A stretch of 64,000 nucleotides of DNA from Blastococcus aggregatus. GTDB taxonomy: Bacteria; Actinomycetota; Actinomycetes; Mycobacteriales; Geodermatophilaceae. The first letter of the stretch is position 1; every line of letters starts with the position of its first letter. This document shows, in pieces, positions 1-64,000 of this stretch. Made by a program: the position numbers and the translations under genes. The stretch is taken from contig NZ_OBQI01000003.1 in the NCBI RefSeq assembly GCF_900221005.1, positions 124,001 to 188,000 on the forward strand, read 5' to 3'. The notes beneath the pieces were generated by a model that was not told the origin of the DNA, searched no databases, and saw only the letters and a list, made by a program, of their open reading frames with translations.

Positions 1-502
1 CGCCGTCGCGCACCTCCCAGGTGAGGTTGAGGTCCTCGAGCACCTCGACGATCCGCACGCCCTGCGCGGCGTGGTGCCAGCCGCCGGGGACGTAGGGGTC
101 GAACGCGTCCTCGCCGATGTGCCCGAACGGTGAGTGCCCGACGTCGTGGGCCAGCGCGATCGCCTCGGCGAGGGTCTCGTTGAGCCCCAGCGCGCGGGCC
201 AGTGACCGGGCGACCTGGGTGACCTGCAGGGTGTGGGTGAGCCGGGTGACGAAGTGGTCGCCGTCCGGGTTGAGGAAGACCTGCGTCTTGTGCTTGAGCC
301 GGCGGAAGGCCTTGGCGTGCAGGATCCGGTCCCGGTCACGCTCGAACGCCGTCCGCAGCGGGTCCTCCGCCTCCGGGCGTGCCCGGCCCCGGGTGGCGGC
401 CGCCCGGCAGGCGGCCGGGGCGAGCTGCTCCTCGGCGCGCTCCCGCGCGGCCCGGTCGGTGAACCGGAACGGGGCGGCGTGGTCGCGGGGCCCGGCCGTC
501 AT
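1..502 (-). CDS. Deoxyguanosinetriphosphate triphosphohydrolase-like protein (HD superfamily), 3' part missing
   Basis: N-terminal part of a dGTPase-like HD hydrolase that would cleave dNTPs to nucleoside and triphosphate. The reading frame starts at the ATG ending at 502 and runs off the left edge without a stop. Visible motifs are [11 protein letters not shown], the first metal-site segment RLTHTLQV and the HD segment [13 protein letters not shown], followed by GGWHHAAQG, the usual order in this family. The start overlaps the mshC stop codon (TGATG), so the two genes are translationally coupled. It could be called dgt, but the substrate cannot be told from half a protein. Confidence 0.85.
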
Positions 503-1794
503 CAGCCGTCCTGCAACGCGGGCGCCTCGGCGCACGAGTCCAGCGCCACGCCGAGCAGCGCGTCGACGGCGTCGCAGACGATCGCCGGCGCCTGCTCCTC
601 CTGCTCGCCGGTCCCCGCGATGGTCGCCGCCGCCCAGGCGTCGACGACCGCGATCGCGCCCGGGCTGTCGAGGTCGTCGGCGAGCCGGTCGCGCAGGCCG
701 TGCAGCACCGGGCCCGCCGGGGCGCCGGTGTCCTGGGCGACGGCGCGCCGCCAGGTGCCCAGCCGCTCCTGCGCCTCGCGGAGCAGCGCCGGCGTCCAGG
801 CCCGGTCGGTGCGGTAGTGCCCGGACAGCAGCGCCAGCCGGATGGCCATGGGGTCGACACCCTCACCGCGCAGCTTGGAGACGAAGACCAGGTTGCCGCG
901 GCTCTTGCTCATCTTCTCGCCGTCGAGCCCGATCATCGCGGCGTGCACGTAGGCGCGGGCGAAGGGCCCCTTCTCCCCCGATGCCGCCGCCGTCAGCGCC
1001 TCGGCGTGCACGGCGGAGTACTCGTGGTGCGGGAAGATCAGGTCGCTGCCACCGCCCTGGACGTCGAAGCCCATGCCGATGGTGTCCAGGGCGATCGCGG
1101 CGCACTCGATGTGCCAGCCGGGGCGGCCGGCGGTGCCGCGCGGGCCGGGCCACGACGGCTCGCCGGGGCGCGCGCCGCGCCAGAGCACCGGGTCCAGCGG
1201 CTGCCGCTTCCCGGCGCGGTCGGGGTCACCGCCGCGCTCGGCGAAGAAGCGCAGCATGGTCGCCTCGTCGTAGCGGGACTCGCTGCCGAAGCCGGGCGCC
1301 TGGGAGATGTCGTGGTAGACGTCGCCGGTGCCGTCGTCGAGCACGTAGGCCAGGCCCTCGTCGAGCAGGGTCTCGATGTGGGCCACGACCCGCGGGATGG
1401 ACTCGACCGCGCCCACGTAGTCCTCCGGCGGCAGCACGCGCAGCGCCGTCATGTCCTCCCGGAACAGCGCCGTCTCCCGCATGGCGAGGACGACCCAGTC
1501 CTCGCCGTCCCGGTCGGCGCGCTCGAGCAGGGGGTCGTCGATGTCGGTGACGTTCTGGACGTAGTGCACCGCGTGGCCGGCGTCCCGCCACACCCGGTTG
1601 ACCAGGTCGAACGCCAGGTAGGTGGCCGCGTGGCCGAGGTGCGTGGCGTCGTAGGGCGTGATGCCGCAGACGTACATGCGCGCCGTGCGGTCCGGCGTCG
1701 TGGGCACCACCTCGCCGCGCGCGGTGTCGTGGACCTTGAGCACGGAACCCGTCCCGGGAAGGGTCGGCAGGAGCGGAGCGGGCCAGGAGAGCAC
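502..1794 (-). CDS. mshC: L-cysteine:1D-myo-inositol 2-amino-2-deoxy-alpha-D-glucopyranoside ligase (MshC)
   Basis: ATP-dependent ligase that joins cysteine to GlcN-inositol, the third step of mycothiol synthesis. The 430-residue protein is a paralogue of cysteinyl-tRNA synthetase. It has the HIGH-type motif THLGHA at about residues 51-56, a zinc-ligand Cys43 in [12 protein letters not shown], the WHIECAAIA and FPHHEYS segments of the cysteine pocket, and KMSKSRGN near residue 297. It lacks the tRNA-binding C-terminal domain of true CysRS, which separates MshC from CysS. It is divergent from a mycothiol-dependent isomerase-like gene across a gap of about 75 bases and is coupled to the dGTPase-like gene downstream. 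Confidence 0.95.
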
Positions 1795-1869
1795 GACCCG
1801 AGCCTAGATTGCGGGTGCGACGACTCCGGGCCGCCCGTCCGGCGCGGTCACCCGACGGGGAGGGACGCC

Positions 1870-2586
1870 ATGGAGCTCGACCACTACCTCCCGGCGCTGC
1901 GCCGGACGGACGCCCGCTTCGCCGACGCCGCGGCGGCCGCCGTCCTGGACCACGGCTGGGCAGCCCGCGTGCCGGGCTGCCCCGGATGGTCCCTGGCGGA
2001 CCTGGTCTGGCACCTGGCCGAGGTGCAGCGCTTCTGGACCTGGGTGGTGCGGACCCGCGCCCAGAGCCCCGAGGGCTACGTCGAGCCGGTCCGGCATCCC
2101 GACGACGAGCTGCTCGCGTACGGCGCGGCCCGCAGCGCGGAGCTGGAGGCGGCGCTGGCCGCGGCCGACCCCCGCGAGCACGTGTGGACCTGGGCGCGCC
2201 GGCAGGACGTCGGCTTCGTGCTTCGCCGGCAGCTGCAGGAGGCCACGGTGCACACCGTCGACGTGGAGCAGGTGCTGGGCGACGTCCGCCCGGTCCCGGC
2301 CGACGTCGGCCTCGACGGGCTGGACGAGTGGCTCGAGGTCATGGTCCCGGGCGCGCTGCCCGACGGGCCGCCCGCGGACGCGCACCCCGTCGTCCTCCAC
2401 GCCGTCGACGTCGACGCCGAGCGCACCCTCTTCCCCGGCTCGCGGCCCTTCCCGATCGCGGCGTTGACCGGCACCGCGGGCGACCTGCTGCTCGCGGTCT
2501 GGCGGCGGGTGCCGCTGGAGGTGCTCACCGTCGACGGCGACGGCCTCCAGGCCGCCGCGATGATCGGCCTGGTCGACCTCGACTAG
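1870..2586 (+). CDS. Maleylpyruvate isomerase family mycothiol-dependent enzyme (DinB-like)
   Basis: 238-residue protein of the mycothiol-dependent DinB/MDMPI family. The N-terminal helical bundle contains VPGCPGWSLADLVWHLAEVQRFW, where the histidine is the usual metal ligand. QEATVHTVDVEQ follows in the middle as the second ligand segment, and a C-terminal domain ends in LEVLTVDGDG. Members use mycothiol as a cofactor in isomerisation or detoxification; the real substrate is unknown. The start ATG at 1870 is set by GGGGAGG a few bases upstream. Its divergent neighbour mshC makes the cofactor. An open frame extends upstream of 1870, but that part is antisense to mshC and is not taken as coding. 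Confidence 0.85.
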   Translation: MELDHYLPALRRTDARFADAAAAAVLDHGWAARVPGCPGWSLADLVWHLAEVQRFWTWVVRTRAQSPEGYVEPVRHPDDELLAYGAARSAELEAALAAADPREHVWTWARRQDVGFVLRRQLQEATVHTVDVEQVLGDVRPVPADVGLDGLDEWLEVMVPGALPDGPPADAHPVVLHAVDVDAERTLFPGSRPFPIAALTGTAGDLLLAVWRRVPLEVLTVDGDGLQAAAMIGLVDLD

Positions 2587-2618
2587 GTCGTCGGTCCCGG
2601 TGTCCCGCCGCCCGGGCG

Positions 2619-2652
2619 ACCGTTCAGCCGCGTCACGGTGCGGCTGAACGGT
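2619..2652. terminator. Bidirectional hairpin terminator
   Basis: A 13-bp perfect inverted repeat (2619-2631 with 2640-2652) closes an 8-base loop. It lies between the convergent isomerase-like and VOC genes and could serve both. Confidence 0.75.
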
Positions 2653-2683
2653 GGATGGCGCGGCTGCACCCAGCCGGCGGACC

Positions 2684-3070
2684 TCAGGGCCAGGTCACCG
2701 CGTGGCGCTCGAACTCCTCGCCGGTCTGGATCCCGACGACGCAGAAGACCATCCCCGCCGGGTCCTTCATCTGCCAGAAGCTGCCCATGTCCCGGTGCCG
2801 GGTGGCGCCCAGCGCCTCCAGCCGGGCCACCTCGGCCGGGATGTCGTCGGTCTCGATGTCGACGTGCCAGCGCGGCGGCGTCCCCTCCCCCGTCCGCTGG
2901 ATCTCGACGTGCCAGCCGTCCGCGAACGAGCCGAGCGAGGCCCAGGCGGCATCGTCCGGGTCGGGCGCGGACGGGCGCCCGGTGGCCCCCGCCCAGAACG
3001 CGGAGCCGGCGGCGTGGTGCTCCGGGGGCAGGTCGAGCAGCAGGATCGACAGGCGGCTGCGGTGCGGCAC
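2684..3070 (-). CDS. VOC family protein (glyoxalase/bleomycin-resistance fold)
   Basis: 128-residue single-domain VOC protein. It opens with a beta strand LSILLLDLP, contains WHVDIETDDIPAEVARLEALGA with a family histidine, and closes with MGSFWQMKDPAGMVFCVVG, the typical 'DPxGN' end strand. Such proteins are metal-dependent lyases, isomerases or binding proteins; nothing here identifies the substrate. The GTG at 3070 is chosen because GGAGGG lies just upstream and the domain fits it exactly. The same frame stays open further upstream, but there it is a shadow of the thioesterase gene. Confidence 0.8.
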   Translation of the reverse strand: MPHRSRLSILLLDLPPEHHAAGSAFWAGATGRPSAPDPDDAAWASLGSFADGWHVEIQRTGEGTPPRWHVDIETDDIPAEVARLEALGATRHRDMGSFWQMKDPAGMVFCVVGIQTGEEFERHAVTWP

Positions 3071-3084
3071 GGGAGCCCCCTCCC

Positions 3085-3918
3085 TCAGGCGGGCAGGCGC
3101 CGGTAGAGGCACTGGCCGCCACCGGAGGCGTGCAGCTTCCCGCTGGGCGACCACACGTTCGCCCGCCAGCCGAACATCCCTCGGGTGGAGACCGGGGCCG
3201 AGCCGTCGCAGAGCAGCCACGGCTCCTCGGTCGCGGGGCGGTGGAAGGCGACGTTCAGGTCCAGCGTGGGGGCGGTGAACGCCGGCCGCTGCCAGGCGTG
3301 CGGGCGGACCGCCGCCGGCCAGCTCGGCAGGTCGACCAGGATCAGCGAGCGGGTGGCGTCCACCCACGGGTCGGCGAAGGTCGCCGTCGTGTGGAACCGG
3401 AGCCACTGCTGCCACACGGCGGGGCGCGGGCCGTCCGGCCGCCCGAGACCCTCGGCGTCGACGGGTCGGCTCTCGATGTTGTTCCAGAACGGGATCACCG
3501 TCGAGGAGCCCTCCCGGCGGCCGAGCGCGTCCAGCGACGGCAGCTCGTCGGGCCCGGGGACGGCGGGCGGCACGGACTCGTCGTGCTCGAGGCCCTCGAC
3601 GCCGGCGACCGCCCACACCATCGCGTTCAGGATCGGCTTCCCGCCCTGGGTGATCGAGACGGTCGAGGAGCCCGCCGTGCGGCCGGGCTTGGCACTGCGC
3701 ACCTCGATGTCGATCGGCTCCGGGCGGGCCACGCCGAGGTAGTGGCAGGAGAACGCGGCCGGCTCGTGGTCCGGGACGGTGGCGCCCACGGCCCGGAGGG
3801 CGAAGGAGGCGATGTAGCCCCCCATCGGCCCCCAGATGTTCCACTCCGGCGACGGGATCGCCGTGAAGCGCCCCTCGTCGACCTGCTCCACCTGCGTGTC
3901 CGTGCCGAGATCACCCAC
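3085..3918 (-). CDS. TesB-like acyl-CoA thioesterase
   Basis: 277-residue double hot-dog thioesterase. The N-terminal hot-dog has WNIWGPMGGYIASFALRAV, the pattern around the first helix of TesB-like enzymes, then SCHYLGVARPEPIDIEV and SSTVSITQGGKPILNAM. The C-terminal half has the second hot-dog, with TLDLNVAFHRPATEEPWLL and a final GGGQCLYRR strand. It would hydrolyse fatty acyl-CoA in the cytoplasm. The gene is 14 bases upstream of the VOC gene and 12 bases downstream of the SCO1664-like gene, so it is probably in the leftward uppP transcript. Confidence 0.85.
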   Translation of the reverse strand: MGDLGTDTQVEQVDEGRFTAIPSPEWNIWGPMGGYIASFALRAVGATVPDHEPAAFSCHYLGVARPEPIDIEVRSAKPGRTAGSSTVSITQGGKPILNAMVWAVAGVEGLEHDESVPPAVPGPDELPSLDALGRREGSSTVIPFWNNIESRPVDAEGLGRPDGPRPAVWQQWLRFHTTATFADPWVDATRSLILVDLPSWPAAVRPHAWQRPAFTAPTLDLNVAFHRPATEEPWLLCDGSAPVSTRGMFGWRANVWSPSGKLHASGGGQCLYRRLPA

Positions 3919-3930
3919 CCCGACACTGTC

Positions 3931-4680
3931 TCAGAAGGGCGGCCAGGGCAGCGCAGGCCAGTCGCCGCTGGGCTCCGGGTGCAGCTTCGTGCGCAGCAGG
4001 TCGGCGACCCGCTGCTGGGTGCGGCGCACCTCGCGGCGGGTCAGGTGCTCGTGCAGCTCCTCGCCCAGGGCGCCGCGCAGGTCCTCGGCCAGCCGCTCCA
4101 GCACCTCGAGCGAGGCGAGCGGGAGGGGCCGGCCGGCCCAGCGCCACAGCAGGGTGCGCAGCTTGGGCTCGACGGAGAAGCAGATGCCGTGGTCGACGCC
4201 GTACGCGTGGCCGTCGGGCATCGGGATGATGTGGCCGCCCTTGCGGTCGGCGTTGTTCACCACCGCGTCGAAGACCGCCATGCGGCGCAGCGCGGGGTCG
4301 TCGCGGCGCACGTACTCGGCGAGGTCGATCTCCTCGTCGCCGTCGATCCAGAGCTGCACCATGCCGGGGCCGAACGGGCCGTCGCGCAGCACCGTCGGCG
4401 GCACGACCCGCCAGCCGGTGGCCTCCGACACGAGGAACGAGGCGATCTCCCGGCCGGCGAGCGTCCCGTCGGGGAAGTCCCAGAGCGGCCGCTCCCCCGC
4501 GACCGGCTTGTAGACGCACTCGCCGCCGACGTCGCCGGACCGGATGCTGCCCACCAGGGTCACGTTCGAGGCGTCGAGCATCCGGCCCTCGAGGTCGATC
4601 TCGCCGGTGCGCAGCAGGTGCAGCGCCTCGGCGTCGTCGGCGGGCGGCCGGGTGACCGGCTCGGCGGGTTGCTCGCTCAT
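3931..4680 (-). CDS. SCO1664 family protein (phosphatidylinositol 3/4-kinase-like fold)
   Basis: 249-residue actinobacterial conserved protein related to the PI3/4-kinase fold. Visible kinase-like pieces are SGDVGGECVYKPVAGERPLWDFP (nucleotide-binding lysine region), FDAVVNNADRKGGHI (catalytic loop 'NADRKxxH') and GHAYGVDHGICFS (metal-binding DHG). Its biological role is not established. It belongs to the conserved group that includes DUF3090, the phosphomutase and mshC. The ATG at 4680 is preferred to an in-frame ATG at 4758, because the latter would overlap DUF3090 by more than 60 bases. Confidence 0.85.
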   Translation of the reverse strand: MSEQPAEPVTRPPADDAEALHLLRTGEIDLEGRMLDASNVTLVGSIRSGDVGGECVYKPVAGERPLWDFPDGTLAGREIASFLVSEATGWRVVPPTVLRDGPFGPGMVQLWIDGDEEIDLAEYVRRDDPALRRMAVFDAVVNNADRKGGHIIPMPDGHAYGVDHGICFSVEPKLRTLLWRWAGRPLPLASLEVLERLAEDLRGALGEELHEHLTRREVRRTQQRVADLLRTKLHPEPSGDWPALPWPPF

Positions 4681-4694
4681 CGGCTCACCGCCGG

Positions 4695-5246
4695 TCAGCG
4701 GCGGTAACCGTTCTGCCTCGGGCAGACGTGGCCGGTGGCGTCCAGCGGCAGCGAGCACAGCGGGCAGGACGGCCGCCCGGCGGAGATCACCCGGCGGGCG
4801 CGCGCGATGAACGCGCGGGCCGCCATCGGGGTGATCGTCACCCGGAGCGCGTCCGGGCCCTCGTCGGCGTCGGAGAGGATCGCGTCCTCCTCGATCGGCT
4901 CCTCGCCCGCGGCCACCGCCTCGACGACGACGGCCTGCTCGGAGCCGTCCCAGGCCAGCCCCATGGCGGCGACGCGGAACTCCTCGTCGACGGGCGGGGT
5001 GAGCGGATCGAGGTCGTCGACGTCGGCGTCGGGCGGGATGACCGCGTCGGCGCGGCCGGCGACCTCGTCGAGCAGCTCGGCCATGCGGTCGGCCAGCACC
5101 TGGACCTGGTTCTTCTCCAGGGCGACGCTGACCGTGCGGCCGGTGCCGTCGGACGCCTGGAGGTAGAACGTGCGGTCCCCTGGCTGGCCCACGGTGCCGG
5201 CGACGAAGCGGCTCGGACGGTCGAAGAGATGGACCTGACGGGGCAC
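4695..5246 (-). CDS. DUF3090 family protein
   Basis: 183-residue actinobacterial protein of unknown function, matching the DUF3090 pattern. It starts with VHLFDRPSRFVAGTVGQPGDRTFYLQ, continues with SVALEKNQVQVLADR and GLAWDGSEQAVVVEA, and ends with a zinc-finger-like tail CPLCSLPLDATGHVCPRQNG holding three cysteines and one histidine. It is almost always found beside the histidine-phosphatase-type phosphomutase and the SCO1664-like gene, as here (14-base gap downstream), which suggests a shared but unknown task. Confidence 0.9.
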   Translation of the reverse strand: MPRQVHLFDRPSRFVAGTVGQPGDRTFYLQASDGTGRTVSVALEKNQVQVLADRMAELLDEVAGRADAVIPPDADVDDLDPLTPPVDEEFRVAAMGLAWDGSEQAVVVEAVAAGEEPIEEDAILSDADEGPDALRVTITPMAARAFIARARRVISAGRPSCPLCSLPLDATGHVCPRQNGYRR

Positions 5247-5296
5247 GCGCCCAGGTTACGCGGGCGGAGCCGGGGCTCGCCGTCGGCGCGGGGAGG

Positions 5297-5995
5297 TCAG
5301 GAGGGTGCGCCGGCTCCGCCGCCGACGACGGCGTCCGAGGACGCCTTCCGGCGGCCGCGCTTCCTCGGCGCCGGGATCAGCGCCGAGACGTCGCCGCCGG
5401 TGTCGTTGATGCGCGCGACGAAGGGTCGCGTCTCGGTGTAGGTGACCACCGAGATCGACGCCGGATCGACGACGATCCGCTGGAACTGGTCCAGGTGCAG
5501 GCCCAGCGCGTCGGCCAGCACCGCCTTGATGACGTCACCGTGGCTGCAGGCCAGCCAGACGGCGTCGGGGCCCAGCTCGGCGTTGACCGCACGGACGGCG
5601 GCGACGGCGCGGGCCTGGGTCTGGGCCAGGCCCTCCCCCTCGTCGCCGGGGAAGACGGCGGCCGACGGGTGCTGCTGCACGACCTTCCAGAGCGGCTCCT
5701 TGACCAGCTCCTTGATCGCCCGGCCGGTCCAGTCGCCGTAGCGGGCCTCGCCGAGCCGGTCGTCGGTGCGCAGCTCCAGGTCGCGGCCGGCGGTGACCGC
5801 CGACGCCGTCTGCACGCAGCGCTCCAGCGGACTGCTGACGACAGCCGCGAGCGGCACCTTCGCCAGCCGCTCCCCCACCGCGGCGACCTGCGCCTGCCCC
5901 GCCTCGTCGAGCTGCACGCCGGGCGTCCAGCCGGCCAGGATGCCGCCGGCGTTGGCCGTGGTCCGCCCGTGCCGGAGCAGGATCACCGTGGTCAC
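5297..5995 (-). CDS. MSMEG_4193 family putative phosphomutase (histidine phosphatase superfamily)
   Basis: 232-residue histidine phosphatase. The catalytic signature LLRHGRTTANAGGILAG stands at the N terminus, SSPLERCVQTA supplies the second arginine, a glutamate region RLGEARYGDWTG follows, and the second histidine is in LACSHGDVIKAVLAD. The C terminus is basic (PAPRKRGRRK). It would act on a small phosphorylated substrate that is not known. It lies between uppP and DUF3090 in the same direction. Confidence 0.88.
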   Translation of the reverse strand: MTTVILLRHGRTTANAGGILAGWTPGVQLDEAGQAQVAAVGERLAKVPLAAVVSSPLERCVQTASAVTAGRDLELRTDDRLGEARYGDWTGRAIKELVKEPLWKVVQQHPSAAVFPGDEGEGLAQTQARAVAAVRAVNAELGPDAVWLACSHGDVIKAVLADALGLHLDQFQRIVVDPASISVVTYTETRPFVARINDTGGDVSALIPAPRKRGRRKASSDAVVGGGAGAPS

Positions 5996-6020
5996 GGGCG
6001 CGAGCCTACGGGCGCGACGC

Positions 6021-6875
6021 TCAGCGGACGGACGAGGCGACCGGCTCCGGGTCGAGCACGCCGCTGAACACCAGCACGAGCACCAGGACGCCCAGGGCGA
6101 TCCGGTAGACGACGAACGGCGTGAACGAACCGCGGTCGAGGTAGCGCAGCAGCCACGCGATGACGGTCAGCCCGACGCCGAACGCCAGCACCGTGGCGAG
6201 GATCGTCGGCCCCCAGGACACCCCGACCCCGGCGCCGTCGCCGCCGCTGAGCTCGTCGTAGGCCTGGTAGAAGCCCGAGGCGAGCACCGCGGGGATCGCC
6301 AGCAGGAACGAGTAGCGGGCGGCCGCGGCGCGCGAGTAGCCGAGGAACAGCCCGGCGGTGATCGTGCCGCCGGAGCGGGAGACGCCGGGGATCAGCGCCA
6401 TCGCCTGGGCGAACCCGAACCCGATGCCGTGGCCCACGGTGAGCTGGTCGAGCTGCCGCTGCTTGGCGCCCACCCGGTCGGCCCAGAACAGGATCAGCGA
6501 GAAGACGATCAGCGCCGTCGCCACGATGCGCAGGTCGCGGAACGTCGTCTCGATGTCGTCCTCGAACAGCAGGCCGAGGATCCCGATCGGCAGGCTGCCC
6601 ACGATGATCAGCCAGCCCATGCGGGCGTCGGGGTCGCCCTTCCGCCGGCCGCCGAGCGAGGCGAACCAGGCGGTGAGGATCCGCCAGATGTCGTGCCGGA
6701 AGTACAGCAGGACAGCGGCCTCGGTGCCGATCTGCGTGATCGCGGTGAAGGCCGCACCCGGGTCGTCCCAGCCGAACGCCTCCCCCACCACGCGCAGGTG
6801 CGCGCTGGAGGAGATCGGCAGGAACTCGGTCAGCCCCTGGACGAGCCCCAGGACGACGGCTTCGAACCAGCCCAT
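6021..6875 (-). CDS. uppP: Undecaprenyl-diphosphatase (UppP/BacA)
   Basis: 284-residue polytopic membrane enzyme that dephosphorylates undecaprenyl diphosphate, recycling the lipid carrier of peptidoglycan synthesis; overproduction gives bacitracin resistance. Both active-site motifs are present: [14 protein letters not shown] near residues 14-27 and [14 protein letters not shown] in the second half. About eight hydrophobic segments follow the family pattern. The start is the ATG at 6875 ([14 protein letters not shown]), the usual family N terminus; an open frame upstream is antisense to the aldo/keto reductase gene. It is probably the first gene of the leftward set. Confidence 0.95.
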
Positions 6876-7019
6876 CAGCGCGCGGGAGGGACGGTCGGCA
6901 GCAGGCAGTCGGGCACGACCGGTCACCCTAGGCGGCACCCTGCACCGCTCCGGCGCGCCGCTCCGAGGCTGTGGGTGGTCCCGCGTGCGGGGTGCGTCGC
7001 GCCGGTAGGTTTGCCGGTC

Positions 7020-8000
7020 GTGGAACAACGGGCGCTCGGGCGCAGCGGTCTGGTCGTCAGCCGCCTGGCGCTGGGCACGATGACCTGGGGCCGGGACACC
7101 GACGAGGACGAGGCCGCGATGCAGCTCACGGCCTTCGTCGACGCCGGCGGCACGCTGATCGACACCGCCGACGTGTACTGCGACGGCGAGAGCGAGCGGA
7201 TCCTCGGGCATCTGCTGACCGACGTCGTCCCGCGCGACAGCGTGCTCGTCGCCACCAAGGCCGCCGGCCGCACCGCTCCCGGCCCGATGGGCCGCGGCGC
7301 CTCGCGCGGCCACCTGCTCGCCGCGCTGGACGCCTCCCTGCAGCGGCTCGGGCTCGACCACGTCGACCTGTGGCAGGTGCACGCCTGGGACGACGCGACG
7401 CCGCTGGAGGAGACGCTGGCCGCCTGCGACCTCGCCGTCTCCTCCGGGCGGGCCCGCTACATCGGCATCAGCAACTTCTCCGGCTGGCAGACCGCGCAGG
7501 CCGCCACCTGGCAGCGCGCCTGGCCCGGCCGCACCCCGATCGTGAGCACCCAGGTCGAGTACTCGCTGCTGCAGCGCGGCGTCGAGCGCGAGGTCGTGCC
7601 CGCCGCGGAGGCGCTCGGGCTCGGCGTGCTGGCCTGGTCACCGCTGGGCCGGGGGCTGCTCACCGGCAAGTACCGGCACAGCACGCCGTCGGAGTCCCGG
7701 GGCGCCTCGCAGCAGTGGCAGGCGTTCATCGACGGGCTCCGCTCGCCCAAGTCCGACCGGATCGTCGAGGCGGTGATCACCGCCGCCGAGGGCCTGGGCA
7801 CCAGCCCGCTGGGCGTGGCGCTGGCCTGGGTCCGCGACCGCCCCGGCGTCGTCGCCCCCGTCGTCGGCGCCCGGACGGCGCAGCAGCTGCAGGCCTCGCT
7901 CGACGCCGACGGCGTCCGGCTGCCGGCCGCGATCCGCACCGCGCTCGAGGACGTCTCCGCAGCACCCGCCGGCTATCCCGAGCGCCGGGCGGACCGGTGA
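7020..8000 (+). CDS. Aldo/keto reductase
   Basis: 326-residue NADPH-dependent TIM-barrel oxidoreductase. The four catalytic positions are visible: Asp and Tyr in [12 protein letters not shown], Lys in VLVATKAAG and His in LWQVHAWDD. The cofactor end has [10 protein letters not shown]. The substrate is unknown; the pattern fits the general actinobacterial type near the K+ channel beta-subunit/YhdN group. The GTG at 7020 begins [21 protein letters not shown], the normal family start. The stop overlaps the GTG of the helicase (GTGA), so the two are co-transcribed. It is divergent from uppP. Confidence 0.9.
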
Positions 8001-9985
8001 CCGCGGCCGCCCCCGCCCCCGCCCCCGGCGCGGATCCGGTCTTCGCCGCCTTCTGCGCCGCCGGGCTCTGGCCCGGCCTCGGCCGCCGGACGGCGGCGGA
8101 GCTCCCGGCCGCCGGCATCACCGCCCCCGACGACGTCAGCGCCGACCGGCTGCAGAAGATCCCGCGGGTCGGGCGGCAGCGCGCCGACCGGCTCTTCTCC
8201 AGCTTCCTGGCCGCCGCGCCCACCTACGAGGTGGTGGAGATGCTGATCGGGGCCGGCCTGCAGGCCAAGCTGGCCGCGGGTGTGGCCGACGCCCTCGGGC
8301 CCGACGCCGCGCGACGGCTGCGCGACGATCCCTGGGCGCTGCTGAGCCTGCCCGGCGTCTCGCTCGCCGAGGCCGACCGGCTGGCGATCGCCGTCCTCCA
8401 GGGCGCCGACCGGCAGGACGGCCGCCGCGGCCGGGCGATCGTGGGCCTCACGCTGCGGACGGCGACCCGGGACGGGCACACCGTGCTCCCGGCCGACCTG
8501 GTGGTGGCGGCGCTGCGTGCCGAGGGCATCACCGATCCGGCCGCGGCGATCGTGGCGGCCGTCGACGGCGGCGACGTGCTCGAGCACGAGCCACCGCTGC
8601 CGGACGAGGACGACGGGGCGGGTGGAGATGCCGACACGGCCGAGCCCGCCGAGCCCGACCCGGCGCTGCGGATGCTGTCGCTGGCCCGCTACGGCATGGC
8701 CGAGGAAGCCGTCGCGGAGAACGTCGCCCGCCTGGCCGCGGCGGCCGAGCGGATCGCCGACCCGGCGTCGGTGCGCTCGGTGTCCAAGGGCCTGGACGAG
8801 GCGCAGAAGCAGGCCGTCGCGCAGGTCCTCGGCGCCGGGGTCAGCCTGCTCACCGGCGGCCCCGGCACCGGGAAGAGCCGCACGGTCGCCGCGATCGTGA
8901 AGCTGCTGCAGGCGAAGGGCACCGAGGTGGCGCTGGCCGCGCCCACCGGCCGGGCGGCCAAGCGGCTGGAGGAGCTCACCGACCACCCCGCGGTCACCGT
9001 GCACCGGCTGCTCGGTGCGCAGGGCATGACCGGCGGGTTCGCGCGCAACGAGGAGTGGCCGCTGGACGCCGACGTCGTCGTCGTCGACGAGGCCTCGATG
9101 CTCGACGTCGAGCTCACCGCCGCGCTGCTCGAGGCCTGCCAGGACGGCACCCACCTGCTGCTGGTCGGCGATCCCGCCCAGCTGCCCTCGATCGGGCCCG
9201 GGCACGTCCTCGGCGACCTCATCGACTCACGAGCCGTCCCGGTCACCGAGCTGACCACCCTCTACCGGCAGGCGGAGGGCGGCGCGATCGCCCGGCTGGC
9301 CACCGGCGTGCGGGGCGGGGAGCTGCCGGCGGTCGACTCCCCCGACCGGGAGGTCGTCATCGTGCCGGCCACCGGCTCGGCCGAGGCGGCCCGCCGGGTC
9401 GTGCAGCTGGTCACCGACTCGATCCCGCGGGCGCTGGGCATCGAGCCGGGCGCGGTCCAGGTGGTGACGCCGGTGCACCGCGGGCCGGCCGGGACGATCG
9501 AGCTGAACAAGGCGCTCAAGGCGGTGCTGAACCCGGGCGACGGCACGGTGTTCGGCTTCGACGCGGGCGACCGCGTCGTGGCCACCGCCAACCACCTCGA
9601 TCTGGAGCCGATCGGTTTCGCCAACGGCGAGGTCGGCGTGGTGACCAAGGCCGGCGAGGGTTCGCTGAACATCGACTTCAGCTCGGGTCCGGTCACGGTC
9701 ACCGGGTCGGCGCTCTCGGACCTGCGGCACGGCTGGGCGATCACGGTGCACCGGGCGCAGGGCTCGGAGTGGCCCGGCGTCGTCGTCGTCCTGCCGCCCG
9801 AGGCGGGCGGGATGCTGTCGCGGCCGCTGGTCTACACCGCGCTGACCCGCGCGCAGAAGCACCTGTCGATCGTGCACGCCAGCGGGTCGGCCCTGATGCG
9901 GGCCGTCCGCGAGGTCGACGTCCGGCCGCGGCGCACCCGGCTGGCCGGACTGCTGGCCGAGTACGCCGCGGACCTGGCCGGCTGA
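7997..9985 (+). CDS. RecD2-like superfamily 1A DNA helicase
   Basis: 662-residue 5'-3' helicase resembling RecD2. The N-terminal 130 residues carry helix-hairpin-helix-like repeats (LQKIPRVGRQRADRLF; LLSLPGVSLAEADRLA). Walker A GGPGTGKSRTV is at about residues 288-298, Walker B is VVVDEASMLD, motif III is LLLVGDPAQLPSIGPG, and the C-terminal motifs are WAITVHRAQGSEW and YTALTRAQKHL. No RecB or RecC partner is adjacent, which favours RecD2 over RecD. Likely roles are DNA repair and replication. The GTG start overlaps the reductase stop. Confidence 0.9.
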   Translation: MTAAAPAPAPGADPVFAAFCAAGLWPGLGRRTAAELPAAGITAPDDVSADRLQKIPRVGRQRADRLFSSFLAAAPTYEVVEMLIGAGLQAKLAAGVADALGPDAARRLRDDPWALLSLPGVSLAEADRLAIAVLQGADRQDGRRGRAIVGLTLRTATRDGHTVLPADLVVAALRAEGITDPAAAIVAAVDGGDVLEHEPPLPDEDDGAGGDADTAEPAEPDPALRMLSLARYGMAEEAVAENVARLAAAAERIADPASVRSVSKGLDEAQKQAVAQVLGAGVSLLTGGPGTGKSRTVAAIVKLLQAKGTEVALAAPTGRAAKRLEELTDHPAVTVHRLLGAQGMTGGFARNEEWPLDADVVVVDEASMLDVELTAALLEACQDGTHLLLVGDPAQLPSIGPGHVLGDLIDSRAVPVTELTTLYRQAEGGAIARLATGVRGGELPAVDSPDREVVIVPATGSAEAARRVVQLVTDSIPRALGIEPGAVQVVTPVHRGPAGTIELNKALKAVLNPGDGTVFGFDAGDRVVATANHLDLEPIGFANGEVGVVTKAGEGSLNIDFSSGPVTVTGSALSDLRHGWAITVHRAQGSEWPGVVVVLPPEAGGMLSRPLVYTALTRAQKHLSIVHASGSALMRAVREVDVRPRRTRLAGLLAEYAADLAG

Positions 9986-10010
9986 CCCGGCAGCGTCCGC
10001 GAACGCGAAC

Positions 10011-10042
10011 GGGCGCGGCACACCCGGAGGTGTGCCGCGCCC
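10011..10042. terminator. Strong hairpin terminator between convergent genes
   Basis: A 14-bp perfect stem (10011-10024 with 10029-10042) carries the tetraloop CGGA. It sits between the helicase gene and the betaine-binding protein gene and can stop transcription from both sides. Confidence 0.85.
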
Positions 10043-10060
10043 GTGGGCGAGAGGGGTCGA

Positions 10061-10984
10061 TCAGCCCTTGAGGGTCTCCTCGACGTCCGGGTTCTCCTCG
10101 AAGAACGCCTCGATCGCCTCGGGGTACTGGCCCTCGCCGTACTCGTTGACGACCAGGTTCTCCAGCGAGCCGTACTGCTCGTCGGTGAGCGTGAAGTCGC
10201 CCATCATCTCGGCGACGTCGGAGCAGTCGTCGGAGAAGCCGCTGCGGGCCAGGTTGTGCAGGCCCTCGGAGTCACCGAGCGCGCCTTCCGGGTCCGCGAG
10301 GTCCTTCATCGGGAACTCGCTGTTGGCCCAGAACGGACGCCACAGGGTGACGACGATGTCCTCCTCCGCGTCCACGGCGGACTGCAGCTCGGCGAGCATC
10401 GCGGTCGTGGAGGACTCGACCAGCTGGTAGTCGGTGAGCCCGTAGGCGGGGATCACCGACTCCTTGGTGGTCCGGGTCAGGCCGGCGCCGGGCTCGATGC
10501 CGACGATGCGGCCGTCGAACCGGTCGGCGTTGCCGGCGAGGTCGGCGATCGAGTCGATGTCGACGTACTCGGGGACGGCCAGGGTCAGCACCGCGCCCTC
10601 GTACCAGGCACCGAGGTCCTCGATGTCGTCGCCGTACTCCTCCATGTAGTCGGCGTGCGTGACCTCCGACCAGGCGGACGGGTAGACGTCGACGTCGCCG
10701 CCGGCGAGGCCCGCGTACAGCGGGGCGGCGTCGGCGATCTCCGAGAACTCGACGTCGACGCCCTTGTCCTCGAGCACGTTCTGCCACAGGTGGGCCATGC
10801 TCAGGCCGTCGGTCCAGGAGGGGATGAAGCCGAGGGTGACCGACTCGCAGCTGCTGCCGCCCTCACCGGAGGCGTTGGTGTCGCTGCCCTCGTCGTCGCT
10901 GCCGCAGGCGGTGGCCGCCAGGGCGAGCGCGGCGAGACCTGCCGCCGCCCGCAGGCTGCGGCGCTTTCGGTTGTGCACGGTCAC
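10061..10984 (-). CDS. Glycine betaine ABC transporter substrate-binding lipoprotein (OpuAC/ProX-like)
   Basis: 307-residue secreted binding protein. It has a basic N terminus, a hydrophobic stretch AGLAALALAA and a lipobox ending at Cys27 (ATAC), so it is anchored to the outer face of the membrane. The mature part follows the OpuAC pattern, including VTLGFIPSWTDGLSMAHLWQ, the aromatic-rich segments YPSAWSEVTHADYMEEYG and VTLWRPFWANSEF, and the family end LVNEYGEGQYPEAIEAFFEENPDV. The tryptophans and tyrosines would form the cage around a quaternary amine such as betaine. It is the last gene of the transporter set, 100 bases after the permease. Confidence 0.92.
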   Translation of the reverse strand: MTVHNRKRRSLRAAAGLAALALAATACGSDDEGSDTNASGEGGSSCESVTLGFIPSWTDGLSMAHLWQNVLEDKGVDVEFSEIADAAPLYAGLAGGDVDVYPSAWSEVTHADYMEEYGDDIEDLGAWYEGAVLTLAVPEYVDIDSIADLAGNADRFDGRIVGIEPGAGLTRTTKESVIPAYGLTDYQLVESSTTAMLAELQSAVDAEEDIVVTLWRPFWANSEFPMKDLADPEGALGDSEGLHNLARSGFSDDCSDVAEMMGDFTLTDEQYGSLENLVVNEYGEGQYPEAIEAFFEENPDVEETLKG

Positions 10985-11086
10985 GTGGTGCTCCTCTCGT
11001 CGGTGCGGCCCGCGTCGTCGCGGACCGTCGTCGAACGTGTTCGTCCGCCGGGCGCCCTCGTGGGACCCGGTCGGCTTTCGTGCGGG

Positions 11087-12070
11087 TCAGATGCCGGCGC
11101 CCGCGGTGGGCCGGCTCGCCGGGACGGTGTCCTCGGCAGCGACGACGGGCGTGCCCGCGGCCGGCGCGGTCCGCCGGCGCACGAGCCTGGAGCGCAGCCC
11201 GCCCTCGCGCCGGCGCTCCCCGAAGGACGAGGTGAGCCGGTCCAGGAAGATCGCCAGGATCACCACGGACAGGCCGGCCTCGAAGCCCAGCCCGATGTTC
11301 AGCCGGGAGATGCTGGTGACGACCACCTGGCCGAGCCCGGGCGCGCCGATCAGTCCGGCGATGACCGCCATGGACAGCGCCAGCATGATCACCTGGTTGA
11401 CGCCGGCCATGATCGTCGGCCGGGCGAGCGGCAGCTCGATGCCGCGCAGGATCTGCCACGGGGAGCTGCCGAACGCGTGCCCGGCCTCGACCGTCTCCCG
11501 GTCCACCTGGCGGATGCCCAGCTCCGTGAGCCGGACGCCGGGCGGCAGGGCGAAGATGATCGTGGTGATGACGCCGGGCACCAGACCGATGCTGAAGAAG
11601 GTCACGGCCGGGATCAGGTAGACGAACGCCGGCATCGTCTGCATGAGGTCGAGCACCGGCCGCACCACGGCGCTCACCCGGCTGCTCTTGGCAGCGGCGA
11701 TCCCGACCGGGATCGCGATGACGATCGCGACCAGCGTGGCGACGAGGACGAGGGCCAGGGTCTGCATCGCCGGCTCCCAGAGCTCCATGCTCTGGATGAG
11801 CAGCAACCCGAGCAGGGAGCCCACGGCGAACACGGCGGACCGGACGACGAGCGCCAGCGCCGCCAGGATCGCGGCGAACAGCAGCGGCGGGAGAGCCAGC
11901 AGCCCGTCGGTGACGCCCTCCACGGAGGTCTCGGTGCCCGTCTTGACGGCGTCGAAGAACGGGTCGAAGTTGTCCTTCAGCCAGTCGATCGCCGTGTCCA
12001 CCCACTCGCCCACCGGCACCCGGGGCAGCGGTCCTTCGTCAACGGCCAGGATGGTGGTCGGCTCAGCCAC
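11087..12070 (-). CDS. Glycine betaine ABC transporter permease (OpuAB/ProW-like)
   Basis: 327-residue inner-membrane permease with about six or seven membrane segments. The EAA coupling loop is ETVEAGHAFGSSPWQILRGIELPLARPTIMAG. The N-terminal VGEWVDTAIDWLKDNFDPFFDAVK resembles the amphipathic leader of ProW. It would form the channel with the ATPase and take betaine from the lipoprotein. The GTG at 12070 overlaps the end of the ATPase gene by 8 bases; a longer open frame would run back into that gene. Confidence 0.92.
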   Translation of the reverse strand: MAEPTTILAVDEGPLPRVPVGEWVDTAIDWLKDNFDPFFDAVKTGTETSVEGVTDGLLALPPLLFAAILAALALVVRSAVFAVGSLLGLLLIQSMELWEPAMQTLALVLVATLVAIVIAIPVGIAAAKSSRVSAVVRPVLDLMQTMPAFVYLIPAVTFFSIGLVPGVITTIIFALPPGVRLTELGIRQVDRETVEAGHAFGSSPWQILRGIELPLARPTIMAGVNQVIMLALSMAVIAGLIGAPGLGQVVVTSISRLNIGLGFEAGLSVVILAIFLDRLTSSFGERRREGGLRSRLVRRRTAPAAGTPVVAAEDTVPASRPTAGAGI

Positions 12071-13292
12071 GGGACCCCTCCAGCTGGTCGGCGCGGTCGC
12101 CCACCGAGCCGGCCGGAGGACGCCCGTCGGATGCCGAGCCGGCCAGGGCGGCGAGCACCGCACGCGAGTCCACCAGCCCGCAGGGGCGGCCGGACTCGTC
12201 CACGACGACGACGGGCGCCTCGCTCGCACCCGCGGGGGCGAGCAGGTCGGCCAGCGATGTGCTGGGGGTGACGCGGGCGGCCGGCGGCCGGACCGCGGCG
12301 GCGACGTCCCCCGAGGAGCTCAGCAGGTCCGCCCCGGTGACGACTCCGACGAGGTGGCCCTCGCCGTCGACCACGGTGAGCGCCGAGGCGCCGCGCTCGC
12401 GGAGCGCGGCGAGCGCCGTCTCCGGCGTGACGTCCACGGAGACGGTGGACGTCGGGACCATCACGTCCCCCGCGGAGAACACGCGGGACCGGTCGACGTC
12501 GGCGAGGAAGCGCTCGACGTACTCGTCGCCGGGGTTCGCCAGGATCGACTCCGGCGTGCCGAGCCGGACGAGCCGGCCGTCGCGCATGATGGCGATCCGG
12601 TCCCCCAGGCGCATGGCCTCGTTGAGGTCGTGGGTGATGAAGACGATCGTCTTGCCCAGCCGGGCCTGCAGCTCCAGGAGCTGGTCCTGCATCTCGCGGC
12701 GGATGAGCGGGTCCAGGGCGCTGAACGCCTCGTCCATGAGCAGGACGTCGGCCTCCGAGGCCAGGGCGCGCGCCAGGCCGACGCGCTGCTGCATGCCGCC
12801 CGACAGCTGGTCGGGGCGCTTGTCGGCCTGACCCTCGAGGCCGACGAGCGCCAGCGCCTCGTTCGCCGCCGCCAGCCGGGTGCGGCGGTCGACGCCGCGG
12901 ACCTCGAGGGCGTAGGCGGCGTTCTCCACGACGCTGCGGTGCGGGAGGAGCGCGAAGTGCTGGAAGACCATGCTGATCCGGCGCTGCCGCACCTCGCGCA
13001 GTCGCTTGCCGCTGAGCGCGGTGATCTCGTCGTCGCCGACGTGGACCGTGCCCGCGGTCGGCTCGAGCAGGCCGTTCAGCGTGCGGATCAAGGTGGACTT
13101 GCCCGAGCCGGACAGGCCCATGACGACGAAGATCTCGCCCGGCTCCACCGCCAGGCTGACGTCGATGACGGCGGGGGTGGCGCCGGAGGCGCGGATGTCG
13201 TCGGCGGAGGCGCCGGCACGGAGCCGGTCCACCGCCTGGTCAGGGTGTCGACCGAAGACCTTGAACAGGCCGTCGACGCGAAGTGCGGTCAC
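12063..13292 (-). CDS. Glycine betaine/L-proline ABC transporter ATP-binding protein with CBS domains (ProV/OpuAA-like)
   Basis: 409-residue ATPase of the quaternary amine transporter class. The N-terminal part has DDIRASGATPAVIDVSLAV, typical of ProV. Walker A is MGLSGSGKSTLI, the signature is LSGGMQQRVGLARAL, Walker B is LLMDEAFSALDPLIR and the H-loop is FITHDLNEAMRL. The C-terminal 130 residues contain a CBS pair (ALAALRERGASALTVVDGEGHLVGVVTG and a second copy near VVVDESGRPCGLV). In homologues this pair senses ionic strength and gates the transporter under osmotic stress. It is the first gene of the set. Confidence 0.93.
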   Translation of the reverse strand: MTALRVDGLFKVFGRHPDQAVDRLRAGASADDIRASGATPAVIDVSLAVEPGEIFVVMGLSGSGKSTLIRTLNGLLEPTAGTVHVGDDEITALSGKRLREVRQRRISMVFQHFALLPHRSVVENAAYALEVRGVDRRTRLAAANEALALVGLEGQADKRPDQLSGGMQQRVGLARALASEADVLLMDEAFSALDPLIRREMQDQLLELQARLGKTIVFITHDLNEAMRLGDRIAIMRDGRLVRLGTPESILANPGDEYVERFLADVDRSRVFSAGDVMVPTSTVSVDVTPETALAALRERGASALTVVDGEGHLVGVVTGADLLSSSGDVAAAVRPPAARVTPSTSLADLLAPAGASEAPVVVVDESGRPCGLVDSRAVLAALAGSASDGRPPAGSVGDRADQLEGSRG

Positions 13293-13474
13293 AGGTACCT
13301 CTCGCCGGGGATCCGGCGGCGTGGGTCGCCGGACGCGTCGTGCCGGGTCGCACCGTGCGCGGCCCGACGATCGACGCTAGCGAGGGCGAAGGCGCGACAG
13401 GCGTCGAGAACAGCTTTCGACAGACTTCCGCAACGCGATCGTCACATTTCCCCGTCTGCTATGGCGTGCCGCGA

Positions 13475-13738
13475 TCAGCCGGGGATGTCGTCCTCGTCGG
13501 CCGGGACGTCGGTCTCCTGCTCCAGGACGTCGGCCTCGTCCGCCTCGCGATCCCCCACCGGGCGGGACGGGCTGCCGGTCTCGCCGGGGCGCGCGGCGAG
13601 CTGCTGCTCCAGGGCGTCGGCCTCCGGGACGCCGTCCCCGGGCGCCACCGCGTCACCGGCCACGGAGACCGCAGCCGGGTCGACGAGAGCCTCCTGCTCC
13701 GCGCGGTCGGCGTCGTTGGCGGTACCGGGATCGGTCAC
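13475..13738 (-). CDS. Small acidic hypothetical protein
   Basis: 87 residues, very rich in Asp, Glu, Ala and Pro, without hydrophobic segments or cysteines. It is likely disordered (DADRAEQEALVDPAAVSVAGD and a C-terminal ETDVPADEDDIPG). I do not recognise a family. Short acidic proteins of this kind are common in actinobacteria and are often uncharacterised. It stands alone between the transporter promoter region and a divergent DUF5703 gene. Confidence 0.5.
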   Translation of the reverse strand: MTDPGTANDADRAEQEALVDPAAVSVAGDAVAPGDGVPEADALEQQLAARPGETGSPSRPVGDREADEADVLEQETDVPADEDDIPG

Positions 13739-13871
13739 GTCGTCCTCCGTCGGGCTCAGCGGTCAGGTCGGGGTCCATCCTGCCGCCCGGAGGCCGTTTC
13801 GGCAGGCCGGCCGGTCGCCGGGCGGCGACGACGGCGTGACCGGCGGGCGTCCGCCAGGCACAATCGGGCCG

Positions 13872-14075
13872 ATGGAGGCGTCTGCCGAGTACGAATTCGC
13901 GCCGCTGCGGATCCCGCCGGGCACGTCCCGGTCCGCGGCGGCGACCATGCTGAGCCTGCAGTCCGACGTCGGCGGCTGGGAGCTCGCCCGGCTCCAACTG
14001 CACCCCGACGGCACCCGCAAGGTGATCCTGCGCCGCCGCTCCCGCCTCTCCTACCTGCCCGGCCCGGTCATCTAG
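13872..14075 (+). CDS. DUF5703 family protein
   Basis: 67-residue protein with the pattern EYEFAPLRIPPGTSRSAAATML...GGWELARLQLHPDGTRKVILRRR, which fits the small actinobacterial DUF5703 family. It is probably one compact alpha-beta domain with no signal or membrane segment; the function is unknown. The ATG at 13872 lies shortly after ATCGGGCCG. The gene ends with a 4-base overlap onto the end of the convergent pentapeptide-repeat gene. Confidence 0.75.
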   Translation: MEASAEYEFAPLRIPPGTSRSAAATMLSLQSDVGGWELARLQLHPDGTRKVILRRRSRLSYLPGPVI

Positions 14076-14893
14076 GCCCAGTGCTGCGGACGCCGGAGCC
14101 CGGCCGGGAGCAGCGTGGCGGCGTCGCCCCGGGCGGCCTCCAGCTGCGGTCCGGTGAGGAACAGGCACGCGGAGAGGTCCGCCCCCCGCAGGTCGGCCGC
14201 CCGGAGGTCCGCGCCGAGCAGGTCGGCCGTGCCGAGGTCGGTGCCGCGCAGGTCGGCGCCGATGAGGTAGGCGCCCCGCAGGCTCGCCGCGCGCAACCTC
14301 GTCCGGCGCAGATCCCGCCCCATGAGGTCGGCGCCGCGGCGGTCGGGACCGGCCGGCGCTCGGACGGCGTCGCTCACCTGCTGCAGCAGCGCACCCACCC
14401 GCGCCCGGTGCGCGGCCACGTCGAGCGCACGCAGCTCGTCGGCGCCCAGCCCGGCCATCCGCTCGGTCTCGACCCGGGCGTCCGCGACGGCGGGGTGCAG
14501 CGCCGCGGCGGCAGGCAGCGTCGCGGCCTCCGCCAGGTGCCAGAGGACCTCGTGCAGCTGCCGCATGACCGGCATGACGGCGAACTGCGCGGCGGCGAGC
14601 TCCGGTGACTCCCGCCAGCTGCGCCCCTCGAAGGTCTGCTGGGTGATCCGCTGGCCGGCGCCGAAGCAGTCGAAGACCGTGCAGCCGGGGAAGCCCTCCG
14701 GTCGCAGCCGGTCGTGGATGCCGCAGCGGAAGTCGTCCTGCAGGTGCCGGCAGGGGGTGCCGGCCGGCTTGTCGATCGCGAAGTCCGCCGACGCGGCGAA
14801 CGCGGGAGCCACGCAGCAGAGCCCCGCGCACCGGGAGCAGTCGGCGGACAGCCCCTCCCGCGCCGGGACGATCGGGAGGTCACGGGAGGTCAT
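14072..14893 (-). CDS. Pentapeptide-repeat protein with N-terminal cysteine cluster
   Basis: 273-residue protein with two parts. The first 70 residues hold a cysteine cluster (CSRCAGLCC, then CRHLQDDFRCGIHDRL and CTVFDCFG), a metal-binding pattern like that of YkgJ-type proteins. After a helical middle, the last 90 residues are pentapeptide repeats of the A(D/N)LXX form (RGADLMGRDLRRTRLRAASL and following), which build a right-handed beta-helix. The function is unknown; the pairing of a metal cluster with the repeats recurs in actinobacteria. It runs leftward and meets the DUF5703 gene tail to tail. Confidence 0.85.
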   Translation of the reverse strand: MTSRDLPIVPAREGLSADCSRCAGLCCVAPAFAASADFAIDKPAGTPCRHLQDDFRCGIHDRLRPEGFPGCTVFDCFGAGQRITQQTFEGRSWRESPELAAAQFAVMPVMRQLHEVLWHLAEAATLPAAAALHPAVADARVETERMAGLGADELRALDVAAHRARVGALLQQVSDAVRAPAGPDRRGADLMGRDLRRTRLRAASLRGAYLIGADLRGTDLGTADLLGADLRAADLRGADLSACLFLTGPQLEAARGDAATLLPAGLRRPQHWA

Positions 14894-14926
14894 GGCCCGC
14901 CCAGCCTAGGCAGCGGGCCCCGCACC

Positions 14927-15883
14927 TCAGGGAACGAGGACGACCTTGCCGACGGTGCCGCGGTCGCCCAGCCGGGCCAGGGCCTGCGGCGCCTGGTCCA
15001 GCGGGAGGACGTCGCCGACCAGCGGATCGATCAGCCCGTCGGCGACGAGCCGCAGCAGCTCCTCGTGCGTCCGCCAGAACAGTGCCGGCTCGTGCTTGCG
15101 GTACAGGCCCCAGTGCAGCCCGACGACGCTGTAGTTCTTGACCAGCACGTGGTTGGCCGGCGCCGAGGGGTGGACCCCGCTGGTGAAACCGACGACGAGC
15201 AGGCGGCCCTCGAAGGCGATGCACCGGCGCGACTTGTCGAACACCTCGCCGCCGACCGGGTCGTAGACCACGTCGGCGCCGTGCCCGCCGGTGATCTCCT
15301 TGACGAGGGGCACGAAGTCCTCGGTCGTGTAGTCGATGACGTGGTCGGCGCCCAGCTCGCGGCAGATCTCGGTCTTCCGGGCACCACCGGCGGTGGCGAT
15401 GACCCGCGCACCGGCGGCCTTGCCGAGCTGGATCGCGGCCGAGCCGACGCCACCGGCGCCGGCGTGGACCAGCAGCCACTCCCCCGCCTGCAGGTGCGCG
15501 CGGCGGTGCAGGCCGACGTGCCCGGTCGAGTAGGTGAGGTACAGCGAGGCGGCCTTCTCGTCGGAGAGCGCCTCGGGTGCCGGGTACGCGGCGGCGGCGT
15601 CCATCAGCGCGTACTCGGCGAACGCGCCCGGACCGCCGGCGGGCGAGCCGATGACCCGCTGGCCCGTCCCGACGATCTCGCCGCACAGCTCGACGCCCGG
15701 CGTGTACGGCAGCGGCGGCTTCTCCTGGTACAGCCCCTGGGCCATGAGGATGTCGGGGAAGTTCAGGGCGGCCGCCCGCACCTTGACCAGCACCTGGCCC
15801 TCACCCGGGGTCGGGACGTCGACCTCGTCGAAGCTCATGACCTTCGCTGGATCGCCGAGCTCGTGGACCCGCCATGCACGCAT
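14927..15883 (-). CDS. NADPH:quinone oxidoreductase family protein (medium-chain dehydrogenase/reductase)
   Basis: 318-residue MDR enzyme of the zinc-free quinone oxidoreductase type. The GroES-like N-terminal domain runs MRAWRVHELGDPAKVMSFDEV...NFPDILMAQGLYQEKPPLPYTPGVELCGEIV. The Rossmann domain has the nucleotide motif VHAGAGGVGSAAIQLGKAAGA, and the catalytic-zinc cysteines are absent. It would reduce quinones or enones with NADPH in the cytoplasm. The neighbours do not define a pathway. Confidence 0.9.
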   Translation of the reverse strand: MRAWRVHELGDPAKVMSFDEVDVPTPGEGQVLVKVRAAALNFPDILMAQGLYQEKPPLPYTPGVELCGEIVGTGQRVIGSPAGGPGAFAEYALMDAAAAYPAPEALSDEKAASLYLTYSTGHVGLHRRAHLQAGEWLLVHAGAGGVGSAAIQLGKAAGARVIATAGGARKTEICRELGADHVIDYTTEDFVPLVKEITGGHGADVVYDPVGGEVFDKSRRCIAFEGRLLVVGFTSGVHPSAPANHVLVKNYSVVGLHWGLYRKHEPALFWRTHEELLRLVADGLIDPLVGDVLPLDQAPQALARLGDRGTVGKVVLVP

Positions 15884-15999
15884 GGCCCGACCCTGCCAGA
15901 CCGGGCGTGACGGCCGTCACCTGCCCCCGGCCGCACTCGCTCCGCGCCCGGTGCCGTGACAGGGTGCTGCCCACGACGCCCGGCCCTTGGAAGGACCGC

Positions 16000-16575
16000 A
16001 TGAGACAGCACCTGAGCGACCCGCTGCGCTTCTTCGCCGCGTTCATCGCCCACCCCCGCCAGGTCGGCGCCGTGCTGCCCACCTCGCGCACCGCGGTGCG
16101 CGACATGCTCGACCTGGCCGACGTCCCGGCCGCCGATCTGGTCGTCGAGCTGGGTGCCGGCACCGGCGTGCAGACCGGGGAGATCCTGGCCCGGCTGCGG
16201 CCCGACGCGCGCCTGGTGGCCGTGGAGATCGACCCGAAGCTCGCCGCCGGGATCGCGAAGCGCTACGCGGGTGACGACCGGCTGGAGGTCGTCGCCGACA
16301 CCGCCGAGAACATCGACGCCCACCTCGGCGGCCGGCGCGCGGACGTGCTGGTCTCGGCCCTGCCGTTCACCTCGCTCGACGGCGAGCTGCGGCAGCGGAT
16401 CCTCGACGTGCTGCCGCGCATCCTGGGCCCGGGGGGCGTGATGGTGGTGATCCAGTACTCGCCGCTGATGCTGGGCGAGTTCCGCCGCCGGTTCCGCTCG
16501 GTGCGCTGGCGGATCACGCCGTGGAACGTGCCACCGGCGTTCCTGTTCGCCTGCTCCCAGGACGACGCCGCCTGA
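16000..16575 (+). CDS. SAM-dependent methyltransferase, phospholipid N-methyltransferase-like
   Basis: 191-residue class I methyltransferase. The N-terminal amphipathic segment LRFFAAFIAHPRQVGAVLPTSR is typical of PmtA-like and rRNA dimethylase-like proteins that touch membranes. The SAM motif is VVELGAGTGVQTGEIL, motif II is VAVEIDPKLA, and motif IV is VLVSALPFTSL. It may methylate phosphatidylethanolamine or another lipid. The start follows GGAAGGACC. It ends directly beside the stop of the convergent SRPBCC gene. Confidence 0.85.
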   Translation: MRQHLSDPLRFFAAFIAHPRQVGAVLPTSRTAVRDMLDLADVPAADLVVELGAGTGVQTGEILARLRPDARLVAVEIDPKLAAGIAKRYAGDDRLEVVADTAENIDAHLGGRRADVLVSALPFTSLDGELRQRILDVLPRILGPGGVMVVIQYSPLMLGEFRRRFRSVRWRITPWNVPPAFLFACSQDDAA

Positions 16576-17016
16576 TCAGCCGCGCGGCTCCAGCACCCGG
16601 CGGCGCAGGGCGTCGTTCATCGCCCGGAAGCCGGCCAGCGTGCCGCCGTCGAGGAAGCCGCGGAGCGGTCGCACCAGCAGGCCGCTGAACGACTCGCTCT
16701 GGACCAGGCGGGTGCCCTGCGGGGTCGCGGTGAGCTCGAAGCGGTGCCGGCCGTCGAACAGGCCGGGGACGCCGAGGTGGCCGAGCCACTCGAGCACGCG
16801 GCCGTGGACCACCTCGGTGACGGTCGGCCGGATGGGCAGCGCGCGGCCGCCGGGCGGCTGCAGGCGCAGCGAGAGCCGCTCCCCCGGCGCGAGGGTGCCG
16901 GACGCGGACCGGATGAACGGGTTCCAGTCGGCGTACGCGGCCAGGTCGGCCAGCTCCGCCCAGACCGCGTCCGGCGGTGCCTCGATCTCGACCGCTGCGG
17001 TGATCCGGTGTCGCAT
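16576..17016 (-). CDS. SRPBCC family protein
   Basis: 146-residue START/Bet v 1-like fold protein. It has the opening strand and helix IEAPPDAVWAELADLAAYADWNPFI, a mid section HGRVLEWLGHLGVPGLFDGRHRFEL, and the long C-terminal helix SGLLVRPLRGFLDGGTLAGFRAMNDALRRRV. Such proteins bind hydrophobic ligands; the ligand is unknown. Confidence 0.85.
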   Translation of the reverse strand: MRHRITAAVEIEAPPDAVWAELADLAAYADWNPFIRSASGTLAPGERLSLRLQPPGGRALPIRPTVTEVVHGRVLEWLGHLGVPGLFDGRHRFELTATPQGTRLVQSESFSGLLVRPLRGFLDGGTLAGFRAMNDALRRRVLEPRG

Positions 17017-17033
17017 CGAGGCACCTCTCGGAG

Positions 17034-17078
17034 CGGGCGGGTCCGGCCGGGGGCAGTGTGGCCGACCGGACCCGCCCG
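17034..17078. terminator. Hairpin terminator downstream of the SDR gene
   Basis: A 13-bp perfect inverted repeat (17034-17046 with 17066-17078) carries a 19-base GC-rich loop. It lies in the gap between the end of the short-chain dehydrogenase gene and the start of the SRPBCC gene. Confidence 0.65.
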
Positions 17079-17110
17079 CGGGAGGGGTTCGCTCCCCGAG
17101 GAGCGTGCGA

Positions 17111-17917
17111 TCAGGTCGCGGAACCCGGCTTCAGCGCGCTGGGGACGCCCGCGGTCTCGCCGCTGGCGGTGCGCGCGGCCGGCACGCCCTTGAACTTGTA
17201 GGGCACCGCGCCGATGCCCGGCTGGACGATGTAGGCCCCACCCGGCTCGCCCGAGGTCCAGGCGGCGATCATCGCGTCGGCGACCTCCTCGGCGGAGAGG
17301 ATCGGGAAGCCGTTCTCGATGAACGTGTCGCGGATGCCGTCGATGATCGCGGTGTCGGCGAAGCCGGGGCAGATCGCGGTCATGGTGATGTTCTCGCTGA
17401 TCACCCGCGCGGCCATCGAGCGGACGAACGTGATCGCCCCGCCCTTGGCGACGCTGTAGCCGGGGTCGGTGGCCAGCGGTGCGAGGCCGGCCAGCGAGGC
17501 GGTGACGACGATGGAGCCGCCGCCGGCCCGCCGCAGCGCCGGCAGCGCGGCCTCGGTGCCGTAGACGACGCCGAACAGGTCGATCTCGACCACGCGCAGG
17601 AACTCGTCGACGTCCAGGGCCTGCCGCGACTTGCCGGCGATGCCGGCGTTGAGGAACGCGGCGTCCAGCCGGCCGTGCTCGGCCTCGACCTGGGCGACGA
17701 CGGCGGCGTTGGCCGCGCGGTCGGAGACGTCGAGGACGACGAACGGGCAGCCGAGCTCGTCGGCGACCTGCCGGTTGCGCTCGCTGTCGAGGTCGGCGAG
17801 GACGACGGTGACGTCGAGCGCCTTCAGCTTGGTGGCGAGGGCGCGGCCGAAGCCACCCGTGCCTCCCGTGATGAGCGCGACGGAACCGGGCTTGGGTGCA
17901 GGAGTGGTCGAGGTCAC
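17111..17917 (-). CDS. Short-chain dehydrogenase/reductase
   Basis: 268-residue classical SDR. It has the cofactor motif ITGGTGGFGRALATKLK, the NADP-type acidic end of strand 2 (VVLADLDSERNRQ), the structural NAG motif FLNAGIAG, catalytic Ser in VTASLAG and the YxxxK pair in YSVAKGGAI. It acts on an unknown alcohol or ketone. The GTG at 17917 gives the normal N terminus TSTTPAPKPGSVALITGG; a longer frame adds only an arginine-rich low-complexity stretch. Confidence 0.88.
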   Translation of the reverse strand: MTSTTPAPKPGSVALITGGTGGFGRALATKLKALDVTVVLADLDSERNRQVADELGCPFVVLDVSDRAANAAVVAQVEAEHGRLDAAFLNAGIAGKSRQALDVDEFLRVVEIDLFGVVYGTEAALPALRRAGGGSIVVTASLAGLAPLATDPGYSVAKGGAITFVRSMAARVISENITMTAICPGFADTAIIDGIRDTFIENGFPILSAEEVADAMIAAWTSGEPGGAYIVQPGIGAVPYKFKGVPAARTASGETAGVPSALKPGSAT

Positions 17918-18002
17918 GCGCCCATCCTCGCTGGCGCTCGTCCGGCGCGTGCCCCCGGGTGCCCTGCCTTCTGCGCGACCTCGCACGCTCGGCCGCGATG
18001 CA

Positions 18003-19331
18003 TCATGCCGACCGTAGGAAGCGGTCGAGCACCCGGACGCCGAATTGGAGCGACTCGACCGGCACCCGCTCGTCGATGCCGTGGAAGAGCGAGGCGAAGT
18101 CCAGGTCGGCGGGCAGCCGCAGCGGGGAGAACCCGAAGCAGCGCATGCCCAGGCGCTGGAAGCTCTTCGCGTCGGTGCCGCCGCTCATGGTGAACGGCAC
18201 CGGGCGCGCGCCGTCGTCCTCGGCCTTGAGCGCGGTGACCATCTGGTCGACCAGCGGGCCGTCGAACGTCGTCTCCACGGCCTGGTCGTGCACCAGCCAC
18301 TCGCGCTGCACGCCCTCGCCGATCAGCGCGGCGAGCTGGCGCTCGAACTCCTCCTCCTCGCCGTAGAGGAAGCGGCCGTCGACGGTGGCGCTCGCGGTGC
18401 CGGGGATGACGTTGGCCTTGTAGCCGGCGTCGAGCATCGTGGGGTTGGCGGTGTTGCGCAGGGCGGCGCCGATCATCCGGCTGATGCTGCCCAGGCGGGC
18501 GAGGGCCAGCTCGGGCTCGGCCGGGTCGATCTCGATGCCGTAGGCGTCCTCGACCGCGGCGAGGAACTGCCGCATCGGCGGGGTGAGGGTGAGCGGGAAG
18601 CGGTGCGCGCCGATCCGGGCGACCGCCTCGCAGAGCCGGGTGACGGCGTTGTCGTCGTGCACGAACGAGCCGTGCCCGGGCCGGCCGCCGGCGGTGAGCC
18701 GCATCCAGGCCAGGCCCTTCTCGGCGGTCTGCACGAGGTAGAGGCGCAGGTCGTCGCGGACGGTGATGCTGAAGCCGCCGACCTCGCTGATCGCCTCGGT
18801 GCACCCCTCGAGCAGGTCGGGGTGCTCGTCGACCAGGTAGTGCGCGCCGAGCTTGCCGCCGGCCTCCTCGTCGGCGACGAACGCCAGCACGATGTCGCGG
18901 TCGGGGCGGACGCCGGTGCGGGCCCAGTCGCGGACCAGCGCGAGCACCATCGCGTCCATGTCCTTCATGTCGACCGCGCCGCGGCCCCAGATGTAGCCGT
19001 CCCGCTCCTCTCCGGAGAAGGGGTGCACGCTCCACTCGGCCGGATCGGCGGGGACGACGTCGAGGTGCCCGTGCACGAGCAGCGCCGGGCGGCTGCGGTC
19101 CGCGCCGGGGATGCGGGCGACCAGGCTGGCCCTCCCCCGCTCGGACTCGTGGATCACCGACGGGATGCCGACCTCGTCGAGCTTGCCTGCGACCCACTCG
19201 GCGGCGACGCGCTCGCCGGCGCTGGTGGCCGTGCTGCCGGTGTTGGTCGTGTCGATCCGGATGAGGTCCGAGAGCAGCTCGGCGACCTCGTCCTGGGCAC
19301 GGGCTCCGGGCACCGTCGCGTCGTCGGTCAT
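18003..19331 (-). CDS. M20/M25/M40 family metallopeptidase (ArgE/DapE-like)
   Basis: 442-residue dizinc hydrolase. Metal ligands are visible in LLVHGHLDVVPADP, in WGRGAVDMKDMDAM and in FVADEEAGGKLGAHYL, where the first glutamate of the EE pair is catalytic. The lid domain has GRPGHGSFVHDDNAV. It probably removes an N-acyl group or cleaves a dipeptide in the cytoplasm. The ATG at 19331 begins MTDDATVPGARAQDEVAELL, the normal start for the domain; the frame stays open upstream through unrelated sequence. Confidence 0.9.
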   Translation of the reverse strand: MTDDATVPGARAQDEVAELLSDLIRIDTTNTGSTATSAGERVAAEWVAGKLDEVGIPSVIHESERGRASLVARIPGADRSRPALLVHGHLDVVPADPAEWSVHPFSGEERDGYIWGRGAVDMKDMDAMVLALVRDWARTGVRPDRDIVLAFVADEEAGGKLGAHYLVDEHPDLLEGCTEAISEVGGFSITVRDDLRLYLVQTAEKGLAWMRLTAGGRPGHGSFVHDDNAVTRLCEAVARIGAHRFPLTLTPPMRQFLAAVEDAYGIEIDPAEPELALARLGSISRMIGAALRNTANPTMLDAGYKANVIPGTASATVDGRFLYGEEEEFERQLAALIGEGVQREWLVHDQAVETTFDGPLVDQMVTALKAEDDGARPVPFTMSGGTDAKSFQRLGMRCFGFSPLRLPADLDFASLFHGIDERVPVESLQFGVRVLDRFLRSA

Positions 19332-19476
19332 GGGCCGATGGTGCCACCGGTCCCTGCCTCCTCCCACCGGGTGACACGAGGCTGAACCGTCCGCACGGCG
19401 ATGCCGAGGGAGAGGGCGTGGGGATCGTGAGAGCACTGCGCGCGATCCGCAAGCGGCGGCGCACAGCGCCGCGCTC

Positions 19477-19797
19477 ATGCTCGCGGCCGCTGCCGCCAGC
19501 CGGATACGCGCAGCGGACGCCGTCCTGTCGCGGCTGGGCGGCGACGAGCTCGCCGTCCTGATGCCGGGATGTGGCCGGGACACCGGCGTGCAGCGGGCCG
19601 AAGAGCTGCTGGACGCGGTGCGCGCCACGCCGATGACGCTGCTCGACGGCCGCCTGCTGGCCCTGTCGATCAGCGTCGGCGTCGCGCACGTCGCGCAGCA
19701 CTCGACCGATCGGCGCGGGCTCTACACCGCCGCCGACGCGGCGCTCTACGACGCCAAGCGGGCCGGTCGAGGCCGGGTCTCGGTCGCCGCGGCCTGA
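19477..19797 (+). pseudogene. GGDEF-domain gene, 5'-truncated remnant
   Basis: 106 residues matching only the second half of a diguanylate cyclase domain. The signature is RLGGDELAVLMPG (GGDEL instead of GGDEF), followed by RAEELLDAVRATPMTL, LSISVGVA and the end ADAALYDAKRAGRGRV. The first half of the domain, with the magnesium- and GTP-binding FKxxND region, and any sensor part are missing. The sequence before 19477 encodes only a basic stretch. A remnant is likelier than a working cyclase. It lies immediately before tRNA-Leu, so it may reflect earlier rearrangement at this integration hotspot. Confidence 0.7.
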
Positions 19798-19811
19798 CCG
19801 GCGGGGGGTGC

Positions 19812-19840
19812 TTCGACCGGCGGATCGGTTCCGGTAGTCT
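19812..19840 (+). promoter_or_regulatory. Candidate promoter of tRNA-Leu
   Basis: A -10-like TAGTCT at 19835-19840 lies 17 bases after TTCGAC (19812-19817), and the tRNA begins 12 bases further on. The -10 fits the actinobacterial TAGNNT form; the -35 is a weak match. Confidence 0.4.
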
Positions 19841-19852
19841 TGCCCCGCACTC

Positions 19853-19937
19853 GTCCGGGTGGCGGAATGGCAGACGCGCTAGCTTGAGGTGCTAGTGCCC
19901 TTTATCGGGCGTGGGGGTTCAAGTCCCCCCTCGGACA
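19853..19937 (+). tRNA. tRNA-Leu (anticodon GAG)
   Basis: An 85-base class II tRNA. The acceptor GTCCGGG (19853-19859) pairs with CTCGGAC (19930-19936) with one G-T pair. The anticodon arm is CTAGC-TTGAGGT-GCTAG, giving anticodon GAG. A long variable arm (TGCCC...GGGCG) and the T arm GGGGG-TTCAAGT-CCCCC follow. The discriminator base is A and CCA is not encoded. The integrase gene points at its 3' end, so it is the probable insertion site of the mobile element. Confidence 0.97.
19900..19937 (+). other. Probable attachment site (attL) in the 3' end of tRNA-Leu
   Basis: Tyrosine integrases of actinobacterial elements commonly recombine within the 3' half of a tRNA gene and leave the tRNA intact. 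Here the integrase gene starts 100 bases away with its 3' end facing the tRNA, the usual geometry. The matching attR copy should lie at the other end of the element; I noticed none in the window, so the site and its borders are inferred. Confidence 0.5.
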
Positions 19938-19943
19938 CAGCCT

Positions 19944-19979
19944 CACCCCGGTGTTCCTGCAGGTCAGGAGCCCGGGGTG
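19944..19979 (+). terminator. tRNA-Leu terminator hairpin
   Basis: Stem CACCCCGG (19944-19951) pairs with CCGGGGTG (19972-19979), with a second small stem CCTG/CAGG inside the loop. It is followed by TTTCGTTG. Confidence 0.65.
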
Positions 19980-20038
19980 TTTCGTTGAAGGAGCCTCGGA
20001 GGCCCTCGTGATACCCGCGTGATACTTCGCGCCTGGGA

Positions 20039-21241
20039 TCAGCCCTCGAGCAGGGCGGCAAACCGGTCGGCAGCCTGGCGCCCCATGCCGGGGTGGACGT
20101 GCTGGTAGACGGTGAGCGTGATCGTGGCGCTGGCGTGGCCCAGGCGCTCCGAGACGACCTTCACTGGCACGCCGTCGGCCAGCAGCAGGGTGGCGTGCGT
20201 GTGGCGGAGGTCGTGCAGCCGGATCATCGGCAGCCGCTCCTCCCCCAGCGCCTTCCGCGCCTGGACGACCTGGCCGGTGAATCGGCGGGAGAACCGCTCG
20301 GGGTGCCGATGGGTGCCGTCCGAGTTGCTGAGTACGAGCGCCGAGTCACGCACGAGGTCGAGCGCCAGCAGTCCGCGAGCTGCGCGGTAGGCGCGGAGCG
20401 CGGCCACGGTGCCCGCGTCCAGATCGACGACGCGTGACTGGCCCCTCTTGGTCGGGCCCTCGACCAGCTGTTCTCCGGCGCCCTTGGTCTTCACCACGCC
20501 GACACTGCGGCGGACGGCAAGCCGGCCGGCGTCCAGGTCCACATCGCGCCAGCGCAGGGCCAGCGCCTCTCCGCGGCGCATCCCGGTAGCCGCGAGCAGT
20601 CGCCAACCCATGGCGAAGTCCCGGTCGTAGGCCTCCGCCCAGCCAAGGAACCGACCGAGCTCGGCCGCGGTCCACGCCTGCATCTCCGGTGGACGGGCCT
20701 CCGATGGGCTCGGCGGTGTCGATCGGTCGGTCGGGTTGACCGAGAGCCGCCCCTGTTTGACTGCGTCGCTCAGTGCCGACCGAAGGATCGTGAACACGTA
20801 GCGCACCGTGCGCGGGGAAAGGCCGCCCTGGCCGTCGGCTCGGCCGGACTCCTCCAGCCTGCGCATCCAGGCGTCCACCGCCGGACCGGTGAGCCGGGCC
20901 ACCGGCTGTGCACCGAGGTGTGGATCAACGTGCAGCCGAATGTTCTTCCGGTAGGAGGCCAGCGTGGCCGGGCTGAGTCGCTGTCCTTGGATCCACTCGG
21001 CCAGGTATGCATCGAGTCGCTGCTTCGACGGCTCGACCCACTCCCCTACGTCAGTCTTGCGGACCTCCGCGCGCAGAGCCGCAGCGGCGTCTTTCCTGGT
21101 CTTGAAGCCGCGCTTGAGGACGACGCGCTTTGTCCCGTCGGCCCGCTGGGCCGTGAATTTGATCAGGAAGCGCGGACCAGCTTTGGTCATGTACTCGCTG
21201 ATCCCGCCCTCGCCCGCCTGCCGTCTCCGTGGCTTCGCCAT
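20039..21241 (-). CDS. int: Tyrosine-type site-specific integrase
   Basis: 400-residue phage-type integrase. The N-terminal AP2-like arm-binding part has TKAGPRFLIKFTAQRADGTKRVVLKRGFKTRKDA. The SAM-like core-binding domain follows with LDAYLAEWIQG and SYRKNIRLHVDPHLGAQPVARLT. The catalytic domain has Arg in ATGMRRGEALALRW near residue 220, HDLRHTHATLLL near 343, LGHASATIT, and the nucleophile Tyr in TVYQHVHPG near 378. The start at 21241 is chosen because GGAGG stands 8 bases upstream; an in-frame ATG at 21271 lacks this. No excisionase gene is recognisable beside it. Confidence 0.95.
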   Translation of the reverse strand: MAKPRRRQAGEGGISEYMTKAGPRFLIKFTAQRADGTKRVVLKRGFKTRKDAAAALRAEVRKTDVGEWVEPSKQRLDAYLAEWIQGQRLSPATLASYRKNIRLHVDPHLGAQPVARLTGPAVDAWMRRLEESGRADGQGGLSPRTVRYVFTILRSALSDAVKQGRLSVNPTDRSTPPSPSEARPPEMQAWTAAELGRFLGWAEAYDRDFAMGWRLLAATGMRRGEALALRWRDVDLDAGRLAVRRSVGVVKTKGAGEQLVEGPTKRGQSRVVDLDAGTVAALRAYRAARGLLALDLVRDSALVLSNSDGTHRHPERFSRRFTGQVVQARKALGEERLPMIRLHDLRHTHATLLLADGVPVKVVSERLGHASATITLTVYQHVHPGMGRQAADRFAALLEG

Positions 21242-21951
21242 CGCAGACCTCCATCGTTCGACCCAGCGCACCCGCTGCCAGCCGGATGCCTGCTATAGGG
21301 AGCCACTGGCTACGACTACGGAACAACCAGCGGCAGCCCGACAGCCAGCACCGGCTTGCATCTGTGGACGCGACTCGACGCTGTGGACCACGGTCAGCAA
21401 CCCAACCGCGCGGCCGAGCGCCAGTACCCGCGAAACTCTTCACGAGCGGGCTACCGAGTTCCTCCCGAACTTCTCCGGTAAGGCCTGCCGGGGATAGTTC
21501 TCGCGCGGACGAAGTCGATCGCCTGCCTCGGCACGCCGTTGACGCGACGGAGGTTGCGGCCATGAAGGGGTACGGCGAGATGCCCAGGCTTCCAAGCTGG
21601 CCATGCCGGTTCGATCCCGGTTACCCGCTCTCTGTCCTCACCAGCGAATTCATTCATCTGCCCAGTTCAAGCGGGTAGTCATCAGCGTTTCCTGCCTCAA
21701 CCGTGGTGACCTCTGTTGGCCTCCGACCGCCCAGTTTTGCCCCTGCTGAGGCACGACGGCGTCTGCCTCGTTTCCGCGCCTTGCCGCTCCACTCGGTCTA
21801 ATCGGCTCGCCGTCGCCACGGCCAGCGGGGCGGCTCCCGCCACGGGTTTGGGCCGCGGACCAGCCAGATCAGCAGCCGCCACCCCACCACCGGCGGGCAA
21901 GCTGCCGTGCTTGACACGTCGACCGAGCGCAGCCTAGGGGCCGGTGTCATC
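21242..21951. other. Gene-poor stretch between integrase and WhiA-like genes
   Basis: About 700 bases in which I see no convincing protein gene. Short open frames exist on both strands but have no family pattern or ribosome site. One of them (21451-21657, minus) merely translates tRNA antisense. The only recognisable content is the tRNA-Gly fragment at 21584-21629. The remainder could hold integrase arm sites and regulatory sequence. Confidence 0.5.
21584..21629 (+). pseudogene. 3' fragment of a tRNA-Gly (anticodon TCC)
   Basis: The anticodon arm CCAGG-CTTCCAA-GCTGG (21584-21600, one mismatch at the loop end) gives anticodon TCC. A 4-base variable loop and a complete T arm GCCGG-TTCGATC-CCGGT (21605-21621) follow, then the 3' acceptor strand TACCCGC (21622-21628) and discriminator T. 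The upstream bases do not form a D arm, and the acceptor 5' strand pairs only partly, so this is not a working tRNA. A conserved 3' half with a lost 5' half is what tRNA-targeting elements leave behind as an att duplicate. Confidence 0.7.
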
Positions 21952-22932
21952 TCAAACACCCATCATGGTGTCGTTGACGACGGATCCCGTGTCCGGGATG
22001 CCCAGCTCCTTGGCCCGGTTGTCGGCCATTGCCAGTAGCCGGCGGATGCGCCCGTGCACGGCGTCCTTGGTCATCGACGGATCGGCCCGCTGCCCGAGTT
22101 CCTCCAGTGATGCCTGATTGAACTTCAGCCGCAGCCGCCCGATATCGAGAAGGTGCTTGGGCGCGTCCCCGGCCAGGATCTCCATCGCCCGCTCCACTCG
22201 TGCGCTCGTGGCCACTGCTGCCCGCGCCGAACGGCGCAGATTAGCGTCGTCGAAGTTGGCCGGCCGGTTGGCGGTCGCGCGGACCTCACGGCGCATGCGC
22301 CGCTCCTCCCACGCAAGCATGGCGTGGTGCGCGCCCATGCGGGTGAGTAGGGCGCTGATCGCGTCGCCGTCGCGGACGACCACTTGATGGGCCCCGCGGA
22401 TCTCGCGGGCCTTCGCGGCGATACCCAGGCGGCGGGCGGCACCGACGAGCGCCATCGCCGTTTCAGGACCGGGACAGGTGATCTCCAGCGAGGACGATCG
22501 CCCCGGCTCGGTGAGCGAGCCATGCGCGAGGAACGCCCCGCGCCATGCCGCCTCGAGGTCGCGGATGCCACCAGAGACAACCGACGGCGGCAGACCGCGT
22601 ACCGGCCGGCCGCGCTGGTCGACCAGACCGGTCTGGCGAGCCAACCCCTCGCCGTGCTTGGCAATCCGGACGAGATAGCGAACGCCGCGCCGAGTATTAC
22701 CGTCGGCGAGGACGCTGACCCCACTGGTGTAGCCGTAGACCTCGCTGATGTCACGGCGCAGGCGGCGCGCGACCGAGCCGGCGTCCAGTTCGGCCTCGAT
22801 GATCACCCGGCCGCCCACTATGTGCACCCCACCGGAAAGCCGGAGGAGCGCGGTGACCTCAGCCTTGCGCTCGGAGTTGTTCGTAATCCCGACCCGGGAG
22901 AGCTCGTCCTTGACCATGGCAGTCATCGCCAC
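21952..22932 (-). CDS. WhiA-like DNA-binding regulator carried on the element
   Basis: 326-residue full-length homologue of the actinobacterial sporulation regulator WhiA, whose N-terminal domain derives from LAGLIDADG homing endonucleases and whose C-terminal HTH binds DNA. Diagnostic segments are [12 protein letters not shown] at the start, [80 protein letters not shown], and the HTH end [26 protein letters not shown]. The GTG at 22932 is set by GGAGGG upstream and matches the length of native WhiA. Chromosomal whiA normally sits after uvrC, rapZ and yvcK; here it is beside an integrase, so this is a mobile extra copy. It is divergent from the GmrSD-like gene. Confidence 0.88.
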
Positions 22933-23137
22933 GGCGACCACCCTCCGCCCGTCTGCAGTCCGGGGCGCACATGCTGGGTGGCACTGCCTCTCACTGAGAC
23001 AGCAGACCACATCACAGGGAGTCCACCGACCACGACGGGCGAGCCTCCTCCTGCACACGCGCTGAACCGCCACTGGCGGGTCTCGACAGAGGTCGGCGAC
23101 GCATGTCCGCGCCGTCGGCGCCCGGCATCATGGGCAT

Positions 23138-25009
23138 GTGGACGCCAAGACCTACCCGCTGCAGGACATCCTCAAGCCGGAGCGCCGGTACCTCATTCCA
23201 ACGTTCCAGCGAGACTACGAGTGGACGCTCGACGGCCAGTGGAGGCTCCTCTTCGAGGACTTGGAGTCGACCGCCGATCGGCTCATGGAGGTCCGCACCA
23301 GCGGCGCGGAAGGGGCCGCACTGAAATCAAAGGAGCAGAGCGTCTCGCCTCACTTCCTAGGCGCCATAGTGTGCGCGAGCTTGCCATTCGCCACAGGAGG
23401 CGTGGCGCTGCGGTCCGTCATCGACGGGCAACAACGGCTCACCACGGTGCAGCTCCTGGTCCGCGGCCTGCTCGACGTGCTGGCCGAGAACGACTCCGAT
23501 CGAACGAAGTCCGTGCGTCGGATGCTTTTCAATCCCGATGATGTCGTCGAGTCGCCGGATGAGATCCACAAGCTCTGGCCGCGACGCAAGGACCGTGAGC
23601 TCTGGCCTGCCGCGGTGAGCGATTCGATTCCGATCTACGATGGGAATTCCGATCACCTCTACCTTAAGGCCCGCAAGTACTTCTCAGACGCGGCGAGGGA
23701 CTACGCCACCGACGAGGACGGCGAGGTGGAGCCCTCGCGTCTGGTTGCCCTGGCCGACGCACTGTCGAGTCTTTTCAAACTGGTCGTTATCGATCTCGAC
23801 GACAACGACGATGCTCAGGTCATCTTCGAGGTACTCAATGGCCGTCAGACGCCCCTGTCGGCGATAGACCTCGTGAAGAACCTTTTGTTTCTTCGCGGCG
23901 AGCTCGCCGAGGACGACGTCGAGACCCTGTACGAGCGCCACTGGGCACACTTTGATGAGCCGTGGTGGAAGCAGGAGGTCGGACGCGGACACGCCCAGCG
24001 TGGTCGCCGCGACGCCCTTCTGTCCGTATGGCTAACGGCGGCAACGGGCATCGAGGCCAACGTGGGACATCTCTATCGAGAAGCTAGGGAGTACCTCGAT
24101 GGTGGCCCGAGCACAGAGGCGGTGCTGCAGCAGCTCAGCACGTTCGCCAACGCCTATCGGGCAATCTACGGAGCCACGCCCGTTAACGAGGACGTGGTGG
24201 CGGCCGCGTACCAGCGGATCCGAGCGCTGGACATCACCACCGCAGTCCCCCTGCTCGCATGGCTCCGCACGCTCTCGAAAGACACCCTTTCGGCGGCGGA
24301 CCACGTCCGCGCCGTTCGCGCCGTTGAGTCGTGGTCACTTCGCCGCGCCTACGTGGGCTGGCAGACACGCGGCTACGGCACCCACCTCACCAGGGTGCTC
24401 CGCGAAGCCAAGCTCGCTGCCGAGAAGGACCACGATGTCGCGGACGCCGTGATCAACGGGTTGAAGGGTGGTGCACTCGACTGGCCGAAGGACACTGACA
24501 TCGAGGAGGCATTCCTGAGCCGCCGCTTCTACGACGGCATGGCTCAGGCGCGAATCCGTCTGCTGCTCGGAGCGATCGACCACCGACTGCGATCAGAAGA
24601 CCCGAATGAGCCGGCCGCAGTTGTCACGTACGACAACCTCCAGATCGAGCATGTCATGCCGCAATCTTGGCAGCCCCACTGGCCGCTCACCGACGAGGCG
24701 AATGCCACCGTCGCCAGGGATGAATCCGACCCGCTCTGGATCAAGTTGGACTCCGAACGTCGCCGGCGCATCGACCGGCTTGGGAACCTGACGCTCGTCA
24801 CCAGCACCTTCAATCGTGGAGTGTCCAACTTGGGCTGGTTGACCAAAAAGCTCGAGTTCGAGAAACAGAAGTCGCTTGCCATCAACTATGATATCGCGAC
24901 AACTAGCCATTGGTCCGAGGCCTCGATCGATGGTCGGGCTAAGAGCCTAGCCGCGGCCGCGATCCGCATTTGGCCGAAGCCCGAATCGCTGCTCTCCGCG
25001 GACTCTTAA
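23138..25009 (+). CDS. GmrSD-like restriction protein (DUF262 plus DUF1524)
   Basis: 623-residue single-chain protein. The N-terminal DUF262 domain shows YPLQDILKPERRYLIPTFQRDYEW and the ParB-like signature VIDGQQRLTTVQLLVRGL, followed by VIFEVLNGRQTPLSAIDLVKNLL. The C-terminal DUF1524 HNH-type nuclease has the IEHVMPQSWQ motif (His-Ile/Val-x-Pro) and RIDRLGNLTLVTSTFN. GmrSD enzymes are type IV restriction systems cutting DNA with modified, often glucosylated, cytosine; many fused relatives are uncharacterised. The GTG at 23138 is the only start near the domain. The gene is visibly more AT-rich than its chromosomal neighbours, consistent with transfer. Confidence 0.85.
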   Translation: MDAKTYPLQDILKPERRYLIPTFQRDYEWTLDGQWRLLFEDLESTADRLMEVRTSGAEGAALKSKEQSVSPHFLGAIVCASLPFATGGVALRSVIDGQQRLTTVQLLVRGLLDVLAENDSDRTKSVRRMLFNPDDVVESPDEIHKLWPRRKDRELWPAAVSDSIPIYDGNSDHLYLKARKYFSDAARDYATDEDGEVEPSRLVALADALSSLFKLVVIDLDDNDDAQVIFEVLNGRQTPLSAIDLVKNLLFLRGELAEDDVETLYERHWAHFDEPWWKQEVGRGHAQRGRRDALLSVWLTAATGIEANVGHLYREAREYLDGGPSTEAVLQQLSTFANAYRAIYGATPVNEDVVAAAYQRIRALDITTAVPLLAWLRTLSKDTLSAADHVRAVRAVESWSLRRAYVGWQTRGYGTHLTRVLREAKLAAEKDHDVADAVINGLKGGALDWPKDTDIEEAFLSRRFYDGMAQARIRLLLGAIDHRLRSEDPNEPAAVVTYDNLQIEHVMPQSWQPHWPLTDEANATVARDESDPLWIKLDSERRRRIDRLGNLTLVTSTFNRGVSNLGWLTKKLEFEKQKSLAINYDIATTSHWSEASIDGRAKSLAAAAIRIWPKPESLLSADS

Positions 25010-25128
25010 CGGAGGGGCGCGCCCTCCACTGAGCCTGGCATGCCTTGCAGATGGGGACCGGTTCTGTGGAGTACCGCGAGCCGCAAGAGGTGGGGACTGC
25101 CCCCCACTTCCACCGAGGGCAGGCCAGC

Positions 25129-25232
25129 ATGATCCGCCGCTACATCGCCTGGCGAAACCGGCACGTCACCGACCCAAGCTCCGCAAGGTCAGCCGCCGAG
25201 CCGAAACCATCAAGAGGGCGACGGTTGCCTGA
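25129..25232 (+). pseudogene. Transposase C-terminal remnant with frameshift
   Basis: The frame at 25129 reads MIRRYIAWRNRHVTD. A one-base shift then gives RPKLRKVSRRAETIKRATVA and a stop at 25230-25232. Together these look like the last 35 residues of an insertion-sequence transposase, probably IS630-like. No upstream part of the gene and no clear terminal repeat remain. The family name is a recollection of the end motif, not an alignment. Confidence 0.45.
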
Positions 25233-25257
25233 CTCGGGACGCGCTGCGCCCGAGTCA
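25230..25257. terminator. 9-bp hairpin
   Basis: TGACTCGGG (25230-25238) and CCCGAGTCA (25249-25257) form a perfect stem with a 10-base loop. It joins the stop codons of two convergent gene remnants and may have been a terminator. Confidence 0.5.
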
Positions 25258-25554
25258 CCTGAAGCGGTCGGCGTGCCGCAGATAGGCATCGGCGCACACC
25301 CGCCGGCCATCGCCGGCGGCGAAGACGTCCGCCGTCTCCACGACGCTGCCCTCGGTGTCGCCCGGGAAGCGCACGACCTCGCGCAGTCGCCGCTGCCCGC
25401 ACGGCTCGGTGCCCACATGCACGACCAGGTCAGCGCTGGAGGCTACCGTGGGGCGGCGAACGCGGGCTCGAGGTTCGTTCCGGCCAGCACCGGAAGGGTG
25501 CACATCGACATCACGGCCTTGCGGGCGCTGTTGGCGCGCAGGACCCACATGCCC
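25255..25554 (-). pseudogene. CpaF/TadA pilus ATPase, C-terminal fragment with frameshift
   Basis: Read leftward, one frame gives LRANSARKAVMSMCTLPVLAG and NLEPAFAAPR. After a one-base shift the next frame gives TVASSADLVVHVGTEPCGQRR, then LREVVRFPGDTEGSVVETAD, and ends in a stop at 25255. The order (HANSARxA-like switch, LPLLAGxN, TVASSxDLVVHV, ETADxF) is that of the C-terminal part of CpaF-family ATPases of Tad pili. The Walker motifs and the rest are gone. The element also carries TadB/TadC genes some 38 kb away, so this is either a broken former copy or debris from a second element. Confidence 0.65.
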
Positions 25555-25708
25555 GGCAGCTTTCATACTGCAAGCGGCAAGAGCCTGCGCTGGCGGACTG
25601 CGGTTGGCGACCGGCGAGAACACTCCATCGCGGCGACACCCATGCGCGCTCGGGCGCGCCTGCAGGTAGCCATGATGGGATCATGCGCGTGGAAGAGGAT
25701 CTGCCAAG

Positions 25709-28420
25709 TTGAGGCTGAACCTGAGAGCCGTCGAGGAGCGCGTCGCCCGGCTCGGAGGTCGCGAGCTCTATGACCGCGAGTTCATCTTCGATCTACTTCT
25801 CGCGTACGGGAAGCCCCAAGGCAATGTCACGCGCCTGCGCAACGGGTCGTTGAGCGTCGCGTCCGACAAGGCCACCGAGGTGGCGCAGAAGAATGTCGTG
25901 TACTTCAAGGAGACGACGGAGGACCCGCTCGCGGTCATCGATGAGCTGAAGACCTCCCCGGCCGTGGTGCGGTACCGCACCCGCTTCGTGATCGTCACCG
26001 ATTACACCGAGCTCCTGGCTGTCGACACGAAGACCGGCGAAAACTTGATGATCCCGATCCGGGACATCGATCAACACTTCACGTTCTTCCTGCCCTGGGC
26101 GGGGATGGAGAAGGCCCAGTACGTCACCGAGGCCCACGCGGACGTCAAGGCAGCGGAACGGATGGGCAAGCTCTGCGATGAGCTCCTCGTCGCCAACCCC
26201 GGCTTGATGGAGGGGACGCACGGGCGCCATGCGATCAATGTGTTTTTTGCCCGACTGCTGTTCTGCTTCTTTGCCGAGGACACAGAGATCTTCACAAAGA
26301 GCCAGTTCACCAACGCGGTCGGCTCCCACACCCAGGCCGACGGATCGGACGTCGGCGACTTCTTGTTCACGCTGTTCAGGGCCCTCGACACTGAGGACAA
26401 GGCTGACAAACCCACCCACCTGGCCGCGTTCCCATTCGTCAACGGCCGACTCTTCACCATCGCCCCCGAAGACGCGCTGCCGGCCTTCACGAAGTCGGCC
26501 CGCGACCTCCTGATCGCGCTGGGAACGCTCAACTGGAGCAAGATCAACCCCGACATCTTCGGGTCCATGTTCCAGGCAGTCGTCAATCCCCTCGAGCGCA
26601 GCGACCTCGGGCAGCACTACACGTCGGTGCCGAACATCCTCAAGACCATCGAGCCCCTATTTCTCGACGGACTGAGGGATGAGTTCGACGCAGGCTTCGA
26701 CTCAGTTCGCAGGCTCGAGTCGCTTCTGGAGCGGATCAGCGCAATCAAGGTTTTCGACCCCGCTTGTGGGTCTGGGAACTTTCTTGTCATCGCCTACAAG
26801 GAGCTCCGGAAACTTGAGCACGCCATTCTCGAGCGACTCGCCTACCTTCACCCCAAGCACCAGGTGCTGTTCACCGAGTCGAAGATCCACATCGAGAACT
26901 TCTATGGCATTGAGCTAGACGACTTTGCCACGGAGATCGCGATCCTCTCGCTCTGGATCGCAAAGCACCAGATGAACACGGAGTTCAGAGAAAAGTTCAA
27001 CGTTTCCATCCCGCTGATCCCCCTCAAGGAAGCCGGCCAGATCCAGCAGGGCAACGCAGCGCGGGTCGATTGGAACGCAGTCTGCCCCAACGACGACGGC
27101 GAAATCTACTTGATCGGGAACCCGCCATACAAGGGTGCGAAGGCGCAGACTAAGGAGATGAAGGCAGACTTCCCATTCGTCTTCGGAGGGCGCCCCTTCA
27201 ACAAAAACTTGGACTACATCGCCCTCTGGTTCGTGAAGGGAGCGGACTACATTGGGGGCACGAGAGCCGAACTTGCGTTTGTCGCCACCAACTCGGTCTC
27301 TCAGGGCGAGCATGTTGGGCTCATGTTTCCTATGATCTTCGCCGGGGGCATCGAGATCGGGTTCGCTTACACCTCATTCAAGTGGGCGAATAACGCCAGG
27401 CGCAACGCCGGAGTCACGGTCGTGGTCATCGGACTTCGCGTAGCTCGCTCAGGCCCGAAGTACCTATACACCGACGACCTGCAGATCGGTGCGAAGAACA
27501 TCAACGGCTACCTCGCGGACGGCGCGAACATCTTCATCGGCAGGCGTAACAGCCCGCTTGGCGCGAGTCGCCCGGTCATGGTGTTCGGGTCAATGCCTCG
27601 AGCCCGCGGGCTAGTAATCAGCCCCCGCGAGCGGCAGAGGATGATTGACAACGATCCGCTATCCTCCGAGTTCATCAAGGCTTACATTGGCACCAAAGAG
27701 CATGTGGATGGGCTAGAACGATATTGCCTTTGGATCGAAGATGGCCAAGTGGACTTAGCGCGCTCAGTGCCAGCAATCGCGGAGCGCCTTGCACAGGTGA
27801 CAGACGAGCGAGGCAAGAGCGACGCCGGCAGTACGGCTGCCTACGCGGCGAAGCCCCACCGCTTTGTGCAGATCAGCTACAAGCCCACTGACTCAATAAT
27901 CGTCCCCGCGGTGTCGTCCGAGCGACGCGATTATATCCCTATTGGGTACAGGGGCGCCGACACTATAATATCCAATCTCGCCTTCGCCGTCTACGACGCC
28001 GAGCCGTGGGTGTTCGCGCTGATCACGGCGCGGATGCACATAGTCTGGACTCGGGCAGTCGGCGGACAACACGAGTCGCGACTTCGGTACTCGAACACAA
28101 TCGTCTACAACAACTTCCTGGTACCGCCGCTCTCCGACGCGGTGAAGGAGCAGCTCACCGTCATGGCTCTGCGGGTTCTCGACGTCCGCGAGTACCACTG
28201 TGAGAAGACCCTCGCGGAACTGTACGACCCCGAACTGATGCCCGCTGACCTGCGAGCGGCGCACGCCGAGGTCGATGCGCTGGTCGACTCAATATACTCC
28301 AAGCGCAACTACGAGACCGATGAACAACGGTTGTCGGACCTCTTTGCTATGTATGAGGCGATGACTGCCGAGGAGGCCGCAAACGCGCCCGCCAAGAAGC
28401 AGAGGGGTAGGCGCAAGTGA
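25709..28420 (+). CDS. MmeI-like N6-adenine DNA methyltransferase
   Basis: 903-residue methyltransferase. The N-terminal third resembles the MmeI-type domain (VRYRTRFVIVTDYTELLAVDTKTGENL, then FFLPWAGMEKAQY) but shows no clear PD-(D/E)xK nuclease triad. A helical spacer follows. Motif I is FDPACGSGNFLVIAY near residue 349 and motif IV is NPPY near 470, giving an adenine N6 enzyme; the target-recognition part fills the rest. The start is TTG at 25709, preceded by GGAAGAGG. A 9-codon frame from 25683 ends in TGA overlapping this TTG. The gene couples to the helicase by a GTGA overlap, suggesting one restriction-like system of three genes. Confidence 0.85.
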   Translation: MRLNLRAVEERVARLGGRELYDREFIFDLLLAYGKPQGNVTRLRNGSLSVASDKATEVAQKNVVYFKETTEDPLAVIDELKTSPAVVRYRTRFVIVTDYTELLAVDTKTGENLMIPIRDIDQHFTFFLPWAGMEKAQYVTEAHADVKAAERMGKLCDELLVANPGLMEGTHGRHAINVFFARLLFCFFAEDTEIFTKSQFTNAVGSHTQADGSDVGDFLFTLFRALDTEDKADKPTHLAAFPFVNGRLFTIAPEDALPAFTKSARDLLIALGTLNWSKINPDIFGSMFQAVVNPLERSDLGQHYTSVPNILKTIEPLFLDGLRDEFDAGFDSVRRLESLLERISAIKVFDPACGSGNFLVIAYKELRKLEHAILERLAYLHPKHQVLFTESKIHIENFYGIELDDFATEIAILSLWIAKHQMNTEFREKFNVSIPLIPLKEAGQIQQGNAARVDWNAVCPNDDGEIYLIGNPPYKGAKAQTKEMKADFPFVFGGRPFNKNLDYIALWFVKGADYIGGTRAELAFVATNSVSQGEHVGLMFPMIFAGGIEIGFAYTSFKWANNARRNAGVTVVVIGLRVARSGPKYLYTDDLQIGAKNINGYLADGANIFIGRRNSPLGASRPVMVFGSMPRARGLVISPRERQRMIDNDPLSSEFIKAYIGTKEHVDGLERYCLWIEDGQVDLARSVPAIAERLAQVTDERGKSDAGSTAAYAAKPHRFVQISYKPTDSIIVPAVSSERRDYIPIGYRGADTIISNLAFAVYDAEPWVFALITARMHIVWTRAVGGQHESRLRYSNTIVYNNFLVPPLSDAVKEQLTVMALRVLDVREYHCEKTLAELYDPELMPADLRAAHAEVDALVDSIYSKRNYETDEQRLSDLFAMYEAMTAEEAANAPAKKQRGRRK

Positions 28421-30402
28421 GCGAGATCAAGAAGCCACCCAACGTCGTCGACGTCACCTACGCCCGCACGGGCGGCTCAGTGAACACCGACGCGATGGGC
28501 ATGCGCGAGATGCAGCAACGCGTCTTCGCCAAACGCGAAGCGCAGCACCTGCTAGTCAAGGCTCCGCCGGCCTCGGGCAAGTCCCGAGCCCTGATGTTCG
28601 TGGCTCTCGACAAGCTCTACAACCAGGGTCGCAAGAAGGTCATCGTCGCGGTACCAGAGCGGTCGATCGGCGGGTCGTTTGCCTCGACGAGCCTCACCCA
28701 GTTCGGATTCTTCGCAGACTGGGAGGTGAAGCCGGAGCTCAACCTGTGCGACCCAGGCTCCTCGCAGGGCAAGGTCGGCGCCTTCATCAACTTTCTGAAC
28801 GGCCCCCTGGCGGTCCTAATCTGCACGCACGCCACACTGCGTTTCGCCTTCGAGAAGCTAACTCCAGACGCGTTCAACGGCACCGTGCTCGCGATCGACG
28901 AGTTCCACCACGTCTCTGCCGACACCGAAGCCAGTCGACTCGGCGCGCTTCTGCGCGATGTCATGAACGGCTCGGACGTTCACATCGTCGCGATGACCGG
29001 CTCCTACTTTCGCGGCGACTCGGTCCCCGTGCTAGCGGCCGAGGACGAGGCACGCTTCACGCCGGTCACGTTCAACTATTACGACCAGCTAAACGGTTAC
29101 GAGCATCTGCACTCGCTGGGCATCGGCCATCACTTTTACCAGGGCCGGTACACCGAGGCGATCGGTGAGGTCTTCGACCTGAACAAGAAGACAATTATCC
29201 ACATCCCGAACGTGAACTCGGGAGAGTCCACCAAGGACAAGATCGAAGAGGTCGGGTTCATCATCGACTCGATCGGCCACGTCGAGTCCACCGACCCTGA
29301 CACGGGGATCATCAGCATCCGCAGGTCCGACACCGGCGCAATGCTGCGCCTGGCCGACCTCGTGGACGACACGGACCAGAAGAAGCGCGCCGACACCCTG
29401 CACCACCTCTCTACCGTCGCCTCGAAGGACCGGGACGCCGTGGACGTGATCCTGGCCCTCGGGATGGCCAAGGAGGGCTTCGACTGGCCTTTCGCCGAGC
29501 ACGCCCTCACCGTCGGCTATAGAGCATCGCTGACTGAGGTCATCCAGATCATTGGTCGCGTCACCCGTGACTCGCCCGGCAAGGAGCACGCCCAGTTCAC
29601 CAACCTGATTGCCGAGCCGGACGCATCGCAGGGCGAGGTGAAGGTGTCGGTGAACAACATGCTGAAGGCCATCACGGCGTCGCTGCTGATGGAACAAGTA
29701 CTGGCCCAGAACTTCGAGTTCAAGACCAAGCGCAGCGGTGACGACGCTCCAACCCCGCCGAGTGTCATCAAAATCAAGGGATTCAAGGAGCCCAGCTCGG
29801 AGCGGGTCAAGCAGATCGTCGAGACGGACCTCAACGACCTGAAGGCGACCATCCTGCAAGACGACACGTTTGCAAAGGCCGCTGCTGGCTCGGTGGACCC
29901 CCAGACGACCAACAAGGTTCTGATCCCGAAGATCATCCGCGAGCGCTATCCCGACCTAGACGAGTCGCAGGTCGAGGAGTTGCGTCAGCAGGTGGTCGTG
30001 GACTCTGTCATCAAGAACGGCGAAGTCCGCGAAGTGGGCGACAAGCGGTTCATCAGAATGTCGGAGAAGTTCGTGAACATCGACGACATCAACATTAATC
30101 TCATCGACTCCGTCAACCCATTTCAGCGAGCCTTCGAGGTCATCTCCAAGTCCGTCAGGCCTTCCGTACTGCGTATCATCTCGGATGCGATTACCGCGAC
30201 CAGGGTCGAGATCACCGAGGAAGAGACGCTGACTACCTGGCCAAAGATTCAGCAGTGGGCCAAGGTCAACGGGCGCAAGCCAAACGTGCGCTCCGATGAT
30301 CCGACCGAGAAACGGTACGCCGAGGTAGTGCTGTTCCTGCAGAAGAAAAAGCAAGAGCGCGATGCCGCTCAGCGCGATGCCGAGGCTCCGGACGACGTAT
30401 GA
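28417..30402 (+). CDS. DEAD/DEAH-type superfamily 2 helicase of the methyltransferase system
   Basis: 661-residue SF2 ATPase. Walker A is KAPPASGKSRALM near residue 49, motif II is AIDEFHHVS near 160 (a DEFH box), motif III is AMTGSYF, and motifs V and VI are AKEGFDWPFAEHALTVGYR and VIQIIGRVTRD. The C-terminal 250 residues are mostly helical without a known domain. It probably moves along DNA and feeds the nuclease partner. It overlaps the methyltransferase by GTGA and the GIY-YIG gene by ATGA, so the three products are made together. Confidence 0.85.
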   Translation: MSEIKKPPNVVDVTYARTGGSVNTDAMGMREMQQRVFAKREAQHLLVKAPPASGKSRALMFVALDKLYNQGRKKVIVAVPERSIGGSFASTSLTQFGFFADWEVKPELNLCDPGSSQGKVGAFINFLNGPLAVLICTHATLRFAFEKLTPDAFNGTVLAIDEFHHVSADTEASRLGALLRDVMNGSDVHIVAMTGSYFRGDSVPVLAAEDEARFTPVTFNYYDQLNGYEHLHSLGIGHHFYQGRYTEAIGEVFDLNKKTIIHIPNVNSGESTKDKIEEVGFIIDSIGHVESTDPDTGIISIRRSDTGAMLRLADLVDDTDQKKRADTLHHLSTVASKDRDAVDVILALGMAKEGFDWPFAEHALTVGYRASLTEVIQIIGRVTRDSPGKEHAQFTNLIAEPDASQGEVKVSVNNMLKAITASLLMEQVLAQNFEFKTKRSGDDAPTPPSVIKIKGFKEPSSERVKQIVETDLNDLKATILQDDTFAKAAAGSVDPQTTNKVLIPKIIRERYPDLDESQVEELRQQVVVDSVIKNGEVREVGDKRFIRMSEKFVNIDDININLIDSVNPFQRAFEVISKSVRPSVLRIISDAITATRVEITEEETLTTWPKIQQWAKVNGRKPNVRSDDPTEKRYAEVVLFLQKKKQERDAAQRDAEAPDDV

Positions 30403-31592
30403 GCGCCAGCGACGAAGCGGGGTTGGCAGACGCCGTCGTCCCAGCCAGCATCGATGACATCCTCGACTCTGACATCGATGGCCTGCTGGACGGACCTGAG
30501 CGGGCCTTGAAAGTCACCTCAGCCGATCGCCTGAAGCGGGGATTCCTGGAGATCGTTGAGTTCCGACGTGCACACGAGCGGCTCCCGAGCTCTACAACGC
30601 GGGAGATTGCCGAACGCAGGCTCGGCGCCCGGCTCGACGGCATCCTCGCCAGCGAGGAGAAGATCGCTGCACTGAAGCCACTCGACGAGTTTGGTCTCCT
30701 GGAGACACCCGAGGCACCAGCGTCGCTTGACGACCTGCTCGGTGGCGACGACCTAGACCTGCTCGCTGACGAGTCCGGACTGCTGGACGTCTCCGACCTG
30801 CCGGTGCGCCGTCAGACTTACGACAGCGGGAACGCGGCGCGCCGCGAGAAGGCCCAGGATTTCGAGCGGTTCGAGCCGCTCTTTAAGCAGAAGCACGCCG
30901 AGCTGCGTGACGGTGTGAGCAAGCTGCTGCCCTACCCCGGCATGACCCACATCCTCCCTGGGGCCTTCTTCGTCCTCAACGGAGTCATGCTGTTCATCGC
31001 CGAGGTCGGTGAGACCGAATACAAGAAAACGACCGTGAGAGAAAACAAGCGCGAACGGCTCCGCTGCATCTTCGAGAACGGCACCGAATCTTCGATGTAT
31101 CGGCAGTCCCTAGGCATCAGGCTGAGCGACGAGGACGGCCAGATCGTCGTTAGGTCCGAGCCGCCCGAGATCCTGAGCGATGACCAGGTGAGCGGCTACA
31201 TCTACGTGCTTCGGTCCCTCAGCGCGGACCCGCAGATTGCTGGCATCAAGGACCTGTACAAGATCGGCTTTACACGCGGGTCGGTCGAACTCCGAATCAA
31301 GGACGCCGAGAAGTCGCCGACGTATCTGATGGCGCCAGTGGAGGTGGTGGCCAGCTACCGTACCTACAATCTCAAGGCGTCTGCCCTAGAGAACTTGCTG
31401 CACCGAGTCTTCGCAGAAGTCCGCCTCGACATCAGCCAGGTGGATCGCTGGGGCCGCGACTACGACGCGTCGGAGTGGTTTGTGGTCCCGAGGGCCGTGA
31501 TCGACCAGGCCATCGAACTTATCCAGTCAGGAGCGATCGTCCGCTACGTCTATGACGCAACGGCGCAGGGGCTCGTCGAGCGCGGCCAGTAG
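30399..31592 (+). CDS. GIY-YIG nuclease family protein (T5orf172-like)
   Basis: 397-residue protein. The first 130 residues are acidic with repeated DD and DLL clusters (SIDDILDSDIDGLLDG; SLDDLLGGDDLDLL) and may bind the helicase. The middle section has VLNGVMLFIAEVGETEYKK. The C-terminal GIY-YIG domain begins with GYIYVLRSLSA near residue 266 and DLYKIGFTRGSVELRIKDAE near 285, then ALENLLHRVFAEVRLD and a late EWFVVPR segment, the T5orf172 pattern. It is the likely DNA-cutting subunit of the methyltransferase-helicase system. Its stop codon lies inside a 19-bp tandem repeat. Confidence 0.85.
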   Translation: MSASDEAGLADAVVPASIDDILDSDIDGLLDGPERALKVTSADRLKRGFLEIVEFRRAHERLPSSTTREIAERRLGARLDGILASEEKIAALKPLDEFGLLETPEAPASLDDLLGGDDLDLLADESGLLDVSDLPVRRQTYDSGNAARREKAQDFERFEPLFKQKHAELRDGVSKLLPYPGMTHILPGAFFVLNGVMLFIAEVGETEYKKTTVRENKRERLRCIFENGTESSMYRQSLGIRLSDEDGQIVVRSEPPEILSDDQVSGYIYVLRSLSADPQIAGIKDLYKIGFTRGSVELRIKDAEKSPTYLMAPVEVVASYRTYNLKASALENLLHRVFAEVRLDISQVDRWGRDYDASEWFVVPRAVIDQAIELIQSGAIVRYVYDATAQGLVERGQ

Positions 31593-31642
31593 CCATGCCC
31601 GCGACCAGTAGCCATGCCCGCGACCAGTAGCCATGCCCGCGG
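31586..31642 (+). repeat. Tandem repeat, three units of 19 bp
   Basis: The unit CCAGTAGCCATGCCCGCGA occurs at 31586, 31605 and 31624 (the last base differs in the third copy), followed by a 4-base stub. The first unit contains the stop codon of the GIY-YIG gene. There are no spacers, so it is not a CRISPR array. Confidence 0.95.
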
Positions 31643-31950
31643 CCAGCACCGACCTGTAGACGTAGCCGGCCCGGCCCCCGTGAGGCAGCCCGGCCGTGTT
31701 ATGGGTGGGGTGGACTAGCGGTTGTCGCCTGGGTGGGCCGCCAGCAGATCCTTGAGAGTGTCCTCTGACAACTCCATCGCGCCGTTGTAGTGGATGAAGC
31801 ATGAAGCCAGTCGCGCAGCGTTAGGGCGACGGCGGTGCTGAACCCGCAGCTGCTCCAGCGGTTGCCGCGGTCCTCGACCTTCACCGACCCGGCAGGCCCT
31901 GATAACGGGCCTGACATTGCGCCGATGGAGTTTGGCTGGCCGTGCTGGTG
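31643..31950. other. Gene-poor stretch with a possible broken small gene
   Basis: No convincing complete gene. On the minus strand, 31917 to about 31800 reads VKVEDRGNRWSSCGFSTAVA and on to LRDWLH. After a one-base shift, a second frame reads ASCFIHYNGAMELSEDTL, then KDLLAAHPGDNR, and a stop at 31715-31717. This could be a frameshifted protein of about 70 residues. I do not recognise it. Confidence 0.3.
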
Positions 31951-32535
31951 CTACGCAGTTCGGCGCAGGATGTCGTCGATGTGTACCGCGTCCGCTTCGA
32001 TCTGTTCGTCCTTATCGGTCCGCTTGACCACCTGGGCGAGCGCGGTCAGCAGCCAGACCAGGCGCGCGGCTCCATGCGCGGCCAGCAGACACGCGAACAG
32101 GAAGCCCCACACCGACTCCTGCGTCCAGTCAGCAAGCGCTGCAACCCCGGCGGCGACAGCAAGGAACGCGGCCGTGAAGGACACCGCCACCACCGAGACC
32201 CAATTGGCCAGCAGCCGCTGCCCCCCAGCTTGGCGAAGCTTGCGGAAGCGTGGCCCACCGCCGGACAGGCCGAAAATGATCACGACACCGGCGAAGCCGG
32301 CCGTCATCGTGGCCACACCGGCGGCACCGAGGTCGAGGGCCAGCAGAACCTCGTTCTTCACGCTCCCGCCGAGGGCCCTGGGAATGCTCGCGTCGGGCCA
32401 CCACCGTGTAGCGAGCCAGTAGAGGCCCAGCAGCACGCCCGCCGCCAGGTTCACGGCCATGGGGTAGTCCTCGGCCCAGGCCCGGACGCGCTTGGTACCG
32501 GCCTTCACCCGGCGCATCACTGCTTTCTGCCCCAT
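31951..32535 (-). CDS. Four-helix membrane protein, RexB-like effector candidate
   Basis: 194 residues with four membrane segments near residues 26-43, 64-90, 109-133 and 141-168, a basic N terminus, and an acidic cytoplasmic tail (KRTDKDEQIEADAVHIDDIL). The order of features matches lambda RexB: a first helix, a W/P-containing loop (WWPDASIP), a second helix with GVATMTAGFAGVVIIF, a basic RFRKLRQ loop and two more helices. RexB is an ion channel that depolarises the cell on phage infection. The gene starts 5 bases after the RexA-like gene, the same order as rexA-rexB. The assignment rests on layout, not on clear sequence identity. Confidence 0.5.
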   Translation of the reverse strand: MGQKAVMRRVKAGTKRVRAWAEDYPMAVNLAAGVLLGLYWLATRWWPDASIPRALGGSVKNEVLLALDLGAAGVATMTAGFAGVVIIFGLSGGGPRFRKLRQAGGQRLLANWVSVVAVSFTAAFLAVAAGVAALADWTQESVWGFLFACLLAAHGAARLVWLLTALAQVVKRTDKDEQIEADAVHIDDILRRTA

Positions 32536-32540
32536 GTCAC

Positions 32541-33449
32541 CTACAGCTGACGCCGACGGAACTCCTCGATGGCCCCCTGGATACCAGTGAGCACTGACTC
32601 TTCCGACGGCTCCCGACCCTCGGGGACCTCAAAGCTCGCCGGGAACGAAACGCGGTCCTCGAAGAGGTTGTGCTGCTCCACATGGAAGCCGTCGTCATCC
32701 TCAACCTGCATGCTGACCACAGCCTTCTCCGCCCAGGAGCCCCTGGCGATGGCCTGAGCGGTGTTGAGCAGGGCACTCCGCCAGCCCTGACTGCCGGTCC
32801 TGTGGCCAAAGCTCCACGTCATCTCCAGGGACATCTCGTCAGTCGTGTCCTCCGAGGCCGACTCGATGGCGCGGCCGACTTCACCGGGGAGATCGCTGGG
32901 GACCTCCGTGCCCGGCGCGATCTTGACGTTGAGCTTCGTCGCCCCGGATGCGCCAAGAAGGCGCTCGAGGATCTGCTCGTCGATGAACGGCCTGAGCTCA
33001 AAGTGGTCCGGGGTTTGGATCATGTCGAAGATGTGGTTCAGCCACGCCTCGATGGCCTGGATGCGCGTCGCGCCGCTGGTCGGCCGCATGACCGCGATGA
33101 TGTTGCGAGATCGGATGGGCACCACGTACGTGGGCTCCGAGATTAGGTCGCCGACCTGCGCGGGCTTCAGCGGACCGATCCAGCCCTTCCCCGGACGGTA
33201 GCTGTCGGGGTGATCCGCACGAGGTCGAAGCCGGCCGAAGTAGACGTAGTCAATCGCCGGGTGCACGCCGAGGCGAGCTTCCCCGAAGTAGCTGACCGAG
33301 TTGTAGCGGCACTCCCTGTTGTTCGGGCTCAGAGTGTCCGCGCGCTCGCGGACCCTTTTCCAGAAGTCGCCCTTGATCTCGGACCGGGTCCCGTTGCCCT
33401 GCACGAGCACCGGCTCGTAGAAGCGCACCTGCTTGCGCACCGTCGTCAC
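32541..33449 (-). CDS. RexA-like sensor candidate, partner of the membrane protein
   Basis: 302-residue soluble protein without signal or membrane segments. I do not recognise a named domain. Its size (RexA is 279 residues), the position before a four-helix membrane protein, and some mid-protein features recall RexA: a strand VPIRSRNIIAVMRPTSGAT, a helix, FELRPFIDEQILERLLGA, then TKLNVKIAP. The start is GTG at 33449 with GGGGAG upstream. Two-gene RexAB-like exclusion systems are known in prophages of actinobacterial phages. If correct, the protein senses phage replication and opens the channel. An unrelated accessory protein remains possible. Confidence 0.45.
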   Translation of the reverse strand: MTTVRKQVRFYEPVLVQGNGTRSEIKGDFWKRVRERADTLSPNNRECRYNSVSYFGEARLGVHPAIDYVYFGRLRPRADHPDSYRPGKGWIGPLKPAQVGDLISEPTYVVPIRSRNIIAVMRPTSGATRIQAIEAWLNHIFDMIQTPDHFELRPFIDEQILERLLGASGATKLNVKIAPGTEVPSDLPGEVGRAIESASEDTTDEMSLEMTWSFGHRTGSQGWRSALLNTAQAIARGSWAEKAVVSMQVEDDDGFHVEQHNLFEDRVSFPASFEVPEGREPSEESVLTGIQGAIEEFRRRQL

Positions 33450-33546
33450 TGCCCAGCTCCCCGATCGGACTCCGGTGCACTCTAGATAGGACGGCGATAT
33501 CCGGGACTGCGGCGTTACGCAAACGTGGCCTGCTCGACGGCCAGCG

Positions 33547-33768
33547 TCACGCGTGCTCCGTCACCACGTACTCGGTCGGAGCAATCCGCGGCTGCGCCAC
33601 CCGGACCCGGGACCCGACGGCGAGAGGCCCGTCGTCCAGGCGGCGAACCGAGGTCACCGTCGGCGCCCACTCCGGCCGCCGCTCGACCTCGCGCAGCACC
33701 TCCCAGACCGGCTCGACGGAGGCCTCGACGTCGATCCTGGCGCTCTGCCCCCCGCGGCCATCCTGCGC
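33547..33768 (-). pseudogene. SRPBCC family fragment
   Basis: A 73-codon frame without a start codon, bounded by stops at 33769-33771 and 33547-33549. It reads SARIDVEASVEPVWEVLREV, ERRPEWAPTVTSVRRLDDGP and LAVGSRVRVAQPRIAPTEYV, ending in VTEHA. This is the first half of a polyketide-cyclase/START-type protein; the second half of the fold is missing. It differs from the intact SRPBCC gene at 16,576 and appears to be captured debris. Confidence 0.65.
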
Positions 33769-33771
33769 CTA

Positions 33772-34249
33772 ATCGCTACTGAAGCTTGACCAAGATCAAG
33801 TGCCACACACCTCATGCACTTGCGGCGAGAAGGTCGCCTATTGCATCTACTGGGACTCGCACCACAGCAGTGAGACGCCGGCATCTCGAGTATTGCTGCA
33901 GCTCAGCGCACCCGTGGTCGTGCCCGAGTCGGTCGCATCTCGGACAACCAAGCGCCTTCTGGTAGCCGACCTTCCTGCCAACCTGGTGCGCGTCCTCATC
34001 CGTCAGATGCCCCGGTCCATTCCCGGGCAGAGGTGCAGCAACGCGACCGGCCCGACGGTCGTCGTGCATCCCCGGCGCCTGCACGGAACCGCTGGCCACC
34101 ACGATCCCTCCTGCCGGGCCGTAAGGAGCCAGACCCGCGACGGCGCTTTCCCGCACCGATGAGCCGCGAGTAAGTGGAGAAGGCAGCCGAACAGGAGAAC
34201 TACGCGAGAAGCACTGGAGGTCTCGTTCCTACCGTCCGCAGCCGTGGTG
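33772..34249. other. Non-coding stretch upstream of the relaxase gene
   Basis: About 480 bases. Open frames exist on both strands, but none shows a domain, a ribosome site or a family pattern. As the region just before the relaxase gene it is a reasonable place for the origin of transfer, but I could not pick out a nic motif by eye. Confidence 0.4.
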
Positions 34250-37200
34250 ATGTCGCTGCACAAGCTGACCGCGGGTGACGGGTACACGTACCTGACACGG
34301 CAGGTCGCGGCGCTGGATGCCACCGAACGCGGGCATGCCGGCCTGGGTGACTACTACTCACATCGGGGCGAGTCGCCGGGCGTCTGGACCGGCAGCGGCC
34401 TCACCGGGTTGCCCGCCGTGAGCGCCGGGCAACCGGTCGACGAGGCGCAGATGAAGGCTCTATTCGGCGAGGGGCGCCATCCCGACGCCGAGCGTCTGGA
34501 GCGGGAGGAGCTCGCCGCCGGACGGACGCCGGAGCAGGCGCGCGCCGCCGGCGCCCTCGGCCAGCCGTTTCTGGTCTACCCCACACCCGCGGACGGCTTC
34601 CGGGCGCGCTGCGCGCATGAGTTCGCTGCGGTCAACGCCGCCCGCGGGCTGCCACCCGATGCGCCCCTGCCGGCGCCCGAACGGGCCCGAATCCGTGGCG
34701 AGGTCGCACGCGGCATGTTCGCCGCCGAGCACGGCCGCCCACCCGCCGATGCCCGCGAATTGTCCGGGTTCATCGCCCGGGCGTCGCGGCCGGCGACGAA
34801 GGCGGTGGCCGGCTACGACCTGACGTTCTCGCCGGTGAAGTCGGTGTCGGCGTTGTGGGCGCTGGCACCCCGTGAGATCGCCGAACAGATCGAGGCCGCC
34901 CACCACGCCGCGGTTGCCGACACCCTGGCCTGGCTCGAGCGGCACGCCGTCTTCACCCGGCTGGGCGCCGGCGGGGCGCAGCAGGTGGACACCTCGGGGC
35001 TGATCGCCGCGGTGTTCACCCATCGCGACTCGCGCGCCGGTGATCCGGACCTGCACACCCATGTGGCGGTGAGCAACAAGGTGCAGGGCCGCGACGGGCG
35101 GTGGCGGGCGCTGGACGGGCGGGTGTTGTACAAGGCCAACGTCGCGGCCTCGGAGCGGTACAACACCCGACTGGAGGCCAATCTGGTGGCCGGGTTCGGG
35201 GTTCGCTTCGCCGAGCGTCCCGGCCGGGAGGACGGCAAGCGGTCGGTGCGGGAGATCGTCGGCCTCGACGCCCGGCTGCTGAGCGCCTGGTCCTCGCGGC
35301 GCCAGGCGATCGACGTCCGCCGCGGAGAGCTGGCCACCGACTTCCAGTCCGAGCACTCCCGGACGCCCACGGCATCCGAAGCGATCGCGCTCGCCCAGCA
35401 GGCCACGCTGGAAACGCGAGAGGCCAAGCACGAGGCCCGCTCGCTCGCCGAACAGCGGGCGGCCTGGCGAGAACAGGCCCACGACGTGCTCGGCGGGCCG
35501 ACGGCGGTGGCCGGCATGCTCGATGACGCCCTGCGCCCACGGGTCCGTGCCGTTGCGGTGGTGACCGATGCTTGGGTGCGCTCAGCCGCCGGCCGGGTGC
35601 TGGACACGGTCTCCGCGCAGCGCGCGACCTGGCAGGTCTGGCATGTGCGCGCCGAAGCCGAGCGGTTGGTCCGGGCCGCCGACCTCGCGCCGGATGTCAT
35701 CGATGCCGCGGTTGCGCAGGTCAGCGTGGCCGCGCTCTCACCTTCTCTGTCGATCCCGCTCCGCGAGTCGGACTCGGCGGTCGAGCCGTCGGAGCTGCGC
35801 CGCTCGGACGGCGCCAGCGTCTACACCGTCGCCGGTGCCCAGCTCTACACGTCCCAGCAGGTGTTGGACGCCGAGGCGCTGTTGCTGGCCGCTGCGGGAC
35901 GCGCCGACGGCCGCCAGGCTGATCCCCGGGTGGTCGAACTGGCGCTGCTGGAGGTCACCGCCAACGGCACCGAGCTCAACCCCGGCCAGGCTCAACTGGT
36001 CCGGGACCTGGCCGGCAGTGGGGTGGGGGTGCAGCTGGCTATCGCGCCCGCCGGTACGGGCAAGACCACCGCGCTGGCCGCGCTGGCCCGGGCCTGGACC
36101 GCCGCCGGCGGCAGCGTGCTCGGTCTGGCGCCGTCGGCGGTGGCCGCCGCCGGGCTGCGCGAGGCCGTCGCCGGCCACTGCGACACCGTGACGAAGTTGG
36201 TCTGGGCGCTGGACACCGGCGACCGGCCGGCCTGGGTAACCGACATCGGCCCCGGCACGCTGGTGATCGTCGACGAGGCGGGCATGGCCGGCACCCGCGA
36301 GCTCGCTGCCGTCGTCGACCACGTGCTGGGGCGGGGCGGGTCGGTGCGGCTGGTCGGCGATGACCGACAGCTGGCCGCGGTCGCCGCCGGCGGAGTGCTG
36401 GCCGAGATCGCCGCCACCCACGGCGCGGTGACGCTGACTCAGCTGGTCCGCTTCGCCGATCCGGCCGAGGCCGCGGCCACCGTCGCGGTTCGCGACGGCG
36501 ACACCACCGCCGTGGGCTTCTACCTCGACTCCGGCCGGGTGCATGTCGGAGATGCTGCCAACTGCGCCGAACAGGCCTACACCGCCTGGGCCGCCGACCA
36601 GGCCCGCGGCGTCGACGCCCTGCTGCTGGCCGCCACCCGCGAGAGCGTGACCGTGCTCAACGCGCGGGCCCGCACCGATCGACTCGCCGCCCTCGCTGGA
36701 CCGGCTGGCCGGGAGGTGGCGCTGGCCGACGGCACCCGGGCCGGCACCGGTGACCCGATCATCACCCGCACCAACGACCGGCGACTGCCGCTGGGCGCCG
36801 CGGATTGGGTGAAGAACGGCGACCGCTGGACCGTCACCGCCGTGCACGACGACGGCGCCCTCGCCGTCACCCACAACCGCAGCGCTCGGCGCATCACCCT
36901 GCCGGCCGACTACGTCGCCGACCACGTGCAACTGGGCTACGCGACCACTGTGCACGGCGCCCAGGGCGTCACCGCCGATACCTGCCACACCGTGCTCACT
37001 GGCAGCGAGAGCCGGCAGCTGCTCTACGTCGCGCTCTCCCGCGGCCGAACCGCCAACCACCTCTACCTGGCCACCGTCGGGGATGGCGAGCCGCACAGCA
37101 TCGTCACCCCCGCCGCCGTCCATCCACCCGCCGCCACTGACCTTCTGCTCGGCATGCTGGACCGCGACGGCGCGCAGACCTCGGCCACCGGCGCCCGCCG

Positions 37201-39736
37201 GGCGCTGGCCGACCCTGAAGAACAGCTGCACTCCGCGGCCGCCCGGTACGCCGACGCACTGCGGTTCGCCGCCGCCCACCAACTCGGCGCCACAGCTGCA
37301 GAAGCACTGGAAAACGCCGCCGAGCAGCTCCACCCTGGGCTGACCGGGGCTCCGGCCTGGCCCACACTGCACGGGCACCTGGCGCTGCTCGCCGTCAGCG
37401 GCACCGATCCCATCGCCGCCCTGCGAACGGCGGCAGCCAGACGCGAGCTGAACGGCGTCCGCGACCCCGCCGCCGTCCTCGGCTGGCGCCTGAACGCTCC
37501 CAGTCCCGGTCCGGCGGGGCCGTTGCCGTGGCTGCCCGGCACGCCGACGGCGCTTGCCGACGATTCGCACTGGGGCACCTACCTGGCCGCCCGCGCCCGC
37601 CACGTCACCGACTGCGCGACCCGGGTCGTCAACACCGCCGCCGCCATGACTCCGGCCAGCGCACCCACCTGGGCGCGGCCGCTGCTGGGCGCCGACCAGG
37701 CACGCCTGAGGGCCGAGCTCGCCGTCTGGCGCGCTGCGCTCGCCGTCCCCGACGGCGACCGGCGCCCCACCGGCCCGCCCCGCCCCGCGGTCGCCGAAAG
37801 CCGGCATCAGCAACGGCTGGACGACGCGGTGGCCGCCGCCATCCCGGCACTTGGAAGCTCAGGGTGGTCAAGGCTGGCCGACAGCATCGACCCCCGCGTG
37901 CGCCGCGACCCGCACTGGCCGGCCCTGGCCGAACGGCTCACGGCAGCCGACCGCGCCGGCCTGGACGCCGCCGGCCTGCTCGCCGCGGTGGCACAGCGAC
38001 CGCTGCCCGACGACCTGCCCGCCGCGGCCCTGTGGTGGCGACTCACCCCTCACCTGGCCCCGGCCACCGTCGCCGCCGGGCCGGGCGCCACCGTAGTCCG
38101 GCCGGACTGGTGCACCACCCTTCTGACGCTGCTGCCCGACGAGCACGGGCAGCGTGTGCTGGACACCCCCGCCTGGCCGGCCCTCGTCGCGGCGGTCACC
38201 GTCGGGATCCGCGACGGCTGGTCCCCCACCGACTTGCTCACCGCCGCGGTCGCCGGCCTGCCGTCGGCGGACGATGGCGGCCGGTCCGGGAACGAGCTGG
38301 CCGAAACGCTCGTCTTCCGGATCGCCGCCCTTATCGACCCCGCGCCCGTGCAAACGCCCGAGCCGCTACCGGACGACCTGCAGCCACCAGACGACGCGCA
38401 TCTGCTCCCACCGGCCGCCGACAACACAGCTCTCACCGGCGCCGTTTGGGCTTACAGGCCTGACGACGACGCCGAGCCCCCCGACCCCGACGTCGAATCG
38501 CCGCTGGTCGGACCGCGGTATTTCACCTCGGACCCCTTCGCCCGCGAGGAACCGGCCTGCGACGAGGCGGACTACCTGCTCGAGCAGCACTTCTGGGCCA
38601 CCGCCGTCGTCGGCCGCGACCGGCTGATCGAGCTCAACACCAAGGCGGCCGCGTTCTACACCGACCGCTACCACGACTCTTGGGCGCCGGACTACCTCCG
38701 CGAACGGTTGGGCACCGACCTCACCGCCGACCCGCGGTTCAGCCCCGGGTACGCCCCCGCCGGCTGGACCACCCTCCTCGACCACCTGCGGACGTCCGGC
38801 GCCACCGACACCGAACTGCTCGCCGCCGGCCTCGTCCAATGCGCCCGCACCGGGGCACTGATCGACCGATTCCGCGACCGGCTCATCTTCCCGATCCACG
38901 ACGCCGACGGCACCATCGTCGGGTTCATCGCCCGCCGCAACCCCGCCGCTGCCGACGACTGCCGTGCCGGACCCAAATACCTCAACACCCCCGGCACCGA
39001 CCTCTACACCAAGGGCGACCACCTGCTCGGGCTCTACGAAAGCCGGTCCGCGCTCGCTGCCGGTGCCGTCCCGGCCCTCGTTGAAGGACCGCTGGATGCT
39101 CTTGCAGTCACCCTCGCCGGTGACGGACGGACAGTTGGCGTCGCCCCCCTCGGCACAGCCCTCACCGATCGACAAGCCGACCTGCTCCGCCCCCACATCC
39201 GCGAGGGCAATCCGGGCATTCTCCTGGCTACGGACAACGACGCCGCCGGACAGAGGGCCGCCGAGCGCATCTTCTGGCAGCTCACCGCGCGCGGCGACGA
39301 CCCCCGCCGGCTCACCCTGCCCGACGGCCTCGACCCGGCCGACGTCCTCCATCGCGACGGCGTCGTCGCGCTGCGCACGGCCATCGAGACCTCAGACAGC
39401 CTCGCCGACGCCCTTCTCGACGCCCGCCTCACCCTGGCCCGAAGCGACAGGAACCCCTTGGCCATCCAGGCGGGAGTGCGTGACGCGGCAGCCATCATCG
39501 TCGCCACACCACCAGCCCGGTGGCTGGCACACATCGACCGAGTCACCGAGACTCTCGGTGTCCCCCTGGGCGCTGTCCACGCCGCCGTGCTGGACACCGA
39601 ACCGATCACCGCCAGGACTACGGCCAGTCCGCAGCAGGCGTCCCGGTTGGCGTTTCCTTACGACGATCCTCACCGGGCGGGCTATACGGGACGCCCGGCG
39701 CAGGACGCGCTGCCTGACCTGCCCTACTCCCGATAG
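34250..39736 (+). CDS. MobF-family relaxase fused to helicase and primase/toprim domains
   Basis: About 1,828 residues in three parts. The TrwC/TraI-type relaxase occupies the first 330: catalytic tyrosines in GDGYTYL and DYYSHRGESPGVWTGSG, and the metal HxH in DPDLHTHVAVSNK near 264-270. The SF1 helicase has Walker A APAGTGKTTAL near 600, Walker B VIVDEAGMAG, GYATTVHGAQGVTAD and YVALSRGRT. The C-terminal 350 residues resemble DnaG: RERLGTDLTADPRFSPGY, FRDRLIFPIHDADGTIVGFIAR, toprim EGPLDALAV near 1,612 and ATDNDAAGQ near 1,660. It would nick oriT, unwind the strand and prime its copy. The start could be ATG 34250 or a GTG at 34247 or 34244. Confidence 0.92.
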   Translation: MSLHKLTAGDGYTYLTRQVAALDATERGHAGLGDYYSHRGESPGVWTGSGLTGLPAVSAGQPVDEAQMKALFGEGRHPDAERLEREELAAGRTPEQARAAGALGQPFLVYPTPADGFRARCAHEFAAVNAARGLPPDAPLPAPERARIRGEVARGMFAAEHGRPPADARELSGFIARASRPATKAVAGYDLTFSPVKSVSALWALAPREIAEQIEAAHHAAVADTLAWLERHAVFTRLGAGGAQQVDTSGLIAAVFTHRDSRAGDPDLHTHVAVSNKVQGRDGRWRALDGRVLYKANVAASERYNTRLEANLVAGFGVRFAERPGREDGKRSVREIVGLDARLLSAWSSRRQAIDVRRGELATDFQSEHSRTPTASEAIALAQQATLETREAKHEARSLAEQRAAWREQAHDVLGGPTAVAGMLDDALRPRVRAVAVVTDAWVRSAAGRVLDTVSAQRATWQVWHVRAEAERLVRAADLAPDVIDAAVAQVSVAALSPSLSIPLRESDSAVEPSELRRSDGASVYTVAGAQLYTSQQVLDAEALLLAAAGRADGRQADPRVVELALLEVTANGTELNPGQAQLVRDLAGSGVGVQLAIAPAGTGKTTALAALARAWTAAGGSVLGLAPSAVAAAGLREAVAGHCDTVTKLVWALDTGDRPAWVTDIGPGTLVIVDEAGMAGTRELAAVVDHVLGRGGSVRLVGDDRQLAAVAAGGVLAEIAATHGAVTLTQLVRFADPAEAAATVAVRDGDTTAVGFYLDSGRVHVGDAANCAEQAYTAWAADQARGVDALLLAATRESVTVLNARARTDRLAALAGPAGREVALADGTRAGTGDPIITRTNDRRLPLGAADWVKNGDRWTVTAVHDDGALAVTHNRSARRITLPADYVADHVQLGYATTVHGAQGVTADTCHTVLTGSESRQLLYVALSRGRTANHLYLATVGDGEPHSIVTPAAVHPPAATDLLLGMLDRDGAQTSATGARRALADPEEQLHSAAARYADALRFAAAHQLGATAAEALENAAEQLHPGLTGAPAWPTLHGHLALLAVSGTDPIAALRTAAARRELNGVRDPAAVLGWRLNAPSPGPAGPLPWLPGTPTALADDSHWGTYLAARARHVTDCATRVVNTAAAMTPASAPTWARPLLGADQARLRAELAVWRAALAVPDGDRRPTGPPRPAVAESRHQQRLDDAVAAAIPALGSSGWSRLADSIDPRVRRDPHWPALAERLTAADRAGLDAAGLLAAVAQRPLPDDLPAAALWWRLTPHLAPATVAAGPGATVVRPDWCTTLLTLLPDEHGQRVLDTPAWPALVAAVTVGIRDGWSPTDLLTAAVAGLPSADDGGRSGNELAETLVFRIAALIDPAPVQTPEPLPDDLQPPDDAHLLPPAADNTALTGAVWAYRPDDDAEPPDPDVESPLVGPRYFTSDPFAREEPACDEADYLLEQHFWATAVVGRDRLIELNTKAAAFYTDRYHDSWAPDYLRERLGTDLTADPRFSPGYAPAGWTTLLDHLRTSGATDTELLAAGLVQCARTGALIDRFRDRLIFPIHDADGTIVGFIARRNPAAADDCRAGPKYLNTPGTDLYTKGDHLLGLYESRSALAAGAVPALVEGPLDALAVTLAGDGRTVGVAPLGTALTDRQADLLRPHIREGNPGILLATDNDAAGQRAAERIFWQLTARGDDPRRLTLPDGLDPADVLHRDGVVALRTAIETSDSLADALLDARLTLARSDRNPLAIQAGVRDAAAIIVATPPARWLAHIDRVTETLGVPLGAVHAAVLDTEPITARTTASPQQASRLAFPYDDPHRAGYTGRPAQDALPDLPYSR

Positions 39737-39840
39737 ACGTTCGACGTGCGGGACCGCTGCAGTCGTTCTCGCTCGACGTCCGACTGAGCGAGCGCGAGAC
39801 GAGTCGCCGCTCAGGCGTGTCGTGTATTGCCTGAGACGAG

Positions 39841-42800
39841 CTAGATGCCCCAGTGTGCGTCGACGTAGCTCTTGAGCGGCTGGTCGTACCGACGCGTGGT
39901 CAGCGATTGGTCAGCAACCGTCAGCCAAGTTGTCGAGTACCGATCCGGATGCCTGAGGATGTGTTCAGCGCTCTCTATCGGCAGTTCGCTGTCGAGGGGA
40001 AGCGCATCCATGGCGCTAAGCCCGAACAGCTCGACCAGCGCCAACGATTCATCCGAGGGGTCCTTGAGCGCGCGCCTCGTGACGACCTGTGTCGCGGGCC
40101 ACGCTCCCACTGGGAACCGGGCGGCCTCGTGGAGCACGGAGGTGTCACCAAGCAGCAGGTCAGTCAGGTCGTCTGCGTAGTGGGCGAGCAGGAGACGGAC
40201 TGCAGCCGGTGTCTTCTTGTCCACGGCGGCAGTGCTCAGCCTGCGGGGCAGTCCGGAAGCAGCAATCCGGCTGCTCGTGGCGACCAGGGCACACAGTGCG
40301 TCGTGGGGAAGGTCAGCTACGACCCCGCTGATCGTAGGAAGGAGTCGAGTCACCACGTCCGAGTTCGCGACTGCGAGCGCCCCTAGGACCCATGCTGCTC
40401 GCGCGTGGTCATCGGTGCAGCTGGTCCGCTGTTCCTCCCACCACTCGTGCCTGGCGCGATACTGTCGTACTGCTGGTAGCCACTGGCCGTAGTCCATGTC
40501 GGTGCCGAAGCACGGGGCGTCCTTTGTCGTACCGCCGCCGGTTCTGAACTCCGTGGCGTGAAGTGCGGCGCCGATGGCCGCGATCTCAGTGGCAAGCCAG
40601 CAGGGTCCGCCATAAGTCGCGCAAAGGGTGCGGGCGGTGTTGACCCACTGGCTCGTAGTGCCCTTCTCGCCGGCCTTGGCGCGTAGCGCGTGCTTCAGCT
40701 GGTCGCCGCCATGCCGCTCGGCGAGACGCCTGAGCGCAGCCGTCCGCTGCTCCTGAGAGATGACTGTGACGGGGTGGCCGGCGATGCCGAGCCTTCCGGG
40801 CAGCGCTTCACCCGCCGCTTTGGTGAGCAGGACGTGTGGTGCGACGACCCGGAGCAGGTCGCTGGCCTCGCTAGTCCCTTGCGGCGATACATCGGAGCAA
40901 TGCCCTGCGAGAGTCCAATCGAGGAGTCGCTTGGCTCGCTTGCTGCTGTGTTCGGGGGAAACCCCTGCGGCGATGGCTGCCCTTGCGCCCTCTGGCGTGT
41001 CCATGGCCAGCGCCTCGACCGTTGACGGGGGGAGGTGCTGCCCGGACGCCAGCGGGCGGCCGACAGCCAACCAGTGGGCCTCCTTGGCGGTGCCAGCCGC
41101 CGTGCCCAGCTCGGAAGCCCACCAAATGTTGAACTCGTCGGGGTCGCCGACTGTCGCGGCGATGGAACTTCTCGCTGGCGTTAGCAGAGAAGTGACGTCC
41201 GCGGTGATGTCGTTCCGCAGTCGCGCGGCCAGGTCGAGCCCGCCGAACTCCTTCGGAAGGTCCGGGACGGAAGTGCGGCGACTGATCTCAGGTGCGAGGA
41301 GTCGAACGGCCAGCTCATCGGCGAAGAGCTCCGCGACACGTCTCTGGCTGCTTGCACGTTCTTTGAAAATGCCATCGCTGAGGAGGGACCAGACGGTAGT
41401 TCGGACCTGCCGTGCACCGGACAGTTCCCCGAACCGGGCCTCGATCAGTTCGGCCACCTCGGGAAGCAGCCGCGGCGGGAAATGTCCTCCGAGGAATCGC
41501 GCGGTGTTGGCCCAGTAGGGACGCGGGAGGAGCTCGACTAGTGCACCTTCAGGGGTGAAATCGTGGCCGGTATCTGCCTCGGCAAAGTCGTAAAGGAATC
41601 GGGCGGCGAAGAACTCGCGGATCGACTGGACGTCAAACTCGTAGGTGCCGGAGTGCTTGCTGGTGAGTACCCACACCCTGTCCCGCATGGCCTCGAACAA
41701 TGACTGCACGGGCGCGGTGGCCTTCTCGACGACCGCCAGGTAGGCCTTCAACTCCCGGACGATGCGCTGGGCCGGCAACCGGGTCGACGAGGCGTCGACT
41801 TCGGTGAGGGCCTGCATCAGCCAGCCGAGGTACGAAGTGGCCTCCTCTAGGTCGGCGCGGCTCTCGAGCACGACCTTTGACTTGGCGGCTTCCCGTTCGA
41901 GGAAGAGGTCCATGTACGACCGGTAGAGGCTGGTGCGCGCGGTGGGCATGGACTCACCCTTGATCCGGATCAGATGCAGCAGGATCGTGAGCTGCATCGG
42001 GTTGTCCGCCAGCTGTGCGACGTGGGGTGACGCGGTGTGCTCGCCGAACACACGCTCCAATGTGCGTCGCTCGGAGCCGTCGAGGTGCTGCGCCGCTGCC
42101 CACCGACGCAGGTACCGCTTCTTCGTCGCTTCGTCGAGCGGTCGGAGGACGAGTTTGTCGAAGATGTCCGGCGCAGGCTCGGGCAAGCCAGAGCCGTTCG
42201 GGCGGGTGGTGACGATGATCCGCATGTTGCCTGGGCGGGCTTGAGCCCAGCGAGTCGTGAACTCGTCGATCGTCCGGACGACCTTGGCCCGGACCGAGGA
42301 GGCGGCAACCTCATCAAGCCCATCGAGGATTACGAGGGTTGAGAAGCGGTCGAGGATGCTTCGGACGTCATCGAGCCGTATGTCGTGGCCGGGGGCGCCT
42401 GCGGCCAGGTGGTCGACGAGGAATAGCTCAAGGTCGATCCGACTCCGCTCCTTGGTCCTCTTGGGGAGAGTGTCGGAAGCGGAGAACGGGTCGTGACCGC
42501 TGATCCATTCCGCGTAGTCGGCGAGGTCGATACGGATTGAGACACGAAGGTCTTCCGTCTCATCGACGGGGAGGGACTCCTTGCTTGCGGCGAGCTGCTT
42601 GCGGCCTATGAACCCTGCCCGATACACCTGACAGACGTACTGCGCGAGCGTGGACTTGCCTTGTCCAGGCACGCCCTCGATCAGGGTTAAGGGAGGGGAC
42701 TGCGAATTCAGCAGGTGCTTCGCGACGCCGCCCAGATCGGCTGCGGGAAGAGCGAGGTTTCGGGGGCTGCGGACTCGCCTCACGGCCACGTCGACAAACA

Positions 42801-43440
42801 GGTCAGTCAGTAGATCCGAGCTGAGGTCGACTTGTCGGAACTTCACCCTCTTGTCGCGATCCCAGTGCGTCGCGACGTAGGTAACGAGTATGTCCTTTTC
42901 GCGCTTTTCGCGCTCCTGAAGAAGTTCAGAACGTAGGAGGGCGAAGAGTGCGTCGGTGCCCGCAAGCATGTCTACGTATGCCGCTTTGAGCTCGAACGGC
43001 GCCAGGTCTACCCAGGCGTCAAGATCGGAGGCCCAGAGACAAGACATCTCCACGCCGTATGTCTTCGAGAGCTCCTTGAGGGCTCCATCGAGGTCATCGC
43101 GAGCGCCACTCCCGGGCGTGGCGCTGCCTTCGACGTTGGTCATCAAGATGTAGCGCTTGCATCCCTCGCCAACCAAGCGCTTGATGTTGTCGGCCTCACC
43201 CTTGACCTGGGCCTTCAGCCAGGACGCCGGCTTCCGGTTCCTGGTGCCTGTCCACTTGACCTGGAGGATCGTGCGGTTCTCGCCGGTCCCCGAGACCATG
43301 TCTCGGCCGCCGTCCTTCTCGTGCACGGGGAAGACTGCGACATCCTCGAAGCTCTCCACGACAAGTGCGGCGCAGAGTTGCTGGAAGCGATCAGCGCCGA
43401 GACGCTCGTAGAGATACTTGTACGAACCGGAGCTGGCCAC
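39841..43440 (-). CDS. NACHT-type STAND NTPase with N-terminal restriction-endonuclease domain
   Basis: 1,199-residue defence-type protein. Residues 1-150 form a PD-(D/E)xK nuclease of the Mrr kind: FQQLCAALV, KDGGRDMVSG (acidic residue) and TILQVKWTG (the Q-x-K pair). The NACHT NTPase follows, with Walker A LIEGVPGQGKSTLAQYV near 252, Walker B LVILDGLDEVAASS near 370 and sensor IIVTTRPNGSG. The last 600 residues are helical, probably the target sensor. Such proteins (bNACHT and AVAST-like) bind a phage protein, oligomerise and cut DNA. The start is GTG 43440. It runs toward the relaxase and is less GC-rich than the conjugation genes. Confidence 0.88.
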   Translation of the reverse strand: MASSGSYKYLYERLGADRFQQLCAALVVESFEDVAVFPVHEKDGGRDMVSGTGENRTILQVKWTGTRNRKPASWLKAQVKGEADNIKRLVGEGCKRYILMTNVEGSATPGSGARDDLDGALKELSKTYGVEMSCLWASDLDAWVDLAPFELKAAYVDMLAGTDALFALLRSELLQEREKREKDILVTYVATHWDRDKRVKFRQVDLSSDLLTDLFVDVAVRRVRSPRNLALPAADLGGVAKHLLNSQSPPLTLIEGVPGQGKSTLAQYVCQVYRAGFIGRKQLAASKESLPVDETEDLRVSIRIDLADYAEWISGHDPFSASDTLPKRTKERSRIDLELFLVDHLAAGAPGHDIRLDDVRSILDRFSTLVILDGLDEVAASSVRAKVVRTIDEFTTRWAQARPGNMRIIVTTRPNGSGLPEPAPDIFDKLVLRPLDEATKKRYLRRWAAAQHLDGSERRTLERVFGEHTASPHVAQLADNPMQLTILLHLIRIKGESMPTARTSLYRSYMDLFLEREAAKSKVVLESRADLEEATSYLGWLMQALTEVDASSTRLPAQRIVRELKAYLAVVEKATAPVQSLFEAMRDRVWVLTSKHSGTYEFDVQSIREFFAARFLYDFAEADTGHDFTPEGALVELLPRPYWANTARFLGGHFPPRLLPEVAELIEARFGELSGARQVRTTVWSLLSDGIFKERASSQRRVAELFADELAVRLLAPEISRRTSVPDLPKEFGGLDLAARLRNDITADVTSLLTPARSSIAATVGDPDEFNIWWASELGTAAGTAKEAHWLAVGRPLASGQHLPPSTVEALAMDTPEGARAAIAAGVSPEHSSKRAKRLLDWTLAGHCSDVSPQGTSEASDLLRVVAPHVLLTKAAGEALPGRLGIAGHPVTVISQEQRTAALRRLAERHGGDQLKHALRAKAGEKGTTSQWVNTARTLCATYGGPCWLATEIAAIGAALHATEFRTGGGTTKDAPCFGTDMDYGQWLPAVRQYRARHEWWEEQRTSCTDDHARAAWVLGALAVANSDVVTRLLPTISGVVADLPHDALCALVATSSRIAASGLPRRLSTAAVDKKTPAAVRLLLAHYADDLTDLLLGDTSVLHEAARFPVGAWPATQVVTRRALKDPSDESLALVELFGLSAMDALPLDSELPIESAEHILRHPDRYSTTWLTVADQSLTTRRYDQPLKSYVDAHWGI

Positions 43441-43526
43441 GGAGGGAATCCTCGCGGACCCCGCCGACAGCCGCAGGGATACACGCTGCAGAGGCCCACT
43501 ACGGCTTTGTCGCGCAGGGGGATCGA

Positions 43527-44849
43527 CTATCGGGACGGTGGAACTTCCCGCGCGACCTGATGCGGGGACCGGATCGTGGTGATGTCGCGATGGACAGCCT
43601 GGGCGTGGTCGAGCAGGCGCTCGGGCGCGTCGGGGGTTCGCGTTGCCTGGGCGTAGAGACGGGCCTGGTGTCGTTGGGCGGGCGGGCCGGCTGCGGTGGC
43701 GCGGTTTAGCGCGTCGGCCAGTCCGGTCGACAGCTCCGCCGCCCTACCGACGACCTGCCGAAGGCGGTCCAGATCGGCGCCGCGGGCCTGCACGTGTCGT
43801 CCAGCGATCACGGCAGCCACCCGGTCGTCCGGCATGTTGTCCATGGGTGGCAGGTCCCGAGCGCTGGCGTACAGCTGTCCGGTTCGGGACCAGCGGTCGA
43901 CTGCCGCGGTGAGCTGGTCGGCGAGGACCGGCAGCTGGCTGGTGACCTGCTGCATCCTGCCGGCGACCGCCGCCAGATCGTCCCGGTCGCGGAGCGCCCC
44001 GATGTCGGTGTTGAAGGCGACCTGTGCGCGCAGGTAGCCCACGAACGTCAAGGCCCACGGGACGACGCCGTGGGGATCGGTGGACCGAGTTCGTCGGCCA
44101 TCGTCGAAGACCGTGCTGGCGCGGCCGGCCAGCTGCCAGGCGAGTCCGGTGACCAGCAGCGGTCCGGCATCGTTGCCGGTGGCGGCTGCGGTGACGGTGG
44201 CGGCGCTGCGGCTGGTGATCTCGGCGGCGGCGACGGCGGCGCGGAAGTCGCGCAGAGTCAATTCGCTGCTTTCCTGCGCTCGGTCGATTGCCGCGGCCAG
44301 CGCCCCGGAAGCATCCAAGACGGTCAGCTGCGCGGCTGCCAGCGGGTCGCCGGGCATGGGTACCAGGCGGTCGAGCATTACCGCACCGATCGCCGTCGGA
44401 GGCTCGGTCTGTGCGATCCGTTCGACGGCGACGGCCGACTCCCGAACAGTCGCCAACTCCGGAGCCGCCGCCTGCGGCAGCAGTCGGCGGCCGAGCCGCG
44501 CGCAGTGGTCGGCCACCTCGGCCAGTTCCACGGTGACCGCCCACCGATGCGAGCGGCCCATGATGTCGCGGTCGCGGCCGACGAGGTCGGCGGCTGTGCC
44601 GGCGAGGTCGGTGAGCGGTCCGCCGGTGGGCGGCCACAGCCGACCAGCGGTGGTGCAGGCGGCGGCAAGTTCGGCGGCGGCGCGCTGCCGCATGCTGTTG
44701 CCGGGGGTGAGCCCGTCGTGGGCCAGGCCGGTGAGCGCCCGGCCGAGGTGGGCCAACCCGCCGGTGACGTCCTCGATCGTCGCCGAGGGCTGCGGCTCGG
44801 TGGCCCGCTCGGTGAGGCCGTCGAGGAGCTGCTGCAGGGTGGTGGCCAC
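43527..44849 (-). CDS. Hypothetical helical protein, last gene of the conjugation train
   Basis: 440 residues, almost entirely Ala/Leu/Arg-rich helix, with no signal peptide, membrane segment or recognised domain. The sequence has repeating helical pairs (LTERATEPQPSATIEDVTGG; VAVERIAQTEPPTAIGAVML; LPVLADQLTAAVDRW), which suggests an alpha-solenoid or coiled structure. It starts 3 bases after the 98-residue gene. Position at the end of the type IV secretion operon suggests an accessory role, but none can be named. Confidence 0.75.
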   Translation of the reverse strand: MATTLQQLLDGLTERATEPQPSATIEDVTGGLAHLGRALTGLAHDGLTPGNSMRQRAAAELAAACTTAGRLWPPTGGPLTDLAGTAADLVGRDRDIMGRSHRWAVTVELAEVADHCARLGRRLLPQAAAPELATVRESAVAVERIAQTEPPTAIGAVMLDRLVPMPGDPLAAAQLTVLDASGALAAAIDRAQESSELTLRDFRAAVAAAEITSRSAATVTAAATGNDAGPLLVTGLAWQLAGRASTVFDDGRRTRSTDPHGVVPWALTFVGYLRAQVAFNTDIGALRDRDDLAAVAGRMQQVTSQLPVLADQLTAAVDRWSRTGQLYASARDLPPMDNMPDDRVAAVIAGRHVQARGADLDRLRQVVGRAAELSTGLADALNRATAAGPPAQRHQARLYAQATRTPDAPERLLDHAQAVHRDITTIRSPHQVAREVPPSR

Positions 44850-44852
44850 TTC

Positions 44853-45149
44853 TCAGCCCAGTCGTCGCAGGGCGTGTCGGGCGGCTCGCGCGGCGTCGAG
44901 CACCGGGGGGTTCGCGAAGGCGGCCTCGTCCATCAGGCCGAGTGCTCCCATGGCGGCACGGACGCTGGCCCGCGGATCGCCGTCGATCAGCGGTATCCGT
45001 TCGGTACGGGCACCGGCGAGTTCCAGCAACTCGGCGGCGTAGAGGCACTCCAGCGCGATGTCGGCGGGCACCTGCTCTCGGTCAGCGCCGACGGCGTCGA
45101 GGAGCGAGGCGGCATAGCTGAGTGGATCGCTGGCCACGTCGGCGGTCAT
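44853..45149 (-). CDS. Small hypothetical protein of the conjugation train
   Basis: 98 residues, acidic and helical (PLSYAASLLDAVGADREQVP; LECLYAAELLELAG; MGALGLMDEAAF), without known motifs. Its ATG overlaps the stop of the upstream gene (ATGA), and 3 bases separate it from the 440-residue gene. It is probably a small partner of its neighbours. Confidence 0.7.
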   Translation of the reverse strand: MTADVASDPLSYAASLLDAVGADREQVPADIALECLYAAELLELAGARTERIPLIDGDPRASVRAAMGALGLMDEAAFANPPVLDAARAARHALRRLG

Positions 45150-45739
45150 GACGGTCTCCTGTCCTGAGGGTTGGTTGTTTCGAGGCTGAGTCGGTGCGGC
45201 AGACCGGGCGGGATGCCGCGGAACATCTGTGGACCGCCAGGGCCGTTGTGGACGATCGGGGCCCCCTCGGTGGTCGCCGCGAGGTCACCGGTGGGGCTGA
45301 GCGCGGTCAGCGCGTCCGGGCAGTCGTCGAGCAATCGCCAGTGCAGCTCCCGGGCCGGATGACGGTCGGGCAGCGGCGCGGCGGCGGCCAGCGCGGGCAG
45401 CCGAACGGCGACGTCGTAGCCGGCGGCCGCAGCCCGGGTCAGCGCGGCGGCCAGCGGAAGCCAGTCCGGGTCGCGCACCAGGCGGGCATCGATCCGGACG
45501 ACGAACGCCCGCCAGGCCGACTCGGCTGCCATGTCGTCGGCGTCGTCCGGTTCGCTCTCCAGGTCGGCTGCGATCTGCAGGATGCGGGCGGCGATCGCCC
45601 GCCGGTGCCCGGCAGTGGGGGCGTCGCACCACGCGGTGAGCAGCTGTGGGGTATGGCGGGTCATCCAGCGGCGGCTGACTCGCACGCCGTCGAGTAGCGA
45701 CACCCAGTCCCCACGGCCGTGCGCGGCCGGGCGGCTCAC
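45146..45739 (-). CDS. Hypothetical protein of the conjugation train
   Basis: 197 residues. It begins GDWVSLLDGVRVSRRWMTRH and contains ADLESEPDDADDMAAESAWR, DPDWLPLAAALTRAAAAGYD and ARELHWRLLDDCPD. The segment DPDWLPLAAALTRAAAAGYD echoes the part of actinobacterial TraA-type proteins that reads 'WPALAERLTAADRAGLDA', also seen inside the relaxase here, so the two may share a small helical module. The GTG at 45739 overlaps the upstream stop (GTGA); a longer frame would run antisense-like through that gene. Confidence 0.7.
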   Translation of the reverse strand: MSRPAAHGRGDWVSLLDGVRVSRRWMTRHTPQLLTAWCDAPTAGHRRAIAARILQIAADLESEPDDADDMAAESAWRAFVVRIDARLVRDPDWLPLAAALTRAAAAGYDVAVRLPALAAAAPLPDRHPARELHWRLLDDCPDALTALSPTGDLAATTEGAPIVHNGPGGPQMFRGIPPGLPHRLSLETTNPQDRRPS

Positions 45740-46308
45740 GGCCTGCCTATCCCGCTGCCGGTCGATCCTGGCTCGCTCCCGGCGGGCGGGGTGAGGCCGA
45801 GGTCGCGGGCGAACAGCGCCCGCCGTGCTTCGGCGGCCTTCGGGCTGTCGTAGTCGGCAGCCCGGGATCGGGCGGGCCAGTCGGTGTGCCGGCCGGGCGG
45901 GCAACCCGTACCGAGTCGCTCACTCATCCGGGCGTGAAAGGTCGGTAACGCGTAGCGGTGCCACTCCTCCAGCCCGTGCGGGACCAGGGCGGCGGCGGCA
46001 GTGACGCGCAGGCAGGCAAGCACGGCGAGCTCCTGGACGAGGTGGGGGTGGGTGGGCCAGCAGGACGGGATGGCGTTCGTGGTCTGCCAGACGTAGGTGT
46101 GGTTGAGCCAGGCCGCGACGTCGTCCAGCCACGGCCACAACTGCTGCCGTACGACCGCCGAACAGGTGGCCGGGTCCCAGGGCCGGTCCAGCAATGGCAG
46201 GCCGGTGGGCTCGAGGCCGGCGTCCTCGGCCAGCCGGAGCTGATCGAGGGCGCGGCGCACCTCGTGCGGCGGCTTGGGAAACGTGACGGCGAGCTGGGAG
46301 CCGGTCAT
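45736..46308 (-). CDS. Hypothetical tryptophan-rich protein of the conjugation train
   Basis: 190 residues. The middle has many aromatic residues (VVRQQLWPWLDDVAAWLNHTYVW; PSCWPTHPHLVQELAVLACLR; EEWHRYALPTFHARM). The tryptophan spacing and the 'W...HP' pattern recall the DUF4913 proteins common on actinobacterial plasmids, but the match is weak. It overlaps the coupling-protein gene by ATGA. It is likely cytoplasmic. Confidence 0.65.
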   Translation of the reverse strand: MTGSQLAVTFPKPPHEVRRALDQLRLAEDAGLEPTGLPLLDRPWDPATCSAVVRQQLWPWLDDVAAWLNHTYVWQTTNAIPSCWPTHPHLVQELAVLACLRVTAAAALVPHGLEEWHRYALPTFHARMSERLGTGCPPGRHTDWPARSRAADYDSPKAAEARRALFARDLGLTPPAGSEPGSTGSGIGRP

Positions 46309-48233
46309 CGGATGTCCTGCCCGGTCGGCACCAGGCCGGCGTTGGCGGCCGCCTCGTGGGCGAGAGCGGCGCGCTCGGCCGAAGGCGCGGTCTCCTCGCG
46401 GGCAGCGGCGACGCGGTCGCGGGCTGCGGACTGGGCCGCGAGCAGCTCCCCGCCGCGGCGGCCGGTGAGGCAGCGGGTGAGCCGGGCGATCAGCGGTGGA
46501 GCGTTCTCCGCGACGACCAGGGCGCGGCCGGGCGGCAGCTGGCGGATCTCCTCCGGTCGCAGCACCGGCACGGTCTCACCGTGGGTGGATCGGCCCCACC
46601 CGGTTCCGCGGTATGTGTAGGAGGTACGCCGCACCCGGGTGGTGCCGAGCAGCTCGGAGAGCTCGCGGTAGAAGCCGCCGTCCTTGCCGCCGCCGAAGGC
46701 GACGATCACGTTGGTGAGCCCGAATAGGGCGCGGGCTTCGTCCTCGCCGTAGACGAGCACCAGCTGCCGCCAGGTCTGGGCGGCGTAGAGGAAGCTGACC
46801 CCGAGGGCCCGGTCGTTGGCCATCCGGGTGCGCAAGGTCGGCAGCGGCGCGGTGGAGGGCAGCTCGTCCAGGCAGGCCAGCAGCGGCGGGCACAGCCGCC
46901 CGGTGGGCGCGTCGCCGGCCAACTGCAGCGCGGTGTCGAGGACGTGCTCGGCCAGCGCGGTCATCAGCGGCGATGCCGAGGCGTAGGGGTCTTCGCGGCC
47001 GAGCAGGTAGACGGTGCCACCGGCGGACAGCAGCGCTGGGATGTCGGTGGCCGCCCGGCCGGGTCCGGGCACGCACCGGCGGCGGATGTCGGCCTGGAAG
47101 AACAAGGCCAGGGCCTGCTGCACGGTCGTCGTCGTGTTGCCGGCGGTGCGCGGATCGCCGTTCAAGGCGCCGTGCAGCAGCCCGTCCCAGAACGGCGCGG
47201 CGTGCGGATGGGCGCGCAGGATGTCGGCCGGCTGGCTGGCTGCCTGGGGGTGGGCGGCCCACTCCAGGACGTGCTCGATCGTGCGCCCGGTGAGCGCGGC
47301 GGCGTGTAGATAGGCCTGCAACACCTTGGCCGCCTCGAACGCGTAGAACCGCGCCGCGCTGTCGCTACTGCCGCCGGTGACCGCGCCGGTCACGGTGCCG
47401 GCGGTGAATGCCTTGGCGCGGCGCTCGGCGACCATCGGATCGACGCAGCCGGCGACCGGGTCCCACACCAGCTCCGGCAGGCCGGGCACCGCACCGAAGG
47501 GGTCGAGCACGGCGACCGGACGGTCGCCGGTGGCGCGCGCGTCGAGGGTGAGAAGCAAGTCCTCGGCCTTGGTCAGTGTCACCAGCGCTGGGCCGGGGGC
47601 GCCGAGCAACGCGGGGGCGAGCAGGTCCAGGGTCTTGCCGGAGCCCTGGGGGCCGTAGACGCCGGTGGCGCGGTCGAAGGGCACCCACAGTTCACCGGAG
47701 GCGGGGACGGTGGCGTGGCCCAACCGCCACCCGACCTCGCGCTCGATCGGCGTGCGGTCTCGCCGTCGGCGGCCGCTAGGCAGGTCCGGGCGGACAACGG
47801 AGGCGACCTGGCCAAGCCGGGCGCGGCCGAGGACCTCGGCGACCTGGCCGCGGGTGGCCATGCCCACTCCCCCGCCCAAGAATCGGTGTACGGCCCACGC
47901 CGCTCCCCCACTGCCGGTCAGGAACAGCACGAGGACGGTGATGACGGCGGCATACACGGCGCCCGTTCCAGGCAGTGCCGCGGCTTGTGTGGGGTCGAGA
48001 CCGGCGGCCAGGTCGCCGGTGAGCAGCCCGCCGACGGAGGCGACCAGCGCGGGCGATCCGGTCGGCCACACCCAGCCGCCGCCGGTCGCCAGGGTCGCGG
48101 CGGCTCGACCCACGGGCAGCAGCAGTGCGCCTGCGGTCAGCCAGACCACACCGGCGGCGGCGGGAACCTCCCAGCTGGCCGGACCGACGTCGGGCCGCGG
48201 GCGGCCGGCGCTCACCGCCGGCCTCCTGGACAT
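46305..48233 (-). CDS. Type IV coupling protein (VirD4/TraG-like ATPase)
   Basis: 642-residue DNA pump that links the relaxase-DNA complex to the secretion channel. Two N-terminal membrane segments (AAGVVWLTAGALLLPVG; AVYAAVITVLVLFLTG) precede the ATPase. Walker A is GVYGPQGSGKTLDLLAPAL near residue 195, Walker B is PPLLACLDELPS near 450, and the conserved end SFLYAAQTWRQLVLVYGEDEA with NVIVAFGG follows. The start at 48233 is a choice: an in-frame ATG at 48299 would overlap the peptidase gene by 20 bases, and GAGGAGGAG lies about 14 bases before 48233. Confidence 0.9.
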   Translation of the reverse strand: MSRRPAVSAGRPRPDVGPASWEVPAAAGVVWLTAGALLLPVGRAAATLATGGGWVWPTGSPALVASVGGLLTGDLAAGLDPTQAAALPGTGAVYAAVITVLVLFLTGSGGAAWAVHRFLGGGVGMATRGQVAEVLGRARLGQVASVVRPDLPSGRRRRDRTPIEREVGWRLGHATVPASGELWVPFDRATGVYGPQGSGKTLDLLAPALLGAPGPALVTLTKAEDLLLTLDARATGDRPVAVLDPFGAVPGLPELVWDPVAGCVDPMVAERRAKAFTAGTVTGAVTGGSSDSAARFYAFEAAKVLQAYLHAAALTGRTIEHVLEWAAHPQAASQPADILRAHPHAAPFWDGLLHGALNGDPRTAGNTTTTVQQALALFFQADIRRRCVPGPGRAATDIPALLSAGGTVYLLGREDPYASASPLMTALAEHVLDTALQLAGDAPTGRLCPPLLACLDELPSTAPLPTLRTRMANDRALGVSFLYAAQTWRQLVLVYGEDEARALFGLTNVIVAFGGGKDGGFYRELSELLGTTRVRRTSYTYRGTGWGRSTHGETVPVLRPEEIRQLPPGRALVVAENAPPLIARLTRCLTGRRGGELLAAQSAARDRVAAAREETAPSAERAALAHEAAANAGLVPTGQDIR

Positions 48234-48279
48234 GCAGCGTTCATGGCTCCTCCTCGGTCTCGCGGCATTGGTGGCGGAC

Positions 48280-49449
48280 TCATGCGGGGTTGGGGGCATG
48301 TAGATCGACGCCGCGGTCGACCAGCCAAGGGACGGGGTCGATCGGCGCTCCGTCGACGCGGACCTCGAAGTGCAGGTGGACGCCGGTGCTGTTGCCGGTG
48401 GAGCCCTGGAAACCGATCAGCGCACCAGCGGGCACCTGCTGGCCGGGCGTGACGGTGTAGCCGGACAGGTGCGCGTACCGGGTGGTCACGCCGACGCCGT
48501 GGTCGAGTTCGACGAGGTTGCCGTAACCAGCCAGGTTCAGGCTGCCGTCGCGATCGCAGTAGGCGCTGGTGCAGGCGGCGGTGGTCACGGTGCCGTCGGC
48601 GGCGGCGTACACGGGGGTGTTGCGAGGCCCTGCGATGTCGACCCCGGCGTGCAGGGTGCCCCACCGCTGCCCGTACTCGGAGGTGACCGTTCCGGTGCTG
48701 GGCCCGACCCACGACCCGGCAGCCACCGGGAGGCCCGGGCAGACAGCGGACGCTGCACCGGTCGCGTCGGCAGCGGTCGCCTGGGCGGCCGGCCACAGCA
48801 TGGCGGTCAGCTCTCGGGCCAGCGGTTCCCAGCGGGCGTACGCCGACCCGTATGCCGACACTTGCACAGCCTGCGCTGCACGGGTGAGCGACATCGTCTG
48901 CCAGTTGGGCACCTCGACGAGCCGGGCGTAGAAGGCCTCGGCGGCGTAGACGGGATCCATCAACTGCGCGGGGGTGCCCCAGCCGGCGATCCACCGCTGC
49001 TGGAAGGTGTTGACGCTGTCGTGGTCGGAGCCCAGCCCGTCATGCGCGTACTGCAGGCTGGTGGCGGTCACCGCGGCCTGCTCGGCGGTGAGTTCGGGGC
49101 TGCTGCCGTCGTTGGCCAGCATCCGGAATCGGGACTCCTGGTAGGCGGTGGCCAGCGCCACGGTGGCCGCGTACGGCCCGAGCCCGCGCACCGCGGCGAC
49201 GTTCACGATGGTCTGCGCCTGCCCCATCTGAACGGCGTCCAGCTCGATGCCGGCGACGGTCGCGCCGGTGCCACCGGTCGAGCAGGCGGACGAGACCGCC
49301 TGCGTCGATGCCTCCGGAGCTACAAGAACGGCCAACGGGATCAGCAACACGGTGAGCCCGACCAGCACCGGTAGCGCAATCGGAATAGCGGCCTTCCACA
49401 GCCATCGCGTCGCGTACGCCTGGGCCAATCCTTCCGCCGTCCCGCTCAC
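48280..49449 (-). CDS. M23 family peptidase with lytic-transglycosylase-like N-terminal part
   Basis: 389-residue wall-opening enzyme. One membrane anchor (AAIPIALPVLVGLTVLLIPLAVLV) is followed by an extracellular region, ATAYQESRFRMLAND...FQQRWIAGWGTPAQLMDPVYAAEAFY, resembling lysozyme-like domains seen in conjugation. The C-terminal LytM domain has RWGTLHAGVDIAGPRNTPVYAA and GVHLHFEVR, which hold the zinc ligands. It would cut peptidoglycan to make room for the secretion channel. The GTG at 49449 overlaps the VirB4-like stop (GTGA). Confidence 0.9.
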   Translation of the reverse strand: MSGTAEGLAQAYATRWLWKAAIPIALPVLVGLTVLLIPLAVLVAPEASTQAVSSACSTGGTGATVAGIELDAVQMGQAQTIVNVAAVRGLGPYAATVALATAYQESRFRMLANDGSSPELTAEQAAVTATSLQYAHDGLGSDHDSVNTFQQRWIAGWGTPAQLMDPVYAAEAFYARLVEVPNWQTMSLTRAAQAVQVSAYGSAYARWEPLARELTAMLWPAAQATAADATGAASAVCPGLPVAAGSWVGPSTGTVTSEYGQRWGTLHAGVDIAGPRNTPVYAAADGTVTTAACTSAYCDRDGSLNLAGYGNLVELDHGVGVTTRYAHLSGYTVTPGQQVPAGALIGFQGSTGNSTGVHLHFEVRVDGAPIDPVPWLVDRGVDLHAPNPA

Positions 49450-50954
49450 GCCGGACCTCCAGCGGTGAGGGCCTCGTTGGTATCGGTCAGTCGCAACTCG
49501 GGCGCGGTGAGGACGGTCTGCACCTTGAACGCCCGATCCCCGACCAGCCACAGCGCCCGGCCCTTGCCCGCGACGGCCCAGCCGGTGACCACCCGCTGGG
49601 CCATCGGCGCCAGGCCGAGCAGGCTGCCGAGCTCGTCGCCGACGGCCTGGTCCTGGCCGTGCAGCACCTTCACGTCGCACAGGTGCAGCAGGTCGCGGGC
49701 GATGGCCACCGCCTGCGACGCGGCGTCGCCGGCGGTGAGCATGTCCGAGGGCTTGTGCGCCAGCAGGATCTGCACGTCGGCGTCCCGGCGGGACAGCCGC
49801 AAGTTGGCGTCGAGACTTTTCATCGCCTCAGTGCCCAGGCGCATCTGCCGCCAGGTCTCGTCGCGCACGACGATGCGCAGATCACCCGGGTCGGCAATCT
49901 CCCGCATCGCCTGCCCCCACGAGTTGAGGCAGGTCAGCGCAATACCGACGGCCTGATCACCGAGCGGCTCCAGCCGGGACAGCGACAGCGACTGGATCGG
50001 CGCGCGCCAGTCAACGTCGATGCTGGTGTGGTCGTCGAACAGCCCCGCCAAGGAACCCTTGACCAGGGCGCCAAGGGCGTCACGCAAGATGCGGGTGGCG
50101 TCGAGGAAGTGCCGGCGGTCGGCGTACCGGCAGCTGGCGACCAACTCGTCGGGAGGCTCGTCGAGCGCCCGCCACAACTGCGGGATCGTGGGCTCGGTCA
50201 GCCGGGTGGCGCCGCCGCGGTAGCCGGTGAGCAGCCGCAGCGCCTCCCCCACCGCGGTCTCCTCCACCGGGCCAAACGGCACAGACTGGGAGCCGACCAG
50301 GCCGCGCAGCAGCACGAGCCACCGGGCGAAGATGATCGCCTCACGGCGGCGCGCCTCGGCGGCGTCCAGGCGCTCCCACCGGTAGCCAAGGGGGCCGAAA
50401 GCCAATGGGTTGACCCGGGCGGGCAGGCCCGAGCCGATGACGAACGGCTCCACCCCCAGCTCGCGGCACAGCGGTTCGTACTCGTCCTTGGTGTCCCCCA
50501 GGATCAGCGTGCGGTAGCCGTAGCCGAGCATCCGCAGCGCGAACGCCTTGACCGTGGCGGACTTGCCGCGGCCGGGCTTGCCGAAGACGACGACGTTGGG
50601 ATTGGTGACCGGGATGGCGTCGTCGGTGACCCAGCCGACCGGGTCGCAGTAGAACGTCCCTCCGGAGAGCAGGTCGATGCCCATCTGTGCGCCGGTGGGC
50701 GGCAGGCCGGGCGTGGGGATCAGCGGCCACGCCACCGGGGTCTGCTCCGAAGTCATCCGCCACACCGACAGCGGCGCCGGTGTCGCGGCCCGGCCCCGGC
50801 CGCGGCCGCGGGGGCCGCGGCGGGGCACCAGAACGGGAAACGACCCCCGCTCGCGGGGCGCCGCCGGTGCAGGGAGAGCGGTGGGCAGGCGGTGGCCGAA
50901 GTCATCGAGCAGGACGGCGACATCGCGCCCGCGGCGGGAAAGGCGGCGGGTCAT
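49446..50954 (-). CDS. VirB4-like conjugation ATPase
   Basis: 502-residue ATPase of the VirB4/TraC type, without the long N-terminal domain of proteobacterial VirB4. Walker A is VVVFGKPGRGKSATVKAFALRM near residue 121. TLILGDTKDEYEPLCRELG follows. Walker B is LRIVVRDETWRQM near 360, then RRDADVQILLAHKPSDM, the arginine/sensor segment of the family. The arginine-rich start (TRRLSRRGRDVAVLLDDFG) may touch the membrane. It would energise pilus assembly and substrate transfer. It overlaps the SCO6880-family gene by ATGA. Confidence 0.9.
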   Translation of the reverse strand: MTRRLSRRGRDVAVLLDDFGHRLPTALPAPAAPRERGSFPVLVPRRGPRGRGRGRAATPAPLSVWRMTSEQTPVAWPLIPTPGLPPTGAQMGIDLLSGGTFYCDPVGWVTDDAIPVTNPNVVVFGKPGRGKSATVKAFALRMLGYGYRTLILGDTKDEYEPLCRELGVEPFVIGSGLPARVNPLAFGPLGYRWERLDAAEARRREAIIFARWLVLLRGLVGSQSVPFGPVEETAVGEALRLLTGYRGGATRLTEPTIPQLWRALDEPPDELVASCRYADRRHFLDATRILRDALGALVKGSLAGLFDDHTSIDVDWRAPIQSLSLSRLEPLGDQAVGIALTCLNSWGQAMREIADPGDLRIVVRDETWRQMRLGTEAMKSLDANLRLSRRDADVQILLAHKPSDMLTAGDAASQAVAIARDLLHLCDVKVLHGQDQAVGDELGSLLGLAPMAQRVVTGWAVAGKGRALWLVGDRAFKVQTVLTAPELRLTDTNEALTAGGPA

Positions 50955-52465
50955 CGTCGTCCTCGCCGGTTCGGCAGCCCCACGCCGAGGGGGATGGCAG
51001 CGGCAGCGAAGCCAGCATCCTGCGCCAGGTCCAGCCGCAGCGGCACGAATCCGGCGGCGCGAACGGAGGCGGACAACCGGCGGCCGTGCTCGGCCACCGG
51101 CCAGGACGCCGGCACAGTGACGCAGGCAGCGACGGCAAGACGAACCAGTGCCCGGCCGGTAGCCAACTTCTCGTCGGCGGCACCGATTCGCTCGGTGTCC
51201 CGGCGCTGGCGAGCCCGCTGCCGGAAGCCCATCCGGGCGCGCATCTCGTTGCCGGTGGTGGCGCTCATCTCCTCCCGGCCCACCATCCTGGTGGCCCGCT
51301 CCAGCGGCAGCGGAGCAAGGAACACCGTCAGGCAGCGCCGCTCTCCCGCCGTGGTCGGCACCAGCACGGGAGCCAACGCACCGAGCACCGCCCCCTGGTC
51401 GGGCAACAGAATCGTGTCGGTGACCGACGCCCACGCGTCGTGCACGTAGTGCCGCACCTCGGCGCGCGCCTGGGTGGGGCCGGCGGCGGCCATCGGCACC
51501 CACGCGGCCAGCCCCTGCCCGGACGCGGCGGCCAGGTCAGCGGCGACCAGCTGGCCGCGGTCGCCGGGGGCGAAGCCGGTGCGCACCGCGGCGGCCAGTG
51601 CGGCGGAGTCCAGCCAAGCCACCGCGGTGCAGCCGACCGGGCCGCGCAGTGCGGCCTCGACCTCGGCCATCACTCCGTGCAGCACTCGGGCGCGGCCGTC
51701 CACCCCTCCGCCGGCTTCTTTCGCGGCGCGAGCGATCCGGCTCTCGCCGGCGACGACGGTGATGAAGGCCTCGGTGCGCACTGCCGCCGGGGTCAGCATC
51801 GCGCCCAGCAGCGCGTTGACTTGAGTGGCCAATGTCGGCGCGTCGCCGCGGGTGTGCGCGTGTTCCCAGGTGGCGCGTTCGGCGCCGTCGTCGGGCACGG
51901 TCCGCAGGTGCACGGCGAGGGTGTCGATCAGTTCGGTGCGTGCGGTCAGCTCGCACAGCTCGGCCAGCCCGGCCGCCATCCGATCCCGTTCACCCGGCTC
52001 GGCCAGCCCGATACCCGGATGGACGATCCGGGCCACTGCCGCCCAGGTGCGCGCCGCGGAGTCCTGCACGATTACCGGGCGGTCGAACAGCTGCCCGAAG
52101 GGCGGCCCGTCGTGGGTACGGATGCCGGCCAACACTCCGGGCAGATCCGCCTCGGCCAGGTCGTCGGCCGTTCCCGATGCGGCGCTGGAGCCGAACGCCG
52201 TCCATCCCATGAGGACTCCGATCGCGTGCAGAAGCAGGTCGGCGAACCAGCGGCCGGCCGCGCGGCCCCGGACGGGCACCAGCAGCACCGCGGCCAGCAG
52301 CGCCCACACCGGCAGCCAGCCGAAGAAGAGCCCCCAGGCCTGGGCGTTCAGCGCCAGCAGGGCCGGCATTCCAGAGAGCGCCACCAGAGCCAGTTGGGCG
52401 CCGGTCATCCCGAGGAACCAGCCCGAGACGTCCCGGGAGTAGTCGCCGTAGCGGTGAGCGCTCAC
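50951..52465 (-). CDS. SCO6880 family membrane protein of the type IV secretion system
   Basis: 504 residues. Two or three membrane segments stand at residues 15-85 (LALVALSGMPALLALNAQAWG; LPVWALLAAVLLVPV) and the rest is soluble. The N terminus RYGDYSRDVSGWFLGM and the later AVLGALAPVLVPTTAGERRCLTVFLAPLPLERATRMV are the SCO6880 pattern. The family is always found with a VirB4-like ATPase and a polytopic protein in actinobacterial conjugation modules and probably replaces VirB3 plus the VirB4 N-terminal domain. The GTG at 52465 is the expected coupled start. Confidence 0.88.
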   Translation of the reverse strand: MSAHRYGDYSRDVSGWFLGMTGAQLALVALSGMPALLALNAQAWGLFFGWLPVWALLAAVLLVPVRGRAAGRWFADLLLHAIGVLMGWTAFGSSAASGTADDLAEADLPGVLAGIRTHDGPPFGQLFDRPVIVQDSAARTWAAVARIVHPGIGLAEPGERDRMAAGLAELCELTARTELIDTLAVHLRTVPDDGAERATWEHAHTRGDAPTLATQVNALLGAMLTPAAVRTEAFITVVAGESRIARAAKEAGGGVDGRARVLHGVMAEVEAALRGPVGCTAVAWLDSAALAAAVRTGFAPGDRGQLVAADLAAASGQGLAAWVPMAAAGPTQARAEVRHYVHDAWASVTDTILLPDQGAVLGALAPVLVPTTAGERRCLTVFLAPLPLERATRMVGREEMSATTGNEMRARMGFRQRARQRRDTERIGAADEKLATGRALVRLAVAACVTVPASWPVAEHGRRLSASVRAAGFVPLRLDLAQDAGFAAAAIPLGVGLPNRRGRR

Positions 52466-52528
52466 CGGGTACCTCCACCGGCAGGCCCGTCGCCTCGACG
52501 AGGTGGCCGGGGAGCCGGAGGACCGGCA

Positions 52529-54073
52529 TCACCCGGGTCGGCCGGGCTGTCGTTCCGGTCGGTGCCCGTCGGCCCGTACGCGGCCGGACCTGCGGCACCC
52601 GGCGGGGGGGGTGCCGTCGTCCGTTCGCGCTGATTGCCCCGCCCCCGCCGAGCCCGGCGCCGCTCGGCCGTGTCCGTTGGAGCCGGGAGCGGCCCGACCG
52701 GGTACCGACGGTCCGTAGTAGTGCGCGGAGTGCCCGATCCCGGCGCCCGAGAGCACGTCGGCTGCCGATGCGGCTACCCCTGCGGCCAGCCGGCCCGCCT
52801 GGGCGGTGCCGACCGTGAGTCCGTGCAGCACGCCGGCGAACCGGCCTTGGGTGGCGGAGTCCGCGGTCGACTCACCCTGCGCTCGGTCTCCAGCCAGCTG
52901 GGCCGCGGCGCCTGTCGCGGCCACCCCGCCGGAGGCCGCGACGGCCGCGGCCCCCGCGGCCCGTCCACCACCCCGACCGCCGAGGTTGCCCAGCGCGCCC
53001 ATCGCGCCGCCGGAGGCGGCCAGCGAGGAGCGAAGCGACGCGCCGCTGGATGTTCCCGGGTCGACGAAGGCCAGTAGCCGGAACAGCGCCAGCGGGCAGA
53101 TCGCGGCGAGCAGGATCAGCAGGCAGCCGACCACCGCCATGCCGACCGCTTGCTCGGTGCTGGTCTCCTTGGCTCCGGTGACGATGCCCTCGGTGATGGT
53201 GACTCCCACGCCGAGGACGAGCACGGCCACCGGGGCGACCAGCAGCGCAGCGAGGAACCAGCGAAGGCTGCGCCAGAACCAGGAGCTCGCCGTCTGTGCC
53301 AGCAGCCCGCCGGCCGAGATCGCCGAGGTTGCCGCCAGCACGATCAGCGCCGCCTCGCGGACCAGCATCAGCAGCAGGAAGCCGGCGCTGGCCGGCACCA
53401 GCAGGAAGATCGAACAGACGCCCGGGACAGTCGCGACCGTGCCGTCGACCAGATCACGGCCCACGCTGATCGACGGTTCGAAAGAAGCCATGTTGTCGAT
53501 GCCCAGCAGGTTGCGCAGCAGGGCGGTGGTCAGCCCGGAGACGCCGGTGACCAGCAGCGCGGCCACGCCGACGTAGCCGGCCCAGACCAGCCCGAACTGC
53601 AGCAGGCCGATCAGCAGCCGGCCGAGTGTCTCCCCGTCCCGGCGCACCGCCGCGACGCCCAGCTGCACCATGGCCATCAGCGCCGCCACGGTCGCCCCGA
53701 TGCCGAAGGTCACCGGATACACCGCCGCCAGCGGTCCGTCGGCGGACAGGTCCGGGGTGGCCAGGGCATCGATCACCGAGAAGGCCAGGCCCAGTAGCCA
53801 GAGGCCGGCCTCCCACAACGAGAGCATGGCGTTGACCCACACATCGGCGACCGCGGCGCCAGCGACCTCACCGAGCACGCAGAACGGATTGAGCGGCAGG
53901 CACGACAGAACCCCGTCGTCGGCGGCCGGTTCCGCTGGAAAAGCGAGCACCGTGGAGTCGGCCGACGCCGAGGAGGCCGTCGCCACCCAGGCCAGCGCGG
54001 TCAGGACGAGAACAAGGACCAGCACACGCGGCGACACCGGCCCGCCGCGCCCTCCGAACCAGCGCCTAGACAT
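52529..54073 (-). CDS. TrbL/VirB6-like polytopic membrane protein (possible C-terminal frameshift)
   Basis: 514 residues. A signal-like start (VLVLVLVLTALAWVATASSASA) is followed by about seven membrane segments and then a Gly/Ala-rich tail (GGRGGGRAAGAAAVAASGGV). This is the VirB6/TrbL channel component. At a run of eight G (plus strand 52604-52611) the frame goes into an unlikely basic end with a stop at 52529. Removing one base there yields a proline-rich tail ending at 52462, exactly overlapping the next start as GTGA, like every other junction here. The true C terminus is probably at 52462. The start at 54073 overlaps the upstream gene by 8 bases. Confidence 0.85.
   Translation of the reverse strand: MSRRWFGGRGGPVSPRVLVLVLVLTALAWVATASSASADSTVLAFPAEPAADDGVLSCLPLNPFCVLGEVAGAAVADVWVNAMLSLWEAGLWLLGLAFSVIDALATPDLSADGPLAAVYPVTFGIGATVAALMAMVQLGVAAVRRDGETLGRLLIGLLQFGLVWAGYVGVAALLVTGVSGLTTALLRNLLGIDNMASFEPSISVGRDLVDGTVATVPGVCSIFLLVPASAGFLLLMLVREAALIVLAATSAISAGGLLAQTASSWFWRSLRWFLAALLVAPVAVLVLGVGVTITEGIVTGAKETSTEQAVGMAVVGCLLILLAAICPLALFRLLAFVDPGTSSGASLRSSLAASGGAMGALGNLGGRGGGRAAGAAAVAASGGVAATGAAAQLAGDRAQGESTADSATQGRFAGVLHGLTVGTAQAGRLAAGVAASAADVLSGAGIGHSAHYYGPSVPGRAAPGSNGHGRAAPGSAGAGQSARTDDGTPPAGCRRSGRVRADGHRPERQPGRPG
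52604..52611. repeat. G8 homopolymer inside the TrbL-like gene
   Basis: Eight G in a row on the plus strand, equal to C8 in the coding strand. It marks the point where the reading frame leaves the one that would end in the coupled GTGA overlap. It is either a sequencing error or a slippage-prone site. Confidence 0.9.
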
Positions 54074-54875
54074 AGCGCAGGTCCCGGTAGCCGGCCGCGA
54101 CCGCGGCCTCGGTTCCCGGCCAGACCGACGGAGCCGGGGCTGGCTCCGGCCCGGACGCGATCAGCCAGCGGTCGACGGTCCAGACCATGCGCTGGCAGTC
54201 GGCGATCGCGATCCGCGAGGTCTGCTCCACGGCGACGGTGAATTCGAAGTCCACGCACACCACCGCAAAGTCCGGGCCCACCGTGCCCTTGATCAGCCCC
54301 ATCAGCGGGCGGACCACGATGGCCAACTGCGGCGACCCCGCGCTCGACAAGCCGGCCGCCGAGAGCATGCGCGCCATCCCGTCCACACCCGACCACGTCT
54401 CGGGGGTGGGGCCGCCCGGCGCGGCCCACTCGGCGATGACCCGACGCACGCCGTCTACCGATCCGCTCTCCATCGCGGTCACGTCGATGGCCGCGAGCTG
54501 CGCCAGCGCCCCCTCCGACGTGCGGGGGAAGCCGGTGGGCACCTCTGCCGGACCGACGCCGGTGGGTCGTGGCAGCTCCATCACGCCGGCGGCCTCGGTC
54601 GCCAGCGGGCCGGGCAGCGCGGCCTCCGGCTCGGCGTGCGGCATAGGGGCGGCGGCCAGCGCATCATGCCGCGACAAGTCCGTTGCCGGAGCCGTGAGCT
54701 GTGGTGCGGCCCCGGCTGGGCCAGGGCCGGCGTCGGTGAACGTTGTGATGACGGTGAGGACCAGTCCGGCCAGCACCGCTAGCGCCCCCAGCGCGCTGCC
54801 CACGAGAAGCGTCAGCAGCCGAGCCGGGCCCCACTCCCCCGCACTGCTCTCCCGGTGCCTCTGACGGCGGCTCAT
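54066..54875 (-). CDS. Single-pass conjugation protein, VirB8/TcpC-like in layout
   Basis: 269 residues. A short basic cytoplasmic start (SRRQRHRESS) precedes one membrane helix (LLTLLVGSALGALAVLAGLVLTVITTF), a Pro/Ala-rich linker and an extracellular domain with LAIVVRPLMGLIKGTVGPDFAVVC and FEFTVAVEQTSRIAIADCQRMVW. That layout is the one of VirB8/TcpC scaffold proteins; sequence identity to them is not evident. The ATG at 54875 overlaps the upstream stop (TGATG). Confidence 0.7.
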   Translation of the reverse strand: MSRRQRHRESSAGEWGPARLLTLLVGSALGALAVLAGLVLTVITTFTDAGPGPAGAAPQLTAPATDLSRHDALAAAPMPHAEPEAALPGPLATEAAGVMELPRPTGVGPAEVPTGFPRTSEGALAQLAAIDVTAMESGSVDGVRRVIAEWAAPGGPTPETWSGVDGMARMLSAAGLSSAGSPQLAIVVRPLMGLIKGTVGPDFAVVCVDFEFTVAVEQTSRIAIADCQRMVWTVDRWLIASGPEPAPAPSVWPGTEAAVAAGYRDLRYV

Positions 54876-55258
54876 CAGGTGCACCCACTGCCGGTGATCG
54901 AGCCGAGGATCGTCAGGATCGCGGTGTACGTGATGGCCACCATCACCACCACTGCGATACCCATCGCCCCGTACCGGGAGGCGTGCGGATGGGAGAAGAT
55001 CCGCCCCACCAGGATGGAGCCGAGTGACACCACCGCGCCGATGCCGATCAGCGCGAGCACGCCCCACTTCACCCAGGCGGTGACGTCGTCGGCGAAGGCC
55101 TGCATCCCCGGCGGCGCCTCCGGGCAGACCGCTGCGGTGATCTCCACCGGGGCCGCAGCCGCCGGCTCGGCGCCCAGCACCACCACCCCGGCGAGGACGA
55201 GTGCGACGGCCGAGGCCGCGCGAAGCGCCGCAGGCGCGGTTCGGCGCCCGCTGATCAT
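54875..55258 (-). CDS. Small secreted two-helix protein, VirB2-pilin-like
   Basis: 127 residues. A signal peptide ends near AEPAAAA, and two hydrophobic helices follow (WVKWGVLALIGIGAVVSLGSILVG and YGAMGIAVVVMVAITYTAILTILG). This is the size and layout of VirB2/TrbC-type conjugative pilins and of the actinobacterial proteins in this position. Two cysteines (VCPEAPPG and the C-terminal GSGCT) could form a disulfide. It is coupled by ATGA to the ParA-like gene upstream. Confidence 0.75.
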   Translation of the reverse strand: MISGRRTAPAALRAASAVALVLAGVVVLGAEPAAAAPVEITAAVCPEAPPGMQAFADDVTAWVKWGVLALIGIGAVVSLGSILVGRIFSHPHASRYGAMGIAVVVMVAITYTAILTILGSITGSGCT

Positions 55259-56250
55259 CGGATCTCCTCTGTGCAGCCGGTCCCAGCCCGCCCCGCTCGA
55301 CGCCGATGCCGGGGCTGCGGGTCCTCGGCCGGCACCAGGAGCGCGGCCATCGACTGGCCAGCGGACGCCACCGGCTTCGGCAGCCGGTCACCGTTGAGTC
55401 CGGCGGTCTCCAGTCGCCGGTCGACCGGAACCCGGACCACCCGCCCCAGCGACCGCAGCTCACGCAGTCGTGGTCCGCAGCTGGCCTGCACCGCCCGCGG
55501 CCAGCGCGCCGGGCCGACCGCGGCGACGACCGGCTCGTCGGCGAGGGCGGCCAGCACGTGCTCGGCCTGCCGGACCGCGGGGACCGTCACCCGGGTGACG
55601 ACGACGACGTTCGCGTCTTGAATGAGGGGACCGGGTGAGTCGAGCAGCGCGGTGGTCAGCGACCAGCCCGCATCGACCACCAGCAGCCGAGCGGTGGCGT
55701 CGGTCTCCGGTGGCGGCGGGAGCTCTCCGTCGCCTGGGCGGCGGGCGAGGCGGACCACGTCGAGTCGACCGCGCCGGCCGCGTCGCCACTCGGCGCCGTC
55801 CGTGCCCAGTTCGATGGTCGAGGCCGCCGTCAGGCCCGACCGGACCGGTTCGGCGTAGTCGATCAGCTGGACCCGCCGGCTCTCCGCCAGGCCCTCGGCG
55901 ACCGCCAAGGCGACCGTTGAGGCGCCGGCCCCGGCGTGACCGGCCACGATTAGGACGACGGGGCCGCCGACATCGCCTGCCGCCCAGGGAGTCGGACCGG
56001 CATCCGACCGGTAGGCGCTGCCGGCGACCGCGGTGCCGGACACCTGGCCTGTGCAGACGACATCGTCACCGCTGACCTCGTCGAAGATTCCGGCGCGGAT
56101 TGCGATCACGGCCCCGCGCAACGCCTCAACCGTCATCGGCCGGTCCCCAGAAGGACGCACGGAGCCGGCGATCGCCAACGACGCCGCCGGCGGCGCGTCA
56201 CGGCTCGTTCGGCCGCTCCTTGATCCCCGACACGGGGCGGTGGTCTGCAT
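55255..56250 (-). CDS. CpaE/TadZ-like ParA-fold protein with altered Walker A
   Basis: About 331 residues. The P-loop region reads VLIVAGHAGAGASTVALAVAEGLAE; both lysines of the ParA KGGxGK motif are missing. The pattern GxxGAGAST is that of actinobacterial CpaE/Ssd proteins, which place Tad pili or act on septation. Walker B is ARLLVVDAGWSLT, and NVVVVTRVTVPAVRQAEHVLAAL completes the fold. The N-terminal 90 residues are variable. The start is uncertain: ATG 56250, ATG 56136 or TTG 56271. Its position joins the Tad part of the train to the conjugation part. Confidence 0.7.
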   Translation of the reverse strand: MQTTAPCRGSRSGRTSRDAPPAASLAIAGSVRPSGDRPMTVEALRGAVIAIRAGIFDEVSGDDVVCTGQVSGTAVAGSAYRSDAGPTPWAAGDVGGPVVLIVAGHAGAGASTVALAVAEGLAESRRVQLIDYAEPVRSGLTAASTIELGTDGAEWRRGRRGRLDVVRLARRPGDGELPPPPETDATARLLVVDAGWSLTTALLDSPGPLIQDANVVVVTRVTVPAVRQAEHVLAALADEPVVAAVGPARWPRAVQASCGPRLRELRSLGRVVRVPVDRRLETAGLNGDRLPKPVASAGQSMAALLVPAEDPQPRHRRRAGRAGTGCTEEIR

Positions 56251-56438
56251 GCGCCGACCGTTGCGCTCCAACCTCCTGTAGTTCTCCAGTCAGCTACGGC
56301 ACTGAGGTCTCCTGGTGAGGTCGGGCATGCGACGGGCGCAGCAGCTGTGACGATCGGCCGACCACAGGCGAACTACTGGAGGATTACGGGAGAACCGACG
56401 TGGGCGTACCAGCCGAAGCTGCGCTGCTCCGGTTCCGG

Positions 56439-57131
56439 TCAGGGCCGCTGGGCGAGTGTGGCCAGCAGGCGATTGTGGGTGTCCAGCCAGCCGCACAGCT
56501 GCGGGTGGACGAATCCCACGATCTGGAGCAGATCGGTGTAGCGGTCGCCCAGCGGCTCGGCCAGCAGCGGTTCGTGGTGGGCGACGCGGTTGCGCAGTAC
56601 GTGCAACCGGGCGACCGGAGCCTCCAGTAGGCGCCGATCGGATCCGGGCAAGTACCGGAAGGCGGGTCGCAGCGCCGGCCAGAGGGAAGCGGTGTAGCGG
56701 CGGGCGAGCAGGAACCGCCAGAATCCAAAGCTCAGTTCGGCGACGATCTTGCCGGGTAGCAGCGGGGCGCCGGCCCGCTGCAGCCGCTGCTTGGCTCGGC
56801 TGATGTCGTCGCGGGCGTGCTGGGAGAGCTCTCGGGTAGGGTCGCCGTACCACTGCCCGGTTCGGCCCAGCCGCTGGTGTCGGGCGGTCAGGGCGTCGTG
56901 CAGGACGTTGCGCAGCACGACCTCGACGTGGTTAAGGACCTCCCACAGCGCACCGGCGACCGCCGCGTTCCACAGGTAAAGCTCGACCGCACGGTCCAGG
57001 TCGCCATCGGTGGCGCGCACGTAGGTGGCCAGGCGGGGCGCGGACAGGTGGCGTTGGATGAGCAGCGCGGTCGCTGAGGGCTGACCAGTCGCATTCGGCG
57101 ATTCCCTGTCTCCGGGTGGAGGCGTGGACAT
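56439..57131 (-). CDS. Abi family protein (HEPN-type, AbiD/F-like)
   Basis: 230-residue abortive-infection protein. The start ALLIQRHLSAPRLATYVRAT, the AVELYLWNAAVAGALWEVLNHVEVVLRNVLHDAL helix, FGFWRFLLARRY, and the HEPN ribonuclease motif VLRNRVAHHEPL (R-N-x3-H) near residues 179-190 are all as expected for Abi_2 proteins. It would cut RNA when activated and stop growth of an infected cell. The ATG at 57131 is the only start before the domain. A structured element lies 34 bases upstream. It sits between Tad and conjugation genes, unusual for a defence gene. Confidence 0.85.
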   Translation of the reverse strand: MSTPPPGDRESPNATGQPSATALLIQRHLSAPRLATYVRATDGDLDRAVELYLWNAAVAGALWEVLNHVEVVLRNVLHDALTARHQRLGRTGQWYGDPTRELSQHARDDISRAKQRLQRAGAPLLPGKIVAELSFGFWRFLLARRYTASLWPALRPAFRYLPGSDRRLLEAPVARLHVLRNRVAHHEPLLAEPLGDRYTDLLQIVGFVHPQLCGWLDTHNRLLATLAQRP

Positions 57132-57164
57132 GTCAGACCCGTCCCCGTAGACTCGGCGGCGAAG

Positions 57165-57204
57165 ACCCCGGAACGATCCCTGGCCTCGGCCACATCGCCG
57201 GGGT
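57165..57204 (-). ncRNA. Structured element upstream of the Abi gene (abiF-RNA-like candidate or terminator)
   Basis: On the minus strand three stacked helices can be drawn: ACCCCGG with CCGGGGT (57204-57198 and 57171-57165), CGAT with ATCG, and TGGC with GCCA closing the loop CGAG. A conserved RNA motif (abiF RNA) is known upstream of abiF-like genes. On the plus strand the same hairpin is followed by TTCGTCTTTCTT, as in an intrinsic terminator, so that reading is also possible. Confidence 0.45.
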
Positions 57205-57254
57205 TTCGTCTTTCTTGGCCGCGGAGCCTGCCCTACCGAAGTCGGTGGACGCCC

Positions 57255-57509
57255 TCATGTGTGGTCGGTCTGCCGGGGAGCGCCGACGGCGCGCCGTGAA
57301 ACTCCATGCTTGTCGAGCACACGGCGGACCGCGGTCGGGGAACGGTCGATCAGCTCGGCGATCTGCCTCAGCGAGCGTCCGACGGCGTACTCGGCGAGGA
57401 CGAAGGCCTCCAGCTGTCCCTGCAGCCGCTGGCTGGACACGGTGCCGCTGCGGGCGGAGCCGGCGAACGCGGGCAGCGGGCGCAGCTGCGGTCGAGACGG
57501 ATACGGCAT
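57255..57509 (-). CDS. Small helix-turn-helix DNA-binding protein
   Basis: 84 residues. A flexible N terminus is followed by EAFVLAEYAVGRSLRQIAELIDRSPTAVRRVLDKHGVSRR, a clear HTH of the resolvase/Hin-like or sigma-like kind (first helix SLRQIAELI, turn DRS, recognition helix TAVRRVLDKHG). Such small proteins are common on actinobacterial plasmids and integrative elements. It probably regulates its own train; 46 bases separate it from the LysM-BTAD gene. Confidence 0.75.
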   Translation of the reverse strand: MPYPSRPQLRPLPAFAGSARSGTVSSQRLQGQLEAFVLAEYAVGRSLRQIAELIDRSPTAVRRVLDKHGVSRRAVGAPRQTDHT

Positions 57510-57555
57510 GGCTGGTGGGACCTCCCTCGTAGTGGGTGCAGGCTGCGGCCCGTCC

Positions 57556-60500
57556 TCATGAGGCCCGGTCGAGGAACTGCCGGCGGGCGCGGTTGATGGT
57601 CTCCGCGGTACTCATGGGCAGGTCCATCTCGTCCTCGCCGTCGTAGATGGTCACGATCCGCGCGACGTAGGTCTCGGCTTCGGCGCGGCTGCCCTCGCGG
57701 TAGGCGACCCACATCGCGTCGAGCAGCACCTTCTCGTCGTCCGGCGCGACGAGCAGTGCGGCGGCCGAGGCGGTGCGGGCCGAAGTCAGATCGTCGTCGG
57801 AGAGGGCAGCGGTGACGACCTGGTGGGCGACGTCGCAGATTCCCGCGGTGAGCGAGAGATCCAGGCCGTCCAGCCACTCGTAGCCCGCGGGCCGCTGGGC
57901 GAACGGTGGCCCGGACACCAGCTCGAGTGCGGCCAGCAAGTCGGGCAAGCCGTCGTCGCCGCGAACCTCGGCGCGGGCGCGCAGCTGGCGGAAAAGGTCG
58001 GCGTCGACGAGCACGCCGATCAGCGTGTACCGGCCGCGGTAGCCCGAGCTCAGATGCTTCTCCCCGGTCGCCGGGTCGTCGCCGAGCCAAGCACGGGCAC
58101 CGGCGGTCATCCGATGCACGTAGGCGCGGACGCTGACCGGGTCGGTCTTGCCGCCGCGAGCCGGTTGCAAGGCGGTGGCGGCCTCGTCGGCGGTGGAACC
58201 GTGCGGGCGGGTGGCCAGGTAGGCGACCACCTCTTCATAGCGGCGTCGCCGCCCGGACTTGGCGACGGCGTGCTCGTCGCCGTGCGCGCGCAGGGTGACC
58301 GGTCCGAGCAGAGTCAGCCGCGGCCGGGCGCAGTCCGGTGACCACCAATCCACCAGGTCACGATCGAGTTGCTCGAGGTCGTCCTCGATCCGCTGCCGCA
58401 GCTCGGTCGGGTGCCACTCGCCGTGCGTCTTCTGACCGTTGCCATCCGCAGCCTTGGCACGGTGTTCACGCGAAACCGGCCCGAGTGCGGCGCCACCAGC
58501 AGAAGACCGGCGAGCTGGCCGTGGCTGAGGCAAGCGTTCCGGAGCGTCGCCGGGCTCCTCCGCCGTCGTGTCATCGAGCAGTGCTCCGGCGGCGTCGGTG
58601 TGGACCTGCCACGGCCGGTCCCCATCGGATGCAGGGATGGCGTCGTCCATCGCGTCGCGCTCGAAGGCCAGCAGGGTGGCGATGTCGCAGGCCTGTTGGA
58701 CGGTCAGCTGCGGGGCCGGGAGCGACAGTCCGAGTGCCGGGACAAGCAGCGACCCGTCGTCGGCCAGCGTGAGCAGCCACTCGTCGCCGACCTGCGTCGA
58801 CTCGACACCGAGCACCAATGCGACCGCGGCACGCCGCTTCCGGGCCCGCAAGACAGCGGCGGAGCCGGCCAGCTCGCCGTCGTCCCGATCCTGTTGGTGT
58901 GGAGCGAAAATGACGTGTGGCATCCAACCGTCGCCGGCTCCGGCGCGTAGCCGTCCGCCCAGCACGTCGTCGGTATCCCGCTCGGGACTGTCGCGCGGGG
59001 CTGTGTGCAGCGCAGGGGCGGCGGCAGCGTCCACGGGGCGGATGCGGTGCGGAGCCAGGTCGACCAGCTCCTCGCCGAAGCCGACGGGGGTGACGGTGAG
59101 CAAGTCCGACCAGCTGTTGACGGCCAGCTCGGCGACCAGGTGCCGGGCGAAGTCCTCCCGGCGCTCGGCTGGCCCGGTCACGTGGACGGCACCGAGGCGT
59201 TCCAGGTCCAGCAGCCAACGGCCTGTGCCGTCGGCGCCGATGGTGACCAGGGTCGGGTACGGGGCCAGGCGTGCCCGGGCCACCTCGGGCGCGACGCCGG
59301 TGTCCTGGTCGAGCCGCACCGACCACCACAGGTCGGTGTCGTCGGCGGTCCACGGATCGGGCGGAGGGCGGTCGGCCGGGGCGTACAGCCGCAGCTCCAG
59401 GCGGCCGCCATCCAGCCGGGCGGCGACGACGTCCGGTAACTGTCCGTCGGGGTCCTCCGATAGCCGTACAGCCAAGCTGCGAAGGGCGCGGTCGAGCGTG
59501 GCGTAGTCGGCCGTGCCCGCGTCGGCCGCCCAGGTCACGGCCGTCTGCGTGGCCGACAGCGTCGGCTGCACCGGGGCCAGGCGTCGACCCGTGCGCCGAC
59601 GACGTAGGCGCTGGCGGCGGTGGGCGAGCCACGTCGCGCCCACACCTGCTGCGAGCAGTGCCCCGCTGCCGGCGAGGACGGCCGCCAGCTCCGACGGGAC
59701 TTGGTCGGCCTCGGCATCGGTGGCGTCGGCTGCCGGTTGCGCTGGTTCGTCGGAGGGACTCCCCCGTGGCGGCGAGGCCGGCGGTGTCGGCGATGGGGTA
59801 GCCGGCACGGGTGCCTCGCGCCCCTCTGGCGGCGACGGCGGCGCGTCCTCGGCCGATGGTTCCGGAGCGTTCGGCGGAGTCGAGTCGGACACTGCCGAGT
59901 CGGCGGACGGGAGGTCGAGGACCTGCCCAGGGCGGATCAAGTCGGGGTCGGTGAACCGGCCGCCACCCGGGATCGGTTCACCGGCGTTGAGGTCGAAGAT
60001 CGGCTGCCAACTGCCCAGCCCGTGCTGCGCGGCGATGTCTGCGAGGGTGTCGCCGGACCGCACCGTCACCTCGCCGGCGGTCGGTTCCTCCTCGGGAGGC
60101 GTGGCGTCGGATGGGAGGACCAGGACCCAGCCGGGGCGGATCAGCGCCGGATCGGTGAGGACGGCGCCGTCGGGCTGGGGCCGGCCGCGGTTGAGCTCGA
60201 GTATCTCCTCGAACCGCGTCCAGTCCCCAAGGGAGCGGACGGCGATACGGCCGAGGGTGTCGCGCGGCTGCACCGTGTAGGTGCGGCCGTTCGCCGCAGG
60301 CTCGGCTGGCTCGGCATCGTGTGCGGAGGAAGGTGTCGATGGCGGCTCGTCGATCGGCTGCTCGGCGACCACGGGTGGTCCGGCGAGCGCCGGGGCGGCG
60401 AGCAGGGGGGCACCCCCGACGCCGACGACGGCGGCAACGAGCAGGCCGGCCAGCTGCTGTGGTCCGGCCAGGCCGGGCAGCCGCAGCGGTGGGAGACCGC

Positions 60501-60768
60501 GTAACTGGGCGGCGAGCTCGACGGCCACCGACAGGGCGAACACCGCCCACGCGGCCCAGCCGATCACCACGAGCAGGCCGAGGAAGAGAGCACCGTTGTC
60601 CGGCCCACTCAACGCGTCCGTGACCTGCTCCCATGAGGGCAGCGCTAACGGCAGGTAGGCGGCGCCAAGCTGCCACAGCCCGATGGGAACGCCGGCGACC
60701 GCAGCAATCAGGAGGAGCAATGCGAGCACTCGGCGCGGCACGTCGAGCGCCCACGGCGTAGTCGTCAT
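57556..60768 (-). CDS. Membrane protein with LysM and BTAD domains
   Basis: 1,070 residues. Three membrane helices lie at about 13-38, 61-85 and 106-130, then two LysM domains (YTVQPRDTLGRIAVRSLGDW, 163-218; VTVRSGDTLADIAAQHGLGS, about 232-285), a Pro-rich linker and a fourth helix at 358-383 ending in HRRQRLRRR. The topology puts LysM outside and the large C-terminal part inside. The last 240 residues are a BTAD-type domain as in SARP regulators (LTLLGPVTLRAHGDEHAVAK; YVHRMTAGARAWLGDD; VDADLFRQLRARAE). It may sense the wall and transmit a signal. It overlaps the TadG-like gene by ATGA. Confidence 0.85.
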   Translation of the reverse strand: MTTTPWALDVPRRVLALLLLIAAVAGVPIGLWQLGAAYLPLALPSWEQVTDALSGPDNGALFLGLLVVIGWAAWAVFALSVAVELAAQLRGLPPLRLPGLAGPQQLAGLLVAAVVGVGGAPLLAAPALAGPPVVAEQPIDEPPSTPSSAHDAEPAEPAANGRTYTVQPRDTLGRIAVRSLGDWTRFEEILELNRGRPQPDGAVLTDPALIRPGWVLVLPSDATPPEEEPTAGEVTVRSGDTLADIAAQHGLGSWQPIFDLNAGEPIPGGGRFTDPDLIRPGQVLDLPSADSAVSDSTPPNAPEPSAEDAPPSPPEGREAPVPATPSPTPPASPPRGSPSDEPAQPAADATDAEADQVPSELAAVLAGSGALLAAGVGATWLAHRRQRLRRRRTGRRLAPVQPTLSATQTAVTWAADAGTADYATLDRALRSLAVRLSEDPDGQLPDVVAARLDGGRLELRLYAPADRPPPDPWTADDTDLWWSVRLDQDTGVAPEVARARLAPYPTLVTIGADGTGRWLLDLERLGAVHVTGPAERREDFARHLVAELAVNSWSDLLTVTPVGFGEELVDLAPHRIRPVDAAAAPALHTAPRDSPERDTDDVLGGRLRAGAGDGWMPHVIFAPHQQDRDDGELAGSAAVLRARKRRAAVALVLGVESTQVGDEWLLTLADDGSLLVPALGLSLPAPQLTVQQACDIATLLAFERDAMDDAIPASDGDRPWQVHTDAAGALLDDTTAEEPGDAPERLPQPRPARRSSAGGAALGPVSREHRAKAADGNGQKTHGEWHPTELRQRIEDDLEQLDRDLVDWWSPDCARPRLTLLGPVTLRAHGDEHAVAKSGRRRRYEEVVAYLATRPHGSTADEAATALQPARGGKTDPVSVRAYVHRMTAGARAWLGDDPATGEKHLSSGYRGRYTLIGVLVDADLFRQLRARAEVRGDDGLPDLLAALELVSGPPFAQRPAGYEWLDGLDLSLTAGICDVAHQVVTAALSDDDLTSARTASAAALLVAPDDEKVLLDAMWVAYREGSRAEAETYVARIVTIYDGEDEMDLPMSTAETINRARRQFLDRAS

Positions 60769-61205
60769 GGCTCCGCTCCCCCGTCCTGGTCGGTGATGAG
60801 GGCGGCGGTCCCGGAGCCCTCCACGGTCATGGTCTGAATGCCGATAAGGCTGAGGAGACTGGTCGGCTCGGTAATCGTCGTGGTCACCGTCAGGGTGTCG
60901 CCGTCCACAACCGCCACCGCGCCCTGCACGCCGTTGCGCGACAGGTAGTCCTGCGCCGCGGCGACCGCGGCGCCGGGATCGACCCGGACATCTCCGGCGA
61001 GAGCGGCGGAGACGTCGAGGGCTTGGCCGCCGGCGCGGGCGGCTTCGTCGGCGATGGCGTTGGCGCGCTGGGTGGCGGCCACCTTGGCGCCGCCGTCGAC
61101 GGCCAGGCCGATGATCAACAGCAGGCCGGGGACAAGGACGGCGAGGAAGACGCCAAGCGCACCGCGGTCGGCATCCTGATCTCGGAGGCGCTGTCGGGGG
61201 TTCAT
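60765..61205 (-). CDS. TadG-like pilus assembly protein
   Basis: 146 residues. The N-terminal motif DRGALGVFLAVLVPGLLLIIGLAVDGG is the Tad pseudopilin-like helix; KVAATQRANAIADEAARAGGQALD follows and a short extracellular beta-rich domain ends the protein. It belongs to the TadE/TadG group that helps build Tad pili. It overlaps both neighbours by 4 bases. Confidence 0.8.
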   Translation of the reverse strand: MNPRQRLRDQDADRGALGVFLAVLVPGLLLIIGLAVDGGAKVAATQRANAIADEAARAGGQALDVSAALAGDVRVDPGAAVAAAQDYLSRNGVQGAVAVVDGDTLTVTTTITEPTSLLSLIGIQTMTVEGSGTAALITDQDGGAEP

Positions 61206-61627
61206 CGTTCGCGGTAGGCGTCTACAGGGCTGGAGAAGGTCGCATCAACGGTCACCGAACCCGGCAGACCGGGCGCCAGAAGATCGGCCATGTCGACGAC
61301 GCACGTGATCGACACGGTTACGTCGCCCGACTGGCCGGGCGGTGCCTGGAAGCCGGCGGTGTCGACATCGATCGCGGTGCGCTCACACCGCGGGTCCTGA
61401 GCGGCCAGGGTGCGCTCCGCCTGCGCGGTGGCCGAGGCCGCCGCAATAGCGGGATCGCCGGACAAGGAGGCTTCCCGGGCGGCCGAGCGAGCAGCCTCGG
61501 CGACGGCGCCCTCGGCGATCTGTGTACGTCCGGCGACGACGGCGAAAGACAGCAGCAGGAGCAGCGCCGGGGCCAGCAGCGCCAGCTCGACCGACACCGA
61601 TCCCCGCTCCCCCACCCGGCCGTTCAT
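61202..61627 (-). CDS. TadE-like pilus protein
   Basis: 141 residues. ERGSVSVELALLAPALLLLLSFAVVAGR is the TadE motif, with the glutamate at the +5-type position after a Gly-Ser cleavage region. EGAVAEAARSAAREASLSGD and a secreted domain with two cysteines (DPRCERTA; ITCVVDM) follow. It is a minor pseudopilin-like component. It overlaps the next gene by ATGA. Confidence 0.85.
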   Translation of the reverse strand: MNGRVGERGSVSVELALLAPALLLLLSFAVVAGRTQIAEGAVAEAARSAAREASLSGDPAIAAASATAQAERTLAAQDPRCERTAIDVDTAGFQAPPGQSGDVTVSITCVVDMADLLAPGLPGSVTVDATFSSPVDAYRER

Positions 61628-62088
61628 GAGGTGACCCGTTCCACGGGGCCGATGGCGCTCTGGGTGACCGACCAGCCGGACAGGCCGGGGAAGAGACTGA
61701 GGGAGGTTCCGGTCACGGTCACCTCGATGCTGGTCGGTGAGTCGGCCACGGTGACGGTCCTGTCAGTGAGCAGGTCGGAGGCGGTCTGCTCGAGGAAGCC
61801 CGCGGCCGCTGATTCCGCGCGCACGATCGAGGCGGGCTGCACCCGGCCCTCCCGGGCGCCTTCCTGGGCAGCGCCGAGGGCGATCGAGCGGGCGTGGAAC
61901 CACAGGGCCGCCTGGATCAGCGTCATGACTAGCAGGAGCACGACGGGGAACGTGACCGCCAGCTCCACCGACGCCGCGCCGCGTTCCCCGGACAGCCGTC
62001 GGCGCACCACGCCGCTGGACCGGTGGCCAGAGGCATGGCCGAGCCGGGACAGCGCTGTGGGGCCGCGGGGGCTGGCGGAGCGGACCAC
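61624..62088 (-). CDS. TadE-like pilus protein
   Basis: 154 residues. A basic N terminus leads to ERGAASVELAVTFPVVLLLVMTLIQAALWFHARSIA, the classic TadE segment, then AAQEGAREGRVQPASIVRAESAA. The start is GTG 62088. This is the best match to TadE among the three related proteins. Confidence 0.87.
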   Translation of the reverse strand: MVRSASPRGPTALSRLGHASGHRSSGVVRRRLSGERGAASVELAVTFPVVLLLVMTLIQAALWFHARSIALGAAQEGAREGRVQPASIVRAESAAAGFLEQTASDLLTDRTVTVADSPTSIEVTVTGTSLSLFPGLSGWSVTQSAIGPVERVTS

Positions 62089-62095
62089 GGGCTGG

Positions 62096-62293
62096 CTACT
62101 GAATCGAGTCCGAACGGGAGGTGACCGCGTTGGCGATCACCGCGACCAACGCGACGGCGATGCCGATCAGCGCCACCGTGATGATCACCTGCTCCACCGA
62201 CAGCGAGCCCCGCTCCGGCTCGTCACGGAGATCGTGGAGCCGCTCGCGCAGCGCCGCGCCGAGGGCGGTCAAGGTGGTGAAAAGCGGCATCAT
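62096..62293 (-). CDS. Flp-type pilin-like small protein
   Basis: 65 residues. A short leader (LRERLHDLRDEPERG) is followed by SLSVEQVIITVALIGIAVALVAVIANAV, a pilin-like helix with a glutamate five residues after the likely cleavage site, and a short tail. It is the likely main subunit of the pilus. It lies 7 bases before the TadE-like gene and about 30 bases after TadC. Confidence 0.75.
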   Translation of the reverse strand: MMPLFTTLTALGAALRERLHDLRDEPERGSLSVEQVIITVALIGIAVALVAVIANAVTSRSDSIQ

Positions 62294-62323
62294 CGGACTC
62301 TCCTTCTGAGGTGGGCATGGCAG

Positions 62324-63238
62324 TCAGGTAGCCATCAGTCGGGCCAGGGCGGGATAGAGGAACAGCAACAGGAAGGCGATCGACAGCAGCGCAACCGGAG
62401 CGGTGAGCTTCTCGCTGGCGGTGTTGGCCGCTGCCTCCTCCTCCGCCAGCAGCTGCACCCGCAGCGACTGGGCGCGGGCCCGCAGCGTCGGGGCGATCGA
62501 GGCCCCCTCGACGGCGGCGACCGCGGCGATGTCGGCGACATCGGCCAGCTCGCCGACCCCGGTGTCGGTGGCCAACCGGTGCAACCCGTCCCACGGCGGC
62601 TCCCCGGCCAACCGGGCGGCCACCAGCGCGTCGTTGATCCGCCGAAAGACCCACCCGTCGCCTAGCGCGGCGGCCCGTTCCAGGGCGATGGTTGGGCCCT
62701 CGCTGGCGTCGCGGCGCAGGCTGACCAGTTCCAGATAGGAGCACAGCGCCAGGCGCATCTGGGAGCGCGCCTCGGCGGCCTGGTCACGCACAACGAGATC
62801 GACGACAAAGAAGAGGACGACGGCCAGCGCCAGCGATCCGGCCACCGGAATCACTACGGGCATGCGGACGCCGGCCAGCCCGAGCACAGCGGTGAGCAGC
62901 GGCACCAAGGCCGCGCCGAACGCTGCCAGGCCCACCTTGCGTGCGGCGTAGCCCTCCAGCGTCCAGCCAATCAACGCCAGCGCCTGTCCCGGTACCCGCC
63001 GACCCGCCCCCGGCAACCGGGCGGCGGCCCAGATACCGGCGCGGCCGGCCGCCCGTGCCCACCGGTCACCCGCCCCCGGAACCAGCCCGACCGGTGCGCG
63101 TACCGCGCGCCCGTCCAGGCGGACCAGCGCGTCGGCAAGCCGCGGCTGTTCGACCACCACGGCGGCGCGCAGCAGCAGGAACACGCCGAGCCCGACGACC
63201 GCACCGGAGCCGATCAGCAACGCCTGAGCGCCGCTCAC
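62324..63238 (-). CDS. Type II secretion F-family protein, TadC-like
   Basis: 304-residue inner-membrane platform protein of Tad pili. Hydrophobic segments lie at the N terminus, in the middle (GLAAFGAALVPLLTAVLGLAGV; PVAGSLALAVVLFFVVDLVV) and at the C-terminal end. The cytoplasmic T2SSF part has RLALCSYLELVSLRRDASEGPTIALERAAALGD and FRRINDALVAARLAGEPPWDGL. The GTG at 63238 overlaps the TadB-like stop (GTGA); a longer open frame upstream is a shadow of TadB. Confidence 0.87.
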   Translation of the reverse strand: MSGAQALLIGSGAVVGLGVFLLLRAAVVVEQPRLADALVRLDGRAVRAPVGLVPGAGDRWARAAGRAGIWAAARLPGAGRRVPGQALALIGWTLEGYAARKVGLAAFGAALVPLLTAVLGLAGVRMPVVIPVAGSLALAVVLFFVVDLVVRDQAAEARSQMRLALCSYLELVSLRRDASEGPTIALERAAALGDGWVFRRINDALVAARLAGEPPWDGLHRLATDTGVGELADVADIAAVAAVEGASIAPTLRARAQSLRVQLLAEEEAAANTASEKLTAPVALLSIAFLLLFLYPALARLMAT

Positions 63239-64000
63239 CGGGCCGGCACCTCCTCGTGAGCGAGCTCGTTCCGCCGGCCGCCGTCGCGATCGACCAAGAA
63301 GCGGGTCGACGGCACGGCCACGGTGAGCCTGCGCATCCACAGGAGGCAGGCGACCATCAGACCGGCGATGGCCGCCAGCACCAGCTGCCCGAGCCCGGTG
63401 CCGTAGGGCGCCAGGTAGTCGCCGTTGAACGCGGCCAGCCCGGAGACGGCGACGGTGATCAGGAGCAGCCAGCGGGCATTCGCGCGCGGTTTGGCGCGGT
63501 CGGCCTCCACCTTGCGGCGCATGGTGACCTCTTCGCTGAGGCTTCCGGCAAGCTCGGTCAGCACGCGCGCGAGTCCCGGCCCACGCAGCTCCGCGCCCAG
63601 CAGCAGTGCGCCGACGACCAGGTCTCCGGCGGCGTCGTCGAGATCGTCGGCGAAGGCCAGCAGCGCCCGGGCTGTCGGCCAGCGCGCCTGCAGCCGCGCC
63701 GCCAGCGTGGCCACCTCCGTCTGGATCGGCGCGGGTGCGGTACGGGCCGAGCGGATGAGCGTCTGCTCCAGCCCACCGCCCGCGGCCAGGACGTCGGAGG
63801 TGCGGCGCACCCACTCCTGCAGCGCCTCCAGCCGCTCCACCGCGGCGTTGCCGGCGGCGAACTGCGCCAGCAGCCACGGCACGCCGATAGCCGCCAGCCC
63901 GACCAGGACGCCGCCGACCGGCCAGCCCGAGGCCAGCCACACCACAGCCGCCGCCACCGCGGCGGCTCCCCACAGCATCCGCTGCCGCCGCGCCGCCGGG
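63235..64000 (-). CDS. Type II secretion F-family protein, TadB-like (5' end cut by the window)
   Basis: At least 247 residues from the first in-window ATG at 63978; the frame stays open to the edge. Two membrane segments (AAAVAAAVVWLASGWPVGG; VLVGLAAIGVPWLLAQ) precede the cytoplasmic domain with LEALQEWVRRTSDVLAAGGGLEQTLIRSARTAP and GPGLARVLTELAGSLSEEVTMRRKVEADRA, then two C-terminal helices. It pairs with TadC under the pilus ATPase. The ATPase gene (tadA/cpaF) would be expected upstream, outside the window. Confidence 0.85.
   Translation of the reverse strand, partial: PAARRQRMLWGAAAVAAAVVWLASGWPVGGVLVGLAAIGVPWLLAQFAAGNAAVERLEALQEWVRRTSDVLAAGGGLEQTLIRSARTAPAPIQTEVATLAARLQARWPTARALLAFADDLDDAAGDLVVGALLLGAELRGPGLARVLTELAGSLSEEVTMRRKVEADRAKPRANARWLLLITVAVSGLAAFNGDYLAPYGTGLGQLVLAAIAGLMVACLLWMRRLTVAVPSTRFLVDRDGGRRNELAHEEVPAR

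What the first reader, a model, noticed from the sequence alone, without database searches (positions are those of the whole stretch)
25709..31592. Three-gene methyltransferase-helicase-GIY-YIG system
An MmeI-like adenine methyltransferase, an SF2 helicase with a DEFH box and a GIY-YIG (T5orf172) nuclease are fused into one unit by GTGA and ATGA overlaps. This is not the standard type I, II or III layout, nor BREX or DISARM as I know them. The methyltransferase N terminus looks like MmeI but without an obvious nuclease triad, so cutting has probably moved to the third subunit.
Basis: partly seen in the sequence, partly recalled or inferred. Interest (0 to 1): 0.75.

Follow-up and report, generated by a model that had tools for sequence, protein, structure and literature searches.

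The report
DnmA-YeeB-YeeC type restriction operon
This is an intact, mobile copy of a widespread but poorly understood three-gene bacterial operon (a DNA-marking enzyme, a DNA motor and a protein of a DNA-cutting family) whose layout was already described in Bacillus subtilis and which most likely destroys unmarked foreign DNA.

Summary
Window 25709-31592 (+) encodes an MmeI-type adenine methyltransferase, an SF2 helicase and a T5orf172-type GIY-YIG protein, joined by GTGA and ATGA overlaps. Of 80 other loci kept from a helicase scan, 80 have the GIY-YIG-family ORF directly downstream and 71 the methyltransferase; the other nine reach a contig edge. The MmeI nuclease triad is at its place in none of 65 trio methyltransferases but in 16 of 19 comparators outside the trio.

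It is not unknown: this is the dnmA(yeeA)-yeeB-yeeC layout of B. subtilis; missing nuclease, partner genes and a type I-like idea are in print. The B. subtilis copy methylates GACGAG but failed against three phages; a Vibrio copy is reported to affect phage sensitivity.

Added here: a second triad loss coupled to a PLD-SNF2 motor; cargo genes partly shared with type I loci; an 85.6-kb element in tRNA-Leu carries this copy. Best reading: type I-like ATP-dependent restriction that cuts with the GIY-YIG subunit; cutting is undemonstrated.

The parts
25709..28420 (+). MmeI-type N6-adenine DNA methyltransferase with its own target recognition domain (DnmA/YeeA-like); N-terminal domain kept but without the PD-ExK triad
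   Evidence: Pfam MmeI domains; solved MmeI 5hr4_C E 5e-172 over residues 88-901; DPACGSG and NPPY-type motifs in 65 of 65 trio rows; triad not found
28417..30402 (+). SF2 helicase/translocase (YeeB-like) with GKS, DEFH, TGS and QxxGRxxR motifs
   Evidence: Pfam DEAD; the 14 motif columns checked are invariant in 37 of 37 rows; SF2 core by structure
30399..31592 (+). GIY-YIG (T5orf172/MUG113) candidate nuclease (YeeC-like): helical N-terminal region, SH3-like middle, C-terminal GIY-YIG domain
   Evidence: Pfam; Y269, G290, R299, E331 invariant in 35 of 35 rows, YIG reads K-I-G in 34 and K-V-G in one; Slx1 6sei_C Z 6.0, 101 residues, rmsd 5.1, a modest match
28417..28420 (+). GTGA overlap of methyltransferase stop and helicase start
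30399..30402 (+). ATGA overlap of helicase stop and GIY-YIG start
19853..19938 (+). tRNA-Leu(gag), attachment site of the carrying element; 24-bp core at 19917-19940 repeated at contig position 229488-229511, outside the window
20039..21271 (-). tyrosine integrase of the carrying element
   Evidence: Pfam Phage_integrase 2.6e-21
34244..39736 (+). TrwC/MobF-type relaxase-helicase with DnaG_N and Toprim primase parts, of the carrying element
   Evidence: Pfam TrwC 9.7e-93, DNAG_N 3.8e-25, Toprim_2 8.3e-14

Best explanation
A type I-like ATP-dependent restriction-modification system of the DnmA-YeeB-YeeC kind. The MmeI-type protein recognises an asymmetric site through its own TRD and marks one adenine. 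When it meets unmarked sites it recruits or switches on the SF2 motor, through its remodelled N-terminal domain or another surface; the motor moves along or remodels the DNA and the GIY-YIG subunit cuts. Shown: genes, order, domains, conserved active-site residues, missing PD-ExK triad. Inferred: recruitment, translocation, cutting by the GIY-YIG subunit, protection from phage or plasmid DNA.
For: Gene set kept in loci from many phyla and an archaeal MAG. Helicase and GIY-YIG profiles, searched separately, hit the same 3 of 394 class genomes, side by side. Motor columns invariant in 37 of 37 rows, GIY-YIG residues Y269, G290, R299, E331 in 35 of 35. None of 65 trio methyltransferases has the triad at its place, yet 31 positions of the first 180 are at least 90% conserved among them (I did not sort out which of these MmeI shares). 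Outside the trio the two complete triad-less MmeI-type proteins examined (L113, L130) both adjoin a motor of about 1,090 aa, PLD plus SNF2 by Pfam in L130 and its homologue in L113, while none of the 16 triad-bearing ones has a YeeB or YeeC homologue in the stretch seen (annotation; search). In 26 of 81 loci 471-4879 bases separate methylase and motor (one, L070, only because its methylase frame is broken); 20 of 43 listed ORFs there were scanned: AlbA_2 7, RhuM 4, Fic 2, Bro-N 2, others 5; RhuM and AlbA_2 relatives lie between annotated S and R genes of type I loci on two plasmids. Deletion of dnmA and yeeB homologues in a Vibrio is reported to raise sensitivity to some phages.
Against: The B. 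subtilis copy gave no protection against three phages and no effect on plasmid uptake, and its motif is not depleted in phage genomes. I know of no shown cutting by a YeeC-like protein. The YIG tyrosine is lysine in 35 of 35 rows, so the domain might only bind DNA. Cargo sharing with type I is thin: 7 of the 10 plasmid neighbourhoods viewed were not type I or III loci. The helicase structure match is generic.
Confidence: 0.62

Rival explanations
1. Modification-dependent block without cutting, as in BREX (recalled): the methyltransferase marks self, and the motor with the GIY-YIG protein as DNA binder stops replication of unmarked DNA.
For: The B. subtilis authors conclude that any restriction by the cluster must differ from canonical R-M. 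K replaces the YIG tyrosine in 35 of 35 rows. Kept active-site residues do not prove cutting.
Against: Y269, R299 and E331 are invariant in 35 of 35 rows; a nuclease-family partner also appears in the separate PLD-SNF2 case.
Confidence: 0.17
2. An orphan methylation system for gene control: helicase and GIY-YIG genes are relics carried along, as proposed for B. subtilis DnmA.
For: B. subtilis deletion results and gene regulation by GACGAG methylation.
Against: All three ORFs here are open, overlap and keep their motifs. Across the aligned loci the helicase is 59-91% and the GIY-YIG protein 35-77% identical to the window's, with invariant motif residues; relics should not look so.
Confidence: 0.13
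3. A self-contained type IIL enzyme (MmeI) that cuts with its own N-terminal domain, beside two unrelated genes.
For: Full MmeI domain set.
Against: Triad not found at its place in this protein or in any of 65 trio rows; the neighbours are not random.
Confidence: 0.03

Closest known systems
Bacillus subtilis dnmA(yeeA)-yeeB-yeeC
   Same: MmeI homologue without endonuclease motif, SF2 helicase and T5orf172/GIY-YIG protein in the same order
   Different: That copy is reported inactive against three phages, and its YeeB and YeeC are said to miss stretches near the C terminus; this copy is open in all three genes and sits on an integrative element. I did not align the B. subtilis proteins themselves.
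Type IIL R-M enzyme MmeI
   Same: Spacer, methyltransferase, TRD and C-terminal domains
   Different: Catalytic site D70, E80, K82 not found here; motor and candidate nuclease are separate proteins
Type I R-M (HsdM-HsdS-HsdR)
   Same: Methylation plus ATP-dependent motor; RhuM and AlbA_2 cargo between the corresponding genes in some loci
   Different: No separate S subunit; no nuclease domain found in the motor; GIY-YIG in a third gene
Type ISP (LlaBIII)
   Same: SF2 motor with adenine methyltransferase (recalled); 4xqk is among the Foldseek matches of the helicase
   Different: ISP is one polypeptide (recalled); here three genes, and the structural match is generic to SF2
MmeI-type methyltransferase + PLD-SNF2 pair (L113, L130)
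   Same: Triad-less MmeI-type methyltransferase next to a motor with another nuclease fold
   Different: Two genes, motor gene first, unrelated nuclease family

Membership tests
dnmA-yeeB-yeeC cluster | MmeI homologue lacking the endonuclease motif | tested here: met
dnmA-yeeB-yeeC cluster | SF2 helicase gene 1st and T5orf172/GIY-YIG gene 2nd downstream, same strand | tested here: met
   feature as stated in PMC9973331
dnmA-yeeB-yeeC cluster | Direct sequence homology to B. subtilis YeeA, YeeB, YeeC | not tested
   B. subtilis proteins were not fetched; only the MmeI_Mtase family rings in the B. subtilis control genome
dnmA-yeeB-yeeC cluster | m6A at an asymmetric site | not testable with these tools
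   needs long-read methylation data
Type IIL (MmeI) | MmeI spacer-methyltransferase-TRD-C domains | tested here: met
Type IIL (MmeI) | N-terminal PD-(D/E)XK nuclease site (D70, E80, K82 in MmeI) | tested here: not met
Type I R-M | Separate specificity subunit HsdS | tested here: not met
   the TRD lies inside the methyltransferase
Type I R-M | Motor subunit carrying its own nuclease domain | tested here: inconclusive
   Pfam finds only helicase domains in P0002; residues 430-661 remain unassigned, so a hidden domain is not excluded
Type I R-M | ATP-dependent cutting away from unmethylated sites | not testable with these tools
   biochemical
BREX | PglZ and BrxC partners | tested here: inconclusive
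   Only weak PglX matches of the methyltransferase; no PglZ among the window ORFs scanned, but not every ORF was scanned

The most novel reading that the evidence does not exclude
MmeI-type enzymes more than once gave up their built-in nuclease and turned its domain into a docking site for an ATP-driven motor with a new nuclease (GIY-YIG here, PLD in the SNF2 pair), making a distinct class of ATP-dependent restriction between type IIL and type I, with exchangeable type I-like cargo genes.
Probability: 0.4. Interest if true: 0.55.

Novelty: new member of a known kind. Interest (0 to 1): 0.32.

Why it matters
Yet its mechanism is undecided, and the best-studied copy appears inactive. An intact copy on a mobile element, with a testable recognition prediction and a second example of the same rewiring, gives a way to settle whether GIY-YIG proteins of this family cut DNA on command of a motor.

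Tried and rejected
Self-contained MmeI cutting: set aside because the triad is missing. Five of 65 trio rows (L026, L045, L050, L075, L076) match a loose motif somewhere in the stretch searched, but no row has E and K in the aligned columns. Those columns depend on the alignment: 4 of 9 plasmid comparators read DEK there, 3 GEK, 1 AEK and L130 GPR, because the D shifts by a few positions; I therefore counted comparators by motif.

How comparators were picked: nine plasmid proteins out of 60 listed of 462 records, taken among rows that match from about residue 90 on or at low identity; similar rows such as H108 and H111 were not fetched. Ten genome proteins are those with MmeI_Mtase above 95 bits in the phylum draw other than the window's own, the second place in G053, and G270 (cut by its contig end). 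L121 counts as triad-less but is short at its N terminus. L095-L112 (weak matches) appear only and are in no count.

Structure: the GIY-YIG model (pLDDT 83.9, pTM 0.45) has no PDB match at E<=0.001 by Foldseek; VIA-align gave Slx1 at Z 6.0 for the C-terminal domain and SH3-like matches for about residues 180-253, and its top row was an unrelated papain-like protease pair at Z 6.2. The helicase model (pLDDT 73.8) shows a generic SF2 core, with HsdR and LlaBIII among many; this does not single out type I.

DISARM and BREX: only partial PADLOC/NCBIfam matches of the methyltransferase. Type I cargo in print: one search gave one unrelated paper, so that point rests. Ten neighbourhoods viewed (five RhuM of 20 listed of 124 records, five AlbA_2 of 20 listed of 109): two type I, one that I read as type III-like, one DUF1156/PLD defence locus, one beside an annotated DNA methyltransferase, five none of these. 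Phage records: two matches, each 25% of the helicase. Insert ORFs: 20 of 43 listed were scanned; L070's is a piece of its methyltransferase.

Papers: PMC9973331, PMC7261158 and PMC12707154: passages by term search; PMC4833311: passages and the section DNA Cleavage; others: search listings only. Morgan 2009 and Makarova 2011 are not held and are cited through PMC9973331 and PMC7261158; for Piel et al. the paper cites a 2021 preprint, and the journal DOI that I tried from recall is not held. One search (MmeI + SNF2 + phospholipase D) found 0 papers; this covers only that library and those words.

Full report
What is there. Three ORFs on the + strand at 25709-28420, 28417-30402 and 30399-31592 overlap by four bases each, GTGA and ATGA. 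The first is a complete MmeI-type protein by Pfam (N, spacer, methyltransferase, TRD and C domains) and matches solved MmeI (5hr4_C) over residues 88-901 at E 5e-172. The second is an SF2 helicase with a DEFH box. The third carries a T5orf172/MUG113 GIY-YIG domain at its C terminus.

Is it a unit. In 80 of 80 the GIY-YIG-family ORF starts within 286 bases after the helicase (L077 in two pieces; L040 and L063 cut by the contig end), and in 71 of 80 the methyltransferase is found. Counting the window's own locus, the methyltransferase lies within 300 bases upstream in 45, 471-4879 bases upstream in 26 (one, L070, only because its frame is broken), and downstream in one (L078); the nine without it have 0-2406 bases of contig upstream. 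Searching helicase and GIY-YIG profiles separately in 394 genomes of the class hit the same three genomes, side by side; a same-genus genome (G660) has neither at the thresholds used. In the phylum draw only the window's genome of 296 has either. The unit is tightly linked and sporadic.

The missing nuclease. MmeI cuts with V69-D70...E80-M81-K82 (PMC4833311, section DNA Cleavage). None of 65 trio methyltransferases with an N terminus (64 loci plus the window) has E and K in the aligned columns; five match a loose motif elsewhere. Comparators outside the trio: 8 of 9 plasmid proteins and 8 of 10 genome proteins keep a D-x-E-x-K motif of the MmeI kind. Three do not: L121 is short at its N terminus; L113 and L130 are complete and sit beside a motor of about 1,090 aa, which in L130 has PLD and SNF2 helicase domains and in L113 is its homologue. 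So, among complete proteins examined, loss of the triad goes with an external motor plus another nuclease family in two different pairings. The trio's N-terminal domain is not decaying: 31 positions before residue 180 are at least 90% conserved (which of them MmeI shares was not sorted out). A new job such as docking the motor is inference.

Active sites. Both methyltransferase motifs are present in 65 of 65 rows; the 14 motor columns checked are invariant in 37 of 37; in the GIY-YIG protein G266, Y269, K288, G290, R299, N324, E331, H335 and W360 are invariant in 35 of 35. The YIG tyrosine is a lysine throughout. AlphaFold places an SH3-like fold in the middle and a GIY-YIG domain at the end that VIA-align pairs with Slx1 (Z 6.0, 101 residues, rmsd 5.1), a modest match.

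Cargo genes. In 26 of 81 loci DNA lies between methyltransferase and helicase (L070 apart, see above). Of 43 ORFs listed there I scanned 20 from 18 loci: AlbA_2+HATPase 7, RhuM 4, Bro-N 2, Fic 2, AAA_13, AAA_15, YhcG and M78/HTH one each, no match in one. On Aeromonas plasmid pE31A the order is M, PDDEXK, S, RhuM, R, and on Acidovorax pACP3.1 methyltransferase, S, ATP-binding protein, R; on an Aliarcobacter plasmid a RhuM gene lies between a methyltransferase and a DEAD helicase. Seven other neighbourhoods viewed were not type I or III loci. The parallel puts the trio helicase in the place of HsdR, but on few examples.

What is known. PMC9973331 and PMC7261158 (passages) describe dnmA(yeeA)-yeeB-yeeC in B. 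subtilis: DnmA methylates GACGAG, lacks the endonuclease motif, and is followed by a helicase and a T5orf172/GIY-YIG gene, an order that they find among DnmA homologues in other species. They credit Morgan et al. 2009 with noting this gene set and a type I-like idea, Makarova et al. 2011 with listing YeeB and YeeC homologues as putative antiphage genes of defence islands, and Piel et al. with raised phage sensitivity after deletion in Vibrio crassostreae. They found no protection in B. subtilis against phages Nf, phi29 and SBS-phiJ. The credited works were not read.

Setting. The trio lies on an element bounded by a 24-bp repeat of the tRNA-Leu(gag) 3' end at window 19917-19940 and contig position 229488-229511, 85,595 bases in all, with integrase, MobF-type relaxase and a TraG/TraD-type coupling protein. 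A GmrSD-type type IV restriction gene (23138-25009) is next to it. The trio genes have lower GC (60-63%) than the chromosome left of the tRNA (74.5%).

Verdict. Observation confirmed; interpretation partly supported; a new member of a known kind, whose mechanism is most likely type I-like with GIY-YIG cutting (0.62), not demonstrated.

Noticed in passing
L130:1264-7280 (Rhodococcus pyridinivorans pRJH4) and L113 (G074): Two-gene pair of a PLD-SNF2 helicase (1090 aa in L130) and an MmeI-type methyltransferase without the PD-ExK triad; possibly its own defence system. A search of the paper library for MmeI + SNF2 + phospholipase D found nothing.
   Followed up: partly
window 19917 to contig C6:229511 (beyond the window): 85.6-kb integrative element in tRNA-Leu with 24-bp repeats, carrying integrase, MobF-type relaxase and coupling protein, and in its right part (C6 about 203-227 kb) TctA transporter, Rieske dioxygenase and lyase genes.
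   Followed up: partly
window 34244-39736 (+): 1830-aa fusion of TrwC relaxase, helicase, DnaG_N and Toprim primase domains.
   Followed up: no
window 21952-23073 (-): WhiA-type regulator with N, LAGLIDADG and HTH domains on the mobile element, near the integrase.
   Followed up: no
window 23138-25009 (+): GmrSD-type (DUF262) type IV restriction protein directly upstream of the trio; best PADLOC models Orf5 and mREase_IV.
   Followed up: partly
window 39841-43440 (-): 1199-aa protein with a weak NACHT match (6.7e-8) on the element and no PADLOC match.
   Followed up: partly
L124:4692-8557 (Methylobacterium oryzae pMOC2): MmeI-type methyltransferase that keeps the triad and is followed by a phospholipase D family gene.
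   Followed up: no
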